DNA from: Novakomyces olei
Lineage: Eukaryota > Ascomycota > Novakomycetes > Novakomycetales > Novakomycetaceae
Length of the DNA stretch: 64,000 nt
Assembly (NCBI GenBank): GCA_016906335.1
Contig: JADEYG010000007.1
Coordinates: 1,752,001-1,816,000 of the forward strand
Direction: 5' to 3'
The notes under the pieces were generated by a model. The model was given only the letters and a program-made list of their open reading frames with translations, searched no databases and was not told the origin of the DNA. The stretch's first letter is position 1; each line of letters starts with the position of its first letter. Below, in pieces: positions 1 to 64,000 of the stretch. The position numbers and the translations under genes are program-made.

Positions 1-203
1 TTTTGGGCTGAAGGTTTCCAGGATCGAATTAATTATATATACACAAAATTAAGATTCATCGTAGCACACGTCTAAACTATCGCAACATTATAAACAAAGA
101 CTGTAGTAAACACACGATAATTTTGAGGAAACATAAACAAAAAATACAATTGACATCGAGTGGTTTAAGGGGGAACCTGACCCGCGAAACGAATACCGCC
201 CTC

Positions 204-3200
204 TTATTGCTTTAGGACGTATTTCCTCAAGGCTTGATGTAGCGCCTCTTTCAGGAGAGGTTTCGTCAGATAGGCATCCATTCCGATCTATAAGACTATT
301 AGCAAGAAACAGACATAAGTCACCTTACCTTCTTGCACAGATCTTGCGCAGAATCCTGAATGTCCGCGGAAAGAGCAATAATAGGAATTTTTATTTCATA
401 GTGGCAATTGTGCTCAAAACTTCGAATCCGCTTTGTCGCCTCTACGCCATCACACACCGGCATGTGCTGATCGACCAGAAATATACTATAGTACCCGGCC
501 GGCTTTGACTCAAAAAGCTCAATTGCCTCGATTCCGTTCGATGATACTTCGACCTTCATTCCCAGATTCGAAAGTTGTTTCATCAAAAGCTTTTGAGCAA
601 CAGGGTTATCTTTTACTTGTTAGCCAGAGCAATATTGGATAAATTGAATTGAAAAACAAAAATTATAAACAATAATAAACAAATGAATGAGTTATAAAGT
701 AAATCTGTTTAAGAATTGACTGTAACAGAAACAAATAAATATAGACCCCGTATTTTCAAACGTACCCTCGGCAATTAAAGCATTTTTTCCCTTGATAGCA
801 GACAGCTCTTGTGGCGTTAGAGTATTCTCTTGGATAACAAGACTATTAAGCTGAGGAACTCGCCCGCAAAGACGGCTAAGGTTCTCGTCACCGATCAGCA
901 ACGATGTCAAAATCTCCACGAGCCTTGATATTCGCGGCTGCTTGGGCATTCTGAACAGTTTCTGGTTGTACTTGTTTTCGTGGCGCACGAGACTCTTCTC
1001 GCTGTCTGCCGTCCAATTATGGGTGACAAGGAACGCATTGTAGAGCCATAGAATCCGGGCAGACCGAAAGTGCTCGTGAGCAAACTTTTCGCCGTACTGT
1101 TCGAGGTCATAAATGTCCTCCAAGTCTGCGACAATGGCATCAAAGCCCGAAACATCCACGTCCATCAGGGCGTCAACAGACGTGAAGGAAACGATGCGGA
1201 GTCCGATCTTTGAATACTCCAATTCGCGGCGTAAAAGACGCGAGTTTGTTACGAGCGCTATCGATTTATCGCGCAAAACCTCCTCTTCAGCTTTGAACCG
1301 AGATATACGGTTCTGCGCATCCAAAGGCAGATCTCTGGCCCGCCGTACTTTGATTTTAAACCAAAATTTTGAGCCAATGCCCTCGAGGGACTCTACGCCC
1401 ATCTCACCGCCCAGCAGCCTGCACAGCTCCATCGAGATAGATAACCCTAACCCTGTTCCACCATAGGTTCTGGTAGTGCTGGCGTCGACCTGGGAAAAGG
1501 GTTTGAACAGGTGCTTTACATCGCCCTTTGTAATCCCGATACCCGTATCCTCGACGACAAACCGCAGCATGCACTCATCCCCATCCGAGTCTTGGGCCAC
1601 GATGGAGCAAGAGACGTAGCAGTACCCGTCGAGGGTAAATTTGACAGCGTTCCCGAGCAGATTGGTCAGGATCTGTTTGATTTTATGTATATCCGCGGCA
1701 AGGTACGAGGGCACATCTGGTGCAATTTCAAGGCCAATTTCCAGGTTCTTTTTCACCGTCAAAGGCTGCAGCAGCTCGATGCACTCTGACAGGACATCTT
1801 CGACGGAGAAGAGCGTGTCTGGGGACACTGACATTTTGCCAGCTTCGAGTTTACTAAAGTTCAAGAGATCATCGATAATCTGCAAGAGCATCTCGCAGCT
1901 CGTTTTGGCCGTCTGTACGAGATCCCGCTGCTCGCTGTTGAGCTGCGTCTCACTCAGCAGGTTGAGCATACCGTAAAACCCGGAAAACGGTGTCCTCAGT
2001 TCGTGCGACATATTGGCCAGAAAATTGGCCTTGAGCTTCATTGCTCTCAGCGCATGCTCTCGGGCTTCCTTTTGGTCGTTTATATCGATACAGAAGCCTA
2101 TGCCCTTGTAGTTATTGCCACGGCCATCAAAGAGCCCAGTCATTCGGGAAACATGGTACCTGTACTGCCCAGCTGCGTTTCTCAACCGTATCTCTGTCTC
2201 GGGAAACTGCCGTGCATCAGACGCTTCCAGGATCCGTTTAGAGATGAGCTCTCTGTCGTCCGGATGAACTACTTGCAGCCACCTGTCGTGCTCAAAACTG
2301 GGCGCATCGCTGCCAGCGTACTTCCACCAAAAGGCGTTCAGGTAATCAACTTTGCCCGTCTCTGCATTTGTGGTAAAGATGATACACGGCATCGTCTCGA
2401 GCAGGGCAAGGTACTTGAGCTCTGCACCTTTGGCCGCCTTGAGCGCCTTCTCCTGGCTCTGGATCATCTTCACATTGGCCAGAGTGGCCTTTTGTACGCT
2501 CTTGAAGAGCAGTGCGTTAGTTATACTCGTCCCAATCTGCTGGCAGAGGAGCGAGAGAAACGTGAGCAGACGGGAATTGAACCCGTCTACTGGCCCTTGC
2601 AGGTAAAGGACACCAACGAGCGAGAGCTTGTGCTTTATGGGCAGAGCAAGGAAAGACTTGTCCCCATGTTTTTGGAACCAGAGACTGTTGGCAAACCGCT
2701 CATCGTCTCGAGAATTGAAGAGGAAGAGCGACTCGTCTCCGTGAATGACAGAGTTTATTACCCTCGAGGGAACCAGCTCGTCGTCGTTTGTAAAGGAGCG
2801 AGGCGGATTGTACGTCTCTGCTGCCGTCTGTGTTCCCGTAGCAGCAACGAGGAAATTGACCTCGTCCTTGACGATAATGGCCGAGTAGTCTCCGATAGAG
2901 TTGTTGAGGATGAGCCGGAGCATCTTTTTCAGTAACGTCTCTATCCCAATCTCGCTCGAGATTACATGGCTCGATTTTATAATCGACCGCAGGTCTAGAG
3001 CGTCAAGGGCAAGCAGCCTATCGTCCCCATCCTCTGCAGAGTGCAGGTACCCTCGGTCACGGATACCAAGATCCGTCTTTTGCTTCTGCTGTTGTTGTAG
3101 TTGTTGCTGTTGCTTTTGCTCTCCCTCTTCAGAGCTGTCAAGAGGCTTTGGATCGTTCATTGTCATTACCGCTGGCGGTGCCTGGTAAGCGTAGAGCTTT

Positions 3201-6200
3201 GCCTTCTCTTGAGCGTGTGGAGCGAGAGACTGTACAAAGTAATCTATAGTGCCAGACTTGAACTCGGAGAGTGTCAGTGACGTCTGTGTTGCCACATCGC
3301 AGTGGCCGTGCATATCGGCATCGTACACGTCTCCAATGGCAAAAGCCAGAATCTGAGATTTACGCTCTGCTCCAGCGGTCGAGTACGCCTGGACAGCGTC
3401 CTTGGCCACATTGATTCCGGCTCGGCGGAGGTTCAGGCGGATCAGGTGGTAAGCGTACCGCTCTAGAGCCAATGCCTCCTCCAATCCGTGGCCGCAGCTG
3501 TGAGCGAGATCGGCAGCCGCCTCGTACTCCCGAGTGGCCGACTCGTCAGCCAAGAGGGACAGGGCTTCTGCCTTGAGCAGCGTCTCCCATATACAAAAGT
3601 GCTGGACACTGGCAGCCCTGGCGTACTCGCCCAGCAGCAGCAGCACTTTATTTATATAGTGCCTCAGCTCGTCCGTCTCCCCAACCGATAGAGCAGTTGA
3701 TGGAGTGGGTTCACCATGTTTAGAGAGCAGCCGGCCGGCACAGGCCATTCCGAAATGGAAGAGGGTTACTATCGAGAGCTGATACTGCACGTTCTGCTCC
3801 ACACGAGGACACAGCCGTCGGCCGTAAGCGATAGCGTCGTCATACAGAGCCAAAAAGTTACAGGATACTACGTAGATGCACTCGTTCCAGAACGTGACAC
3901 TCTGTGGGAAGAAGGTCGACATGGCCGAGGCCTGAGAGTTCTCTACTATATCTCGCAAAAGAGCGCCCTGTTCGTGGGACGAGTGGAAGCGGAGAGAGCT
4001 GATGAAGCCCAGTACCGTCTGCAGCGGAGAGTCCCGCTTCGAGATGCCTTCTATTATATTCTCCATCTCCCGCTCTGCCTGGTAGCAGTAGTCCGCTACC
4101 AGACCCAGCGGCTCACCGTGGATGATCTTGGTTATCACAATGTTCAAGATTGCCCTCACTGCGTATATCTTGTCGCCCACATAGATGGCCGCCCGCTTGC
4201 TCGCATTTAAACCCGCTAGCTTCTCCTCGTAACCAGAGTGCAGTGTTCCAAGACTACAGAAATGATTAAGACCGGCACGTGCAAAGTTAATCCAGCAGCT
4301 GAGCTCTTGCCCATTCTCCCGCTCTTCCGAAATCATACGGTACCCAATCTCCGAAAGGTTTGCCCGGACAGTGAGGCAGTTCACTGGTGAAAAGGTGGCC
4401 AGGCTGATTAGTATCGCGCCAGAAAAGGGGTGAACACCGTGCGCTAAAACGTTCTCTGCACTCTCCAACACGTACTGCCTCACGTAGCTCAAATCCAGGT
4501 TCAAAGCGCTGTAGGAAAGCTCTAAAAGCGCTTCTGTCCGTACAATCTCGATCTCGTCGCTCATTGGTGGCAGAGCCTGCAATTCCGTCTCTGTCAAACG
4601 GTCCAGTAGTGTTTGCATCCTGATGTATTAGCACATGAAAATGGATATGTATATATATATATATATTTATTTATTTATTTATAATTATAATCTCACCTTT
4701 TCTTTTGAACGTCCACGTCCTGGATCACGATTTCCCGGCCATTGTTCAAGTGATAAATATCCAAAAGGCATGCAACACTATCCCAGTACAGGCCTTGAGC
4801 ATAGCATATCCTCGAGAGCAAAAACGTAATCTCGTTCCGAACGTTGATTGCGAGATTATCCCGCAGTAAGGCTTGGCAGCATTCTCTTGCCTCGTCAGGT
4901 CTGCCATTCAACCACAAGCTCTCAGCCAAAGACATGTAAATGTTAAATGTCTCCTTGGGATCAACGTCTAAATTAGACGCGTCCCATGGATCAGACTGCA
5001 ACAGTCTGGCTGCTAACTGTACTGCATCCAACCGCGACGAGTTTGACGAATGGTAATCTGAACAAGCGCTCACAAGAGCTTCGCGGTAAGGTCTTCGAAT
5101 AGAGATGCAACAAATATAGTCAAAGGCGTGCTTAATGTGAACAGTCACATCAGCCATAAACTGTTCATTCCACATAATAAGCTCAACGGCCAAATGATGA
5201 TAATAAGCCAGTGCGTCCGGTTTCATCCAGTTTAGTACTCTACGGCGGTAAATGTCTTGGGTAAAGATATACCTTTTGCTGTCCGAGGAAGGAGTCAGCA
5301 GTCCTGCATCTAAAAGCTCCTGCACGGAGCTCATTAATGTAGCGTTTGTATTAAGCAAAGGCTTGGGAACGTCTCTCAGATCAATAGTGTCCTTCTTCGT
5401 GATGTTCATCAGCTGTTTCACGTTCTCCATGTCAGCATGCATCCCGAGAACCGCAATTATATCCACCAGTTCTCGAGCAGCTGGTGACAAGACGCTTTCT
5501 AGCTCATCAAAGACGCTTGGCTCCTGGTCCAGGTTTGCATTGTACCGCGTTTTCTGTACCACTGAAAGTGCCTTGAGAAGATCAACGTCCCACTGTCGCA
5601 TCTCAGTATCAAAATAGATTGATTTGCTGTTGTAAAGGGAGAGAATTATCTCTTTTAGCCGCAGCGGGAATCCGTTTGAGTGCTCTGCCAGGGCGTCAAC
5701 CAGGCTGGGGAAAGCGTCGCTCGACCGCCTTAATACTTCGGATAGCAGGGCGCCCACACTATCCCGAGAAAGAGGCTTCAGTGTGATTTTGTGTACCCTC
5801 GCACCGTCCGACTTGGGCATTTTGAATACCGAGGAAGCGTCCATGTTTGAGGGCATAGCAAGAACAAGGACCATATTTATCTTTGACGAAATCAGCATTT
5901 GCAAAAACAAGAGGCACGACTTGTCTGCATTCTCTATTCCGTCCAGGATTAAAACAAACTTTCTGATACGTGAAAAGGACCGGAAGATATCTATCAGCAA
6001 ATGCGTCAGCCTTATTATACTGTCGCCACTGCGCTTAGACTCTGAATCGCCCTGCCTCTTGTTCCAAAGCTGACTTCGCCCAGAGTTGATAGTGCCACTA
6101 GCACCGGATTGAGATCGGCTTGCTGAGCTATTAGGGCTTCCATTGTGCTCTATTCTGTCCGGTACCGAATCATTTACGGTAACGCTTGTGCTTGCATTGC

Positions 6201-8388
6201 CTGTGCTATTCGCGCTGGCCGTGGCTGTGCCAGTTAAAGGCAGATTTGAATGCGCAGAATTGCTTGTAGAATCAGAAGACCCCGACAGTTTTTGGGTTAT
6301 CCCCGGTCTATTTGACGATGATGACGACGAATTATTGTCTCTTTCGTAATAAGTTGTTGCTGGGGCAAAAGTTTCGTGGTGCGAGAGAATTGACCGCAGT
6401 TCCGGGAGTCGTTCGAAAAAGGACTGAAGCTGGATTAACGTCAGTCCGGAAATTGAGAAAAATATTTCGCAAAAATCGCGTATTGTATGCTCAGACTCGG
6501 CCAGTAGGTAGCGTAACACGTTACGCGTACAGCGCATATAAGTCATAAAAGGCTGGCTATCTGAGCTCTCAAACTTGTGTGAAATACAGCACACCCGTGT
6601 CTGTAAATCCGACTTTACCCTGCGCAGAAGCGTAGATTTTCCCAGCCCTTCATCTCCTTGCACTAGTAAAACATCACACGTATCATAAGCCGACTGAGGT
6701 CGAGAGTGGCAGGCCGCTCCTTTTCCGGAAAACGAACTTGCTGGACCAGAGACAGTGGCGCTTGAAGCCTTGCTAGAAGTATCATCGTCATCCTGCACGT
6801 CTCCTTCGCCGGTAGACTCGTTTGTTACGTCTTTCGCTCCTCCATTGCTGGATTTTGAACCCGCATCCTGTGTCGCACTAGACCCAGCGTTCAGGTGATT
6901 CAAGGGCAGAGGGATTATAGAGTGTGAGGAGCTCTTACGGTTGTTACATGCCCTAATTATATAATTCACAATCATGCCAATCTCATTATCCCGGCCAACG
7001 AGTATATTTGGCATTGAGAAATTGGAGATCTCGTCAACTAGCCCGAGAGCAAGAGGCTTTTGTAGTGCAGCGTACCCGCCCGAGGAGACACGTGTCCTCA
7101 ACTCGAGCAGATCATTCATAACCCCGAGGAAGCTCTGGTACCTTTTGTTCGGTGATTTTTCCGTCATGAACCAGAGAACTCGAGACAGGACTTCCGGTAA
7201 GTCCTGTCGTAATTTACAAACATCCGGAATCGGTTTAGAAATGGCATTCTGGTATATTTCCAGTGTATCTCCCTCCCAAGGTGCTTTGCCTGTAAGAATA
7301 ACGTAAAAATAAATACCGGTAGAGTAGATATCGGTCCTGTGATCCGGCTGGTACTGAGTGCGGCCCGTCTGCTCCGGACTGAAATATATGCCCATCGATC
7401 CGTGGGACCAGAGATCTGATAGCTTTGAATGCTGAGGCAGCAAAGAAAAGGGCCCAGAGCTATTATTCCCAATATTGAAAAACCGTAATCTGTCCTCCGA
7501 GTCAAAATCAAAGCATCCTGGACGAATAGAGCTATGTAGCTTGTGATGTTGATGAACAAAAGACATGCATTCACAAAAGCGGATAGCGTAATCCAGGAAA
7601 TCTGTCAATTTCAATGGCTCAAAGACTTTGCTCTTGTCCTCGACGTACGTCATTGCGCGTGCCAACGAGTCCGGTGTAGGCGTTCCGTCCACAATATCAT
7701 AGCAATGTGTTTCCGGCAGACCAGTGTTGCTATTGCTTGCAAGTTGAGAATAGTCAGCATGATTCTGGACTTGGTTCTCAATCTCAGTTTCGTATGCATG
7801 ATCAATCATGTTGTCGGCATCACTATCAACTCCATTTATTTGTGGAGAAATAGGTGAGCGACTGTCAAGCAGTGACTGTGACTCGAGGTACTTTAGAGCG
7901 ATACTGGAGACGGCCTTTTGGAAAACGAAAACGGGTTCAGGTATCCTGTACTTTTCCTGAAAACTTCCCTTGTAAAGCGTAACGGCCAGGTTATGTGAAA
8001 ATTCGTAAATGGCAAAAGGCGCCACGAGCAGGTCACGGCCATTTTTTTGCTTACACAAATAATCGAGGGTATACGCTTCCTCCTGAAGAGACGTCAAATC
8101 AAAGGAAACCCGGGCAATAATGCTCTCCTCGGGTTCCGACGAGTCTTTCACAGAAGAAGACGATGACGACGACGGGATAACAAAGGGCGACAGCCGTCGC
8201 CCGGGCCGACTGTTATCTATCGGACGGCCAAAAAAATAAACGACTCGTAGCTGATCAAAAAGCAGTTCTCGCAAACATACAGCTCCAAACTCATAGCCAT
8301 TGATCGATCGGACGGCCTGCAGAGCCTCCAAAACCCCAGCATTGTGGCGGTTGCTTGCAGATAGAACGTCGGGCGGCGGCGGCGGCAT
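204..8388 (-). CDS. Group X hybrid histidine kinase (Chk1 / Mak2-Mak3 type)
   Basis: Four exons: 8388-4697, 4619-766, 609-329 and 287-204. The introns are 77, 156 and 41 bp with GTGAGA/GTACGT/GTAAGG donors, and the joined frame encodes about 2,636 residues. Domain order: a protein-kinase-like region (about 250-430), an AAA-type ATPase with Walker A GDEGLGKST (about 578), a long helical linker, GAF (about 1780-1940), PAS (about 1970-2080), HisKA with phospho-accepting His about 2103 in MSHELRTP, HATPase_c with DTGIGI and GTGLGLSI, and a C-terminal receiver whose acceptor Asp is about 2562 in LVDQHMP, followed by the conserved TKP lysine. This order defines fungal group X kinases, which act in peroxide and osmotic stress phosphorelays. 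The receiver sits on two small exons and would be lost without splicing. The kinase-like region has LHSSIRPG where active kinases carry HRD and shows no DFG, so it is probably a pseudokinase. Identification is firm; the exact stress input is unknown. Confidence 0.95.
4620..4696 (-). repeat. AT-rich microsatellite inside histidine kinase intron 1
   Basis: The 77-bp intron starts GTGAGA and ends ACATCAG, and contains an (AT)n run followed by a (TTTA)n run. It is an ordinary short intron with a simple-sequence core, and its removal joins the pseudokinase/AAA half to the GAF/kinase half in frame. Confidence 0.8.
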
Positions 8389-9565
8389 TAAGGACAGAAA
8401 AAGTCAAAAATAGCGAGATAAAGAGTTATAAAAACCCGAGTCTAGACAGGATCGTGCAGTGCAGACTACCGTGGCCGCCGGGAAAGAAGCGCAAAAAACA
8501 TTCGAAAAACAAAGATTATATAGGGACAAAGATGGCCGAAGCGGTGCCTCTGCAAACCAACCGTGCGGGCAAGATGTGCTACAAGGGCCGCGCAATAATT
8601 AAATGATTATTCTTACATTTGCTTGTGTATAACACAATAATAATAAAAAAACAAACAATTATTTATGCTTATAAACGAGCTTGTATATACTCTACTCTAC
8701 TATATAATGGACACTTTGTTCACATATACTCGTGCACTCACGCAGTATTATTTTATTGTCTTTTGAGCCGTTAGTGTAGGCACAAGTTTGTGTGCAAAAC
8801 ATTTGTATACTGACGATTATTTCAGTGGAAAGTGCGCGGTTGCGCGGGAACAAATACACTTGTGTACGAATGCGGAATTCCCTTGTAAAAAACAATGTTT
8901 GACGTTACACATACAAATATTTATATCGCAGAGAAAAAACGGAGAAAAGACCAAACGGAGAAAAGACTAATCGGAGAAAAGGCCGCAAGTGGTGGATGTT
9001 TCATTCATTGACGGCAAATTCAGAAACATGTTTATAATACTCTTCAGGCCGGCGAAGCTCAGATTTATGGAATGCACTCCAGCAAAGCACGCATAGCGAA
9101 ATAAGTTTATATTAAAGTGGCCTGCGGGAGTAGGAAGGTTTACTTTTCTGAGCCTATATTGAATTTGTGGGATAGCTGTGTATGTAATAATCATCCGACA
9201 GGTGTGTAAATAGAACCTGCCGAACTTTGAAGTATCCCGACATGAAATTTAGTATACAATAAAACATTTATATGATAATAATGTATGTAGACACAGTTTA
9301 TGCATAGCGCCGCACGGGTAATATACTCACGGGTTCCGTGACTCTAATACGTTTTAATCAGGTACGAGACAATTATCGCTAAGTGTAAACAAAAACAATC
9401 AGGAACATTTACATATAGAAAAGTGCCCTTTTTGTAAGGTACAGGTACAGAGGAGGGTTACATCAACTATGTACATCTTTTCAAACGCCGATATGAATAA
9501 AAAATTTCCGATTAAAAAAATACTTACATCTAAATCTATACAATTAAATTACACAGCGGACCCAG
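8389..9565. other. Intergenic region without a recognised gene
   Basis: This is 1.2 kb of AT-rich DNA between the histidine kinase start and the 3' end of the UNC93-like gene. Short open frames show no homology or codon structure I recognise. The only marked structure is a 16-bp unit repeated three times at 8938-8985. Confidence 0.7.
8938..8985. repeat. 16-bp minisatellite, three copies
   Basis: Three tandem near-identical copies of a unit built on CGGAGAAAAGAC. It is short, and there is no sign of function. Confidence 0.75.
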
Positions 9566-11274
9566 CTAAGCAACGTTGTCCTCAATCTTTGAATCCTCTG
9601 AATACTGTTCAGTAATGACCGGAGCAGAGTTGGTAGGCTCCTTGATCCAAAGGAAAAATGGGAAGAAAATCAAAAGGGCGCCCGTAACAAAGCCCCAGTT
9701 GAGAGCAAATTCGAGATTGTAGTTTGTGCCATCAGCGTTGATCTTCCAGGCAATAGCAGCACCAACACCTTGCATGGATTTGTACAGGCCAACGTATCGG
9801 GCAGAAAGTTCATCGTCACCCTTGCCCAGGTACGCGAGTGCCCAGTAAGCCAGGGTTTGCCAGAGCGCATCAAAGACACCATACATAAAGTAAAGCACAA
9901 ATGGGCCAGCGAATTTGAGGCCAGAAGTGCGGATATCAAGCTCGCCGCTTTGGTAATAATAATCAGTGCTCTCACTAAGAGCAGCAGTAGGAGCAGATTT
10001 AAGTTGAAAATCCAATCCACCGCCCCACAGAGCCAGGCTGAACACGAATACCACAATATAAGCACAAATGCCTCTTGTTTTCAAGGTCAGACGTTTGTAG
10101 TCGAGCAGGTATCCAAAAAGTACAGCCGCACCCATTTGAGCCAACCAGTACATCCCGCTGTTAAATGATCGGGTTCGGATATCAAACAAGCGCCCATTAA
10201 CCGTGTTTTGCTGGTAACTGTAAAAGTAATTGGCCATCATAAAGTAGGGGATAGCAACAATGGTCTCTTTGCGTGGGATTATTTTTAAAATACCCAAGAA
10301 ATCCTTGATTACATTTGGTCGCTCGATCGGGATATGGACGCGGCTGCCATCGGTACGGATTACACGTGAAGCCGGTAGCAGGCCGATAGCGAGAATGAAT
10401 CCGACACACATCAAAACAATGAATACAATGTATGTAGCATCACTGACTGTACCAAGAGTCGAATCAAAGTTCAACCCAAACGAAATCATGGAGCCAATCG
10501 TACCACCCAGATTGAAAATAGCCCAAGACAATCCGACGAAACGGCCTTTCTCCGAAGCCAGAGGCATAGCTGTCATAATCGTGCCCTGACCGACCCAAAA
10601 GAAGGAAGCACCGATTCCGAGAATAGCGCCAGTGGCAATAACGAAGCCGCCTAAATGTTAATCTTTGTTCTATTTTGATAAACCTCGTTTTTTGAGAAAA
10701 CCTACTCGACTGGATGTGATTGTATGCCAAAAGAGAGCCGCCATAGAGAGGATATGTTATACCTCCCAGCAGAATAATCCACCGGGGACCGAGGAAAGAA
10801 TATACGACTGGAGCAACGAAAAGATTGCTAACTGCCGAGGCAGCAGTCAATGCAATATTGCCGTTGGCTGCGACTGAAGTGTCCAGCTGGCCTGAGCCGC
10901 CCATTCCACTGAGAGCATTGTAGAGACCGGGACAGAGAAAGGCCTAGAGTTAGGTACTCATGGCAGACAGGAGACACAATGGCTATATGACAATGTAATG
11001 CTTCATACACATTAAATGTATGCCATAGACATGATGGTATAGACGCAAACTAAACACAAATGCATAATCATGATCAAAACAGAAAACAAAAACAAAATTG
11101 CCTTACAACAAAGGAGACAAGAACGACTTGCGTAAGAGGAGAAGTATAGCGCCACGGCGATTTGTACTTTGGATCAATGTTGATTACAGTCTCAGCAATG
11201 GGGCCGTCTTCGCCTCCAGTTGCGTCGACTTGTATTTCCTGCTTGTCGCTGGTGGAGGTCTGTAGGGGCGTCAT
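9566..11274 (-). CDS. UNC93-like major facilitator membrane protein (DUF895 type)
   Basis: Three exons (11274-11107, 10943-10706, 10650-9566) encode about 496 residues; the introns are 163 and 55 bp. A short polar N-terminus leads into about a dozen hydrophobic segments. The junction of exons 1 and 2 restores the conserved FLCPGLYNALSGMGGSGQ region that opens fungal UNC93-like transporters, and exon 3 supplies the central and C-terminal membrane half ending in an acidic tail. The substrate is unknown for these fungal proteins. A likely 5'-UTR intron lies at 11321-11409 (GTAAGT to GTGCAG), so transcription starts beyond 11410. A divergent region of 2 kb separates it from the alpha-fucosidase gene. 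The family call is firm; no function is claimed beyond membrane transport. Confidence 0.9.
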
Positions 11275-13278
11275 TTGCTAATACTCTGGTGCTGTTGCTG
11301 TTGCAGATAGTAGCGAAGGTCTGCACAAAGTCAGTACAAGTCTTTTACAATAATCCTTTGTATTCACTTCAATTTAAGACAAATAGCAGTCCCGGTCTCG
11401 TCCACTTACCTTGTTTCTAATTAGAGTTCAAGTGGCAATGTCTTAGCCGCGACACGTCGACAGTGTGCCGAGGAACCCGCAATTGATTGAGAGAGAAGCG
11501 GAATAATAAGCGAAAAGCTTTTCTCGAAATGCACAAATATAAGCGAGACGTTCGCCGGTGTTCCTAACTAAAGTAGCTTCCCCCACAATCTCAAAGCTGC
11601 TTAGGAATGTCTGAAACCCATGTGCCGCGCAGCTTTGTACTTATATACACCATCAGAATAATATAGATTTTCCCCCCTATCTGAGATAACGACAGTGCAA
11701 CCCGCGGTCAGGTTGCACACACTATTAAAAGGTGGAGAGATAGGGATAAATTTTGTGTATAAAGAGCAAAGAAAACCAGGCGATAATAAGCGGCATCCTA
11801 CAAGAGAATGAAAAATACGCTAGAAAACAGATCGCCAAAAGAAAAATATCGTATTACTCGGCCAATGTTACACAACGGTAGATGGAGTGCATTTAGAGAA
11901 AATAAATCCCGGATGTATGGTTGGCTGTACGGCTATTTTTTGTGTAACGCATCTTAGGAACAATAGGTTACACAAGACGTGGAACGTTTTGCCGTCTTTC
12001 GGTACACGGTAGATGTACACGCAATAAAATTGGGAAAAGGTGGGGCAACGTGGTTCGAAAAAGGCGGCTATTACCGCTGTTTGATGGACGAGATCTATGT
12101 AACGACACCATTTCTGCTGTGGATGGAAAAAAGATGAAGAGCAATAGTTGATGCTATTGAGATTTCTTACCGAGGCGGACTAAAAAAGTCCTGTTTTGCG
12201 TGTAACTAGTTATTAAGCTCCAAGTTTTTAAACAAAAGGGTATGGCTCGTTGCAATGCTTTATGCAATTAGCCTATACATTATTGATTCTGCAAGTACTA
12301 GTAAATATATAGCCGAATACTTCCAACTAGCTCCGTGGAGGCTAACCCGAAAAACACATTGATCGACGAATCAAATTGCTCAAATATGGATTTACTAAAA
12401 GCATGGCAACTTCCCACGACGTGCGACGACGCTTGGTATGATAATTGAAGCGGAGCAATGCAATAGATATACTGCCAGACTAATCGTGTTACCTGCTTCC
12501 CAACTGCCGGTACCTTGCGCTGCCCATTATGGAATAGTGATTCCTTTATCACGCCTCTACCCAAAGCTAGTGTTCTCATACAAAATTCGCCGCTAGCTCG
12601 AGATAAGCTCGAGATAAGTATACGTTGACAAATTCTTATTGTAAAGCAAATAAGTAGGACAAGCCTGGTATTATGACCTCGTAACAAGTCAGACGTTACA
12701 GAATAATAAGATTACAAGTACTGTATATTAAAATATGAATGGTATTGTTGTGTAACCGCAGATAAAAGTCAGATAATGGAATTTTCTTGTTCAAAATAAA
12801 TTATGCTGAAAAATAGCACACTATTCGGTGGCATTTTCTGTACTTTGTATGAAGAATGAATTACTTGCTGAGAAGCAAAGTAACTAGGTTTTATCTGCTA
12901 CGCGGAATGCCTCTAAAATAATCTACTACTTTTGAACCCACTAATTATTATTTCTATCTGGTTTAGCATTAAATAATACAAATATTGATGGTTTTTCCAG
13001 CGTAAAACTACGCCTACGTGTTGCGTGCAGGTTACAGCGCACCATATTAAACGTTTTATTTGTTCCCCAATAAAAAGATTAATATTCAGTAGAGGGTTTA
13101 TTTTACTATCTGCACACAAGCTGACTCGATGACATTATGCGTGCGGCAAATAGCAGGCAGGTTACACAAGATGGCCACAAGCGAAATGCCATTTGATGGA
13201 GCATCAATTCCGAAAAATGGGAGACGGAGAATAAATGATCGATAAGCGTATGATGCGTATTGCCTACGCTCTACACGA
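11275..13278. other. Divergent intergenic region (promoters of UNC93-like and fucosidase genes)
   Basis: This 2-kb AT-rich stretch lies between two divergently transcribed genes. It contains the probable 5'-UTR intron of the UNC93-like gene at 11321-11409. I see no further gene. The longest open frame (12298-12687, minus) has no recognisable domain. Confidence 0.65.
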
Positions 13279-16189
13279 ATGCCTTTGCTTCCTGTAAAAA
13301 GGGCTAGAATCGCTCTCCTGGCAATTCCCCTGCTCGCCATCATTGCGGCAGTATGGAGGGTTTCAGCCGACCCCGCAATAGAGCTGAATGCGCTTATCAA
13401 GCAATTGTCCATCGCCGTTCCTATTTCCCCAATTTTTAATAACAAAGGCTTCAATGGCAATTTCGATGGATTTGGCCGAGGTTTCCCTCTTTCAGAGATA
13501 AAAGAAAACACCAGGCCTTTAATTGTCAGCCATCGAGTAGCTGTAAGTGATTTTCGCGGCATATTTAATGCTTTAACGTCTATTGGGTTCACTTTGTCTT
13601 ACAGACTAATAATCAAATTTTCAATTAATATTTACAAACTAATAATTACTAGTTTGATCTTGATCTGTCTGGCGAATACGACAACGTCATTTCTTCCGGC
13701 CAAAGAGTACCTTTACCATCGCCTGTAAGGGCTACAAGTATTGAAATACTCAGTTCTGCAGAAAGCACTTTTACAGGATTCGTTGGTGTATGGTACGAAG
13801 ACGGGACTTTTGAAAATTTGGCAATTTTGGTTCCTGCATGGCAAAACTTTCCTTACCCTCCTCGCGGCGAAGTCAATTTCCCGTATTTTCTACACAAGGA
13901 TTCAAGTCGAGAGTATAATTCGTCTCATATTTTTGCATGGAGTGGTCCCGTTGACACGAATAAGGCTATTATTGCCCTGACCCTACCAGGCTCACCGCTT
14001 CAAGATCCGGGAATTGAGCATGCACAGTCTCAGTTCAAAGAACATAGTAATGATTTAATCGGAGACCCACAAATGGGTCCAAATACCTTCTCTGTCCCAG
14101 GACAATCGTCACACAAACTGGGCAACTCACTCCATATATTTGCTATTTCACTACTAGAAAGCAATTATCGCGATGCCAAAGTGCGATTAGTCGAAGCGGC
14201 TTCTACTACCAAGTGGATTACAGTGGGCAACTTACAAGCACAGCTAATAGAGTGCAGAATTATCAATACTCAACCCTGGTCAGAGCAACAGCCCGAGCGA
14301 AACTTTGTTCTAAAGCAGGATAATGTGCAGATCAGTATTGAATCCGAGCTTGTGGCCACAGTTTTGCCGGCTAGAATAACCCGTCTTTCTCCTGGAGAAG
14401 AAATAACTGTGAGTGTCGCAGTCGTAAACAAGAAAGGCATTGATCCTGGAGCCGTTGGCTCGGCGGGTATAAAAATCACATCATCATCAAAGCTATATAA
14501 AAGCCATATTCTGGCAAATTTTGAAATCACCGCAGGAATTCCCGAATGGAAGAGCACTCAAGAATCTTCTTTAGCTTCCCACTCGGCACCAAACTGGTTT
14601 GACGAATCAAAGTTTGGCATATTTATTCATTGGGGCCCGTACTCAGTGCCCGGCTGGGCTCCCACAGGAAAACAATATGCAGAATGGTACTGGTGGGATC
14701 AGCACGTGCCTCAGAACGCAAGCAGTCCAACATGGGAGTATCATCGTAATGTTTGGGGAAAAGATTTTGTTTACGACGACTTTTTTCCGCTTTTTGATGG
14801 CAGCAAATTCAGTGCAGATGATTGGCTGAGCCTGATTTCGGATGCAGGAGCCAAATATTTTGTATTTACCACTAAACATCATGATGGATTTGCATTGTTT
14901 GACACTGGAGTTTCGAGTAATCGATCGTCTTTGCATCTATCCCCAGGAGGACATGATTATTTAAACGAACTGTTTTCGACTGCAAGCTTGAAATTCCCAC
15001 ATTTGCATCGTGGAACTTATTTTTCTTTACCAGAATGGTTTCACCCAGACTATGAGCCGTATGGGTTTGGGCCAGATTGGGAGGTGGTTAATGGCCTGCT
15101 CGTTCGATACAATTGGGTATGATTGCGTACATTGATAATAGACCTCTTTTTTTTTGTGAAAGTAAAATTGGAAATGGACGCTAATTTAATTTAATCTAAT
15201 TCCAATTTTATTCGACTATAATTCAATTTGTTTATTTCTCATCAGACTAATCTCAGCCTGGCGGTATTGCAAAAAACGCTTACGATCCCAGTCAAATTGA
15301 GCCTTATACGGGATACGTTCGCGTAAATGACTTTGTTGATGATGTCATCCTTGAACAGATGCGCATCCTTGCGTATGAATACAAAAGTGAAATTATGTGG
15401 TGTGATATTGGTGGGCCTAATCGCACTCACGACTTCGTTGCAGAATGGTATAATAAAGCTAAAGCAGACAATCGGCAGGTCGTCATAAACGATCGTTGTG
15501 GAATCGTGGAAAGCGATATTGAAACACCAGAATACGCTCAGTACCCGAGTGTAAGACGGAGAAAGTGGGAGTCTAATTCGGGAGTCGATCCCTTTAGTTA
15601 TGGATACAATCGTGATACCCCGCCAGAGGGTTATTTGTCGAGTGAGACTTTGGTTCAAAGACTCGTTGATATTGTAGCAAAAGGCGGCAATTTTTTGCTC
15701 GATATTGGGCCCGATGGCCAGGGAAGTGTTCCCGAGGCTCAGGCACAAAGGCTGCGTGAAATTGGTGCTTGGTTACGGTATAATGGGGAAGCAATTTATA
15801 ATTCGCAGCCATGGTCTCTAGCGGCAGAGGATGGAGACGACATACGATTTACTCGCAAGGAAAGTGCACTTTATATAATTTTTTTCAAACGTCCTGGGCT
15901 AAAGACGATTGTTCCTTCTGTTCGGGTGCCAATATTACACGGATATGATACTGTAGAGTACTTAGCGACCAATGGCGGCAGTGTGCAGGTGCCCTTTAAT
16001 CTGCAGGAAAATAGGAGACTTGAACTGGATACTGTGGAGATTGCCGGGCTGGGAATCCACGCATGGACTTTTCGCATTTGTTTTGGTTGCGCTACTAATA
16101 CAAGTAGTCCTGCGGAAGGCATGGCGGTATGGCAGTCGATGTTGAGTATGGTCGGCCAGGAACTCTGGTCGGAAAAGAGTGTTGCTTAA
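13279..16189 (+). CDS. Secreted GH29 alpha-L-fucosidase
   Basis: Three exons (13279-13542, 13653-15116, 15257-16189; introns of 110 and 140 bp) encode about 886 residues. The N-terminus has basic residues then a hydrophobic stretch (LLAIPLLAIIAAVW), a signal peptide or signal anchor. Residues of roughly 90-390 form the N-terminal beta-rich extension seen in long fungal GH29 enzymes. The catalytic barrel starts near 400 with WFDESKFGIFIHWGPYSVPGW and contains TTKHHDGFALFD and WPGGIAKNAYDP, the latter created by the second splice. The probable nucleophile is Asp about 626 in MWCDIGGP. The enzyme releases terminal alpha-L-fucose from glycans outside the cell. A secreted fucosidase suggests foraging on plant or animal glycans. 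The family call is firm; linkage specificity cannot be read from the sequence. Confidence 0.93.
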
Positions 16190-17447
16190 TAAATTCGACA
16201 GCTATGCTGCAGTGAGAAATGTTTGACATTATATTCTTTTGACTAGAAGGTCTATCAATAATGTATATGTATTTAGTAAAGCTTACATGTTTAATCCTCA
16301 TATATTAAACTTACATGTGGGATACAACGTAATCTATAAGGCTCTCTAAACATAGCGCGAGTGTCATAAAGAATATGTTAAAATTATTAATGTAAATATT
16401 GTTGGATAGATTGTTCGAACGGATAATATTAATAATCCTCCTACAGTAAAAAGACAGTGAAATCCCCCTAAGGTCAAAGGGATTCAACATCCATGGATAC
16501 ATATATTCACATCCAGAAAGTAGGTAAGTAAATACGAGGTAGAGACAGATCGTGATAGTTTCAAATTAGGCTAAAGGAATGAGAGTATTTAGAAAAGTAG
16601 ATATATAAGTTGACAGAGTCCAAATTTCAACATATTTATTATTTATTATTTATTATGAACCCTTTTCACGTCCAATAATCATCCCTTAAACCATTAGTTC
16701 GTTAGTTTGTTATTCAGTTCGTTGTCTGACCCTTGAATTCATTACATGGTAAAGAGAAGTCATATTGATTATTAGCAAAGAGAAACTAGAATTCAAAACA
16801 ATTTGTTATCTACGAAATAATACATATTGCCGGTGGTACTGACTCGAATGCACCTTTTGACCGTAATTACAAACAACCAAACGAAATGTAACATTAAAAT
16901 TCATCCATAAAATATGTATAGAAGAATATATTCCTCACTAAAAAGGCTTTATGCATATTGTTTACTTGGAATAAAATAATATATATTTGGACGATCCCGA
17001 TCACCAAAGAATCCGACAGCGAGCGTCGGGATGTCCGACAGCCCACACAGGAAGCTACACCAAAAGTAGAAAATCGCCATTTGCACGTGACCTGTCAGCT
17101 CCCTTCGAGCCCGGGATTGTCCGAGGTGCCTGCCATGGTCATCGATCGACATCAAGATCACGTGCTTTTTCCATCGAAAGAATCCGATTTGACTGTTCAA
17201 AGAATCGGATTTGACTGTTCTGAGAGCACCTTTACGGTCACTGGACTAGTATATATTTAAACTGTAAATCGCCCACTCAAATAGCTAGACAAGTTGAGTT
17301 TACAATAATTAAATGACAATAATAATTCTTATTATATTGTTAATTAAATATTTATCAATTATTAATCTTAATATTTTTACATATACATACAAATGTTACA
17401 TTTAATGTGCTACTGAAAACACAAGGATATCATGCAAGGCTCCGCCA
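16190..17447. other. Intergenic region without a recognised gene
   Basis: This is 1.26 kb between the convergent ends of the fucosidase and the C2H2 regulator. A 21-22-bp direct repeat around GATTTGACTGTTC (17178-17220) is the only local structure. Open frames near 16950-17260 show no family I know. Confidence 0.65.
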
Positions 17448-19742
17448 TCAATCGAACGAAGCTAATAAGGGTTTCAGCACCTGCGCCTGTTGCCGAGCAA
17501 ACTCCCATGAATACAAATCTTGCAGCCGCTCAATAGCGCAGGCAATAGCTGCCCGAGGCTTTAAAATTCCATCTTTAAGAGCATCTGGCCCCGCTGATCG
17601 GATTGTGCCACAGTACCGCTGTGCTTCCTGAGTCTTGTCGGTCATAATTGCCTCCTGCTGGCTAGGTGCAGCAGGAAAGAACCGCCAATAGCACCATAAA
17701 ACAAGGACAGACGCGTAAATGCACCAACCTAAATGCAGCGGGTTATCCGGCTGAACTTCATCAAATATTTGGTGTAACAAGCTCGCACTGTGCCAAACAG
17801 CATTTCGAGCGTGCGCAACATGAACCCAGTTTTGTATCGCATTTGCACTGGCAACATAATCATCTCGGCCAACGCGTTGGCCTTGCACAAGAGCAGATCC
17901 GGCAAAGATTTGCACGTCTTTTAAATTGACATTGAGAGCAATTTGAGCAAAATGAAAAGTAGCAACACTCGCACAAACACGATCGAGCATTAGATCAGGA
18001 GCAATTCGCTCTACAAAATACGTCTGCCATTGCATATAAGCTTTTTGCATTGTAGTATTTTGATCCAAGTGCAGGAGTTGCTTATGACTGCTACTGTTAC
18101 TGCCCAATTGGTGCACGTGACCTCCCACGGAAACGAGTCCATAAAGGACAAGAAGGGCAGTGAGACGCGTAATTCGAAACGCGGGTAGGACGAGATTGTC
18201 TTGGTGCAGGAACGCGTTGAGTGTAGCAATGAATTCTACCGGTGGAACATCTCCTTGGAACTGTCCTGCCCAATCAGGGAACTCGGCATCCCACAACGCG
18301 TCAGTACATGGAGTATGCAACCGCAGGTCCAACACGTCCAAGCAAGGGGCTGTACCGTAAATGGCAGACTGCAACATGTCAACTCCGAAAGCGTGAAAGG
18401 CCAATCGCTTACGTAATTCGTGCTCAACCCACGCTCGATACTCACCAACACTGGTAGTGATAACAACGTGGATTGGAGGCAAAGCCAAGCAATGACATTG
18501 TCTCAACAAACCCACAAAAAGACCGTGGAAAACGTGGATCATTTCGTTGTTGCCAGCACTGCGAAAGAGGCCATAAATGTCCAGAAAAAAAAGGGTTTGT
18601 ACAATCCACAGAGGCGAGACAGTATTGAAATTTGTTTGAGCAAGAGCAGTAGATCGTAATCGGTCTACAATTGCCCCTGCTTGCTCACTGATCCATTGCT
18701 CATTCGCATAACTAGCACCGATAAGGAGAATTGCATAAAGTAGGGGCGTGGGAGTCGACGCCACGTGAAACGTCGGTTTGTGCAAAATAGGGTAAACACG
18801 GTGAAATCGTGACCAAAAATTGCCCCACCATTCATATAAATGATCGGCAGTTACTTGGGCGTCGAACAGAGTAAGGCGCTCACGTAATTGCCATGCAATA
18901 CTGTCCACGTGAACTTCGGAAGGTAATTGTGGGTCTTCTATTGTTGCAGCTGCCGCGGCGGTAGCTGCCCAGTCCGGTGCAAGATTGAAAAAGGCCGCGT
19001 CGTCCGCAACATTATAATTCCCAGAATTATAACTATTGTTAATATTATTATTATTTTCTAGAGAACTATTATTCTCGTTGCTCCCTGCTTCTGAATGCAC
19101 AATTGACGGCCGATGGCCCTGGATTTGCGTGACCACACCCGGCGATGAAGCCGATTGTGGAATAGTCGATAAAAGTGTGGATAAAGGCTTCATCTCCGTC
19201 GCCTTTTCCATAGAAGAGGATGATTCACGTGATAAATTCAAGTCAGTTTCCTGCTCTTGACCTGAATGAACATTGTAAATATCGGCAGCAGCATCCCTTC
19301 TTGCTTGTCGAATAGAAAGTGGAGTATTAGATTCGTCTAAAGAAGCAGTAGACGAGGTACTGCCAGGGCCAACCAGAATAAATCCCGGTTCAGGTTCTGA
19401 AGATGCGTTTACGAACGAAGCATTTGGCGATGCATTGCTGTTGGTTAATCTTTGTACACTTTGTGAACTTTGTGGGCTCTGTGGAGTCTGGAAACCTGAA
19501 CTCTGTGAAGTTTGTTGGAATATTGCAAATGCCTCTGGGTGCTGACGACGTTCGTGTTTGCGCATTAAATCAGAACGGACAAAGGCACGACCACAAAGGC
19601 GACATACATGATCTCGATGACCGCTGTGATTAAGTTCGTGTCTTCGTAAATGCTCACATCTAAGAAACCTCTTTGTGCAATTAGGATGACGGCATCCGTA
19701 GCGGCCATCCGGTCCCAGTACAAAGTCTTTTGATCCAGGCAT
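17448..19742 (-). CDS. C2H2 zinc-finger transcription factor with fungal activator domain
   Basis: A single exon encodes 764 residues. Two C2H2 fingers occupy residues about 15-70 (CRHPNCTKRFLRCEHLRRH, then CRLCGRAFVRSDLMRKHERRQH). They are followed by a long Ser/Gln/Asn-rich linker and, from about 270, a helical region of the fungal-specific transcription factor type (DHLYEWWGNFWSRFHRVYPILHKPTF, then LLYAILLIGASYANEQ). The architecture is that of nuclear DNA-binding activators. Finger 1 carries R-x-x-H-x-x-R recognition residues, like the second regulator at 58.5 kb, but finger 2 ends in Lys rather than Arg, so its site may differ. The target pathway is unknown. The gene is probably intronless, since the first ATG directly precedes the fingers. 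Confidence 0.88.
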   Translation of the reverse strand: MPGSKDFVLGPDGRYGCRHPNCTKRFLRCEHLRRHELNHSGHRDHVCRLCGRAFVRSDLMRKHERRQHPEAFAIFQQTSQSSGFQTPQSPQSSQSVQRLTNSNASPNASFVNASSEPEPGFILVGPGSTSSTASLDESNTPLSIRQARRDAAADIYNVHSGQEQETDLNLSRESSSSMEKATEMKPLSTLLSTIPQSASSPGVVTQIQGHRPSIVHSEAGSNENNSSLENNNNINNSYNSGNYNVADDAAFFNLAPDWAATAAAAATIEDPQLPSEVHVDSIAWQLRERLTLFDAQVTADHLYEWWGNFWSRFHRVYPILHKPTFHVASTPTPLLYAILLIGASYANEQWISEQAGAIVDRLRSTALAQTNFNTVSPLWIVQTLFFLDIYGLFRSAGNNEMIHVFHGLFVGLLRQCHCLALPPIHVVITTSVGEYRAWVEHELRKRLAFHAFGVDMLQSAIYGTAPCLDVLDLRLHTPCTDALWDAEFPDWAGQFQGDVPPVEFIATLNAFLHQDNLVLPAFRITRLTALLVLYGLVSVGGHVHQLGSNSSSHKQLLHLDQNTTMQKAYMQWQTYFVERIAPDLMLDRVCASVATFHFAQIALNVNLKDVQIFAGSALVQGQRVGRDDYVASANAIQNWVHVAHARNAVWHSASLLHQIFDEVQPDNPLHLGWCIYASVLVLWCYWRFFPAAPSQQEAIMTDKTQEAQRYCGTIRSAGPDALKDGILKPRAAIACAIERLQDLYSWEFARQQAQVLKPLLASFD

Positions 19743-21785
19743 TTAATTAAAAAGGTATGAATATTTAAATTGAAAAAAAAAAACTAGCAAATTAAATAAA
19801 AAACAAAATTAAAGCTAATAAAGAGGAACAGAAGGTAATTTTTGTTTAGGAATTAAAGTCTCAAAGAGACTGAAAAGCTTTAATGCAATATATGCAACGA
19901 ATTCAGAATAATGTACAAGTGATAAATGAAATTTAGGAATATCAATATGCAAAAAATGGAAGCAATTGAACAGAGTATAAAGAAGCTGAAATTTCGTGTG
20001 ACAAAAAGCCAGTCTCTTAAACAAAGCCTGGAGGCTTTTTCAAACCTGGCAAGCACTTTTCGAGTCCGAAAATCTGATCAATATTGAAATGTTTGAAAGG
20101 CCGAATTGTGACAATATAAAGTTATACAAAATGCTTTCCAGAAAGAATGACTGAAAGAAATATTTCATTCGATTGCAGAGCCAAATTTAGACCTCCACTG
20201 TAAACCCAGTCCTGCGTCTTCGCTGTATATAATATTTTCCTTTTATCCAATTGGTGGCCGAGCGTGTTCTGCAGCGATCTTGAATATAATTCTGCTTCCG
20301 TCCTTTCAAAGCCGCCAGCAGCGTATCACTGAACTGGCTGAATTTCGCCCCAGCGCCGGAGCGAATTGTTAAACGGCCAATTACAAGAATCAACAGGCGC
20401 AGTTTCTGAGATTTTTCAAGGCGCTGAACCTGATATTTGGAAGCCTTTCAGGCCTTTTTGCGTAAGACACGCGTATACGCCCATGCAGCAGGCACATAAA
20501 CCTCACGTTAGAACACAAACAGCATTCAAATCTTCATAAGGGAGTTCAGGTGTACGTATGATTATATATATTTATATTTGGTTATATATAATTTACCTGA
20601 CAGAATGTCGTTACCTAGCGCACATATATTATCGGCTTTGCGTGCCGTGATTGGTTGGTGATGATGGCCATGGGGTTCTTTATCCGACGGGATCAGATAA
20701 ATTTCAATTCACTTGGTACTATAAAACTAGCTCGCTCGTGACGCTCTGAAATCGAATATTCTCGACTGCCGAGTTTTCCCTCTTTATCCTTTATTTTTAT
20801 TATCGACGTCTGCTTTGTGCTCTCTCTTTCGCGCCGGCTCGGTTCGCATTATATGCCGGCCATCTCCGTCATTCGCTTCCAAATTGGGATGATGCAAGTT
20901 TACCCTATCAGGAACGCGTGGGATGTTTTGGGCACCTGTCAAGCATTTCTCGCTTTCCTTTATAAATATACACCATTTGTAACTGCAATAATATCAATTG
21001 CTTATTGATATATTCGTATATAATCTAGTCCTTACTAAATGCACGCTGATGCATGCAATTTGGCCATACTCCAAATAGTGTATTCAAGACAGGTTTGGAT
21101 GCTCGCTCATATTGTACTCGCTGTTTTGATGTTCAGGGTATAGTGACATTCGGATTTACACTATCATGTAATTTACGTTACTCGCGCTCCATACCGAGGT
21201 TAAACTGCGTATTATACTTTTGCTCTGTTTAGGGCACAATATACTACGATGATGTCTGATCATGGAATGGTAGCCGGGCTATAAGATTAAAGAGCTTCAA
21301 CCAGGATGCCAATGGCTGAGACTCTTTTCATGCAGGCTGGGGACATTACCAATAGTATACAAATTTGAAGAGCGGCTGAAAATATCAGACTGCTGTTATG
21401 CTATTACCAGTCTTATTTTACGTAGGGACGCTTCTTGCACGAAGTTCGGGAAGCAAAATATGCCAACAAACATTGTGGCCAAATTTCCAAAGTAATGTAA
21501 AGGGAAGACGTCTATTAACAAGATCTGATAGCAAATAATAACTAGCAAGTAATTTACAAGCGATGAGAACAATCACGTCGAGATAGACAGATAAAGTACT
21601 TGTGGGATTTTCATAATTAATTAAGTAATTAATTAACTAACCCAACTTAACTCACTTTGAGCTACACGATTTAAACGTATATTATTAAACTGCATTCAAA
21701 TTGAAATAAAACGAAGAAAACCGTGTAACGAATATTACACGTGGAATAAGCAATAGAATAAAATTTAATAATTCTTTCAAAGGCC
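19743..21785. other. Intergenic region, about 2 kb
   Basis: No protein gene is recognised here. A CCAAT-like element near 20650 and a TATA-like CTATAAAAC near 20719, followed by a pyrimidine-rich stretch, resemble a promoter. The downstream frames are short and unconvincing, so a non-coding transcript is possible but unsupported. Confidence 0.5.
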
Positions 21786-23108
21786 ATGCCGGCAAAAGAG
21801 TCTTCTAAGAAAAGAAGGCGCGAGCCTGAGCGCAATGCCGATGAAGCCAGTGAATCGGAAATTGAGGTGGACGTGAATGCGCCCCGTCCACCCAGCAAAA
21901 AACAGCTTCGGAAGCTCATAAAAAAAGGCAAAGCTTCAGCACATGGCACATTAACAGAGGAGGCGATAGAGGAATTGCGGCGAAAAGAACGAAAACGTCT
22001 AATTAAAGAAGGCATTTTGAAGAAATCAGAGTCGAACTCTACCTTTGAAAACGGAAATAAGGATAATGACGGTTACAAAAAGGAGGAAACAGAAACTGAT
22101 TATCTTGCTCAAAATTCCTCAAAAACAAACGAGGACGCTACTGGTCGAGGGCAATTCGGGACTTGGGTAGGGAATCTGAATTTTTCCACAGGAAAAATGG
22201 AACTACAAAATTTTTTTACGACTCAATCGGCGGACTCAGAGAAGAAAATCCGTAAAGATGATATTGTTAGGATACACATTCCACTAACGGCTCCCAACCG
22301 GTCCAAAGGGTTTGCATACGTGGATTTTGCGACTGCTGAGGCTCAAGAATCGGCTATAGCGCTTTCAGAACGGAACTTGAATGGACGTAATCTTTTAATA
22401 AAATCAGCTACAGACTTTTCTGGCCGTCCACTACAGAGTGCTACACGCAAGGAAACTGCCCGGCCAGAGTCCCGGGTCCTTTGGGTGGGCAATTTGCCAT
22501 TTGATACAACAGCAGAGTCATTGGAACAGCATTTTGAGAGTGCTGGAGAAATTCAGCGTGTTCGCCTTATGACTTTTGAAGACTCTGGAAAGTGTAAAGG
22601 GTATGTCGCATGGCAGTGCTATGATTGCGCCTTTCCTTTATTTTTCTTATCAAATTTGTTTGAAAAATAATTTGACACGAATATCGATTGCTTTTTGTTC
22701 GTTTAGTTTTTTATTTATAGCCTTTTCATTTGCATTCTTTTATTACCTCACTCTGACGTTAACAGATTTGGATTTGTTGATTTCGTGAATATCGAGGCTG
22801 CTAAAACGGCCATGTCTGATCGCCATCGGTACGGACGTATATCCGGCCGAACTTTATCAATGGAGTATGGCCAAGACCGTTCACAGTTACGCAAGGGCTA
22901 TCGTGGAACAGAGGTCGGTAAAATGCGGAACAAGGAAGACGAGACAAATAGTGATACTGGCAACGAGCAAGTTTCGAGCGACACAAAGACCTTTCCGCCC
23001 AAGAGAAGGGATGCAAGAAACATTCCTTCAGGCGCGGCATTAATGCGTGTACAAAAGCAGCCAAAGCATATTGTCCCCTCACAAGGACAAAAAATCACGT
23101 TTGACTAG
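21786..23108 (+). CDS. NOP13: Nop13-like nucleolar RNA-binding protein (two RRMs)
   Basis: Two exons (21786-22600 and 22766-23108) encode about 385 residues; the intron starts GTATGT and ends TTAACAG. A basic Lys/Arg and Glu-rich N-terminus with a clear nuclear signal (SSKKRRREPER) precedes two RRMs. RRM1 begins about residue 120 (TWVGNLNFST, then KGFAYVDF). RRM2 begins about 230 (LWVGNLPFDTT, then KGFGFVDF, which is restored exactly by the splice). The C-terminal tail is basic and ends in a PSQGQKITFD motif of the type found at the end of Nop13/Nop12-like proteins. The role is in nucleolar pre-60S maturation. Nop13 is preferred over Nop12 because of the N-terminal organisation; the family call is firm, the exact orthologue less so. 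Confidence 0.85.
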
Positions 23109-23404
23109 TCATTGAATTAGGCACATTTTAAATACAAAAAGATAGGGTTGGGGAAGTTGAAACAAATCATGAAATATTATTCGTATCAAATAACTTTTCA
23201 CATACAGATTAGCAATATATCAATGGCACTGAAGACCAATTATTATGTGTGAAAAACAAGAAGCTAATACATTCATTCCACAATTATAATGCACTGTCTT
23301 CATACATGCAAAATTCTAACAACAGTATCCTATTCCGTGCCCTCATACAATCATACTCTACGCGTTTCTTCCTCTTTTTTTTTGTAATGCTTTTTGTCCC
23401 TGAT

Positions 23405-24778
23405 CTATTTCTTATCGGCTTCTGTAACCTTATCCATTTCCGGTTCCATAACATCTACAAATCCGTTAGGGTTATCCAAAAACACGTTATGCCCCGCCTT
23501 TGGCACAATGTAAACATGTGCCTCGGTCCCTTCCTTTTTCAAGATTTCAGCGGCTTTTTCTCCACCCTTGTAGTCCATCCAATCAGAATCCCCGTAAATA
23601 AAAGTCACAGGGCATCTAAGAATCCCGACACGATGGACTAGAGGTCTTCTAGCATATGCTCCGGGCGCTAGCAAGTAACCCAGCGCGTACTCACTCGATC
23701 CACGTAATCGGAAAATAGAATAAGCGTAAGTGTGCATGGCCAAATGCTCAGTCTTGGAAAGAGATCCGAACCGCCTTGAGGTATAAGCACTGGCAAGTTT
23801 GGGACCAAGCGGCCCACTCATACGAATAATCTGAAACGGACTCAAATTCGCCTCCCATAGGTAAACCGCTAATTTCGGCATGCCCGATGGGGGCGGGGGT
23901 ACATCTGACGACGGTGTTGATGACTTGCTTGCATCAACCTTATTTTCTTTTTTATAATCGTCAATAATGCCCTCTTGCAAACGTTCATCTGCACCAGCAA
24001 CAGTCTCGCCGGACGGATCACCAGCCGTCGGGAGCGGCTGAGGTTCCGAGTTGCTTGCTGTCCGATTATCCGGCACTCCAACAGGGCTCACAAGGATAAG
24101 CCGCTTAACGCGTTCAGGGTACCTTCGGGCATAAGCAACGCCCAAGTAACCGCCCAGGCTGTGGCCAACGTATGTGAACTTTTCAATCTTTCTAATCTTT
24201 CTCCACTCCTCAAGGGCATCAATGAAAAAGTCTTCAGTCTCATCGATTTTGCCATCGCGGTCTTTGCTCCCAATCTTGAACCGTGGCCGGGACGATCGGC
24301 CCATGCCTAACCAGTCCAGATACCAAAACTCCCAGCCTGATCTGCCTTGTGAAATCTTGTCCATTATTCTGTAGTATAAGCCGAGACCGGAACCGTACCC
24401 GTGCAGGAGAACCATGTGCTCCTTTTCGCCACTCTCAGCACCGTCGTTTGCCGCGCGCACATGGAACTCGTTGATTGCGCGATCGTGCCCAGAGAGCGGA
24501 ACAAGTTCCGATGTAGCGATGCGTGTACCATCAGACTCGGGATAAAAGGGTAAAAACGACAGTACTTTCTGTTCGGCTCTTGCTGCCGATGAAACGGCTC
24601 CCGGCCACCATTGCAGAAACGATGACCAGTATGACAGAGAAAACTCACTCCATCGAGGCGGCCGCTCGGGAGCTCTTGCTGGAGACTCGTGAGCAGAGGT
24701 GGCAGGCACTTGTGGCTGCGCAACAGTTGCGAGTCCCTGTTTCGTACCCGCGACAGTGTCGGCCGACGCTTCCGCCAT
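23405..24778 (-). CDS. Alpha/beta hydrolase of the Cld1 / Ict1 / ABHD4-5 family
   Basis: A single exon encodes 457 residues. Motifs in order: oxyanion region LLHGYGSGLG (about 120), nucleophile elbow GHSLGG with Ser about 208, a Pro-rich variable cap insertion (about 265-305, DVPPPPSGMP), the acidic residue in YGDSDWMDYKGG (about 410), and the catalytic His in AGHNVFLDNP (about 435). HNVFLD fits the H-x4-D motif associated with acyltransferase activity in this family. Relatives deacylate cardiolipin or acylate lysophosphatidic acid in mitochondria or lipid droplets. The Trp-rich segment near 50-60 (YWSSFLQWWPG) is also typical. The enzyme class is secure, but whether it acts as lipase or acyltransferase is not determined. 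Confidence 0.9.
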   Translation of the reverse strand: MAEASADTVAGTKQGLATVAQPQVPATSAHESPARAPERPPRWSEFSLSYWSSFLQWWPGAVSSAARAEQKVLSFLPFYPESDGTRIATSELVPLSGHDRAINEFHVRAANDGAESGEKEHMVLLHGYGSGLGLYYRIMDKISQGRSGWEFWYLDWLGMGRSSRPRFKIGSKDRDGKIDETEDFFIDALEEWRKIRKIEKFTYVGHSLGGYLGVAYARRYPERVKRLILVSPVGVPDNRTASNSEPQPLPTAGDPSGETVAGADERLQEGIIDDYKKENKVDASKSSTPSSDVPPPPSGMPKLAVYLWEANLSPFQIIRMSGPLGPKLASAYTSRRFGSLSKTEHLAMHTYAYSIFRLRGSSEYALGYLLAPGAYARRPLVHRVGILRCPVTFIYGDSDWMDYKGGEKAAEILKKEGTEAHVYIVPKAGHNVFLDNPNGFVDVMEPEMDKVTEADKK

Positions 24779-25441
24779 GTTCGTCGCCCTGTAAAGCTTT
24801 AGGCGGTGAAATGAGGATTGCCTGGTTATCGCTATGATTATGGCTATGGTTATGGCGACGTGTGGACTTTATGCATCAGGTTACGCGGCCCTCCTCGTCT
24901 CGTGTACTCAATGTTCTTTATATTAAAAACAGGTAATGTATCGGGTAAATTATACTCTATTGATTATACACTCGTACGGTGGAATTTAATGCCGCCACAG
25001 CGGTCGGGCCGAGTCTCGGCGCAAACGGGACTCGTACCCGTCGTGGTAATCGGCCCTTCATATGCTTTAATTTATCTCCGCGACTGTAGGCTTGCTTGTC
25101 ATAATGTACAAGCAGTCTTCATAATATAGTAACATGGATTGAGCGAGGCCGAAAAACTAACCCTAACCCTGTGCTAAGCTTGTGTTGATCCGTATAATTT
25201 CATCACGCGGATCTGAACAGCGTTTGTCAGGGATTGTTACAATGTCCGCAGAAAGTCCTATTAAGAAAGACGAGACATTTAATTTTAAATAAAATTTTTG
25301 ATATTAAGCAAGGCCCGTTTCGAAAATTCTGCAGGAATTGACTTTGCTTTAGAGTATGCCTGCGGAGCTATCACATTTGATTGTTTTATTTACAAAACAA
25401 GGAATAAAAATCTGAAATAAAATAAATCTGGAGCAATGTAA

Positions 25442-25730
<289 letters not shown>

Positions 25731-25769
25731 TATAGCAATATTTATTAATGATTAGATACAAAACATTGG

Positions 25770-25823
25770 GCGCTCTCAATAAAGCGCTCTCAATAAAGCG
25801 CTCTCAATAAAGCGCTCTCAATA
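25770..25823. repeat. 14-bp minisatellite, four copies
   Basis: Four tandem copies of GCGCTCTCAATAAA, the last one imperfect, lying just downstream of the ATA tract. Confidence 0.9.
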
Positions 25824-25944
25824 ATAGAGCAGGGGTACTCGAGATAAATCCAAAATAAATACATAAATAATACGACACATAGCCTCAAAGCTCTATTCTT
25901 CCTACAAATGCAGTAATCTGATCGTGATCGTTTCCGTCGAAGCC

Positions 25945-26528
25945 ATGGCGGAGCAAGATCGCTCGTTTAAACGCAAATATGCGAAATTGAAACGCCATTT
26001 GGAATCAATCGAGTTGCAATCTGAAGATTTAAAGAGGCAAAATGATAAAGCGACCCGCGTTGCCCAGCGCCTAACAGAGGAGATCACGTATGCCATTTAA
26101 ACGGGAAAAAGAACAACTGAGCCCTAAAGCTAACATGCAGATTTGTTATGGACTTATTGTTGGATCTAAATAATCGTGGCCTCGTTGGTGAGGCTTCATT
26201 GCAGTATAACGTGGGCAGCCCTCGATCTCCAACGCCGGACGGGTTTGATCCGCCTCAATTTGCTCACGCTTACGAGGCGGACGCGTACTATAAAGACTGG
26301 CCTGAGCATATGGGCGCGGAATCGTACTTTGACTGCTTAGTGCCTATCGGCGTTTCCGGTGAGAGTGAGCCGGGGCTTATCGGAAGTTCCTCGCGAAGAC
26401 TGCGAAACGTGGCGAAGACTGTAGCTGCTCCGTCGAAAAAACGGGCGGCGTGGGGTGATGAGGCTTCCGGAGCAAAAAAGAAACAAAAGAAGAGCTCTGG
26501 TGCCTCGCCGCCAGTAGCTGCGTTCTGA
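25945..26528 (+). CDS. INO80 complex subunit, Iec3 / INO80E-like
   Basis: Two exons (25945-26087 and 26141-26528) encode about 176 residues. The 53-bp intron has donor GTATGC, branch GCTAAC and acceptor TGCAG. The start was chosen because it recovers a short helical domain: FKRKYAKLKRHLESIE continues through RVAQRLTEEI across the splice into TFVMDLLLDLNN. This matches the pattern of the INO80E/Iec3 N-terminal module (KYxxLKRxL, then a second helix ending LLDxLL). The rest is disordered, with a basic C-terminus containing KKKQKKSS, a probable nuclear signal. The protein would be a structural subunit of the INO80 chromatin remodeller. It lies beside an ISWI remodeller gene, probably by coincidence. 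Assignment is by motif pattern only. Confidence 0.7.
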
Positions 26529-27115
26529 TATTGACATACTCGAAATTGGATACCCTGCCTGATTTGAATGAAATAAATTGATAAAGAACTAAACTGATAA
26601 ATAGATTGACAAATTGACCAATTAATTGACTTTTATCTTTAAAACGATAGACTATCAAAATGCCAAAGGCTTGCAATTTCACAGATCAAGATTGGATTTT
26701 AATATTATCAATTGGCCAATCGGCAGATTGCAAGCAAGTACTACGCGTCCACGATCTATACGAGCAAACCGCATACTGAAGCGCGGTTTTGTCTACTTTT
26801 GACGGCACACAATCAATATAGCTCCATTCTTCGAATCATAATACTATTCAAAAACATAGTGTTCAATAGCCCCTTAGATTCGTCTAAAAGACACTTTCAA
26901 GGCTAGAATCTGTCTACAGCCATATTCCGATCGAACCAGCTCCTGTCCCAAACCGACGAGTTCTTGCCTACACCCAATATCCAAACGTTCGGCTGTTTAC
27001 AGGTAATTTCAAGCCCGCATTTTTACCATCTTGAATTGTTATTTTCCGCCACCGATCATTATTGCTTGTATTATTGTTATTATTACGAGTATTATTATTG
27101 TTCCATTCCTTTTCC
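26529..27115. other. Convergent intergenic region
   Basis: This is 587 bp between the 3' ends of the INO80-subunit and ISWI genes. It is AT-rich with short ATT/TTA runs; nothing further is seen. Confidence 0.7.
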
Positions 27116-30100
27116 CTATCGACGACTCTTTGATTTGCTTGACGCCTTGCTTGCTCCCTTTGGAGTAGGAGTCTTGTTAGATTTTGATTTGGTTGCACTG
27201 GCAGAGGGAGAAGAGGCAACAGAGGTCGACGAAGATGAAGGGGCTGCCTTCTTTTTACTTGCAGGCGGGGCCGGAGAATTCTTGGTCGATGACCGAGCAC
27301 TAGCTCCACCCTTGCTTTTATTGTCAGATGCATTATTGGGTCTCTTTTTCAAAGGTCTTGTGTCCTGTTCATCCTCACTGCTCTCATCGTCGATCTGATG
27401 GTGATTTCTAGCAGAGCTTAATTGATGAGCAGGAAGAGGAGCTGACTGACTAACAGCCCTGCCTCCATCACTGGTCTGAACTTCATATTCCCTCTTGATA
27501 CAGGTCAAAAGGGTATGGCACCTCCTCTGTATTTCCATAGGAGTCCTTGATTTAATGAACCAGTCAAACATAAAAATAGGCGATTCTCGCAAGTCATCAC
27601 GGATTCGCTCATAAACGTCTTCCGTGTCTAGCCCGTACTCGCTCAATTTAACAGCAATGTACCTGTCTTCCTCCTCATTAAACGCACGGCCACGACTTGA
27701 ATTGTACTGAATGTGCATCTGCTGCAAAGGGGATTTGTAAGAGGCGACTTTTTCATTCAAAAGCCTTTGCAACAAGTTTTGCCTCTCCAATTTAGCCTCG
27801 CCTGTGACTATCTGTGAAATATACCGGTCATAGCCCTCAATTGCCCTGTAATCCTCCCAAAAGACTCGAGAATACTCTCGCACTTGTTCAACAGTTTTGC
27901 CCTCAACATCACGGGCAATATCGTCATAAGCAAAACGTCCGTATCGAGCAGAGCCGTGAATAAAATCAATAAATGACCGCTTTGACCAGTCGCTGAAACC
28001 TTGCTTGCTAAGTGCCTCTTTTTCATCGCGTTCTGCATCAGTCAAAGGTTGAGCAGAATCGATTTCGTCTTGCTCTAATTCACGATCGGCTTCGCGGCTA
28101 GCTAAATCGATATCGTCGTTTGTTGACAAGGGCACCTTAAAACCCTGTTGTTTACGGAAATAAGCTGTCTCTTTGTCCTGCAAATCAATAAGCCGCTGAG
28201 GGTAAAATTGAAAGTCCTGAATGTGCACTTGCTTAGGGGGCCTCGGTGCCTTGGGCTTTGATTCTGATTTAGAGGATTTGAATACGTTCTGATACGCCTT
28301 GTCAATAGAATATTGGGGCACTGTACGCTGCCTTGCTGTTGGATTAATCCATGTAGAATTTAAGGTTGTCGGAGTTCCGGCTGATTTCTTGTGGTAATCT
28401 TTCCCATCCCATTCGTAAGCAGAGTCACTGGTGAACTTTTGCAGATCATCGAGACCCAGTTGCTCATAGCGCTTATTTAGTTCAGCTGTCCGCTCTTCTC
28501 CATGTCGAAAGATCTCATCAAAATCAGCATTTGCTTTTTCCTTGTCTTCTGCATCTGTTGTCTGTTTCTTGTCAAAGATATCTTGAGCTCCGTGTTGAAT
28601 CATTCCTAGCAAATCGTCTTTGCTATTGCCAATTGCCTCCTTTTTATTCTGAGCTCTTCCCTGTTGAATGACAAGCTGGTCTAACCGCAGCTTTTGTGCT
28701 GCCCGTTCGAGTACTTTCTCTTCGATGGCTCCTTCCGTAACGAAACGGAACACGTAAACCTGCTTTGTTTGACCTATTCTATGCGCACGATCCATCGCTT
28801 GCAAATCAGCCTGAGGATTCCAGTCACTATCGTACAGGACAACGATATCGGCACTTGTCAAGTTAATACCGAGCCCGCCTGCTCGAGTTGTGAGCAGGAA
28901 AATGAACTTTTCGCTATCCGGCTTATTGTACTCGTCAATAGCTGCAATTCGATCTTCATGAGCAGTTTGGCCATCGATCCTACAGTATTGGTAATTGCGC
29001 ATAAAACAATAATCCTCCAAAATGTCCAACTGCCGACTCATTTGACTGAAAATAAGGACTCTAGAGCCTTGAGCTTTCATGCGCTTAAGCAGTGTATCGA
29101 GAAGCTTCATTTTGCCTGAATTGTCTACAAGATGCTCTCCATTAGTGTAAGGAGGACCCGGTTCAGCCCCATCGAAAAGGTACGGATGATTACAGCACTT
29201 TCGAAGCTGCATAACAATATTCAGCAATCGTGTTTTGCCCTCTCGTTTGCCGGTAACTCCGTTCACTGCCTCAATGTCTTTTTCCAATATTTTACGGTAC
29301 CAATCAATCTGCAATTTGGATAGCTTTACGTACAAGTTTACTTCATGCTTTGGCTTTAAGCTCTTTTCCACATCAGCTTTTACCCGACGCAGTAAAAAGG
29401 GCCGCAAGACTTTGTGTAAGAGGGACACTATTTGATCACCATCCCCATTTCCCTCAAACCACCGGTCAAAAGCCGAAGAATCGTAAAAGACATCGGGTAA
29501 CAAGAAATTCAAAAGAGCCCAAAGTTCATGCATATTGTTCTGCAAGGGCGTTCCCGTAATCAAGAGTCTGTTGCGTGAAGTCAAGAGCCGAATAACTTGT
29601 GAAAGCATTGACTCTTCATTTTTTATACGATGAGCTTCATCAACAATGATGTACTCCCAAGCGAACTTCTTGAAATAAGACTTCTCCCGCAGAACCATCT
29701 CGTAGCTGGTAATACAAACATCAAATTTCTGAGGCAAAAGCCGATCTCGAACAAGTTGCTGGCGGTCTTCTTTTGTTCCTTGGAAAACAAGAACATTAAA
29801 ATCGGGGCACCAGCGGGCAAATTCTCTTGCCCAATTATCCACAGTTGATTTCGGTACCATTACCAGATGAGGTCCGTTTATGCCTCGAATAAAGCGCAGA
29901 TAGCCCAGAAAAGATATTGTTTGAAGCGTTTTACCAAGACCCATTTCATCAGCAAGAATACCATTAATGCTATTCTCATAAAGTGAGATGAGCCAGTTCA
30001 ATCCTTGGACCTGATAATCCCTAAGCTGGCCCTTAATATAAAATGGTGATTCAGTAAAGACGGTCTTTTCGTCTTCTTCATTCTCTTCGTCTTGCAAAAG

Positions 30101-30891
30101 TTCGCGATCCTCTTCCTGCTCCGTTTTACGATGCCGCCTGTCGGAAGCCCGATCAACTTTACCTTTTGATGCATTTTCTTTCTTTGCCGACTGGGCCCGG
30201 GCAACTTCACGAGCAAAGTTGGCATCGTTTTGAGCACGCATATCAATGAAATGCCCGAAAAGTTCTATAAAAATAAGGGTCAGTATTCATTATTCAAAAT
30301 GAACTAGTCTTTTCTCTTTTCTTGTCCTGAATGAAGAATCATTCTACTTGATCTATCCTTTCTTTTTCTTAAGCTTTAAATTTTTTTGTCTTTCAGTTTT
30401 CAAAGATTAGATCCCTGAATTTCAATGTTTCTTCATCCAAATTCAGTGTTTGCCCCTACCTGTCTGGCCGAGAAGAAACGCGTATCGTTTAGCTGAATCT
30501 GCTGTCTAAAACAAAGAGTTAGTAAGTTTATGAAATAAATAAGAGCAGTACCTGTGATTTGGTTATTTCATCCCGTTGACGTTGAAAATCTGCATTTCGT
30601 TGAGCCACTGTTTCTTGATCTACGGCTCCCTCGTCCGCCTCGTCCGGATACAAATCGGCATCTGCTTCTTGCATAGAAGTATCGGCAGCGCCGTTTGCCC
30701 CATTTGTATCGCTTGATTTTTTCTTTTCAAAATCCTTCAGTGGCAGATGTTTAGCAGAAAGAACAACTCTAATCGAACGCTTAATGATCAAACGCTTTTT
30801 CGAGCACGTGCGCGTAAGCAGTCGGCGGTTTACTTACCAAAGTCGCCTTCGGACCAGTTTCCGTAGAGGCAGATCCTTCTTGCGCAGCCAT
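27116..30891 (-). CDS. ISWI-family chromatin remodelling ATPase
   Basis: Four exons (30891-30838, 30734-30552, 30505-30460, 30264-27116) encode about 1,143 residues. The 46-nt third exon and its junction rebuild [17 protein letters not shown], the conserved ISWI segment ahead of the ATPase, which supports this exon chain. SNF2 motifs: Walker A DEMGLGKT (about 202), DEAH box (about 302), TGTPLQNN, then helicase C with [13 protein letters not shown] and [29 protein letters not shown] and SLIDE domains follow (about 770-1025), including [22 protein letters not shown] and a SLIDE region with NEEEDRYI. The low-complexity Lys/Ser/Pro tail is basic. The protein spaces nucleosomes using DNA-translocating ATPase activity. 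The first exon is the least certain part. Confidence 0.95.
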
Positions 30892-31403
30892 ACAGCCGTT
30901 TTTGCTCGCTTGAAGGTTGAGAATATATTTACAAAATTTTCTTTTGGTTCCGATTAATGGTCCTGATTTTCTCGACGCGCCGACCCGCGTAACAATTTTG
31001 CGCTAATAATAATAATATACTCGTATCAGAATCCAAATCCAACTGGAGACTGACTATACCGCTAATCCATAATGAGATTAGGTTAACCCAGAAATGTACG
31101 CAACAATGGTTTAGTCCCAAGACCAATTCGATACTGAATCAAATCGCGGAATACTAAGAAATGCGGGTTAATCGGTTTGGCGTTTCTCATATTACATTAC
31201 GTGAGATCAGCCAACGCAACTGTATTTCTAACAAGCAATATAAGAAACAGTATATTAGGGATTGAAGTACGTACAAAATTAAACTGTGTTTAAATAATAA
31301 ATACTATTCAGACAGAAGTAATAATTACAGTATACCAAAATTGCCAGCAACATCTGTCGAACTGGTCTTTGAGCGACAAAAGATTGGTGACGCTTCCACC
31401 ACA
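30892..31403. other. Divergent promoter region of ISWI and HAPSTR1-like genes
   Basis: This is 0.5 kb of AT-rich DNA between divergent starts. No separate gene or clear motif was recognised. Confidence 0.6.
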
Positions 31404-32189
31404 ATGGACATGTCAAATTTGTCTGATAACTTACCGCAAAATCAGCAGTGGCGGAAACCTCAGACTGGCCGGAACGAGGCGAGGCCGGATGACGGTGAGG
31501 AACATTGGACAGACGATGAGAACGATGCTCATCTTTCCGCTTTTAAATCAGCTGCTCTCAGTGTAACAAATTTGTACAAAACAGCCAATCGAGCAGCCGG
31601 GCGAGCAAGGCGTCGAGGTTACCAGGAGGCTTTGGAGGATATTATGGAGCTCATTGATTCTGGAAAAGATGCAGAAGATATAAAGCTGTTTTGTTTAGAT
31701 CGATGCAGTACAGATAACGTTTTTGCTCTTCGTCAGCCCATATCGTCCGGGCCAGTCGAGCCCGGATCTGCACCTGAGCGAAATGGCCCGAGGCAGCAGC
31801 ATACAGAGGCAGACCGGGACGATTTCGTTGGTGGGAATGGAGCTTTTACATTTGAATCAGAAGGCCCCACCATGGCAGGACCTAACCCGGTTTTAAATGG
31901 AACTGGTCAGCATCAGCAAAGGCCTTTTCGCTCAAGACGCCACGCGCACGCTTCAACTTTAAACGGAAATTATGCACACGGCCATTTGCAAGCACGGTCT
32001 TCCCGGCCTCTGAGCACAACAGCCGTCAATAATGCGACTAATGCTTCTGTAGCTTCTAATACCACTGCCCCACGGTCACCGAGTAACATTATTTCGAGCG
32101 ATGATTGGAATCCCGAACTTGTTGGGACTTCATCAAAACGTATTTGGACTGATGCTCCGTTTGCAGGGAAACGAAATCGTACAGAGTAG
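31404..32189 (+). CDS. HAPSTR1-like protein (fungal DUF4588)
   Basis: The first in-frame ATG is at 31404; the frame is open further upstream but without an ATG, so a short upstream exon remains possible. About 261 residues. The conserved core (about 35-95) reads EEHWTDDENDAHLSAFKSAA, LSVTNLYKTANRAAGRARRR and GYQEALEDIMELID, a helical module shared with human C16orf72/HAPSTR1, a partner of the HUWE1 ubiquitin ligase in stress responses. The remainder is disordered and Asn/Ser/His-rich, and ends with a short conserved-looking WTDAPFAGKRNRTE. A role in ubiquitin-linked stress signalling is inferred from the family, not shown here. Confidence 0.72.
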   Translation: MDMSNLSDNLPQNQQWRKPQTGRNEARPDDGEEHWTDDENDAHLSAFKSAALSVTNLYKTANRAAGRARRRGYQEALEDIMELIDSGKDAEDIKLFCLDRCSTDNVFALRQPISSGPVEPGSAPERNGPRQQHTEADRDDFVGGNGAFTFESEGPTMAGPNPVLNGTGQHQQRPFRSRRHAHASTLNGNYAHGHLQARSSRPLSTTAVNNATNASVASNTTAPRSPSNIISSDDWNPELVGTSSKRIWTDAPFAGKRNRTE

Positions 32190-32933
32190 AAAGGGGGGTT
32201 TGTTTTATGATTTTTCGCTTTACATTCAAATTTATTTCAGGGCATCTTACCCATTGTTTTTTATCAGTCATTTACAATCTGTCAATTGTTTTACTATTTT
32301 TTCTTGTTTCATTGTTGGGGAAATTTCTTGTTTTGGTTTTTTTGAAGGCGCTTGTTTAAATGGTTAAAGAATCTTCGCTCCCAGAGAGAACGGTTTTGGT
32401 ATGGGCATAATATTGAACAAAGACAATGAAGCGTTATACAGTATAACAATTGTACAGGTATGAATGAAGAACATCCTGTGAATCGTTCGTCTTTTGACCA
32501 TTACGAGTATGATGATGCGAATGGCAATTATCAAACAATAATTACAAGATGACACAGGAGAATAATTGTAGAAACTATAAAATACCTCTTCATATCAACA
32601 AAAACTGCACGATATAATAATAATGCAGACAAGCGAAAGTTAGAGCAAATACTCTGAATTCATATGATGCTGAGCATTGGAAGCAAACAGTTCAAAATTA
32701 ACCCTTGGAAGTAATAATCACACGGGACCCACGTGTGTAAATTCCGTTTCAATAGCAACAAGAATATGTAAAACACAAAATGAACACAATGGCGAATGAA
32801 AAGCCTTAAAATAGAGAGATTATAATTGTAACATTTTAAACAGCCAACAAACAAAACTGTATATCATGAAAAATAAAAAAATTATTATTAATTGAAAAAA
32901 TAAATTTGCAGTACTGAAAATGCAGGGGTATTC
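32190..32933. other. Convergent intergenic region
   Basis: This is 744 bp of AT-rich DNA between two 3' ends. No gene, strong hairpin or repeat was noted. Confidence 0.6.
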
Positions 32934-33428
32934 TCATTCATCCGTCTTGGTCGAAGTAGTGACGCCTAACGTTTTTGGCTGATACACTGGTGGAGGGCAG
33001 ACAGGTTCATCGGCAGCGTAAAGAGGTAGCGGCTCATCGTCTTCGGGCTCAGCACCGTCAATACTCCGGCGATAAGATGAGTTCCTGGTCCGAGGTTGAA
33101 ACCGGCCGTTAGTGTTTCGGCCTATAGGCCGACCGCCATCATTTATTATAACGGTGCCATGTCCTCGAGCATTAGGATCAATCACGACCTCACGTAAAAG
33201 CATGCGATCCACAAGCGACAATTGGCGGTATTGCTCACCGTATTTTTGCATCCGCCGGCGATGGAGAGTTATCCAGGCAATTGTGCATAGAATAGCTAAA
33301 ACGACCACAACAATAATGGGCAGAAAGTTTTGAAGTGCATCGTCAGAGTCTGGATCATCATCGTCCGACGAGTTTTGTCTTTTTTGCAGACCGATAAAAG
33401 ATACGATCTCAAGAAACTGCCGTGGCAT
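32934..33428 (-). CDS. Small single-pass membrane protein with PY motif (possible Rsp5-type ligase adaptor)
   Basis: An open frame of 164 residues. An acidic N-terminal stretch (SSDDDDPDSDD, about 20-30) precedes one strong transmembrane segment (FLPIIVVVVLAILCTIAWITL, about 35-55), then RRRMQKYG (positive-inside rule: the C-terminus is cytosolic). The tail carries a PPxY motif (PPVY, about 147) and a PLPLY variant about 12 residues upstream. A single membrane span with cytosolic PY motifs is the layout of Rsp5/Nedd4 adaptors such as Rcr1 and Bsd2-like proteins. No signal peptide is visible, and an unseen upstream exon cannot be excluded because a microsatellite begins 58 bp upstream of the start. 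I do not recognise a named orthologue. Confidence 0.6.
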   Translation of the reverse strand: MPRQFLEIVSFIGLQKRQNSSDDDDPDSDDALQNFLPIIVVVVLAILCTIAWITLHRRRMQKYGEQYRQLSLVDRMLLREVVIDPNARGHGTVIINDGGRPIGRNTNGRFQPRTRNSSYRRSIDGAEPEDDEPLPLYAADEPVCPPPVYQPKTLGVTTSTKTDE

Positions 33429-33485
33429 TACTCGGGTACTTTTTCCGCGAAACCCGGCTCCTGGTGTTTATTATGACATATTTTG

Positions 33486-33710
33486 ATAAATATAAATATA
33501 AATATAAATATAAATATAAATATAAATATAAATATAAATATAAATATAAATATAAATATAAATATAAATATAAATATAAATATAAATATAAATATAAATA
33601 TAAATATAAATATAAATATAAATATAAATATAAATATAAATATAAATATAAATATAAATATAAATATAAATATAAATATAAATATAAATATAAATATAAA
33701 TATAAATATA
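33486..33710. repeat. Hexanucleotide (AAATAT)n microsatellite, about 37 units
   Basis: About 225 bp of near-perfect hexamer repeat immediately upstream of the PY-motif gene. Because 6 is a multiple of 3, it gives artificial open frames of Ile-Asn, Tyr-Lys or Leu-Tyr repeats. Confidence 0.97.
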
Positions 33711-34204
33711 CTATTGCTTTAAATCCACAATATATTTTGAATGGTAAGTTAAGACAAATATTCAAATACCAATTTGCAATATTCAATGTTCAGATTTCAG
33801 AAGTAGCATCGCACATACAGTTGAAGCGCAGAAAAAATAATCGGCAAAAATCCAACATTCCTCTATTTAAGTTGAAGGTCAGTGATATGATAATTTATAA
33901 AATAAAAATAAAATTCACGAAAATCGCCCGCTAAATTAGGTCGACAAGTATCTATCTATTTTCCCCGTATTTTATTTGTAAAGAAAAAGATGAGTGGAAC
34001 GGAACTCTCTAGAGCCATGATTGAAATCAAAAGGCAAGATGAGTACGACTAAAAAATAAATAAATAATAAATAACAGAGTCTGTAAATTCAGAGATAAAC
34101 TAATGCAATTTCAGTAAACCAAAATCATAACGTATACCCAAAAAAAAACTAACACAGAAAAATTCAAGCACAATGCCGATAATTAGTCTGTACAAACCCC
34201 ACAA

Positions 34205-35030
34205 GTCTCTGATCATCACCCATTCACCGAAACACTTCTTTTCATAAACGTCTTTCGACACAAGCCTTTCAACATTTACTATAAAAAAGATCTCCTTGAT
34301 AATTTAATAGACCCTCCGGGAAGTAGCAGCATGCCTTTTGTCGCCACTGCCCTAGAATGTAACGAAAAAACAATAAGCAATAAAGCAATAAAGCAATAAA
34401 ATAATAAAATAATAAAATAATAAAATAATAAAATAATAAAATAATAAAATAATAAAATAATAAAATAATAAAATAATAAAATAATAAAATAATAAAATAA
34501 AAGATAAATAATAAAATATAAAAAATAAAAAATAAAAATAAAGCAAATGAAACCAAAATAAAACGTTTGAATTTGCACATCCGCAGGTAAACAATGCAGC
34601 TTCAAAAGACAAGAATGATAGAACAAACCAAATCAAAGTACAATAAAAAACCGCCAAAATCGACCAGACGGAAACAAAAGCGACAATAATGAAACATCTC
34701 TTTTAGAGCAATGTTATTTTTTCTGTCTTAAGTTTTAGACAGTTTCTTCATATAAAAATTTTAGGAATTTTTGTTTTTTAAGCCCGCCAAAATCAAGAAC
34801 GACAAACACGAATAGTAAAATGCCAACATTAGATGTAAAACCATTTTAAATAGAAATCTATGTATTTGACTTAATTTAGTGTAAATGCAAGAGATGATAA
34901 ACGAAAACCATTAACCATTGAGCAAAAAAATAATATGCATGCACACATTCAAGGCAAAAAAAAGCTTGTCACTGTTCGCTAAATCTTGATGAAAAGCAAA
35001 CTTTCCATCATAGCTCTATCACGGAGAATC
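34205..35030 (+). repeat. Diverged copy (A) of the roughly 715-bp dispersed/tandem repeat
   Basis: Collinear with copies B and C at 35965-37400. Shared blocks include CCTCCGGG followed by ATGCCTTTTGTCGCC near 34315-34345, a TGCACATCC block near 34575, GCCGCCAAAA-like sequence, CAAGAACGACAAA near 34795, CCATTAACCATTGAGCAAA near 34913, and a terminal TAGCTCTA/CACGGAG near 35018. It is more diverged than B and C are from each other, and an AATAAAAT array (34387-34500) has grown inside it. Confidence 0.75.
34387..34500. repeat. (AATAAAAT)n microsatellite
   Basis: A run of about a dozen 8-bp units inside repeat copy A. Confidence 0.9.
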
Positions 35031-35306
35031 CAGTCAATTGGTTGATCTGGGTCGCCAATCAAACTAGCCCAGCTGATCTGTCGCAGCTCTGCGTATCAGA
35101 GTGCAAAATAGAGTACAAAGTATACAATGAGCTTTTAAACAATCGTTCTCGTTATAATTGTAGCAAAAAGGAACTACTATTACATAATCGTATTTACTTA
35201 TCACAAAGACTATGCAATCGGGGTTTAGTGCCATTACAAAAGAATGCTTATACAAATTAATGCCACGCCATTTTCAAACCATTTTCACTCTGGTCCATCT
35301 TTGCTC

Positions 35307-35960
35307 CTACTCGTCTTCATCATCGCTAGCAATGATCCGGCGTCGTTTAGATTTCGGGTCATCCACCGTATTCTGTGCAGCCGGATCTGGGCCAGCTTGA
35401 GCTACTTGTGAAGAGCTTTGCGCTTTCTGTCTATCGGCAGCGATGTCTTCCGACTCGGTAGACTCTGCTTCCTCTTCCTCTTCTTCTTCTTCAGATTCGC
35501 TTTCATCAGAGACTCGAATTGCAGATTTTCCTTTGTAAAGCTCGTTGCCCTGCTGTTTAATCTTCCGCAGCCGCTCCATTCGCTCTTTTTCTTTTCGCTC
35601 CTCTTCTTCCTCATCAACCACAAAACCAGAATCATCTTCATCCTCATATCTGTCATAATTTTTGTCTCTTGTATTCCGTGAAGAGAATCCATAACCTGTA
35701 AGCTCGTCGTCCTCTGCCATCTGATATTTCATCTTTTGTGCCCGTCGCTGAGTTTCGAGCTTCCTCTTTGCACGTAATTGTTCCGTTTCGAGCTATGGAT
35801 GTTTAGGAAATGTATGAAAGAGATATGAATCGAGAAAGGTTTCATCTTCTCTGGATCTTGCTGCGTAGCAAAGTCCTTAACCTTCGCTGGGGTATTGCGT
35901 TGCAGTCCGCTTTCTTTGACTTTCTTAAAGGCCAACATCGATGTTTTAAGGGGAATTTAA
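35307..35960 (-). pseudogene. LEO1: 3' fragment of a Leo1 (Paf1 complex) gene
   Basis: Reading right to left, LAFKKVKESGLQRNTPAKVKDF and QDPEK (about 35940-35846) correspond to the end of the Leo1 core. After a probable intron ending CCATAG at 35793, the frame continues LETEQLRAKRKLETQRRAQK and then the acidic tail (DSGFVVDEEEEER and onward), ending at 35307. This is the standard C-terminal plan of Leo1, a subunit of the Paf1 transcription elongation complex. The N-terminal two thirds, including most of the Leo1 domain, are absent from the window: repeat copy B starts at about 35965. The expected intron donor reads AT instead of GT (35845-35844). It therefore looks like a broken or partial copy rather than the working gene, although an assembly join cannot be excluded. 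Confidence 0.7.
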
Positions 35961-35964
35961 ACAT

Positions 35965-36680
35965 GTTGTCCGTAAACCCATCTGTGAAAAGAAGCATCTC
36001 CGTGATAAGATAAGAGACCCCCTCCGGGCAGCAGCAACATGCCTTTTGTCGCCGCTGCCCTCCCTGTGTAAAAGTAGAATGCAACGACAAAACAAACAAA
36101 TGAACCAAAAATATAAGAAAAATTAAAGCAAATGAAATTAAAACAAAATCATCGAAACTGCACATCCACAGGTAAAATAATGCAGGCTCAAGAAGGCTTT
36201 GATGATAAAACAAGGCGCCAAAAAAGAATAAGAAAATCCAAACAAAATGCCCATAATGCCGCCAAAAACCGCACAGACGACATCAAATAACACAAGTTTT
36301 CGGTACATTGCATATATAAAGATATATTTTGTTTTTTGGTTAGCATCTGTTACACAAATTTATGAGTTTTTAGGAAATCCACTACGTGAATCAAGAACGA
36401 CAAAATAGAAACGGTAAAAATACAAAGCATACAAAATTAATGTCAAAAAGAAACCTAACGTACTTGACTTCCATCCGTGGTAGAAAGTAAATGCACGACA
36501 CAATAAGTGCAAGCCATTAACCATTGAGCAAAGAAATAGCCTAGACGGAGACAATCAAGCAAACAGTGGTACGCATGCAAATAAACAAGCAGACTGTTTT
36601 CACCAGAGTTGGCGGAACCCACGTTTTCTATCATGGCTCTACCACGGAGATACTTCTTTTCACAGATGTCGACGAAAATA
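35965..36680 (+). repeat. Copy B of the 715-bp repeat
   Basis: Nearly identical to copy C with a period of 715 bp (for example CTCCGTGATAAGATAAGAGA at 35998 and 36713). It starts directly at the truncated end of the Leo1 fragment. No long open frame is shared by the copies, and the function is unknown. Confidence 0.88.
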
Positions 36681-36719
36681 CTGTATTTTCCGACATCTAT
36701 GATAAGAAGGATCTCCGTG
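36643..36719. repeat. 77-bp imperfect palindrome at the B/C junction
   Basis: The left arm 36643-36680 and right arm 36684-36719 match at 33 of 36 aligned positions, with a 2-base bulge and a 3-base centre. It could extrude as a cruciform or fold as an RNA hairpin. It lies exactly where copy B passes into copy C. Confidence 0.85.
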
Positions 36720-37400
36720 ATAAGATAAGAGACCCCTCCGGGCAGCAGCAACATGCCTTTTGTCGCCGCTGCCCTCCCTGTGTAAAAGTAGAATGCAACG
36801 ACAAAACAAACAAATGAACCAAAAATATAAGAAAAATTAAAGCAAATGAAATTAAAACAAAATCATTGAAACTGCACATCCACAGGTAAAATAATGCAGG
36901 CTCAAGAAGGCCTTGATGATAAAGCAAGGCGCCAAAAAAGAATAAGAAAATCCAAACAAAATGCCCATAATGCCGCCAAAAACCGCACAGACGACATCAA
37001 ATAACACAAGTTTTCGGTACATTGCATATATAAAGATATATTTTGTTTTTTGGTTAGCATCTGTTACACAAATTTATGAGTTTTTAGGAAATCCACTACG
37101 TGAATCAAGAACGACAAAATAGAAACGGTAAAAATACAAAGCATACAAAATTAATGTCAAAAAGAAACCTAACGTACTTGACTTCCATCCGTGGTAGAAA
37201 GTAAATGCACGACACAATAAGTGCAAGCCAGTAACATTTGAACAAAGAAATAGCCTAGACGGAGGCAATCAAGCAAGCAAGCAAAGAAACAAACAAAGAG
37301 ACAAACAAAACTTACCAGTTTTTGTGAGTACAAAATTTATGATAATAGCTCTACCGCCGAAGACACACATTATCTCAATGATGTCAAAGAAAAAAATCCG
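36681..37400 (+). repeat. Copy C of the 715-bp repeat
   Basis: The first about 540 bp are almost identical to copy B. Its distal end (37260-37400) is diverged and runs into AAGC/AAAC tracts and the CAAA microsatellite. Confidence 0.85.
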
Positions 37401-37420
37401 CTTGACAACACAAGATACCA

Positions 37421-37770
37421 CTCCAACAAACAAACAAACAAACAAACAAACAAACAAACAAACAAACAAACAAACAAACAAACAAACAAACAAACAAACA
37501 AACAAACAAACAAACAAACAAACAAACATCCAACCAACCCAACATCCAACCAACCCAACATCCAACCAACCCAACATCCAACCAACCCAACATCCAACCA
37601 ACCCAACATCCAACCAACCCAACATCCAACCAACCCAACATCCAACCAACCCAACATCCAACCAACCCAACATCCAACCAAACATCCAACCAAACATCCA
37701 ACCAAACATCCAACCAAACATCCAACCAAACATCCAACCAAACATCCAACCAAACATCCAATCCAAACAT
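37421..37770. repeat. Composite microsatellite: (CAAA)n, then 16-bp and 12-bp CATCCAACCA arrays
   Basis: Three abutting arrays: about 26 CAAA units (37421-37525), about 9 copies of a 16-bp unit AACATCCAACCAACCC, and about 7-8 copies of a 12-bp unit AAACATCCAACC. The CATCCAACCAA core also occurs in each unit of the following 300-bp repeat (AAGCATCCAACCAAA), suggesting the array seeded from it. Confidence 0.93.
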
Positions 37771-37929
37771 TTGGTCAAGTCTTTTGAGTTTTTTTTTTTG
37801 TTTTTTTTTTGTTTTTTTTTTGTTTTTTTATTCAAATTCAAATTCAAAATTCAAAATTTAAAATTAAAATTAAATTGTTTTGCTTTTGTTTTTTTCTTTC
37901 TTTTGTTCTTCTGTTGTTTTATGTGATGA

Positions 37930-39289
37930 ATGGAAGAAGGTTCACTGTTCCGTTAGAAAAATTCGTAAAATAAAAAAACAACTCCAAAAGACTTACGCAG
38001 GATGCTTAGGCGGCTCAAATTTTTTAATCAAGCATCCAACCAAAAAATTAATCCAGTTCTTCAGTTGAAAGTTTTTTGTTTTTTAACTATATAAATTCTT
38101 CATTCGTTCATTCTTTCATTCATTCATTCTTTCTTTCTTGTTCATTCTTTCTTTTCTCATTCTTCTTTTTTTGTGAAAAATGCCTTCGGCATAATCAAAT
38201 AGTGCTGGATAAACCGCACGCGCTTGAAATAGATTTAAGTAGGCGGATATGCTCTAACCTGAGCAGCTCAAATCTTTTAATCAAGCATCCAACCAAACAA
38301 TTAATCCATTGGTCGAAATTTGTTGATTTTTTAACTTTAAGTTGAGTTCAAATTCTTCTTTCATTCATTTTTCTTTCTTGTTCTTTCATTTTTCTTGTTC
38401 ATTCTTTCTTTTTTCTTTCTTGTTCATTCTTTCTTTTTTCTCTTTCTTCTTTTTTTGTGATAAATGCCTTCGGCATAATCAAATAGTGCTGGATAAACCG
38501 CACGCACTTGAAATAGATTTGAGTAGGCGGATATGCTCTAACCTGAGCAGCTCAAATCTTTTAATCAAGCATCCAACCAAACAATTAATCCAATTCTTTG
38601 GTCGAAATTTGTTGATTTTTTAACTTTAAGTTGAGTTCAAATTCTTCTTTCATTCATTCATTCTTTCTTTCATTTTTCTTTCTTGTTCTTTCATTTTTCT
38701 TTCTTGTTCATTCTTTCTTTTTTCTTTCTTGTTCATTCTTTCTTTTTTCTCTTTCTTCTTTTTTTGTGATAAATGCCTTCGGCATAATCAAATAGTGCTG
38801 GATAAACCGCACGCACTTGAAATAGATTTGAGTAGGCGGATATGCTCTAACCTGAGCAGCTCAAATCTTTTAATCAAGCATCCAACCAAACAATTAATCC
38901 AATTCTTTGGTCGAAATTTGTTGATTTTTTAACTTTAAGTTGAGTTCAAATTCTTCTTTCATTCATTCATTCTTTCTTTCATTTTTCTTTCTTGTTCTTT
39001 CATTTTTCTTTCTTGTTCATTCTTTCTTTTTTCTTTCTTGTTCATTCTTTCTTTTTTCTCTTTCTTCTTTTTTTGTGATAAATGCCTTCGGCATAATCAA
39101 AGTGCTGGATAAACCGCACGCGCTTGAAATAGATTTGAGTAGGCGGATATGCTCTAACCTGAGCAGCTCAAATCTTTTAATCAAGCATCCAACCAAACAA
39201 TTAATCCAATTCTTTGGTCGAAATTTGTTGATTTTTTAACTTTTAGTTGAGTCCAAATTCTTCGTTCATTCATTCATTCATTCATTCAT

Positions 39290-39369
<80 letters not shown>

Positions 39370-39530
39370 TCATTTTTCTTTCTTGTTCTTTCATTTTTCT
39401 TTCTTGTTCATTCTTTCTTTTTCCTCATTCTTCTTTTTTTGTGATAAATGCCTTCGGCATAATCAAAGTGCTGGATAAACCGCACGCGCTTGAAATAGAT
39501 TTGAGTAGACGGATATGCTCTAGTCTTCCG
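37930..39530. repeat. Tandem array of roughly 300-bp units with pyrimidine tracts
   Basis: Five copies are anchored on TGCCTTCGGCATAATCAAA at 38181, 38465, 38774, 39083 and 39449 (spacings of 284, 309, 309 and 366), preceded by a partial older copy from about 37965. Each contains GAGCAGCTCAAATCTTTTAA, a CATCCAACCAAA motif and a CTTT/CATT tract of variable length; the longest pure CTTT run is at 39292-39370. The partial copy carries a GACTTACGCAGGATGCTTAGGCGG block resembling the exon end/splice donor of the coiled-coil gene at 43385, hinting at a common origin. Confidence 0.88.
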
Positions 39531-39539
39531 TAATTTAAA

Positions 39540-39705
39540 TTATTTTTAAGCCAGGTCTCCTCGCCTTTTTTGCGCGTCATCTCCATCTCGGTATCCGGCG
39601 CCAGGGCCAGGTTTCAAAGTATTGCCGCACTGAAAGTGACCGCGAGTATTAGTATTGGTCGAACTCATCGCCCCGGCCAAATCCAAAATTGAAGCCGCGT
39701 ATTAT
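39540..39705 (-). pseudogene. Decayed fragment of a paralogue of the coiled-coil gene
   Basis: On the minus strand it encodes GFNFGFGRGDEFDQY and then, after frame loss, a segment matching GPGAGY and AQKRRG. The intact neighbour at 43540-43705 has FTFDFGPGDEFDQYSYRP and then GPGAGYSDKDGAQKRRGGLA in the same order. The internal stop and the shifted frame show it is not functional. No start or flanking exons were found. Confidence 0.78.
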
Positions 39706-39839
39706 TTAAATGAAAAATAATTCCAAATAATTCCAAAATAATTCAAATAATTCAAATAATTCAAATGACCAAAGTAACCAAAATAATTCAAATAATTGAA
39801 GAAGTTGGAAGTGCACATTTACAAAAAATTTAATAATGT

Positions 39840-40070
39840 AAATTCACGAAAAAGAAAACCACACAACCCCCCCTAAGATAGAAAAATGAATAATGAGACT
39901 GCCCAAACTGAACAAACGAAAATTAATTCGACAACTGATATATTTGATTGACTTCATTTCAATCCCTAGTTGATGTTGAACGCGAGAGACAATAGAGACA
40001 AGTCAGTAATCATTGAACCAAGAAAGAAGTGCACACAGGAAAGCAAGCAAACAATCAAGCATCCAAACAA
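39840..40070 (+). repeat. Diverged fragment related to the 715-bp repeat
   Basis: It shares the order found at the 3' end of copies A-C: a TTGACTTCATT block, a CAGTAATCATTGAACCAAGAAA block and an AAGCAAGCAAACAATCAAGCA tract. It is weak and probably old. Confidence 0.45.
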
Positions 40071-40202
40071 TGCATCAATCAATCTATCAATCACTTAATC
40101 AAGCAATCAAATGAGTCTTTTCGTTCAATCTTATTGTTCCTTTAGAATTTTAGGTTAATTCCAAAACTTAGTCCCCTTTTTTTTGGTTTCGTTTTAGACT
40201 TC

Positions 40203-40282
40203 TCATGGGTATTTGTGACGAGTCAAAAGCTTTCTGTAAAATTAGTCAAAATAGCATAAAGGAATAGCTCGAAGTGACGCAC
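40203..40282 (-). other. Candidate terminal intron and short last exon of the coiled-coil gene
   Basis: After the final repeat block the minus strand reads CCGCCTAAACATCATAC, then a 49-bp intron-like stretch (40282-40234; donor GTGCGT, branch GACTAAT, acceptor TTTTACAG), then AAGCTTTTGACTCGT reading ten codons to a TGA at 40203. The exon end is homologous to the exon 2 end at 43386, so this may be the ancestral 3' end from before the array grew. Confidence 0.45.
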
Positions 40283-43200
40283 GTATGATGTTTAGGCGGA
40301 GGCAAACGCACATAGTCGAGGAATATATAGTCGACTTTCGACTTGAATATTTTGCGTGTAATAAAATGCCTCCGCTGGATGTAAGCTTGAATAGGCTCAT
40401 GTCTTTGGCCTTCATGCGGAGGCAAACGCACATAGTCGAGGAATATATAGTCGACTTTCGACTTGAATATTTTGCGTGTAATAAAATGCCTCCGCTGGAT
40501 GTAAGCTTGAATAGGCTCATGTCTTTGGCCTTCATGCGGAGGCAAACGCACATAGTCGAGGAATATATAGTCGACTTTCGACTTGAATATTTTGCGTGTA
40601 ATAAAATGCCTCCGCTGGATGTAAGCTTGAATAGGCTCATGTCTTTGGCCTTCATGCGGAGACAAACGCTCATAGTCGAGGACTGTAAAGTTAGCAAAAA
40701 CATCATAAAATAACGCATAGAGACTTACATCGGGCGCTTAGGCGGAGGCAAACGCTCATAGTCGAGGAATATATATTCGACTTTCGACTTGAATATTTTG
40801 CGTGTAATAAAATGCCTCCGCTGGATGTAAGATTGAATAGGCTCATGTCTTTGGCCTTCATGCGGAGACAAACGCTCATAGTCGAGGAATATATAGTCGA
40901 CTTTCGACTTGAATATTTTGCGTGTAATAAAATGCCTCCGCTGGATGTAAGCTTGATTAGGCTCTTGTCTTTGGCCTTCATGCGGAGGCAAACGCACATA
41001 GTCGAGGAATATATAGTCGACTTTCGACTTGAATATTTTGCGTGTAATAAAATGCCTCCGCTGGATGTAAGCTTGAATAGGCTCATGTCTTTGGCCTTCA
41101 TGCGGAGGCAAACGCTCATAGTCGAGGAATATATAGTCGACTTTCGACTTGAATATTTTGCGTGTAATAAAATGCCTCCGCTGGATGTAAGCTTGAATAG
41201 GCTCATGTCTTTGGCCTTCATGCGGAGACAAACGCTCATAGTCGAGGAATGTAAAGTTAGCAAAAACATCATAAAATAACGCATAGAGACTTACATCGGG
41301 CGCTTAGGCGGAGGCAAACGCTCATAGTCGAGGAATATATATTCGACTTTCGACTTGAATATTTTGCGTGTAATAAAATGCCTCCGCTGGATGTAAGCTT
41401 GAATAGGCTCATGTCTTTGGCCTTCATGCGGAGGCAAACGCTCATAGTCGAGGAATATATAGTCGACTTTCGACTTGAATATTTTGCGTGTAATAAAATG
41501 CCTCCGCTGGATGTAAGCTTGATTAGGCTCTTGTCTTTGGCCTTCATGCGGAGGCAAACGCACATAGTCGAGGAATATATAGTCGACTTTCGACTTGAAT
41601 ATTTTGCGTGTAATAAAATGCCTCCGCGGATGTAAGCTTGAATAGGCTCATGTCTTTGGCCTTCATGCGGAGGCAAACGCTCATAGTCGAGGAATATATA
41701 GTCGACTTTCGACTTGAATATTTTGCGTGTAATAAAATGCCTCCGCTGGATGTAAGCTTGAATAGGCTCATGTCTTTGGCCTTCATGCGGAGACAAACGC
41801 TCATAGTCGAGGACTGTAAAGTTAGCAAAAACATCATAAAATAACGCATAGAGACTTACATCGGGCGCTTAGGCGGAGGCAAACGCTCATAGTCGAGGAA
41901 TATATATTCGACTTTCGACTTGAATATTTTGCGTGTAATAAAATGCCTCCGCTGGATGTAAGATTGAATAGGCTCATGTCTTTGGCCTTCATGCGGAGAC
42001 AAACGCTCATAGTCGAGGAATATATAGTCGACTTTCGACTTGAATATTTTGCGTGTAATAAAATGCCTCCGCTGGATGTAAGCTTGATTAGGCTCTTGTC
42101 TTTGGCCTTCATGCGGAGGCAAACGCACATAGTCGAGGAATATATAGTCGACTTTCGACTTGAATATTTTGCGTGTAATAAAATGCCTCCGCTGGATGTA
42201 AGCTTGAATAGGCTCATGTCTTTGGCCTTCATGCGGAGGCAAACGCTCATAGTCGAGGAATATATAGTCGACTTTCGACTTGAATATTTTGCGTGTAATA
42301 AAATGCCTCCGCTGGATGTAAGCTTGAATAGGCTCATGTCTTTGGCCTTCATGCGGAGGCAAACGCTCATAGTCGAGGAATATATAGTCGACTTTCGACT
42401 TGAATATTTTGCGTGTAATAAAATGCCTCCGCTGGATGTAAGCTTGATTAGGCTCTTGTCTTTGGCCTTCATGCGGAGGCAAACGCACATAGTCGAGGAA
42501 TATATAGTCGACTTTCGACTTGAATATTTTGCGTGTAATAAAATGCCTCCGCTGGATGTAAGCTTGAATAGGCTCATGTCTTTGGCCTTCATGCGGAGGC
42601 AAACGCTCATAGTCGAGGAATATATAGTCGACTTTCGACTTGAATATTTTGCGTGTAATAAAATGCCTCCGCTGGATGTAAGCTTGAATAGGCTCATGTC
42701 TTTGGCCTTCATGCGGAGGCAAACGCTCATAGTCGAGGAATATATAGTCGACTTTCGACTTGAATATTTTGCGTGTAATAAAATGCCTCCGCTGGATGTA
42801 AGCTTGAATAGGCTCATGTCTTTGGCCTTCATGCGGAGGCAAACGCTCATAGTCGAGGAATATATAGTCGACTTTCGACTTGAATATTTTGCGTGTAATA
42901 AAATGCCTCCGCTGGATGTAAGCTTGATTAGGCTCTTGTCTTTGGCCTTCATGCGGAGGCAAACGCACATAGTCGAGGAATATATAGTCGACTTTCGACT
43001 TGAATATTTTGCGTGTAATAAAATGCCTCCGCTGGATGTAAGCTTGAATAGGCTCATGTCTTTGGCCTTCATGCGGAGGCAAACGCTCATAGTCGAGGAA
43101 TATATAGTCGACTTTCGACTTGAATATTTTGCGTGTAATAAAATGCCTCCGCTGGATGTAAGCTTGATTAGGCTCTTGTCTTTGGCCTTCATGCGGAGGC

Positions 43201-43339
43201 AAACGCTCATAGTCGAGGAATATATAGTCGACTTTCGACTTGAATATTTTGCGTGTAATAAAATGCCTCCGCTGGATGTAAGCTTGATTAGGCTCTTGTC
43301 TTTGGCCTTCATGCGGAGGCAAACGCTCATAGTCGAGGA
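40283..43339 (-). repeat. 120-bp satellite derived from the end of the coiled-coil gene, in four blocks
   Basis: Near-identical 120-bp (40-codon) units form blocks at 40283-40682 (3.3 units), 40729-41248 (4.3), 41295-41813 (4.3, with a one-base deletion) and 41860-43339 (12.3), separated by 46-bp spacers. On the minus strand one frame reads YIQRRHFITRKIFKSK, VDYIFLDYERLPP per unit, clearly related to the gene's own C-terminus YYQRLRFVTRKLIKSE, AEYMFLDLNCLPP. Each block ends in the gene's PPPKRPM sequence (PPPKHH in the last). Unit variants recur in the same order in different blocks, which indicates higher-order duplication. The unit lacks stops in three frames over both strands, so 400-500-codon open frames appear that are unlikely to be genes. 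Confidence 0.95.
41814..41859 (-). other. Intron-like 46-bp spacer between satellite blocks
   Basis: Donor GTAAGT, branch TGCTAAC and acceptor TTTACAG, identical to the spacers at 43340-43385 and 40683-40728. The copy at 41249-41294 has CAT in place of the CAG acceptor, so that one should not splice. Confidence 0.7.
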
Positions 43340-44968
43340 CTGTAAAGTTAGCAAAAACATCATAAAATAACGCATAGAGACTTACATCGGGCGCTTAGGC
43401 GGAGGCAAACAATTTAAGTCCAGGAACATGTACTCTGCCTCCGACTTGATTAGTTTGCGTGTAACAAATCGCAGGCGCTGGTAATACACTTTTTTGGGCT
43501 TATTGTCTTTGGCCTTTTGCAAATCAAATTTGTACGACGCCAGGCCTCCTCGCCTTTTTTGCGCACCGTCTTTATCGCTATATCCGGCGCCGGGGCCACG
43601 CTCCAAAGTATCGGCCCACTGAATCCGTCCCGGCCGTTTCTGGGGACGGTATGAGTACTGGTCAAACTCATCGCCGGGGCCAAAGTCAAAGGTAAAACCG
43701 CAGTTTTCTTTCAAGCTCAGCGCGTATAGTCGGAGCTCTTTTGAGCGAGCGCAAAGTTGTGACCACGTGTTGAGTCGTTGTCCTTCAATTACCGCGGCAT
43801 AACGGAGGCGGTAAACGTTCACCATTTTTGAGTTTTGCACGGTATTGTCTCGTGTTATTTGAAACAGCGCGAAGACGTTCCCGTTCAAGGCTGATATGTT
43901 AGAATTGTAAAGCTACAAAAACAAAAAGAAAATAACAAACACACGAAAATTCAAAAAAAACTCACCAATCTGCTCGGCTTCCTTGACCTGCTCGTAAAAC
44001 TCGGGCCCAGAAGACAGCTCGGTATGGAAAAAAGGAAACGGAATCGGCCTGTCAAAATAGACTGGCTCCCGGTCCGTATGTAGAGAGTAATATTGAATGA
44101 TCAGCTTGTTGGTAGCAGGAATAGACGCTGCACACGGCCTTTGAAGCATCTGGCCGTTAAAAATCTGAAACGCTTGCTCGCGTGAAGCATTCAATTTTGC
44201 CTCCTCGGCGATTTTCTGAGCTCGCTTCGCCTCCTCATCCTCGAGAGCCTGCCTCTGAGCTTGCTTTTGGGCGTGCATTTCAGCATCAGCCTTGCGAGCT
44301 AAAAATCGGGTCAAAGCGGCGTTTCTTTGCTCCCAGAGAGAGGCCATCCTGGCTTTTGCAGCCTCAGCCTCCCTAGCCTTTGCCTCCTCAATCCTGGCCG
44401 CCTTTGCCGCCTCAATCCTGGTCGCCTCAACCCTGGCCGCCTCAATCCTGGCCGCCTTTGCCTCCTCAATCCTGGCCGCCTTTGCCGCCTCAATCTTGGC
44501 CGCCTCAATCCTGGCCGCCTCAATCCTGGCCGCCTCAATCCTGGCCGCCTTTGCCGCCTCAATCCTGGCCGCCTTTGCCGCCTCAATCCTGGCCGCCTCA
44601 ATCCTGGCCGCCTCAATCCTGACCGCCTCAGTCTCCCTGGCCTTTGCGACACCCATGGCTTTTGCCACCTCTACGGCCTTTGCAATTTCGATCCTTGCCT
44701 TTGCAGCCTTAGCCTCCTTGGCCCTTGCAACCTCAGCCTCCCTGGCCCTTGCAGCCTCGGCGTTCAATAGGCTAAGTTCAGCCTGAAACTCGGCAATCGA
44801 CTTCTGCTCGGCTATACGATCGAATTCCTGGACTGCCTTGCACACCCGCAAGGCAGCCGTAGCGAGAGACTTGGCAACGTCGATGATATACTTACCTTTC
44901 TGCTGAATTAAAATTAGTATAAAAAACAAGGGAACAAAAGCCATCAATAGGCAGCCGTAGCAGAACAT
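43340..44968 (-). CDS. Unrecognised membrane-anchored coiled-coil protein with amplified C-terminal motif
   Basis: Exon 1 44968-43966 and exon 2 from 43890, joined by an intron with donor GTGAGT and acceptor ATATCAG. Reading ends at a TAA at 43382 (about 503 residues); if the 46-bp intron at 43340-43385 is removed, it ends four codons later instead. The N-terminus has a hydrophobic anchor (LLMAFVPLFFILILI, about 7-21). Residues about 70-230 are an Ala/Glu/Arg coiled coil with many RIEAA and RIEAAKAA repeats. A folded-looking region follows (SSGPEFYEQVKEAEQIALNG, then FTFDFGPGDEFDQYSYRP), ending in the 40-residue motif that was amplified downstream. A TATA box (TATAAAA) lies about 105 bp upstream of the ATG. 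I recognise no family. Two separate repeat expansions and a decayed paralogue indicate fast evolution. Confidence 0.72.
44386..44635 (-). repeat. In-frame 15-bp/24-bp minisatellite encoding RIEAA / RIEAAKAA
   Basis: Units of 15 bp (CTCAATCCTGGCCGC on the plus strand), some extended by CTTTGCCGC to 24 bp, are repeated about 14 times inside exon 1. All lengths are multiples of three, so the coiled coil changes length without frame loss. Confidence 0.92.
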
Positions 44969-45851
44969 CTTGGTTCGAAAAAAGCTTTGTGGACAATCAG
45001 CACAGATCTCTTCGCAAAAGGACTCCAGTGTTTGGTTTCCTGTGGGTGCGCTCTGCGGGGCGACGCGATTTTATAAGTGAATCTTTTGATTACAGCGTAA
45101 ACAAGTAAACATCCTATTTGGTCTACGGTTGCTATCTCAAACCATTCAGGTAACTGATCCTAATTAAACTCGGCCAATTGCAATTTCCACGTCATCGCAA
45201 ATTAGAAACTCTTTGTTTTAGGAAACTGCCTGGCGATCAAAAAGGTTCTTGTCTCGGCTAGCCTCTCCATCTTTGCACATGTTGGAGCAACGGCGTCGAA
45301 TGATTTGGCTTTTTTTTCTTCTTTAGTTATACGCCTTTGTCGCGCTTTTGGCTATTTAAGATATTTGATTGGCCATCACGCGTATTGAGACTTTTTATGG
45401 TTTTTTTTTGTGGTCACGTGATCGCGTAGCCTTAACAATAGATGATCGGCCCTTGATTTCTTTCCCTGCACGTTAATTACTTGGCTACGCGCATCAATTT
45501 GATTTTTATTCACTGCACGAGAAAGCGCTATTCGGATACAGTTTGGGCGAAGTTTGAAATTCTAGATCTTGTGAATAGAGTATACAAATGCGCGATGGAA
45601 ATCTTGCTGCTGCATATTGAAATATATATATATATATATCATTATTATGACTATATCATACGAGATGAATCTGATCGTCAATATAATTTTGGCTATTAAA
45701 GATGAAAGTTTACGTGCAAATTGTGTCGGCAATACACACCAAGAGAAGAGGAATCTACATTGAAAAAACAATGATCAAAATCAAATATCGATCATAACAA
45801 CAAAATTATTTGTATTTTATTTATTACTAATTCAATGGGAAATTTAAATTT
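44969..45851. other. Intergenic region between the coiled-coil gene and RACK1
   Basis: It contains the TATAAAA box of the coiled-coil gene near 45072, a TCACGTGA palindrome near 45414 (a bHLH-type site) and an (AT)n run near 45625. No gene is seen. Confidence 0.65.
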
Positions 45852-47166
45852 TTACGAAACAACCTGCCATACGCGGATGAGATTGTCTGTCCAGCCAGAG
45901 AACAAAGTCTGGCCATCGCTGGACCAGGCGAGCGAGATAGGTTCAGCCTGAGTAGCGTGCTTTCCGAGCTTAAGATCCTCGACAATAAGCTCATCAACCA
46001 GAGATTTGCTCTCAAGATCAAAGATCTTGATTCCAGAGGCAGTAGCAGCGCACAGCCAGTAGCGGTTGGGAGAGAAAACGAGAGAGTGCACAACGTCCTT
46101 GGCGTCGAGGGAGTAAAGGTGACGAGATTCACCCAAATCCCACAGCATAACAGAACCGTCCTTGCCGCAGGTAGCGCAAAGTGAACCATCAGGAGAAATG
46201 GCAACAAAAGAAATGTAGCCAGTATGACCATAAAAGTTGCTCTGCAGCTTGAACTCAAAAGTATCCCAGACCTTTACAGTTAGTATATGTTTTTCACACT
46301 AAGTTAAAAGCTTTATTTTCTTTATTTATGCTCTGTAGCACTGCTGCACTTTTAAGTATTGTAATTGCTTTGCTTTCGCCCATCTGATCCCTTGATCACA
46401 ATTACTGTCACCAACAAAACAGCCGCCAACATAGACTAGCCTGGCAGTTTTTGACATTTTTTTCCCTGACCTTGGAACCATGTATCAGATATTCCTGTGG
46501 ATCTGTTTGTCTCACTGACAAATGTCTCTGAAGTAGCAAATATTGAATGTGCATCATCTCGGCATCAAGCTAAAGCAACCACATATCTAAAGATTGCATA
46601 AATAATACAGTTGTCCAGTACAGGCACAGAGCATTGAGAAATCAACTTACCTTTACAATACGGTCCCAGCCAGAAGAGACAACGACTGGAATCTTGGCCG
46701 AAGGTGACCAACGTACGCAAGAAACCCACTCGGTATGGCCTTCAACGACTTGCAGACATTCACCTACAGTGTTCCAGCGACGGATAGTACGGTCGCGGGA
46801 TCCAGAAATGACTTGACGGTTGTCTTGAGACATGGAAACGGACAACACATCGTTAGTATGTCCAACAAAGCGGGTCCGAGTCTTGCCGGTGCCCAATTCC
46901 CACAATCGCAGAGTCTTGTCCCAAGAAGAAGACAGAGCAAATTGACCATCTTGAGAGAGAGTGCAGTCAGACACGAAATGGTTGTGCCCGGTAAGACGGC
47001 GCCGTGCTACACCAAACGAGGTATCATCCCGAGTAAGGTCCCATACGACCAGAGTCTTGTCACGCGATCCCGATAACAAAATGTTAGGGTTAGCAGCAGA
47101 GGTAGCGAGGGTAGTGACCCAATTGCTGTGGCCTTCCAGCGTTGCGCGCAGTGCAATTGTCTCCAT
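45852..47166 (-). CDS. RACK1 / Asc1 / Cpc2 ribosome-bound WD40 protein
   Basis: Two exons (47166-46651 and 46271-45852) encode 311 residues, the family's normal length, as a seven-bladed WD40 propeller. GHxx[40 protein letters not shown] and [10 protein letters not shown] (across the splice) are plain. The start [20 protein letters not shown] is typical. RACK1 binds the 40S head and links translation with signalling. The single intron (46272-46650, 379 bp) is the longest found in the window and carries a U24-like box C/D snoRNA, as in yeast ASC1. A HomolD box lies about 90 bp upstream of the ATG, as in ribosomal-protein promoters. It is divergent from the Noc1 gene, so two ribosome-related genes share one intergenic region. 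Confidence 0.97.
46480..46562 (-). ncRNA. U24 (snR24-like) box C/D snoRNA in the RACK1 intron
   Basis: On the minus strand: a C box ATGATGC (the last base varies in U24 of other species too), then the guide AATATTTGCTACTT, complementary to the 25S rRNA stretch AAGTAGCAAATATT, then a CAGA D'-like box, a TGAGACA C'-like box, and a D box CTGA at 46488-46485. Length about 80 nt. The guide and the host-gene position both match yeast snR24 in the ASC1 intron. It would direct 2'-O-methylation of the large-subunit rRNA after release from the spliced intron. The ends are approximate. Confidence 0.85.
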
Positions 47167-47811
47167 GTTTGTGTGGTGTTTGTAGAAAGATCAATTATCA
47201 CGTGGTACAAAGTATAAACAGGTTTGTTGTGGGTGCCCTGTTGATACAAAAACGCAGTCACAACAGTAACCCTAACAGACCTAGTTCATTTACTATACAG
47301 CATCTGGCAGACCTCGTGTCCAAGTAATAGAATAAGCCAGCCAGGCAAGTGTAAATTAACGCAGTAGTAATGCTAATAATTGTTTTAGTATAAAAAACAA
47401 CAATATTTTGCAGAGCATATTGCACACTATATATCCTTTGCCCTGAGCATCAAATATCCAATTGAGCTTATTTAATAGACTTGTATTTTTTAATTTAAGA
47501 ACAAATTTAAACTTGACAGGAAAATTCTCTTAACTTTGGTGTGCTCAATAAATATCAATACGTGCTTGCGCTGAATCTTTTATCACCCCTTTACAACCCT
47601 TTACAGGTCTTAGTCTTGTAAAGGCATTTGCTATTATTATGGTTCTCATACCCTATAAAGTGCAAAATGTATGTTTTGACTAATTTATCGACAGATTATC
47701 TATCATCAATTACTATGTAGTATATATCGACTAATACTGATTCTTGAGCAGTGAAGTAAAATAACATTATAATTAATTTTTATACATTGCCAATAGGCAG
47801 AACGTGACAAG
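47167..47811. promoter_or_regulatory. Divergent RACK1/Noc1 promoter region
   Basis: A 645-bp region between two ribosome-related genes. It carries the HomolD box (47255-47262) and a nearby AACCCTAAC element (47268-47276, HomolE/telobox-like) on the RACK1 side. AT-rich sequence fills the rest. Confidence 0.65.
47255..47262. promoter_or_regulatory. HomolD box
   Basis: Exact CAGTCACA, 89 bp upstream of the RACK1 ATG. In fission yeast this octamer replaces TATA in ribosomal-protein promoters. An adjacent CCCTAA element strengthens the reading. Confidence 0.65.
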
Positions 47812-50800
47812 ATGGCCGGTGTCGCTTCTGGCCTGAGCGGGTTGTCAGAAAAAATAAAGGCTTCTTTAAGCACTTCAATATCACAATCAAAGCCTAAGAA
47901 AAATCAACGCGGCAATAAAACCGAAAAGCTTAATCGGTCTGAAAAAAGCGCGAACACTGATGCGAAAAAGAAGCCGGTGAATACGAAGGCCTTTCCTTCT
48001 CAAAAACAACGATCAAAACAAAAGAGAAATGAAGCGCCTCAAGCACAATCGGGAAAAAAGGAGCAGCTTAATGTTAACAAGAGAAAGCAGCATCAACGGT
48101 TCGAGCAAAATGGATCAGTTAAACTTCTGACCAAGCCGGCATCAGGCTGCCAACAAAAATCAAAACGTGAAAGTTTCCTAAAGGAAATCAATGATTTAGG
48201 TGGTAATGAAAGCGATTTAGATCTTGTAGGGTCTCAATCAGATTCTGATACCGCTCCGTCTGGTGAAGAATTTACCGATGCAGATGAGCCTGTTCCAAAT
48301 ATAAAAGTGTGTGCTCTTTAGTTTTCTCAAATCTCTATTATTTTATTTGCTAATAATCTAGGATCAAATCCGTGAGATTATGCGTGGAAAGTCAGGGGAA
48401 GGTGATACGGAAAAGGATGTCCCCACTAAAAGTCGAACCCCTGATTTAGCTCTTATTGAAAAGCCTCAGATTCCTGAGAATGGTAGCTACGATGACAATT
48501 ACAGTGAATGGCATCAACAAAAGCTGGAAGCTTTACCTTCCTCCGACGTTGACAACACTGCTGTTGCTGCAGATCTTCAACAGCGTGGAGACAGCCTCCT
48601 CGAAAAAGCTTCACGTGACTTTTTCTTCAAGAAACCTGCTTCTGAGCGAGAATTTTCACAACAGCTCTTAAAGTCTGGTACCATGAGCGATAAGCTTAGC
48701 ACTCTGACGCTTCGGGCACAGGAATCTCCCCTGCACAATATGAAAGCACTCGAGTCTATACTACAAATGACTGATCAGAAATCGAGAACAGAGTCAGTTC
48801 AGGCTGTTGTTGCTCTCAAGGATCTTTTCATCAGTGGACTTCTTCCCGACAGGAAGTTGCGGACATTTGAGCAATTGATAGATGGTGTAGAGGTTGGTGC
48901 GGCGTCAAACACTCATGTAATGTATTGGGCCTTTGAAGCATGGCTAAAGAAATTCTACTTTCGCTACCTTCATGTTATTGAAAAGCTTTCTCGCGATCCT
49001 CTATCATTTCCAAGGAACCACGCGATTACATATCTATATGAGCTGCTAAAAGCAAAGCCGGAGCAGGAGGCAAATTTGTTGAGGCTGCTGGTTGATAAAT
49101 TGGGCGACTTGGATCGGAAATTGGCGAGTAAAACGAGTCATTTGATTCTGCAATTAGAGTTGGCCCATCCAATGATGAAGTCGATTGTGACTGAACAAAT
49201 CAGAAATTCAATGCTCCGGAATCGAGAGCACAATCCTCATGTTCAATACTTTTCCATCATAACTTTAAATCAGACTATTCTAACAAAGCAACAGGAAGAA
49301 TTGGCAAATAGTTTAATACAAATGTATTTCGAGGTATTTGCAAAAATGCTTCAAGATTCGGAGAAGGACGGGAAAGAAGATGATGCAAATAAAAAGGAAG
49401 AGCCGCAAAACAAATCACGACAGAATAAGCAAAAGGCAAAACCGGGAAAGAAGAAAGGCGGCAAACCTGAACCAAAGGAAAAACATAACGAAGAGCATGC
49501 AGAGTCGTACAATGCAAAGACCTTTTCCGCTATTTTGACCGGCATTAATAGAGCTTTGCCATTTTCTAGTCTTACAAAAGAAGAATTTGAAAAGCATTTG
49601 GATATTCTTTACAAAATTGTCCGGGGTACAAATTTCAACGCGTCCATACAGGCCCTGATGCTCATACAGCAAGTTTCCTCAGGCAATAAATTTACCGATA
49701 GATTTATGCGGGCTTTGTACGAAATTTTGCTAGACTCAAGGCTGGCGCAATCGTCAAAACAGTCCCTATTTTTGAATTTGCTCTATAAATCATTGCGCAG
49801 TGACGACAACATTAAACGGGTTCGGGCCTTTGTGAAAAGGTTTATTCAATCTTTCGTGTTTCATGAACCACCATATATCTGTGGTGGCCTGTTCCTTTTG
49901 ATTGCATTAAAAAAGGATAAACCAAAAGCGTTTGCCGAAAAGATTATTAGCGATAATAACGGCAATGAAGAAGATGAGGAACGCGCTGCTATGGATCAAA
50001 GTGAGGCTTATGACGGTAAAAAACGAGATCCTCAATTTTCAGGTGCAGAAAAGAGCTCATTATGGGAATTTCTACTTTGTTGTCACCACTATCATCCAAC
50101 GGCCGCCTTATTTGCTACTGCTTTGGTGAATTCGGAGGAGCAAGAGAAAATAAACATCACAAAACCAGAATTATCTTTTTTCAATTTGAGCAGTTTTCTC
50201 GATAGATTCGTCTACAGAAACCCGAAACAAAAGCCTACGACGAAAGGCGGCTCATTAATGCAGTCTTCTGCCGCGCTTAATAGGGCAAACGAAGCTCTTG
50301 TTGTAAAAGGAGCTAATCTGCCTACAGGAATCCCCGTGACATCTACAGAGTTTTGGCAGCGTCCACAGGACCAAGTCCCCGTTGATCAAAAATTTTTTTA
50401 TCGGTTTTTCCAGGATCGAAAACAGAGCAAAAAGGCTTTTGTTTCGACAAAATCCAAAATACCTTCTACAGAGTTTGAAGAGTCTGATTCTGATACGGGC
50501 GCCGATTACAAGGATTTTCTTGGTGCTGGTGATCAGTTTTCCGGTGATGAAGAAAGCGACAGTGACGATAGCGCAAATGAGGCCGTTGGTGAATTAATGG
50601 GCAACAGTGGCGAAGAAAGTGGTGAAGATAATGACTTTGATGAAGAGGCGTTCATTAAAACTCTTTCGACAAACGCTGATGATATTGATCAGGGAGATTC
50701 TTCCGGTGACGATTTTGAAGAAGAAAGCGAACAAGACAGTGACCAACTCGCCAAAAATCCCAATCCCAGCTTTGATTCTAGCGATGAAGAGTCGAAGACA

Positions 50801-51094
50801 AATAAAATTAAAAACAAAAACAAAAAGCCTTTGGGCAAGCAGGAGCAAAATACGGAAGAGGCCGGCAATGATAGCGATCAACAGGTGGATGACGATAAAG
50901 AAGATATAGATTTTTGGCAAAGTACTGATGACGAGGCGTCGACCGAGGATTGGAGCCAGGCTAAGAATAATTCACTACAGCCACAGAAGCGAAAGGGGTC
51001 GAATGCAAAAGAATCTAGAGAGCGCAAGAAGCGATTGAAGGGTCTTCCCGTGTTTGCGGCAGCAGAAGATTATGAAGAGTACTTGCGAGAATAG
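47812..51094 (+). CDS. MAK21: Noc1 / Mak21 (CBF/Mak21 family) ribosome biogenesis factor
   Basis: Two exons (47812-48306 and 48362-51094; 55-bp intron, donor GTGTGT, branch GCTAAT, acceptor CTAG) encode about 1,075 residues, close to yeast Mak21. A basic disordered N-terminus precedes a HEAT-like helical core; the CBF/Mak21 domain runs from about 480 (INRALPFSSLTKEEFEKHLD and QSLFLNLLYKSLRSDDNIKR). A very acidic Ser/Asp/Glu tail (about 840-1040) ends in KERKKRLKGLPVFAAAEDYE-like conserved sequence. A Lys-rich acidic insert lies at about 425-470. Noc1 with Noc2 chaperones early pre-60S particles in the nucleolus. The identification is firm. Confidence 0.95.
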
Positions 51095-51710
51095 ACTGTT
51101 ATTGTATAGTGTGCATTACAAATACGTCGTGAATTTAATGAAAGTGCATGGAATTTGACAAATCACCGTTTTGCCACTGATTATCTATGTCATTCATATT
51201 ATTGGGAAGACTCTGCCTCCAGCCGTGAGTGATAAGTATCCTTGACAAGGTGTGAAAAAGGGCGGCCAAAATCTTTGATGCAGTGATTTAAAGGCAGCGT
51301 TGTTACGCTGAAGTTGACGATCAATTTCTGGAGAATCAGGGGTTTATTATTTCTGTTTGACCCTGTATTTATTTTTTATTGAGTAATTATTAGCTGTGAT
51401 ATAGATTGGATTAAAAAGTTTTACTCTGCCCCACATTTAGCCGGATAACGTTTTCTAATTGTGATTAAAAGACGCTGTGAATGCGCAGACAGCGATATGC
51501 GATGGAAATAATTGCTATCGAGATTGCGATTAAAATTCTCAGTATGGCAGGCAATTCACTGCGTCTTATAAGTGCGAAATAGATGGGTTCCTTGCAGACA
51601 CGAGCTAATGTGCTAATCTTTATTGGCAATATTACTACAGAACAATACTTGATCCAAAGATCTAACTCTAATTTCAGAATCGCACCTCCAAAATACAAAA
51701 AGGCCTTCGT
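51095..51710. other. Convergent intergenic region
   Basis: 616 bp between the Noc1 and permease 3' ends. No gene or repeat is recognised. Confidence 0.65.
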
Positions 51711-53284
51711 TCAACTCGACCCACTGTTGTCTGCACATGAGAATGCAGAAGATATTTGCCCATCAGCGTAAGCCTGATTGATTTGAACAATGACGCCATA
51801 CGTTCCTCCCACCGTCATAAACAAGCCCAAAAGCACTAGCAGTACATGAAAGGCATAGAATAATTTTCGCCAGATATTGCCCTTATAATAATCAGCATGG
51901 CTATAAAGCCATAGCCAACCGGGCAAGCTGATAGCCAAAGGAGCAAAACACAAGGATCCGACCAGGGCCAGCACGTAGTTGAAAATGGGAATTGCAGAGG
52001 CCAATACAAAAGAAATAGCGGACATTCCGACGGTACAGCTCAACCAAGTACCCCAGTGCACAACAGTATTTGCCTGTAAATGCCTTGAATTTCTTAAAAT
52101 TCGGACAAAAATGTATTTCGCAGCCACATGAACGTACAAGCATCCACTAACAATTAATCCAGGAAGTGCAATTCCATACGCAACACGTTTAACCGTAGTT
52201 CCGGCGCTGCCCAGTGAAGGTGAAGCAATCCACTGTCCGCACCAAGCATAGATAACCAGGGAAAATGTAAGGTAAGAAGCAGTTACCAAGCTCATGCTAA
52301 GATAAACTGCTTTAGGGTAATCCTTGGGTTTCCTCATTTCCGAAATCACGGGAAGGAAAGCCGAAGTGGCAGCACTAGAAACGAAAATGGTTGCTGCTGC
52401 CGTAATTCCCGTAGCGAAATCGGGATTACCGATCGCCCGATATCCGAGTTCAAAATCGCCGGTTTGTGGAGCGGCTGCAGGCCGATCACGAACTGTGACT
52501 CCGATGCTGAAAAGTTAGAACCCAAAGAATGGACAAGGAAACATAAAAGCTAAATCAAATCAAGTTCAATTTAATTCAATTTTATTTAATTAAATGCGTT
52601 AAATAGAAATACAGATATCGTTTGGCCTTCATAATTCAACACTTACACAATGATAAAAACAGCGACGTAAACGCTGCCGAACCCAACCCAAGTGAGCCAG
52701 CCGATTTGCGAAAACTTCCGTACACTCGCACAAAGAGCAATAATAATGGTGGCAATGAATGAGAACCACACGGTGCAAATAGAATGCAAAGATAAGGCAT
52801 TGAAAGCAGTAGAAACACCAATAATTCCAGAGGCGGCAACGATAACGTAGCTGACAGTGAAGAGAAATCCGACCAATTCTTTCAACAATGGGCCACCAAT
52901 TACTTGAGCCATATCGGCTATAGAATGACAAGCAGGGTAGCGATTTCGAAAATTGCCTTGAACAATAGCGCAATACGTGTTAAGCAGTGTCCAACCAATG
53001 ACATTTACTGCACCAGGAAATGCACCCAACTCATACATTAATGAAGGTATAGAGAGTACGCCAGTAGCAAAAATAACTAAAATTTGTAAGAAACTTATCG
53101 TGCATTGGATCATGTACATACTCTTCAAAAAAATAACTGCGGCTTTTATCCAGCTCACAGTACAAAAGTCTACTTGACCTTCGCCCTTCTTAAAAACTTC
53201 GAACCTGTCTTCGACCTCGGCACTTTGAACATCAGGCACTTCTTGCTCGCCATTCAAGCTGTAAAGCTCTTTGCTTTCCGCCAT
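51711..53284 (-). CDS. AAAP-family amino-acid permease (Mtr-like)
   Basis: Two exons (53284-52647 and 52506-51711; 140-bp intron, donor GTAAGT, acceptor TTTTCAG) encode about 477 residues. The start was set at the first ATG (MAESKELYSL); the frame is open upstream but without an ATG. The cytosolic N-terminus has VEDRFEVFKKGEGQVDFCTV ahead of the first helix, as in neutral amino-acid permeases such as Neurospora Mtr, followed by about eleven hydrophobic segments including FLPVISEMRKPKDYPKAVYL in the cytosolic loop. It would import amino acids or related amides at the plasma membrane. It is the first gene of the putative amide-catabolism cluster, and five TTGGRG motifs lie just upstream. Confidence 0.9.
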
Positions 53285-53709
53285 GGTTGGTGAAGCTTCG
53301 ATAGGCACGCGACTAGTATATATACCATTCGCGTAGCTGATACGATAAGAAACTTCTCCAAGAGCCTCCGTGAGCTGCTGTCAAATACAATTACCGATGC
53401 AAAAGCATGCCTGGGAAGGTATCAGAATTGGAGAGTTGGGGTAGCTGGCATTGGGGTATGGCTCGGGGTAAGAGCTGAGTGGTGTTGGAGTATCTATATA
53501 ATAGTGTATCCAGAAGAAATAAAGTAATTGGTGCATACATGATAAGCATATTTTAATTATTACGTTTTGACTGCATACCATGCGTTGGGGTAAGGCTTAT
53601 CATGATAACGAACAACATTTACAGTAAATTGCTTTACACTTATAATTAATGGAATTATTTATTTATTTATTTATTTATTTATCTATTTTTTTTAAATGCC
53701 GAACTTAAT
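53285..53709. promoter_or_regulatory. Permease promoter with five TTGGRG motifs
   Basis: TTGGRG or its complement occurs at 53356-53361 (CTCCAA), 53427-53432, 53435-53440, 53450-53455 and 53484-53489. All lie 70-205 bp upstream of the permease ATG, with a TATATAG-like element just beyond. A TTTA run at 53653-53680 lies near the deacetylase 3' end. Confidence 0.7.
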
Positions 53710-54799
53710 TTACTCTAGCATTGCACCAGGTGCTGCAGGCATAAGTGCGCCTGAGGGAACCGGCGTTTTCTGCTTAAATTCGGTGCACACTTGCTCCATG
53801 GTTACAAACTCCACACCCTCATGCTTTTTGAAATGCTCGATGAGCCTGATTGTTAATTAGCCATTTCAGATAATTTAACAGTTTATTTCTCCTACCTTTC
53901 ATGCATGAGTAAAACATGCGGCCTGCCAGAAACATCCGGGTGAATGGTAATGGGGAATATAAACTCGTCATACTCGCGGTAAAAATAGTCAAAGTGATCG
54001 CGCCAGATATCCTCCACGTCTCGTGCATTGACAAATCCATGGCTGTTAGGCGCTTTTTTGATGAACATCATTGGAGGCAAATCATCAATGTACCAATTTG
54101 ATGGTATTTCAACAAGGCCAGTCTGTGGTCCGTGCTCTAAAGGTTTCATCCATGTTTCTGCTTTGCTTTTGTAATCAATTTTGGTCCAACTATCACCAGT
54201 ACGTAAATAGTAAGCTTGGCAGTCCTCGTGGCTCATACTATGGTCGTACTCAATGCCGTAATCCAACAACAATTGAGCTCCTTCACGGCTTGTTTCCCAC
54301 CTGGCATTAGAAAATAGAATGAAATAAAATTACATCATTTCGCAACAATAAAAAATAGAGCCTGTTCCTACCAAGGTGCCACACTGCCCCGGGGCGGTTT
54401 GCCCACAAAGTCTGTTAACATACGATAAGTCTTGTCCAGGACATCCCTCTGCTGTTCTAGACTCATATCAGTGGGATTTTCGTGTGAGTAACCGTGGAGG
54501 CCGATTTCGTGTCCAGCATCGCGAACTGCCGCCATTTCACGAGGGAATGTTTCCAGCGAATGGCCTGGAATGAACCACGTTGCCTTGATATTGTACTTTT
54601 CAAATAGTTTCAATAGACGCTTTGTCCCGACAGTGCCCGCCCAAACACCTGTAGTACAATAATTAGTCGCGTAAACAAGCAAAATGAGCTTACCCCGGCT
54701 TATATCGTTTGTTGAATCCTCGCCGCCGTATGAGCCAAGCCAGCCCGCCACTGCATCCACATCAACTCCATAGGTAACAAGAACTCGCTTGGCCGGCAT
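53710..54799 (-). CDS. HpPgdA-type polysaccharide deacetylase family amide/imide hydrolase
   Basis: Four exons (54799-54694, 54648-54372, 54300-53896, 53845-53710; introns of 45, 71 and 50 bp) encode 307 residues. The joined protein follows the Helicobacter PgdA/cyclic-imide-hydrolase subgroup of NodB enzymes almost throughout: [20 protein letters not shown] with the metal Asp, [23 protein letters not shown], the metal-binding [59 protein letters not shown]. There is no signal peptide, so it acts inside the cell and is unlikely to work on cell wall. Members are known as peptidoglycan deacetylase or cyclic imide hydrolase. The neighbouring amidase favours a small imide or amide substrate (inference). 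Confidence 0.92.
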
Positions 54800-55215
54800 C
54801 ACTACTCGATTTTAAATCGAATTGAAAGTTTAAAACTTAATGACTCCGTGAGTTTATAAGAACGCTGACTCTAAAGTTTATTGCTTGCCGGTAGTTTCTT
54901 CGCGCTCTCCAAAAATGTCATAAAATAGCTCACGCAGAGATAAGCTGGTGGGTGAGTGGAGGAGCATTGGGGTAAAGATATAACTAATATTGGAGAACAG
55001 ATTTTTGGGGTACTTGGAGTAAAATTTGAGTGATAAGCGCACACGACTTGGGGCTTGTCGGACACACCCGATTAAGTTGCTGTCCAATCTCGCAACTTGC
55101 GCAACGAACATTTGATGTAAATCAGAATAAATAAATTATCAGCCATCGCTTTGTTCTCCTTTGAACTTTGAAAAGTTAAAGGAATAAAGGTGAATCGCTT
55201 TGAAGGCCGGTCAGT
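54800..55215. promoter_or_regulatory. Divergent promoter of hydrolase and amidase with six TTGGRG motifs
   Basis: Sites at 54907-54912 (CTCCAA), 54967-54972, 54990-54995, 55005-55010, 55014-55019 and 55048-55053 in a 416-bp region serving two divergent genes. This is far above the roughly 0.4 expected by chance. Confidence 0.72.
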
Positions 55216-56946
55216 ATGTCGGTCCTGTTCACAAGCATCTCGGAGTAAGCACGAAACTCGAAAAATTCAATTGTCTAACTTGAACGAACAGAAACAATCC
55301 AATTAAATCTGGCGATGCGAAGAAAGTCATAGAGCCACTCGGTCTCAATATCGATGATTCGGAATCAAATGATTTTGACACTCTATTAGCCGCTGTGCAT
55401 GATTGTGCAGATGCGGTTGCTTCACTCCCAAATTACGAGCCTGTACCAGACTTGAAGAAATACCCACGGGAGAATGTTAGACGACCTAAACAAGAAGAGC
55501 AGGTGTTTGGTCAAGCCTGGGCTCATCGGTTCTTAATTCGTGGAAATCCAGATGGGAAATTGTCTGGCAAAACGGTCAGCTTAAAAGATGTGATTTGCGT
55601 TGCTGGTGTTCCTCAATTTCTGGGCAGTGACTGCACTCCGCCCTATACTCCCAAACTTGATGCTACAGTGGTGACGCGACTATTGGAAGCTGGAGCTGAT
55701 ATTCACGGCACTTCTACTTGCGAGCATTTTTGTCATTCTACATCATCGTTTACTAGCTCCCAAGGCACAGTAGAAAACCCTCATGCAATTGGCTATTCAG
55801 CCGGTGGAAGTACCTCAGGAGGGGCTGCTTTGGTGGCTGCTGGAGTTGTGGATATTACCATTGGAGGAGATCAGGGTGGAAGTGTTCGACTACCCGCAGC
55901 AATGTGTGGATGTAAGTGATTTGTTGTTTTTACATATTTTTAAATCATGTTTGCCAATAAAAAATTTATAATGCATATGCACATTCTAACGTTCAGGCAT
56001 CGGCCTGAAACCAACTTATGGGCGTGTTCCTTTTACTGGAATCACTAGCGGCGACGCTGTTAGCGATCACACAGGCCCCTTGGCTCGATCTACGCTTGAA
56101 ATTGCCGACTGCTTGGACGTAATTAGTGGTTATGATGGAATAGACGATAGATCTGTCGCTAGTCCGGCACCTGGGTCAACGCATTTTGCAGACATGCTTA
56201 GAAAAGCTGGAACCAGACTCGATGGAATCAAAATCGGAGTGTTAGAGGAGGGTTTCACACACGATGCTGTAATGCCGACAGTAAGGCATGCAGTATTAAC
56301 AGCAGTAGAGAAGTATCGGGAACTGGGTGCAATTGTTGAGCACGTGTCCCTGCCAGATCATCTGCATGGTCCTGCGATTTGGACGATTCAAAACCGAATT
56401 GCTGGAGCACAAACACTGCTGGGCCGTAACACTGGAAGAAGAGGTCTTTATATGACAGAAGCTACACAGGCACGGCTTCCCTGGACCGATGAGGCTTTTC
56501 AAAAAGCCTTTCCTTCCACCAAGAACGTTATTATTAATGGGCTTTATCTCGAATCTCAATTTCCGGGGCTCTATGGTAAAGCTATCAATATTGGTCGGCA
56601 AGCCACGGATAAGTATGAGGCCCTTTTTGAAAAATATGATGTTTTGGTAATGCCCACAACTCCTGCTGTTGCACCGAGACACGGCAAACGAGGATTGCCG
56701 ATAGAATCACTAAAGCCTGGTATGGGACTGACCATAAACACGGCCGTTTTTGATATCACTGGTCATCCGGCCATATCAATTCCGGTAGGATTGGCACCCG
56801 CTAAAGAGGACGAGCAAGTATTGCTTCCCGTGGGTATGCAAATAGTAGGTGGTTTGTGGCAAGAAGACAAAATATTACGTGCTGGGCATGCGTGGGAGTC
56901 TTCTTTTGACTGGAAAAAGATGCATTTTCGTTCAAACACCAATTAA
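55216..56946 (+). CDS. Amidase signature family enzyme
   Basis: Three exons (55216-55244, 55292-55911, 55997-56946; introns of 47 and 85 bp) encode 532 residues. The amidase signature triad is complete: the Lys in GKTVSLKDVICVAG (about 115-130), the cis-Ser region in GYSAGGSTSGG, and the nucleophile Ser in GGDQGGSVRLPA. The second splice gives AAMCGCIGLKPTYGRVP, the universal continuation. The 29-nt first exon is supported by frame and splice sites (MSVLFTSISENNPIKSGDAK). No targeting signal is seen. The enzyme hydrolyses a carboxamide to acid and ammonia; the substrate cannot be read from the sequence. It is divergent from the imide hydrolase-like gene, an arrangement that would suit hydrolysis of the half-amide made by the latter. 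Confidence 0.93.
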
Positions 56947-57224
56947 TTCTCGTAATTAATCAAATTCATTTTGTTGTGTGTCATTTGTTAAATTATTTGC
57001 TCCGAAGAGTATCTCTTAATACATTATATTGACCCTGACTCTGGCCTCAACTCTGATCATCTATAATCAAGTAGCAAGCCTGTCGACTGGATGAGCAGAC
57101 TGCCCTAACGCTTCTACATTCATCGTCATATGATAATATTAATCAATCTTGACTGCGTTCTTTAAAGGGGTTTATGCATACTATTTATGCTGAAATAGAA
57201 ATTAAAATTATTCTAGCATTATGA

Positions 57225-58117
57225 TCATACGGTGATATAGCCCCCATCTACAACCATGGCATGGCCTTGGACAAAAGATGCTTGTGTCGAGCAAAGAAAA
57301 AGTACAGCGTCAGCCACTTCGGCCGGTTTTCCCATCCTTTTCATAGGAGCAATTTCAACCGCGGGTGTTATAGCCTCACGTATCTCTTTATTTGCCATTA
57401 CCAAGGGTGTTTCGATTACTCCAGGGCAAACACAATTCACACGGATCCCATCCTTGGAATAGTCAATTGCATCAGCCCTAGTAAGGCCAATTATAGCCGA
57501 CTTTGATGCGCAATAAGCAGCTGATAATTAGAAGATTAACCAGTAACTTCGAAGCAGACTTACGAGCATTTGGCCGGCTAACAATTCCCAACTGACTAGC
57601 AATATTCACAACAGCTCCACGTTGTGGGGACCTTGCAGGATCATGGCTAGCAAGTGGTTCTTGTGCCACCATTTGTAGTAGTTCGGCTCGGGACGATAAC
57701 CAACATCCTCTATAATTAATACTATTTACACGATCAAACTCTTCCAAGCTCGTCTCTCCCGATCGAAGAGGAACGCCGAGAACTCCGGCACAGTTTACAG
57801 CGTAATCCACACGTCCAAATGTCTCTGTTACTTTTTCGATAAAGGTTGCAGCAAATGTATCTTCCGCAACATTACCAGCATGCAGTAAAAGTTTTATATT
57901 AGGGTGTTTTTCGGAAATGTCTTTTTCTGTCTGCTCAAGAGTAGCCTTGTTAATATCGGTAATCGCAATTCTTTCACATCCTGCAGCAGCAAACGCTTTA
58001 GCAACTGCAGCGCCAATGCCTAGAAATCCGTGAGTTATTCATTCGTGATTTAAAAAGTTTACCACTTCCTCCAGCCCCCGTGACTACGGCAACACCTGGA
58101 AACAAGGATGCGGCCAT
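57225..58117 (-). CDS. Short-chain dehydrogenase/reductase
   Basis: Three exons (58117-58063, 58019-57564, 57520-57225; introns of 43 bp each) encode 268 residues, the usual length of a classical SDR. Cofactor motif TGAGGSGIG straddles the first splice; VNCAGVLG is the NAG motif; the catalytic Ser is in VVNIASQLGI; YxxxK is in AYCASKSAIIGLTRAD, created by the second splice. IRVNCVCPGVIETPLV and VVDGGYITV follow. An Asp after the second strand (ITDINKA) suggests NAD(H) preference. It oxidises or reduces an alcohol/ketone of unknown identity. It is divergent from the cluster's C2H2 regulator and shares its TTGGRG-rich promoter. Confidence 0.92.
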
Positions 58118-58492
58118 TGCTATCGGTCTTCTGTCAGCGGTCTTTCAAATCTTTTATGTACCCCAACAACCCCAATCTTGCGTGGGCCAGCTTTCATATA
58201 GATTACTTTTATGATATGCAATGTGCGCTTTATCTATTAGCGTATTATCCCCGACACTAGTATCCGGCTCGGTTTTTCAAGTTATGCTAAGAGCAGAAAG
58301 GTCTTAGCATGAAAAATATCTTCTAATCGTCAACAGCTTGCTCCCTTCTATGACAAGAATCCTATCACGCCGTAGTCTCCCGAACATTGAAAAGTATTAT
58401 AAATCTGATAAATGCTTATCAGGCCCAGCTTTGGAGTAATTGGGGTTATATTTGGCAATCATACAATCTTCTCCAAGACCCCGAGATAATTG
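58118..58492. promoter_or_regulatory. Divergent SDR/regulator promoter with five TTGGRG motifs
   Basis: Sites at 58161-58166 and 58170-58175 (CCCCAA), 58431-58436, 58440-58445, and 58471-58476 (CTCCAA). Two groups lie close to each of the two starts, so the regulator may control its own gene. Confidence 0.72.
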
Positions 58493-61322
58493 ATGCCGCC
58501 TTCAAGATCGTCTCAAAGTAACGGCGCAAAGCAGCGTGTATGCGTTCATTGTGGGCAAGCTTTCCGCCGAACTGAACATCTGAATCGTCATGTCCGCATA
58601 CGTAAAGTCTCTTTGTTATTTGTCCTTTGGTTTTTGGTTGTTGTGTTATATGGTTGCTAAGCCAGTAGATACGAAAGAGAAACCGTTTGTGTGTTTTTGT
58701 GAGGCGGCATTCAGTAGGCGGGACCTACTGAAAAGGCACACTAGAATTGTTCATGAAGGCGACTCGTTGCTTAGCAAATCTGGTGCATCTGTCGATCCAT
58801 CAAATGCTCAATCTGATGCTGCTACACGTCGATGGACTAGTAGTGAGACTTACCAGTCTGCTTCTGCCCAACCTGAAATACAGGACCCAGCAATGCTAGA
58901 AGCTGCCCAACTACTTTTGCCCGGGGAATATTCACGTAACAAATATTGTTCACTGTATTTTATTTTATTTAATATTTCAGTCTTTCCTCGACAAACATAG
59001 TATTTGATAAAGCATTTCTATAACACGCTAATCAATAGATCTCAACCATTTCCAAGAGTTTACAACATTTATAGACTCTATAGGTCTCCCAGCAGAATGG
59101 TTGCCCAGCGACGGAGATACTATAGCCGACGTTGGTGTTTTGGATGATAGAACGGTCGTGGATACAACTGAGCAGCCCGCAAGGCCAAGGCCTGAATCGC
59201 GAGCCGATTCTCCTTTTCGATCATGGCTTCCGTCTGTTCCAAGGGGCGATCAAAGCCTTGGGAGCATGTCTGAATCAGGTAAGCACAGAAAATAACCTGG
59301 AAATTAAATAAACTGTGTGTAAAAACCTGAAATTAAGTTTTAGAACCACCACAGGCAGCCAAGACATCGAAATTCAATGTCTCGGAAGACCAAAGGTTCC
59401 GTCTTGCAACTGCCCTTGAAGAATTTCACGATGTCATCCCAGGATTCGTCTTACCTTCTCGTCATACTCTTACACGGTATATTACGTCCTACTTCGAAGG
59501 ATTCCACCCGCACATTCCCTTCATACACGTTCCAACTTTTCGAGTAGAAAAATGCTCTCCTGAATTGATATTAGCGATCGCTACAATTGGTGCTCAATAC
59601 CGATTTGAGCATCGTAACTCTGAGCGATTATTTCATGTTTCAAGAGCGGTTTTATACGAACGCATGTCTCGAGAGTACCGCTCCAGAGCCGTGTACTCGG
59701 CTGATCTGCCTTCATATTCGGATAGCCAGTCAAATGCGGCCTTAAGAAAGGTGGCAATCAGTAACAATATCAGCAATAGTATCAGTGTTAATAACAATAA
59801 TGCTTCTGGTGTTGGTGATACCAATACTACCACAGCTCATAGCTCTACTGCATATTCGCAGATGGAGGTTATACGCTGCCTTCTTGTGCTAATGGGCTAT
59901 GCCACTTGGGAACGAGCTGTATTGGTACAAGAGGCTTTTCAGCTACAGGCACAGCTTATCCAGCAGCTGCGCAGCATCGGACTTGTTGAGCAGTACCCGG
60001 ACTCTTCTACCGCTCAGCCGCTTGACTGGTACGAATGGGTGGAGAAGGAATCAGAAAGACGAACCAAGTTGATTTCTTTTTGTTTTATTCATATTCACAG
60101 TGTTGCGTATAATGTATATCCTTCATTGCGAAGTAATGAACTTCATTTGCGGCTTCCCAGCTCTACAAGAGAATGGACGGCCAATAGTGCAGCGGAGTGG
60201 GAAGCCATTCAGCTTGATAGAGGACCACAGCAGCTCTTTTTCCAGGATGCGTTAGCTTTATTGCTACAAGGATCACCGCGGTCAGCGGTGCCTGTTGAGC
60301 CTATACCTGCACCGCTGGGGAATTATATACTTCTTCATGGTTTATTGCAGCGTATACATATTGTCAGCGAGCTAACATTGCCAACGGGAAGCAATTCCAT
60401 CAGTCTGCCAACTCAAGAATTCAACAAGATCGAGTAAGTTTATGCGACGATTTCTCACCTATTAAATTATCAAACTATTTGATAATTTTCACTTTGTTTT
60501 ATTTTTCTAATTACTAACCAATTAACAGGAGAGCGCTTCGTTCCTGGACAACTGTTTGGCAGCAAGCTCCAGAATCAAGCCTGGATCCGCATAATGCGAA
60601 TGGACCTATCCCGTTTACTTCGAGTGCTCTTCTCGGGCTGGCTTACGTGAGACTGTCATTAAATCTTGGCCCTTATCGTCGCCTTGAGACTCGAGAGCCT
60701 ACTGTCATTGCTGCTGCTTTAGCCAGATCTTCAAGGCCAGAAAGGAGCTATCGGCTCATTCCGGCTTTGATATACGCTGCTCATGCTCTAAGTATCCCAG
60801 TTCGTCTTGGGATTGATCATATTGCCAGAAGTCAGGCGTTTTTCTGGAGTGTACGACATTCTCTTGCAAGTTTTGAATGTGCAGTGTTACTCAGCAAATG
60901 GCTTTTCACTCTTGCCGAGGCCGGTCCTGACCAACCTATGCTAGGTAAGTGCGACGGTAGAGTCATTTAAAACAAAGCCAGAACCAAAGATAAAAACGAA
61001 CAGACAATGTTTTAAAAATGAAAACATTATTAAATAAGAAAGCAGTCAGCATACTTGTTTTCATTTCCCCCTAGTGTTGTGGAATGCTAACATTCTGGTA
61101 GAGTATGAAAGCCGTATACTTCGCTGGACACGCTGCATTGTCGAAGAAGCTTATTCGTCCATCGATTTGGAAGACGAATCTGAAGCTCCATCAAGCCTAG
61201 AGCCTGATGTACTGGGAATGGCGGTTCTTAGACTATGGACGCGTCTGTTTAAACGCAACACTCAATGGCCCTTTATAAATATTATTGGACAGAGTTTAGA
61301 GCAATACATGTCTATGCTCTGA
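58493..61322 (+). CDS. Adr1-like two-finger C2H2 transcription factor with fungal activator domain
   Basis: Six exons (58493-58601, 58666-58935, 59039-59278, 59344-60433, 60529-60944, 61075-61322) encode 790 residues. The first splice joins finger 1 (VCVHCGQAFRRTEHLNRH) to finger 2 (CFCEAAFSRRDLLKRHTRIVH). Helix positions -1, 2, 3 and 6 are R-E-H-R in finger 1 and R-D-L-R in finger 2, the same as yeast Adr1, which binds TTGGRG. After a disordered linker, SIGLPAEWLP and a fungal transcription-factor homology region follow (FVLPSRHTLTRYITSYFEGF, HPHIPFIHVPTF, LILAIATIGAQYRFEH; about 220-700). It likely regulates the flanking permease, hydrolase, amidase and SDR genes and itself. An Asn-rich insert (about 310) is a low-complexity expansion. 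Confidence 0.9.
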
Positions 61323-62879
61323 CGTTGGGATTGTATATGTAGTGCCTTTTCTTGTTCTAATGATAATATCTGTCGTCATCACTGGAATTCGGATTTCTGA
61401 GGTCGCAAGGCGAGCGACGCAGCTTTGTCTCGGTTGGAACATTTTTGCATGTTGCGATTGTAACTCTATTCTGTATTGTTTCTTATGCCCCTTCTCGATC
61501 AGAGCTTAAGTTTGCCGGCTCTTATTACGTTGCAGCGCACAGGTCTAGCTTTAAGGCGCGGCAGCCTTGTAGTTGACACGGCCTGTTACGGCGGGCCGCT
61601 TTGTGTTGCTTTAAAAACACATTCATTTCATTGATTAAGTGTAACCCATAGATATTTTTCTTTGCTTTTTCAATAAAGACGCTAAGTTAGCTTGAGCTAC
61701 ATATTATTTTTGTATATATGCTGCGACTGTTCTTTGCGTTTGAATTGCGACCCCAGCGAGCACAAACAACAGACAGACTGGAAAATCAAAATGCTGACTG
61801 CTCGCAGTCTGTAATAATTGACTCAATTTACAGATTATGTTGTTGGCTACCCAAATATAAATCTGTGTTCTAATGCTCTATTGAACAAGGGCCAGGCCGG
61901 AAGAGCGCTGCTATATGAAACAACCGATTTTTAGCTTAAATATACTACAATAAACCCTAGCCCTTTTGCTAAACCTGGTGGTCACGTGACCGTGCAATAT
62001 CTTTTCATTCAATCTCACTGGCACCCCAGATTTCAGGAGACAAAAGTCTAACTAAGCCTCTAGGCTGATAATTGCGCTATTTAGCGCTCGATTCCATATA
62101 ATGCTTATAGCTGGCACCTGGCTCTTTGATCCTTGCCCGAAAGAATCGTCTTTCACTTCATTATGCTATTGTTTTTCCATATTTATTTCTTAATATTATT
62201 GAAATCATTGGTAATCAAATCTAACTTCAATTTATTACTATATTCTGTATGTTTTGATATCTTAGGATATTTTTGGGCTTTATCAAGCTCCTGCTTGACT
62301 CAACTTGGCCTTTCCAGCTGCTGTAGACTTTAACGCGATTTTTTGGACGCGTTACACTATTATTGGCTTAGCTGACGATGTTAAGAGTCTAATTTAATTT
62401 TAATTTAGTTTGATAGCTTTATTCTTTGGTTTATTCTAATCAGTTAATTTATTGTGTTATATCATATGATGGGCGGGAAGCATGGAATCTTGCCAGTCCC
62501 TTTTTTCCGTAAAACACATGTCGAAAACGAAAATATATATTCAACACAGAATTGCTATCTATGGATTCTGGATATGATATTGACGGATGACCATAATCAT
62601 TTTTAATTATCCGAATGCGAATATATCAGTGAAAGAGTGATATTGAAGATATTTTATCATAAAATAATATGAACAATGAAAGTGAAGCGCTTCCAGTTCC
62701 AGAAACGTCAATGATGACAATAAAGGGGCCTTTTTCTCATTCAAAAGGTAAAAGAAAAGAAGCGAAAAGAAATTTTGTCGAAAAATTCATTCAACATGAA
62801 ATGTTTTTGAAAATTGATCATAAACGACTATTAGAAAATAAAATAATGACGAATGATGTTTTCTCAATGTGAGATTCAT
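61323..62879. other. Intergenic region, 1.56 kb
   Basis: No gene is recognised. A perfect 12-bp palindrome GGTCACGTGACC lies near 61980 (a bHLH-type site). A 67-codon frame at 62669-62872 has no recognised domain and is not called. Confidence 0.6.
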
Positions 62880-64000
62880 TTAGCAGCCGCCAACAAGAGT
62901 AAAACCGACGGGAGGCGGGTTGTAGTCCTCAAAAAATTTGACATAGCAGTCCTCTGATTGGCAAGTAAGAATGATATTCTTCCGACCGCCAGCGTTGCAG
63001 CTAAACGACGAAGTTTGCGGCCAGCTCGACTCGGTGATGTCAAGACTTCCGTAGCTGCTACCCATTGAAGGTAAGCTTGAGTAGGAGGTAGAGGTGCTGA
63101 TATCCGAGTTTAGATCCTGTACTGAAATGTGGGCGTCTGTCAAAGTATAGTCCGAAGTCTGCAACTGAGACTTGTCCGGGAAATTAGCCTTCAGCACACA
63201 TTGGCCCTGAACATAGCTTGGCACATCAAACTGCAGGACAACACTTTGGCCGCTATTGCCGATGATCTCAGCAATATACTGGGTACCATACTGCTTATCT
63301 GGCTGGCTGCTCGATACTGGAACAATAAGGTTCGGGTACACGGTTTGCTTGCCGTTAGTATCGCAAGTAGAAGCCGGAGGAGCCGGTTGCTGGCTTGTCG
63401 GCGAAGGAGGAGCAGAAGACGGAGGAGCCGAAGACGGAGGAGCCGAAGACGGAGGAGCCGACGAAGGAGCTGCCGAAGAGACCGGAGGCGGCGAGGGATG
63501 AGGGGTAGCCGGAGGGGACTGAGGAGCCTCGCTTGGAGGGCAGCTGGTCACGGTAGTGTAAGCAACTTCACCATGAGTATAGACAACGGTTTGATATTGA
63601 GGTGGAGCCGACGATGGAGCCGGTGATGGAGACGGTGATGGAGACGGTGATGGAGCCGGAGAACTGCCGCCACTGCATCCAGAGATCTTGATCATAAAAG
63701 AAGAGCAAGACGAGTCAATCTTTTGGGTGTAAATGTTATTGTTACCCTGGCCGGTGGGGCAGTACCAGAAATGACTATCTCCGCTGGCTGTAAAGTATCC
63801 ATTCTCGTCGATGCCAAACATATTATCCCACACAGAATTGTACTCGGGGTTGGAGCACTGGAACTGATGATGATCCGTAATGTAACAGGCGCGTCCGTGA
63901 GAGTCTGTGACCTTGCCGTTCTCAATTGTGGCAACTAGATCGTTCGCCAGATTCTGGCCGCTGCGTACTTGGCCATCTTCAATCTGACCAAGGCCGTCAA
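62880..64000 (-). CDS. PIR-repeat and But2-domain cell-wall protein (5' end outside window)
   Basis: The frame is open to the right edge, so the N-terminus and any signal peptide are missing; about 373 residues are visible. It begins with GLGQIEDGQVRSGQ, a PIR-type Q-I-x-D-G-Q repeat. The four-cysteine PIR C-terminal module follows (ATIENGKVTDSHGRACYITD, DENGYFTASGDSHFWYC, IDSSCSSFMIKISGC). Pro/Ser-rich linkers come next: an APSPSPSPS stretch and about five SAPPS units encoded by a 15-bp minisatellite near 63410-63480. Last is a But2 C-terminal domain (TVYPNLIVPVSSSQPDKQYG, VLQFDVPSYVQGQCVLKANF), ending in Cys. PIR proteins are ester-linked to beta-glucan in the wall. The combination suggests a secreted wall protein with an exposed lectin-like or adhesive end (inference). 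Confidence 0.85.
   Translation of the reverse strand, partial: DGLGQIEDGQVRSGQNLANDLVATIENGKVTDSHGRACYITDHHQFQCSNPEYNSVWDNMFGIDENGYFTASGDSHFWYCPTGQGNNNIYTQKIDSSCSSFMIKISGCSGGSSPAPSPSPSPSPSPAPSSAPPQYQTVVYTHGEVAYTTVTSCPPSEAPQSPPATPHPSPPPVSSAAPSSAPPSSAPPSSAPPSSAPPSPTSQQPAPPASTCDTNGKQTVYPNLIVPVSSSQPDKQYGTQYIAEIIGNSGQSVVLQFDVPSYVQGQCVLKANFPDKSQLQTSDYTLTDAHISVQDLNSDISTSTSYSSLPSMGSSYGSLDITESSWPQTSSFSCNAGGRKNIILTCQSEDCYVKFFEDYNPPPVGFTLVGGC

Follow-up and report, generated by a model that had tools for sequence, protein, structure and literature searches.

The window analysed here is a 64,000-nucleotide stretch of a contig of Novakomyces olei. Five genes were modelled in 51711-61322, with a MAK21-like gene as the left neighbour of the cluster (Table 1). 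They encode a permease, a cyclic-imide-hydrolase-like protein (M), an amidase (N), a short-chain dehydrogenase (SDR; W) and a C2H2 regulator (R).

Table 1. Genes, promoter regions and motifs of the cluster; positions are those of the window, and signs after a position give the strand of a site.
Feature	Position	Strand	Details
Permease, Aa_trans family	51711-53284	-	477 aa; 1 predicted intron; PF01490, E 3e-28
Permease promoter region	53285-53709		6 TTGGRG: 53356-, 53428+, 53436+, 53451+, 53485+, 53585+; 4/6 TTGGRGTA
TGATAAGC, GATA-type site	53540-53547	+	further copies 53595-53602(-), 55031-55038(+), 58414-58421(-)
M, cyclic-imide-hydrolase-like (HpPgdA-like)	53710-54799	-	307 aa; 3 predicted introns; PF01522; 3qbu, E 9e-129
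Divergent M/N promoter region	54800-55215		6 TTGGRG: 54907-, 54967+, 54990+, 55005+, 55014+, 55048+; 3/6 TTGGRGTA
N, amidase	55216-56946	+	532 aa; 2 predicted introns; PF01425, E 3e-80
Convergent N/W gap	56947-57224		TTGGRG = 0
W, short-chain dehydrogenase	57225-58117	-	268 aa; 2 predicted introns; PF13561, E 1e-54
Divergent W/R promoter region	58118-58492		5 TTGGRG: 58161-, 58170-, 58431+, 58440+, 58471-; 2/5 TTGGRGTA
R, C2H2 + PF04082 regulator	58493-61322	+	789 aa; 5 predicted introns; PF00096, PF04082
R zinc fingers	residues 17-37 and 45-65		PF04082 from residue 252

W, M and N are of the enzyme families that catalyse the final three steps of fungal nicotinate breakdown. M belongs to the CE4/HpPgdA-like fold family, aligns with 3qbu across residues 3-291 and contains the conserved metal-site residues D15, H87 and H91; these three are presumably the metal ligands. 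The closest bacterial proteins are cyclic imide hydrolase, the PuuE allantoinase and HpPgdA (3qbu, 3cl6), and an imide-opening activity is predicted for M. Its score lies far below the NCBIfam cut-off for PuuE (65.9 versus 424.6 bits). The amidase-signature motifs of N, at 106, 179 and 201, are taken by us to be the Lys-Ser-Ser triad of the family, and the runner-up amidase in the genome matches N at 32%. W carries TG(X)4GXG, whereas TG(X)3GXG is given for HxnW. In Aspergillus nidulans, according to PMC9304392, HxnW oxidises the ring hydroxyl, after which HxnM opens the imide and HxnN hydrolyses the amide.

The promoter regions of the cluster together hold 17 TTGGRG sites on either strand. An earlier note on this DNA had counted five, six and five of them; the last two figures are right, and the region next to the permease holds six. 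As that note had also stated, neither TTGGRG nor its complement was found on recount in the convergent N/W gap. Two more sites, at 54071 and 55861, are intragenic and bring the total in 51711-61322 to 19. The background sample, 205.7 kb of the same genome, combined the window flanks and three 10-kb loci taken without selection with 13 loci that had been selected by motif and were used without their middle 600 bp. It contains 0.86 TTGGRG/kb overall and 0.61/kb outside ORFs of at least 100 aa. Thus 0.74 sites are expected in the three regions together versus the 17 observed. The single-region Poisson P values are 3e-7, 3e-7 and 4e-6; when the three regions were shuffled 2000 times with dinucleotides preserved, the mean was 1.1 sites and the maximum 7. 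When k-mers of these regions were ranked with no motif given, TTGGGG, TTGGGGT and TTGGGGTA came out on top. The only tandem array found in the promoter regions is one of TTAT at 53655-53692.

The plain Adr1 hexamer was given up as the unit in favour of TTGGRGTA, on the basis of the genome count and the enrichment over the background. The longer form is present at 9 of the 17 cluster sites, compared with 14 of 176 in the background (Fisher p 1.3e-5). Since there are at least 730 copies in the 14.34 Mb of the genome, about 0.06 would be expected in the three regions; the 9 copies lie in 1.2 kb. The genome has 20 places with a same-strand pair of the form TTGGRGTA-N0-30-TTGGRG, and the cluster accounts for 6 of them. 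Three close same-strand TTGGRG are found at 83 places, including 5 in the cluster, and the other triple places are, as judged by eye, mostly tandem or regular coding repeats. The GATA-type TGATAAGC ranks second among the 8-mers (4 copies versus 0.03 expected), and HGATAR occurs 15 times in the 1216 bp of promoter regions versus 3.9/kb in the noncoding background. Because TTGGRG sites lie in each of the promoter regions that serve the five genes, whereas the promoterless gap has none, the local, self-including regulon proposed in the earlier note is retained as the best reading.

The candidate reader of these sites is R itself. Its residues 15-68 match the solved ADR1 finger pair 2adr as a single stretch (E 1e-14), and the likely DNA-contact residues of its fingers are those of Adr1. 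TTGGRG is given as the Adr1 consensus, and CYCCNY as that of Mxr1, in PMC3897899. The fingers of R are also matched by many animal C2H2 proteins. Although it shares the finger pair of Adr1, R differs from the C2H2 activators Adr1 of yeast and Mxr1 of Pichia in carrying PF04082, and it looks pathway-specific. The best relatives among the best 120 of 207 hits are uncharacterised Penicillium proteins with 58-68% identity; many of these 120 are hypothetical proteins and none is named Adr1. The label 'Adr1-type' therefore suits the fingers only, and a particular kinship of the whole protein with Adr1 is not supported. The next-best match to R in the genome (43%) covers query residues 9-84, i.e. the finger part. 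From the enrichment of the sites, R would be expected to bind TTGGRG or TTGGRGTA.

The composition of the cluster has a precedent, contrary in part to what the earlier note supposed. PMC8478523 and PMC9304392 describe an SDR, a cyclic imidase and an amidase under a C2H2/PF04082 factor in A. nidulans (hxnW, hxnM, hxnN and hxnR). No description of the present, separate cluster, of R or of the apparent transfer was found in the open-licence PMC literature. The two systems are alike in their SDR, HpPgdA-like imidase, amidase and self-regulated C2H2/PF04082 factor (PMC5746545, PMC8478523, PMC9304392), in the GATA sites of their promoters and in the clustering of the genes with divergent pairs. They differ in the permease, which is Aa_trans rather than MFS in the window, in the clade of M and in the layout of the regulator's fingers. 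None of hxnS, T, V, X and Y is among the five genes of the cluster, which thus lacks the upstream steps (hxnS, X, V, T).

Another contig (C3) of the same genome carries an hxn-type cluster of its own, including an HxnR-like factor. Together with the relatives of R and the tree of M, it rules out that the window cluster is the hxn nicotinate cluster. R was set against A. nidulans HxnR by published domain layout: AnHxnR has its fingers at 8-32 and 41-63 and PF04082 at 394-668 (PMC8478523). R is laid out differently and matches the C3 factor weakly (28% over 60 residues), so it does not look like an HxnR orthologue; the C3 factor, on reading its sequence, has an HxnR-like layout and the same likely contact residues as R. 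M does not group as an HxnM orthologue either, since it falls opposite the C3 copy and ATEG_05673 (SH-aLRT 99, midpoint root, 47 rows), the latter having been assigned to nicotinate metabolism (PMC7842363). In 20 kb of the C3 stretch, TTGGRGTA accounts for 0 of 32 TTGGRG sites. One TTGGRGTA further along lies within a transporter ORF, as does the TTGGGGTA-GATAAG place at C3:39662. M-like and SDR genes are present on the C3 stretch as well, and no amidase was seen among the ORFs of at least 130 aa in 20 kb of it.

The regulator nests within Penicillium and has Penicillium sp. IBT 18751x as its neighbour (98/95). Keeping Penicillium together without R was rejected (p-AU 0.0014), and so was keeping Penicillium and Aspergillus together without it (p-AU 0.0074). 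The trees were built from 36, then 30, of the best 120 rows (207 hits); P0052, P0054, P0092, P0097, P0105 and P0106 were dropped in the second, two of these rows having been flagged as long branches. Between the careful and the quick tree the exact neighbour of R changes, while its position inside Penicillium does not. M clusters with five rows from Penicillium (SH-aLRT 89) inside a supported set of nine (97), in a tree of 45 of the best 120 rows (at least 8000 hits) plus the C3 copy. N, in a tree of 43 of the best 120 rows (3057 hits), belongs to a group of 18 rows without internal resolution (SH-aLRT 87), of which 11 are from Penicillium, within a wider supported group of 26 (97). It is not separated from an Aspergillus group (by our own labels, section Usti and relatives). 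The end branches of R (0.44) and N (0.37) are long, and a long-branch effect is therefore possible. The core genes of the host have another affinity: among solved structures the best match is Schizosaccharomyces pombe for both RPB2 (1933 versus 1688 bits for the next) and uL3 (742 versus 676 bits). The regulator is thus nested in the donor clade against the affinity of its host. At least three of the five genes (R, N and M) look borrowed from a Penicillium-like mould, strongly so for R and less so for M and N, and W, the permease and the promoters may well have been transferred too.

Gene order, which the earlier note had proposed to compare in related genomes, is conserved for one pair. Among the best 120 hits of each protein, R and N adjoin by locus tag, read by eye, in 13 of the 14 readable species; in Diaporthe batatas their tags are far apart. 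Species with JGI-style numbers (A. wentii, A. oleicola) were excluded because such numbers do not always reflect position, and the tags of Cosmosporella, 20 apart, belong to a series taken to run in tens. No such neighbourhood extends to M, which was not seen beside R and N by locus tag in Penicillium. The M found in P. hispanicum (tag 005034 versus 008119/008121 for R/N) falls in the HxnM clade.

Other explanations can be weighed against these data. Chance or base-composition noise as the source of the site density is hardly credible: although the motif was first chosen with Adr1 in mind, it is the top k-mer even when that choice is not made, and the observed count exceeds every one of the shuffles. 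The main reader of the arrays might instead be a different host C2H2 factor, such as the HxnR-like one on C3 or a general Adr1/Mxr1-like one, with R acting elsewhere or only as a helper. The contact residues of the C3 factor would allow this, as would the further C2H2 relatives in the genome that the fingers of R match. However, the arrays are located at the cluster and promoter of R, and TTGGRGTA is missing from 20 kb of the hxn-type stretch, the one copy seen further along being inside a transporter ORF, which makes such a division of labour unlikely. Similarly little weight is given to the idea that the cluster supplies the last nicotinate steps, so that N, and perhaps M and W, would work with the C3 genes. 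The families of W, M and N are indeed those of these steps (PMC9304392), and both the lack of an amidase among the ORFs listed for 20 kb of C3 and the isolation of N in the genome would fit. Yet C3 has M-like and SDR genes of its own, regulator and motif differ, and by locus tag the R-N pairing in other fungi is that of a separate unit.

It could also be argued that the host inherited the cluster vertically from its own ancestors, the closeness to Penicillium being due to loss elsewhere and thin sampling. The long branches of R and N, and the absence of host relatives from the sampled sequences, speak for this, but the AU tests reject R both outside Penicillium and outside Penicillium + Aspergillus, and the core genes are nearest to fission yeast. 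Vertical descent is accordingly very improbable.

The preferred reading, to which we assign a probability of roughly 0.64, is an imide nitrogen-salvage regulon that was moved, regulator included, by horizontal transfer from a Penicillium-like fungus. By analogy, the substrate class would be a cyclic imide or a hydroxylactam from which nitrogen is salvaged. R would bind the TTGGRGTA arrays in the permease, M/N and W/R promoters and turn on its four partner genes and itself, with GATA factors adding control by nitrogen limitation. With inducer, substrate and the direction of each reaction as we infer them, the permease would import the substrate, W would oxidise its ring hydroxyl to give the imide, M would open the ring to a half-amide and N would release ammonium from the latter. 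R, N and M at least, and probably the other two genes and the binding sites as well, would have reached a recipient with core genes nearest to those of fission yeast. That the whole regulon crossed subphyla together with its arrays as a working unit, and that R has begun to annex host genes such as a transporter/amidase pair on contig C5, is a more tentative proposal, which we would sooner doubt than accept.

Fungal catabolic clusters are known to move between species, but it can seldom be tested whether their regulation arrives with them in working order. In this case the factor and its candidate sites occur together in an apparently foreign genome, so that binding and cross-species function become directly testable. 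TTGGRGTA offers a concrete candidate motif for a regulator of HxnR architecture; the sites of HxnR itself are without experimental determination and were predicted as GHGGGG or GNGGDG (PMC8478523). If the preferred reading is true, the fungal imidase-amidase module would gain a second use, distinct from nicotinate breakdown.

The TTGGRGTA-TTGGRG pair occurs at 14 places outside the cluster. Six of them lie within ORFs of at least 120 aa; the remaining 8 do not, which counts against the preferred reading. Among the pair places whose neighbouring ORFs were listed, the one on C5 (L011, local 4990-5012) was singled out as a candidate lead: an MFS transporter lies downstream of it, followed by an amidase.

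The five genes of the cluster (see table) probably form an imide nitrogen-salvage regulon, controlled by the regulator R and horizontally transferred from a Penicillium-like fungus, a reading to which we give a probability of about 0.64. They lie on a 2.6-Mb contig of a 14.34-Mb fungal genome. Gene content, families, sites, enrichment and trees were computed directly. For M, N and R, the modelled proteins can be aligned to known fungal proteins along as much as 100% of their length, and the check on the W and permease models consists of a family match only.

Genes, promoter regions and TTGGRG counts of the cluster (window positions)
Feature	Position	Family or content	Splice model	TTGGRG sites
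Cluster	51711-61322	permease, M, N, W, R		
Permease		Aa_trans	1 GT-AG intron	
M (cyclic-imide-hydrolase-like)		polysaccharide-deacetylase family	3 GT-AG introns	
N		amidase	2 GT-AG introns	
W		SDR	2 GT-AG introns	
R		C2H2 fingers + PF04082	5 GT-AG introns	
Permease promoter region	53285-53709			6
M/N promoter region	54800-55215			6
W/R promoter region	58118-58492			5
Convergent N/W gap	56947-57224			0

TTGGRG occurs 17 times in the three promoter regions, with 0.74 expected (background 0.61/kb outside ORFs); shuffled promoters gave a mean of 1.1 and a maximum of 7 in 2000 trials. This bears out the earlier note, which held the sites to be far above chance and the convergent gap to be empty. 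Its count of five, six and five stands for the M/N and W/R regions and is too low for the permease. Because TTGGRG had originally been picked through knowledge of Adr1, all 6-, 7- and 8-mers of the promoters were ranked against the noncoding background. TTGGGG, TTGGGGT and TTGGGGTA came first in their classes, and TGATAAGC, a GATA-type site, was second among the 8-mers. A TA follows 9/17 cluster sites versus 14/176 elsewhere and seems to belong to the site unit (TTGGRGTA; 730 genome-wide). Six of the 20 genome places with TTGGRGTA paired to TTGGRG fall in the cluster, as do five of 83 triple TTGGRG arrangements, the others being mostly tandem or regular repeats as judged by eye. Eight of the 14 pairs elsewhere are likewise not inside any ORF of 120 aa or more, so the pair alone is no proof of a target. 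R would bind the TTGGRG sites, activating the cluster genes and its own, and GATA control is presumed. On contig C5, at about 52.2-56.4 kb (L011, local 2854-7113), an amidase gene and an MFS transporter gene, the latter with TTGGGGTAAAATTATTTTTGGGG upstream, are a possible further target of R. The first 2.3 kb of C11 and of C12 hold similar TTGGAGGA minisatellite arrays at the contig ends, possibly subtelomeric.

M aligns with HpPgdA (3qbu) across residues 3-291 (E 9e-129), a protein related to cyclic imidases according to PMC9304392. In A. nidulans, the same paper states, HxnW yields an imide by oxidising a ring hydroxyl, HxnM opens this imide and HxnN hydrolyses the amide. Since W, M and N belong to these same three families, the order W, then M, then N is proposed. 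By analogy, W would oxidise a ring hydroxyl to an imide, M would open it and N would hydrolyse the amide; the identity of the substrate is likewise what we infer. The glycine motif differs, being TG(X)4GXG in W and TG(X)3GXG in HxnW (PMC9304392). Elsewhere, at C5:96460-101104, a phenol-hydroxylase-type domain and, close by, a more distant M relative (37-50% identity) may mark another catabolic cluster.

Among the matches listed, R is 58-68% identical to Penicillium and 51-59% to Aspergillus (P0029-P0052). The careful tree places R inside Penicillium; AU tests rejected holding Penicillium together without R (p-AU 0.0014) and Penicillium plus Aspergillus without R (p-AU 0.0074). M groups with Penicillium (SH-aLRT 89), and the supported set around this group includes three Aspergillus rows as well. 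N belongs to a set of 18 rows that the tree leaves unresolved: 11 Penicillium, five Aspergillus and two others including itself. The host RPB2 and uL3 find their best match among solved structures in what we take to be S. pombe, ahead of presumed budding yeasts and, for uL3, also of presumed Chaetomium and Neurospora. The host is for this reason called Taphrinomycotina-like, two markers against the PDB being a coarse test.

Neighbourhood was judged from locus tags among the matches listed. Of 14 species, 13 (six Penicillium, two Aspergillus, five Sordariomycetes) have R and N as neighbours, 2 to 6 tag numbers apart in 12 and 20 apart in Cosmosporella, where tags are taken to run in tens; only Diaporthe batatas lacks the neighbourhood by tag. 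At least four R matches (P0070, P0078, P0081, P0085) have an amidase fused to them in the gene model. In Emericellopsis and Monosporascus the tags of M and R differ by 4 or 5, and M adjoins N in Apiospora hydei; in Penicillium, none was seen beside R or N among the matches listed. The promoters presumably travelled with the genes. A stronger version, in which regulon, transcription factor and TTGGRGTA sites moved as a unit and R is now annexing host genes such as the C5 transporter/amidase, strikes us as rather doubtful. Both estimates are kept lower because the placement of N and the glycine motif of W are weak.

A nicotinate (hxn) cluster was also considered. When the genome was searched with M, a second copy turned up on contig C3; the surrounding 20 kb (Pfam and ORFs) holds MFS, FAD monooxygenase, M-like, 2OG dioxygenase, PF04082 factor, phenol-hydroxylase-like monooxygenase, SDR and OYE genes, with a further transporter beyond. 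By its predicted genes this set is hxn-type; neither an hxnS-like gene nor an amidase was seen among the ORFs listed there. By our reading, the C3 factor has an HxnR-like finger layout and R does not, and a supported split in the M tree separates the window M from the HxnM group. The window cluster is rejected as hxn on the grounds of the separate C3 set, the layout of R, the position of M and the motif found around the C3 copy. TTGGRG is not rare in the C3 20 kb (1.6 per kb), and none of its 32 sites is TTGGRGTA; G+C is 46-48% there versus 42% in the window. Because the C3 HxnM copy groups with Penicillium (SH-aLRT 97), the trees suggest a second transfer, the host having acquired more than one Penicillium-type cluster. 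PMC8478523 describes no hxn cluster for Taphrinomycotina beyond unlinked genes in Saitoella, and its HxnR sites are predicted only.

The hxn-type cluster spans about 21-42 kb of C3 (L030, L031, L039); the core genes of this host are closest to those of fission yeast. In L031, two TTGGRG cores of opposite orientation lie at each of two places, local 275 + 338 and 8218 + 8357, and TA follows none of them; both stretches resemble divergent hxn promoters, and the paired cores are a possible HxnR site. Within the window, another factor that combines PF04082 with C2H2-type fingers (17448-19742, minus strand, about 763 aa) lies about 40 kb from R, to which it is weakly similar. Overlapping long open frames on both strands at 41834-43375 (513 + 475 aa, domain hits doubtful) are probably low-complexity sequence.
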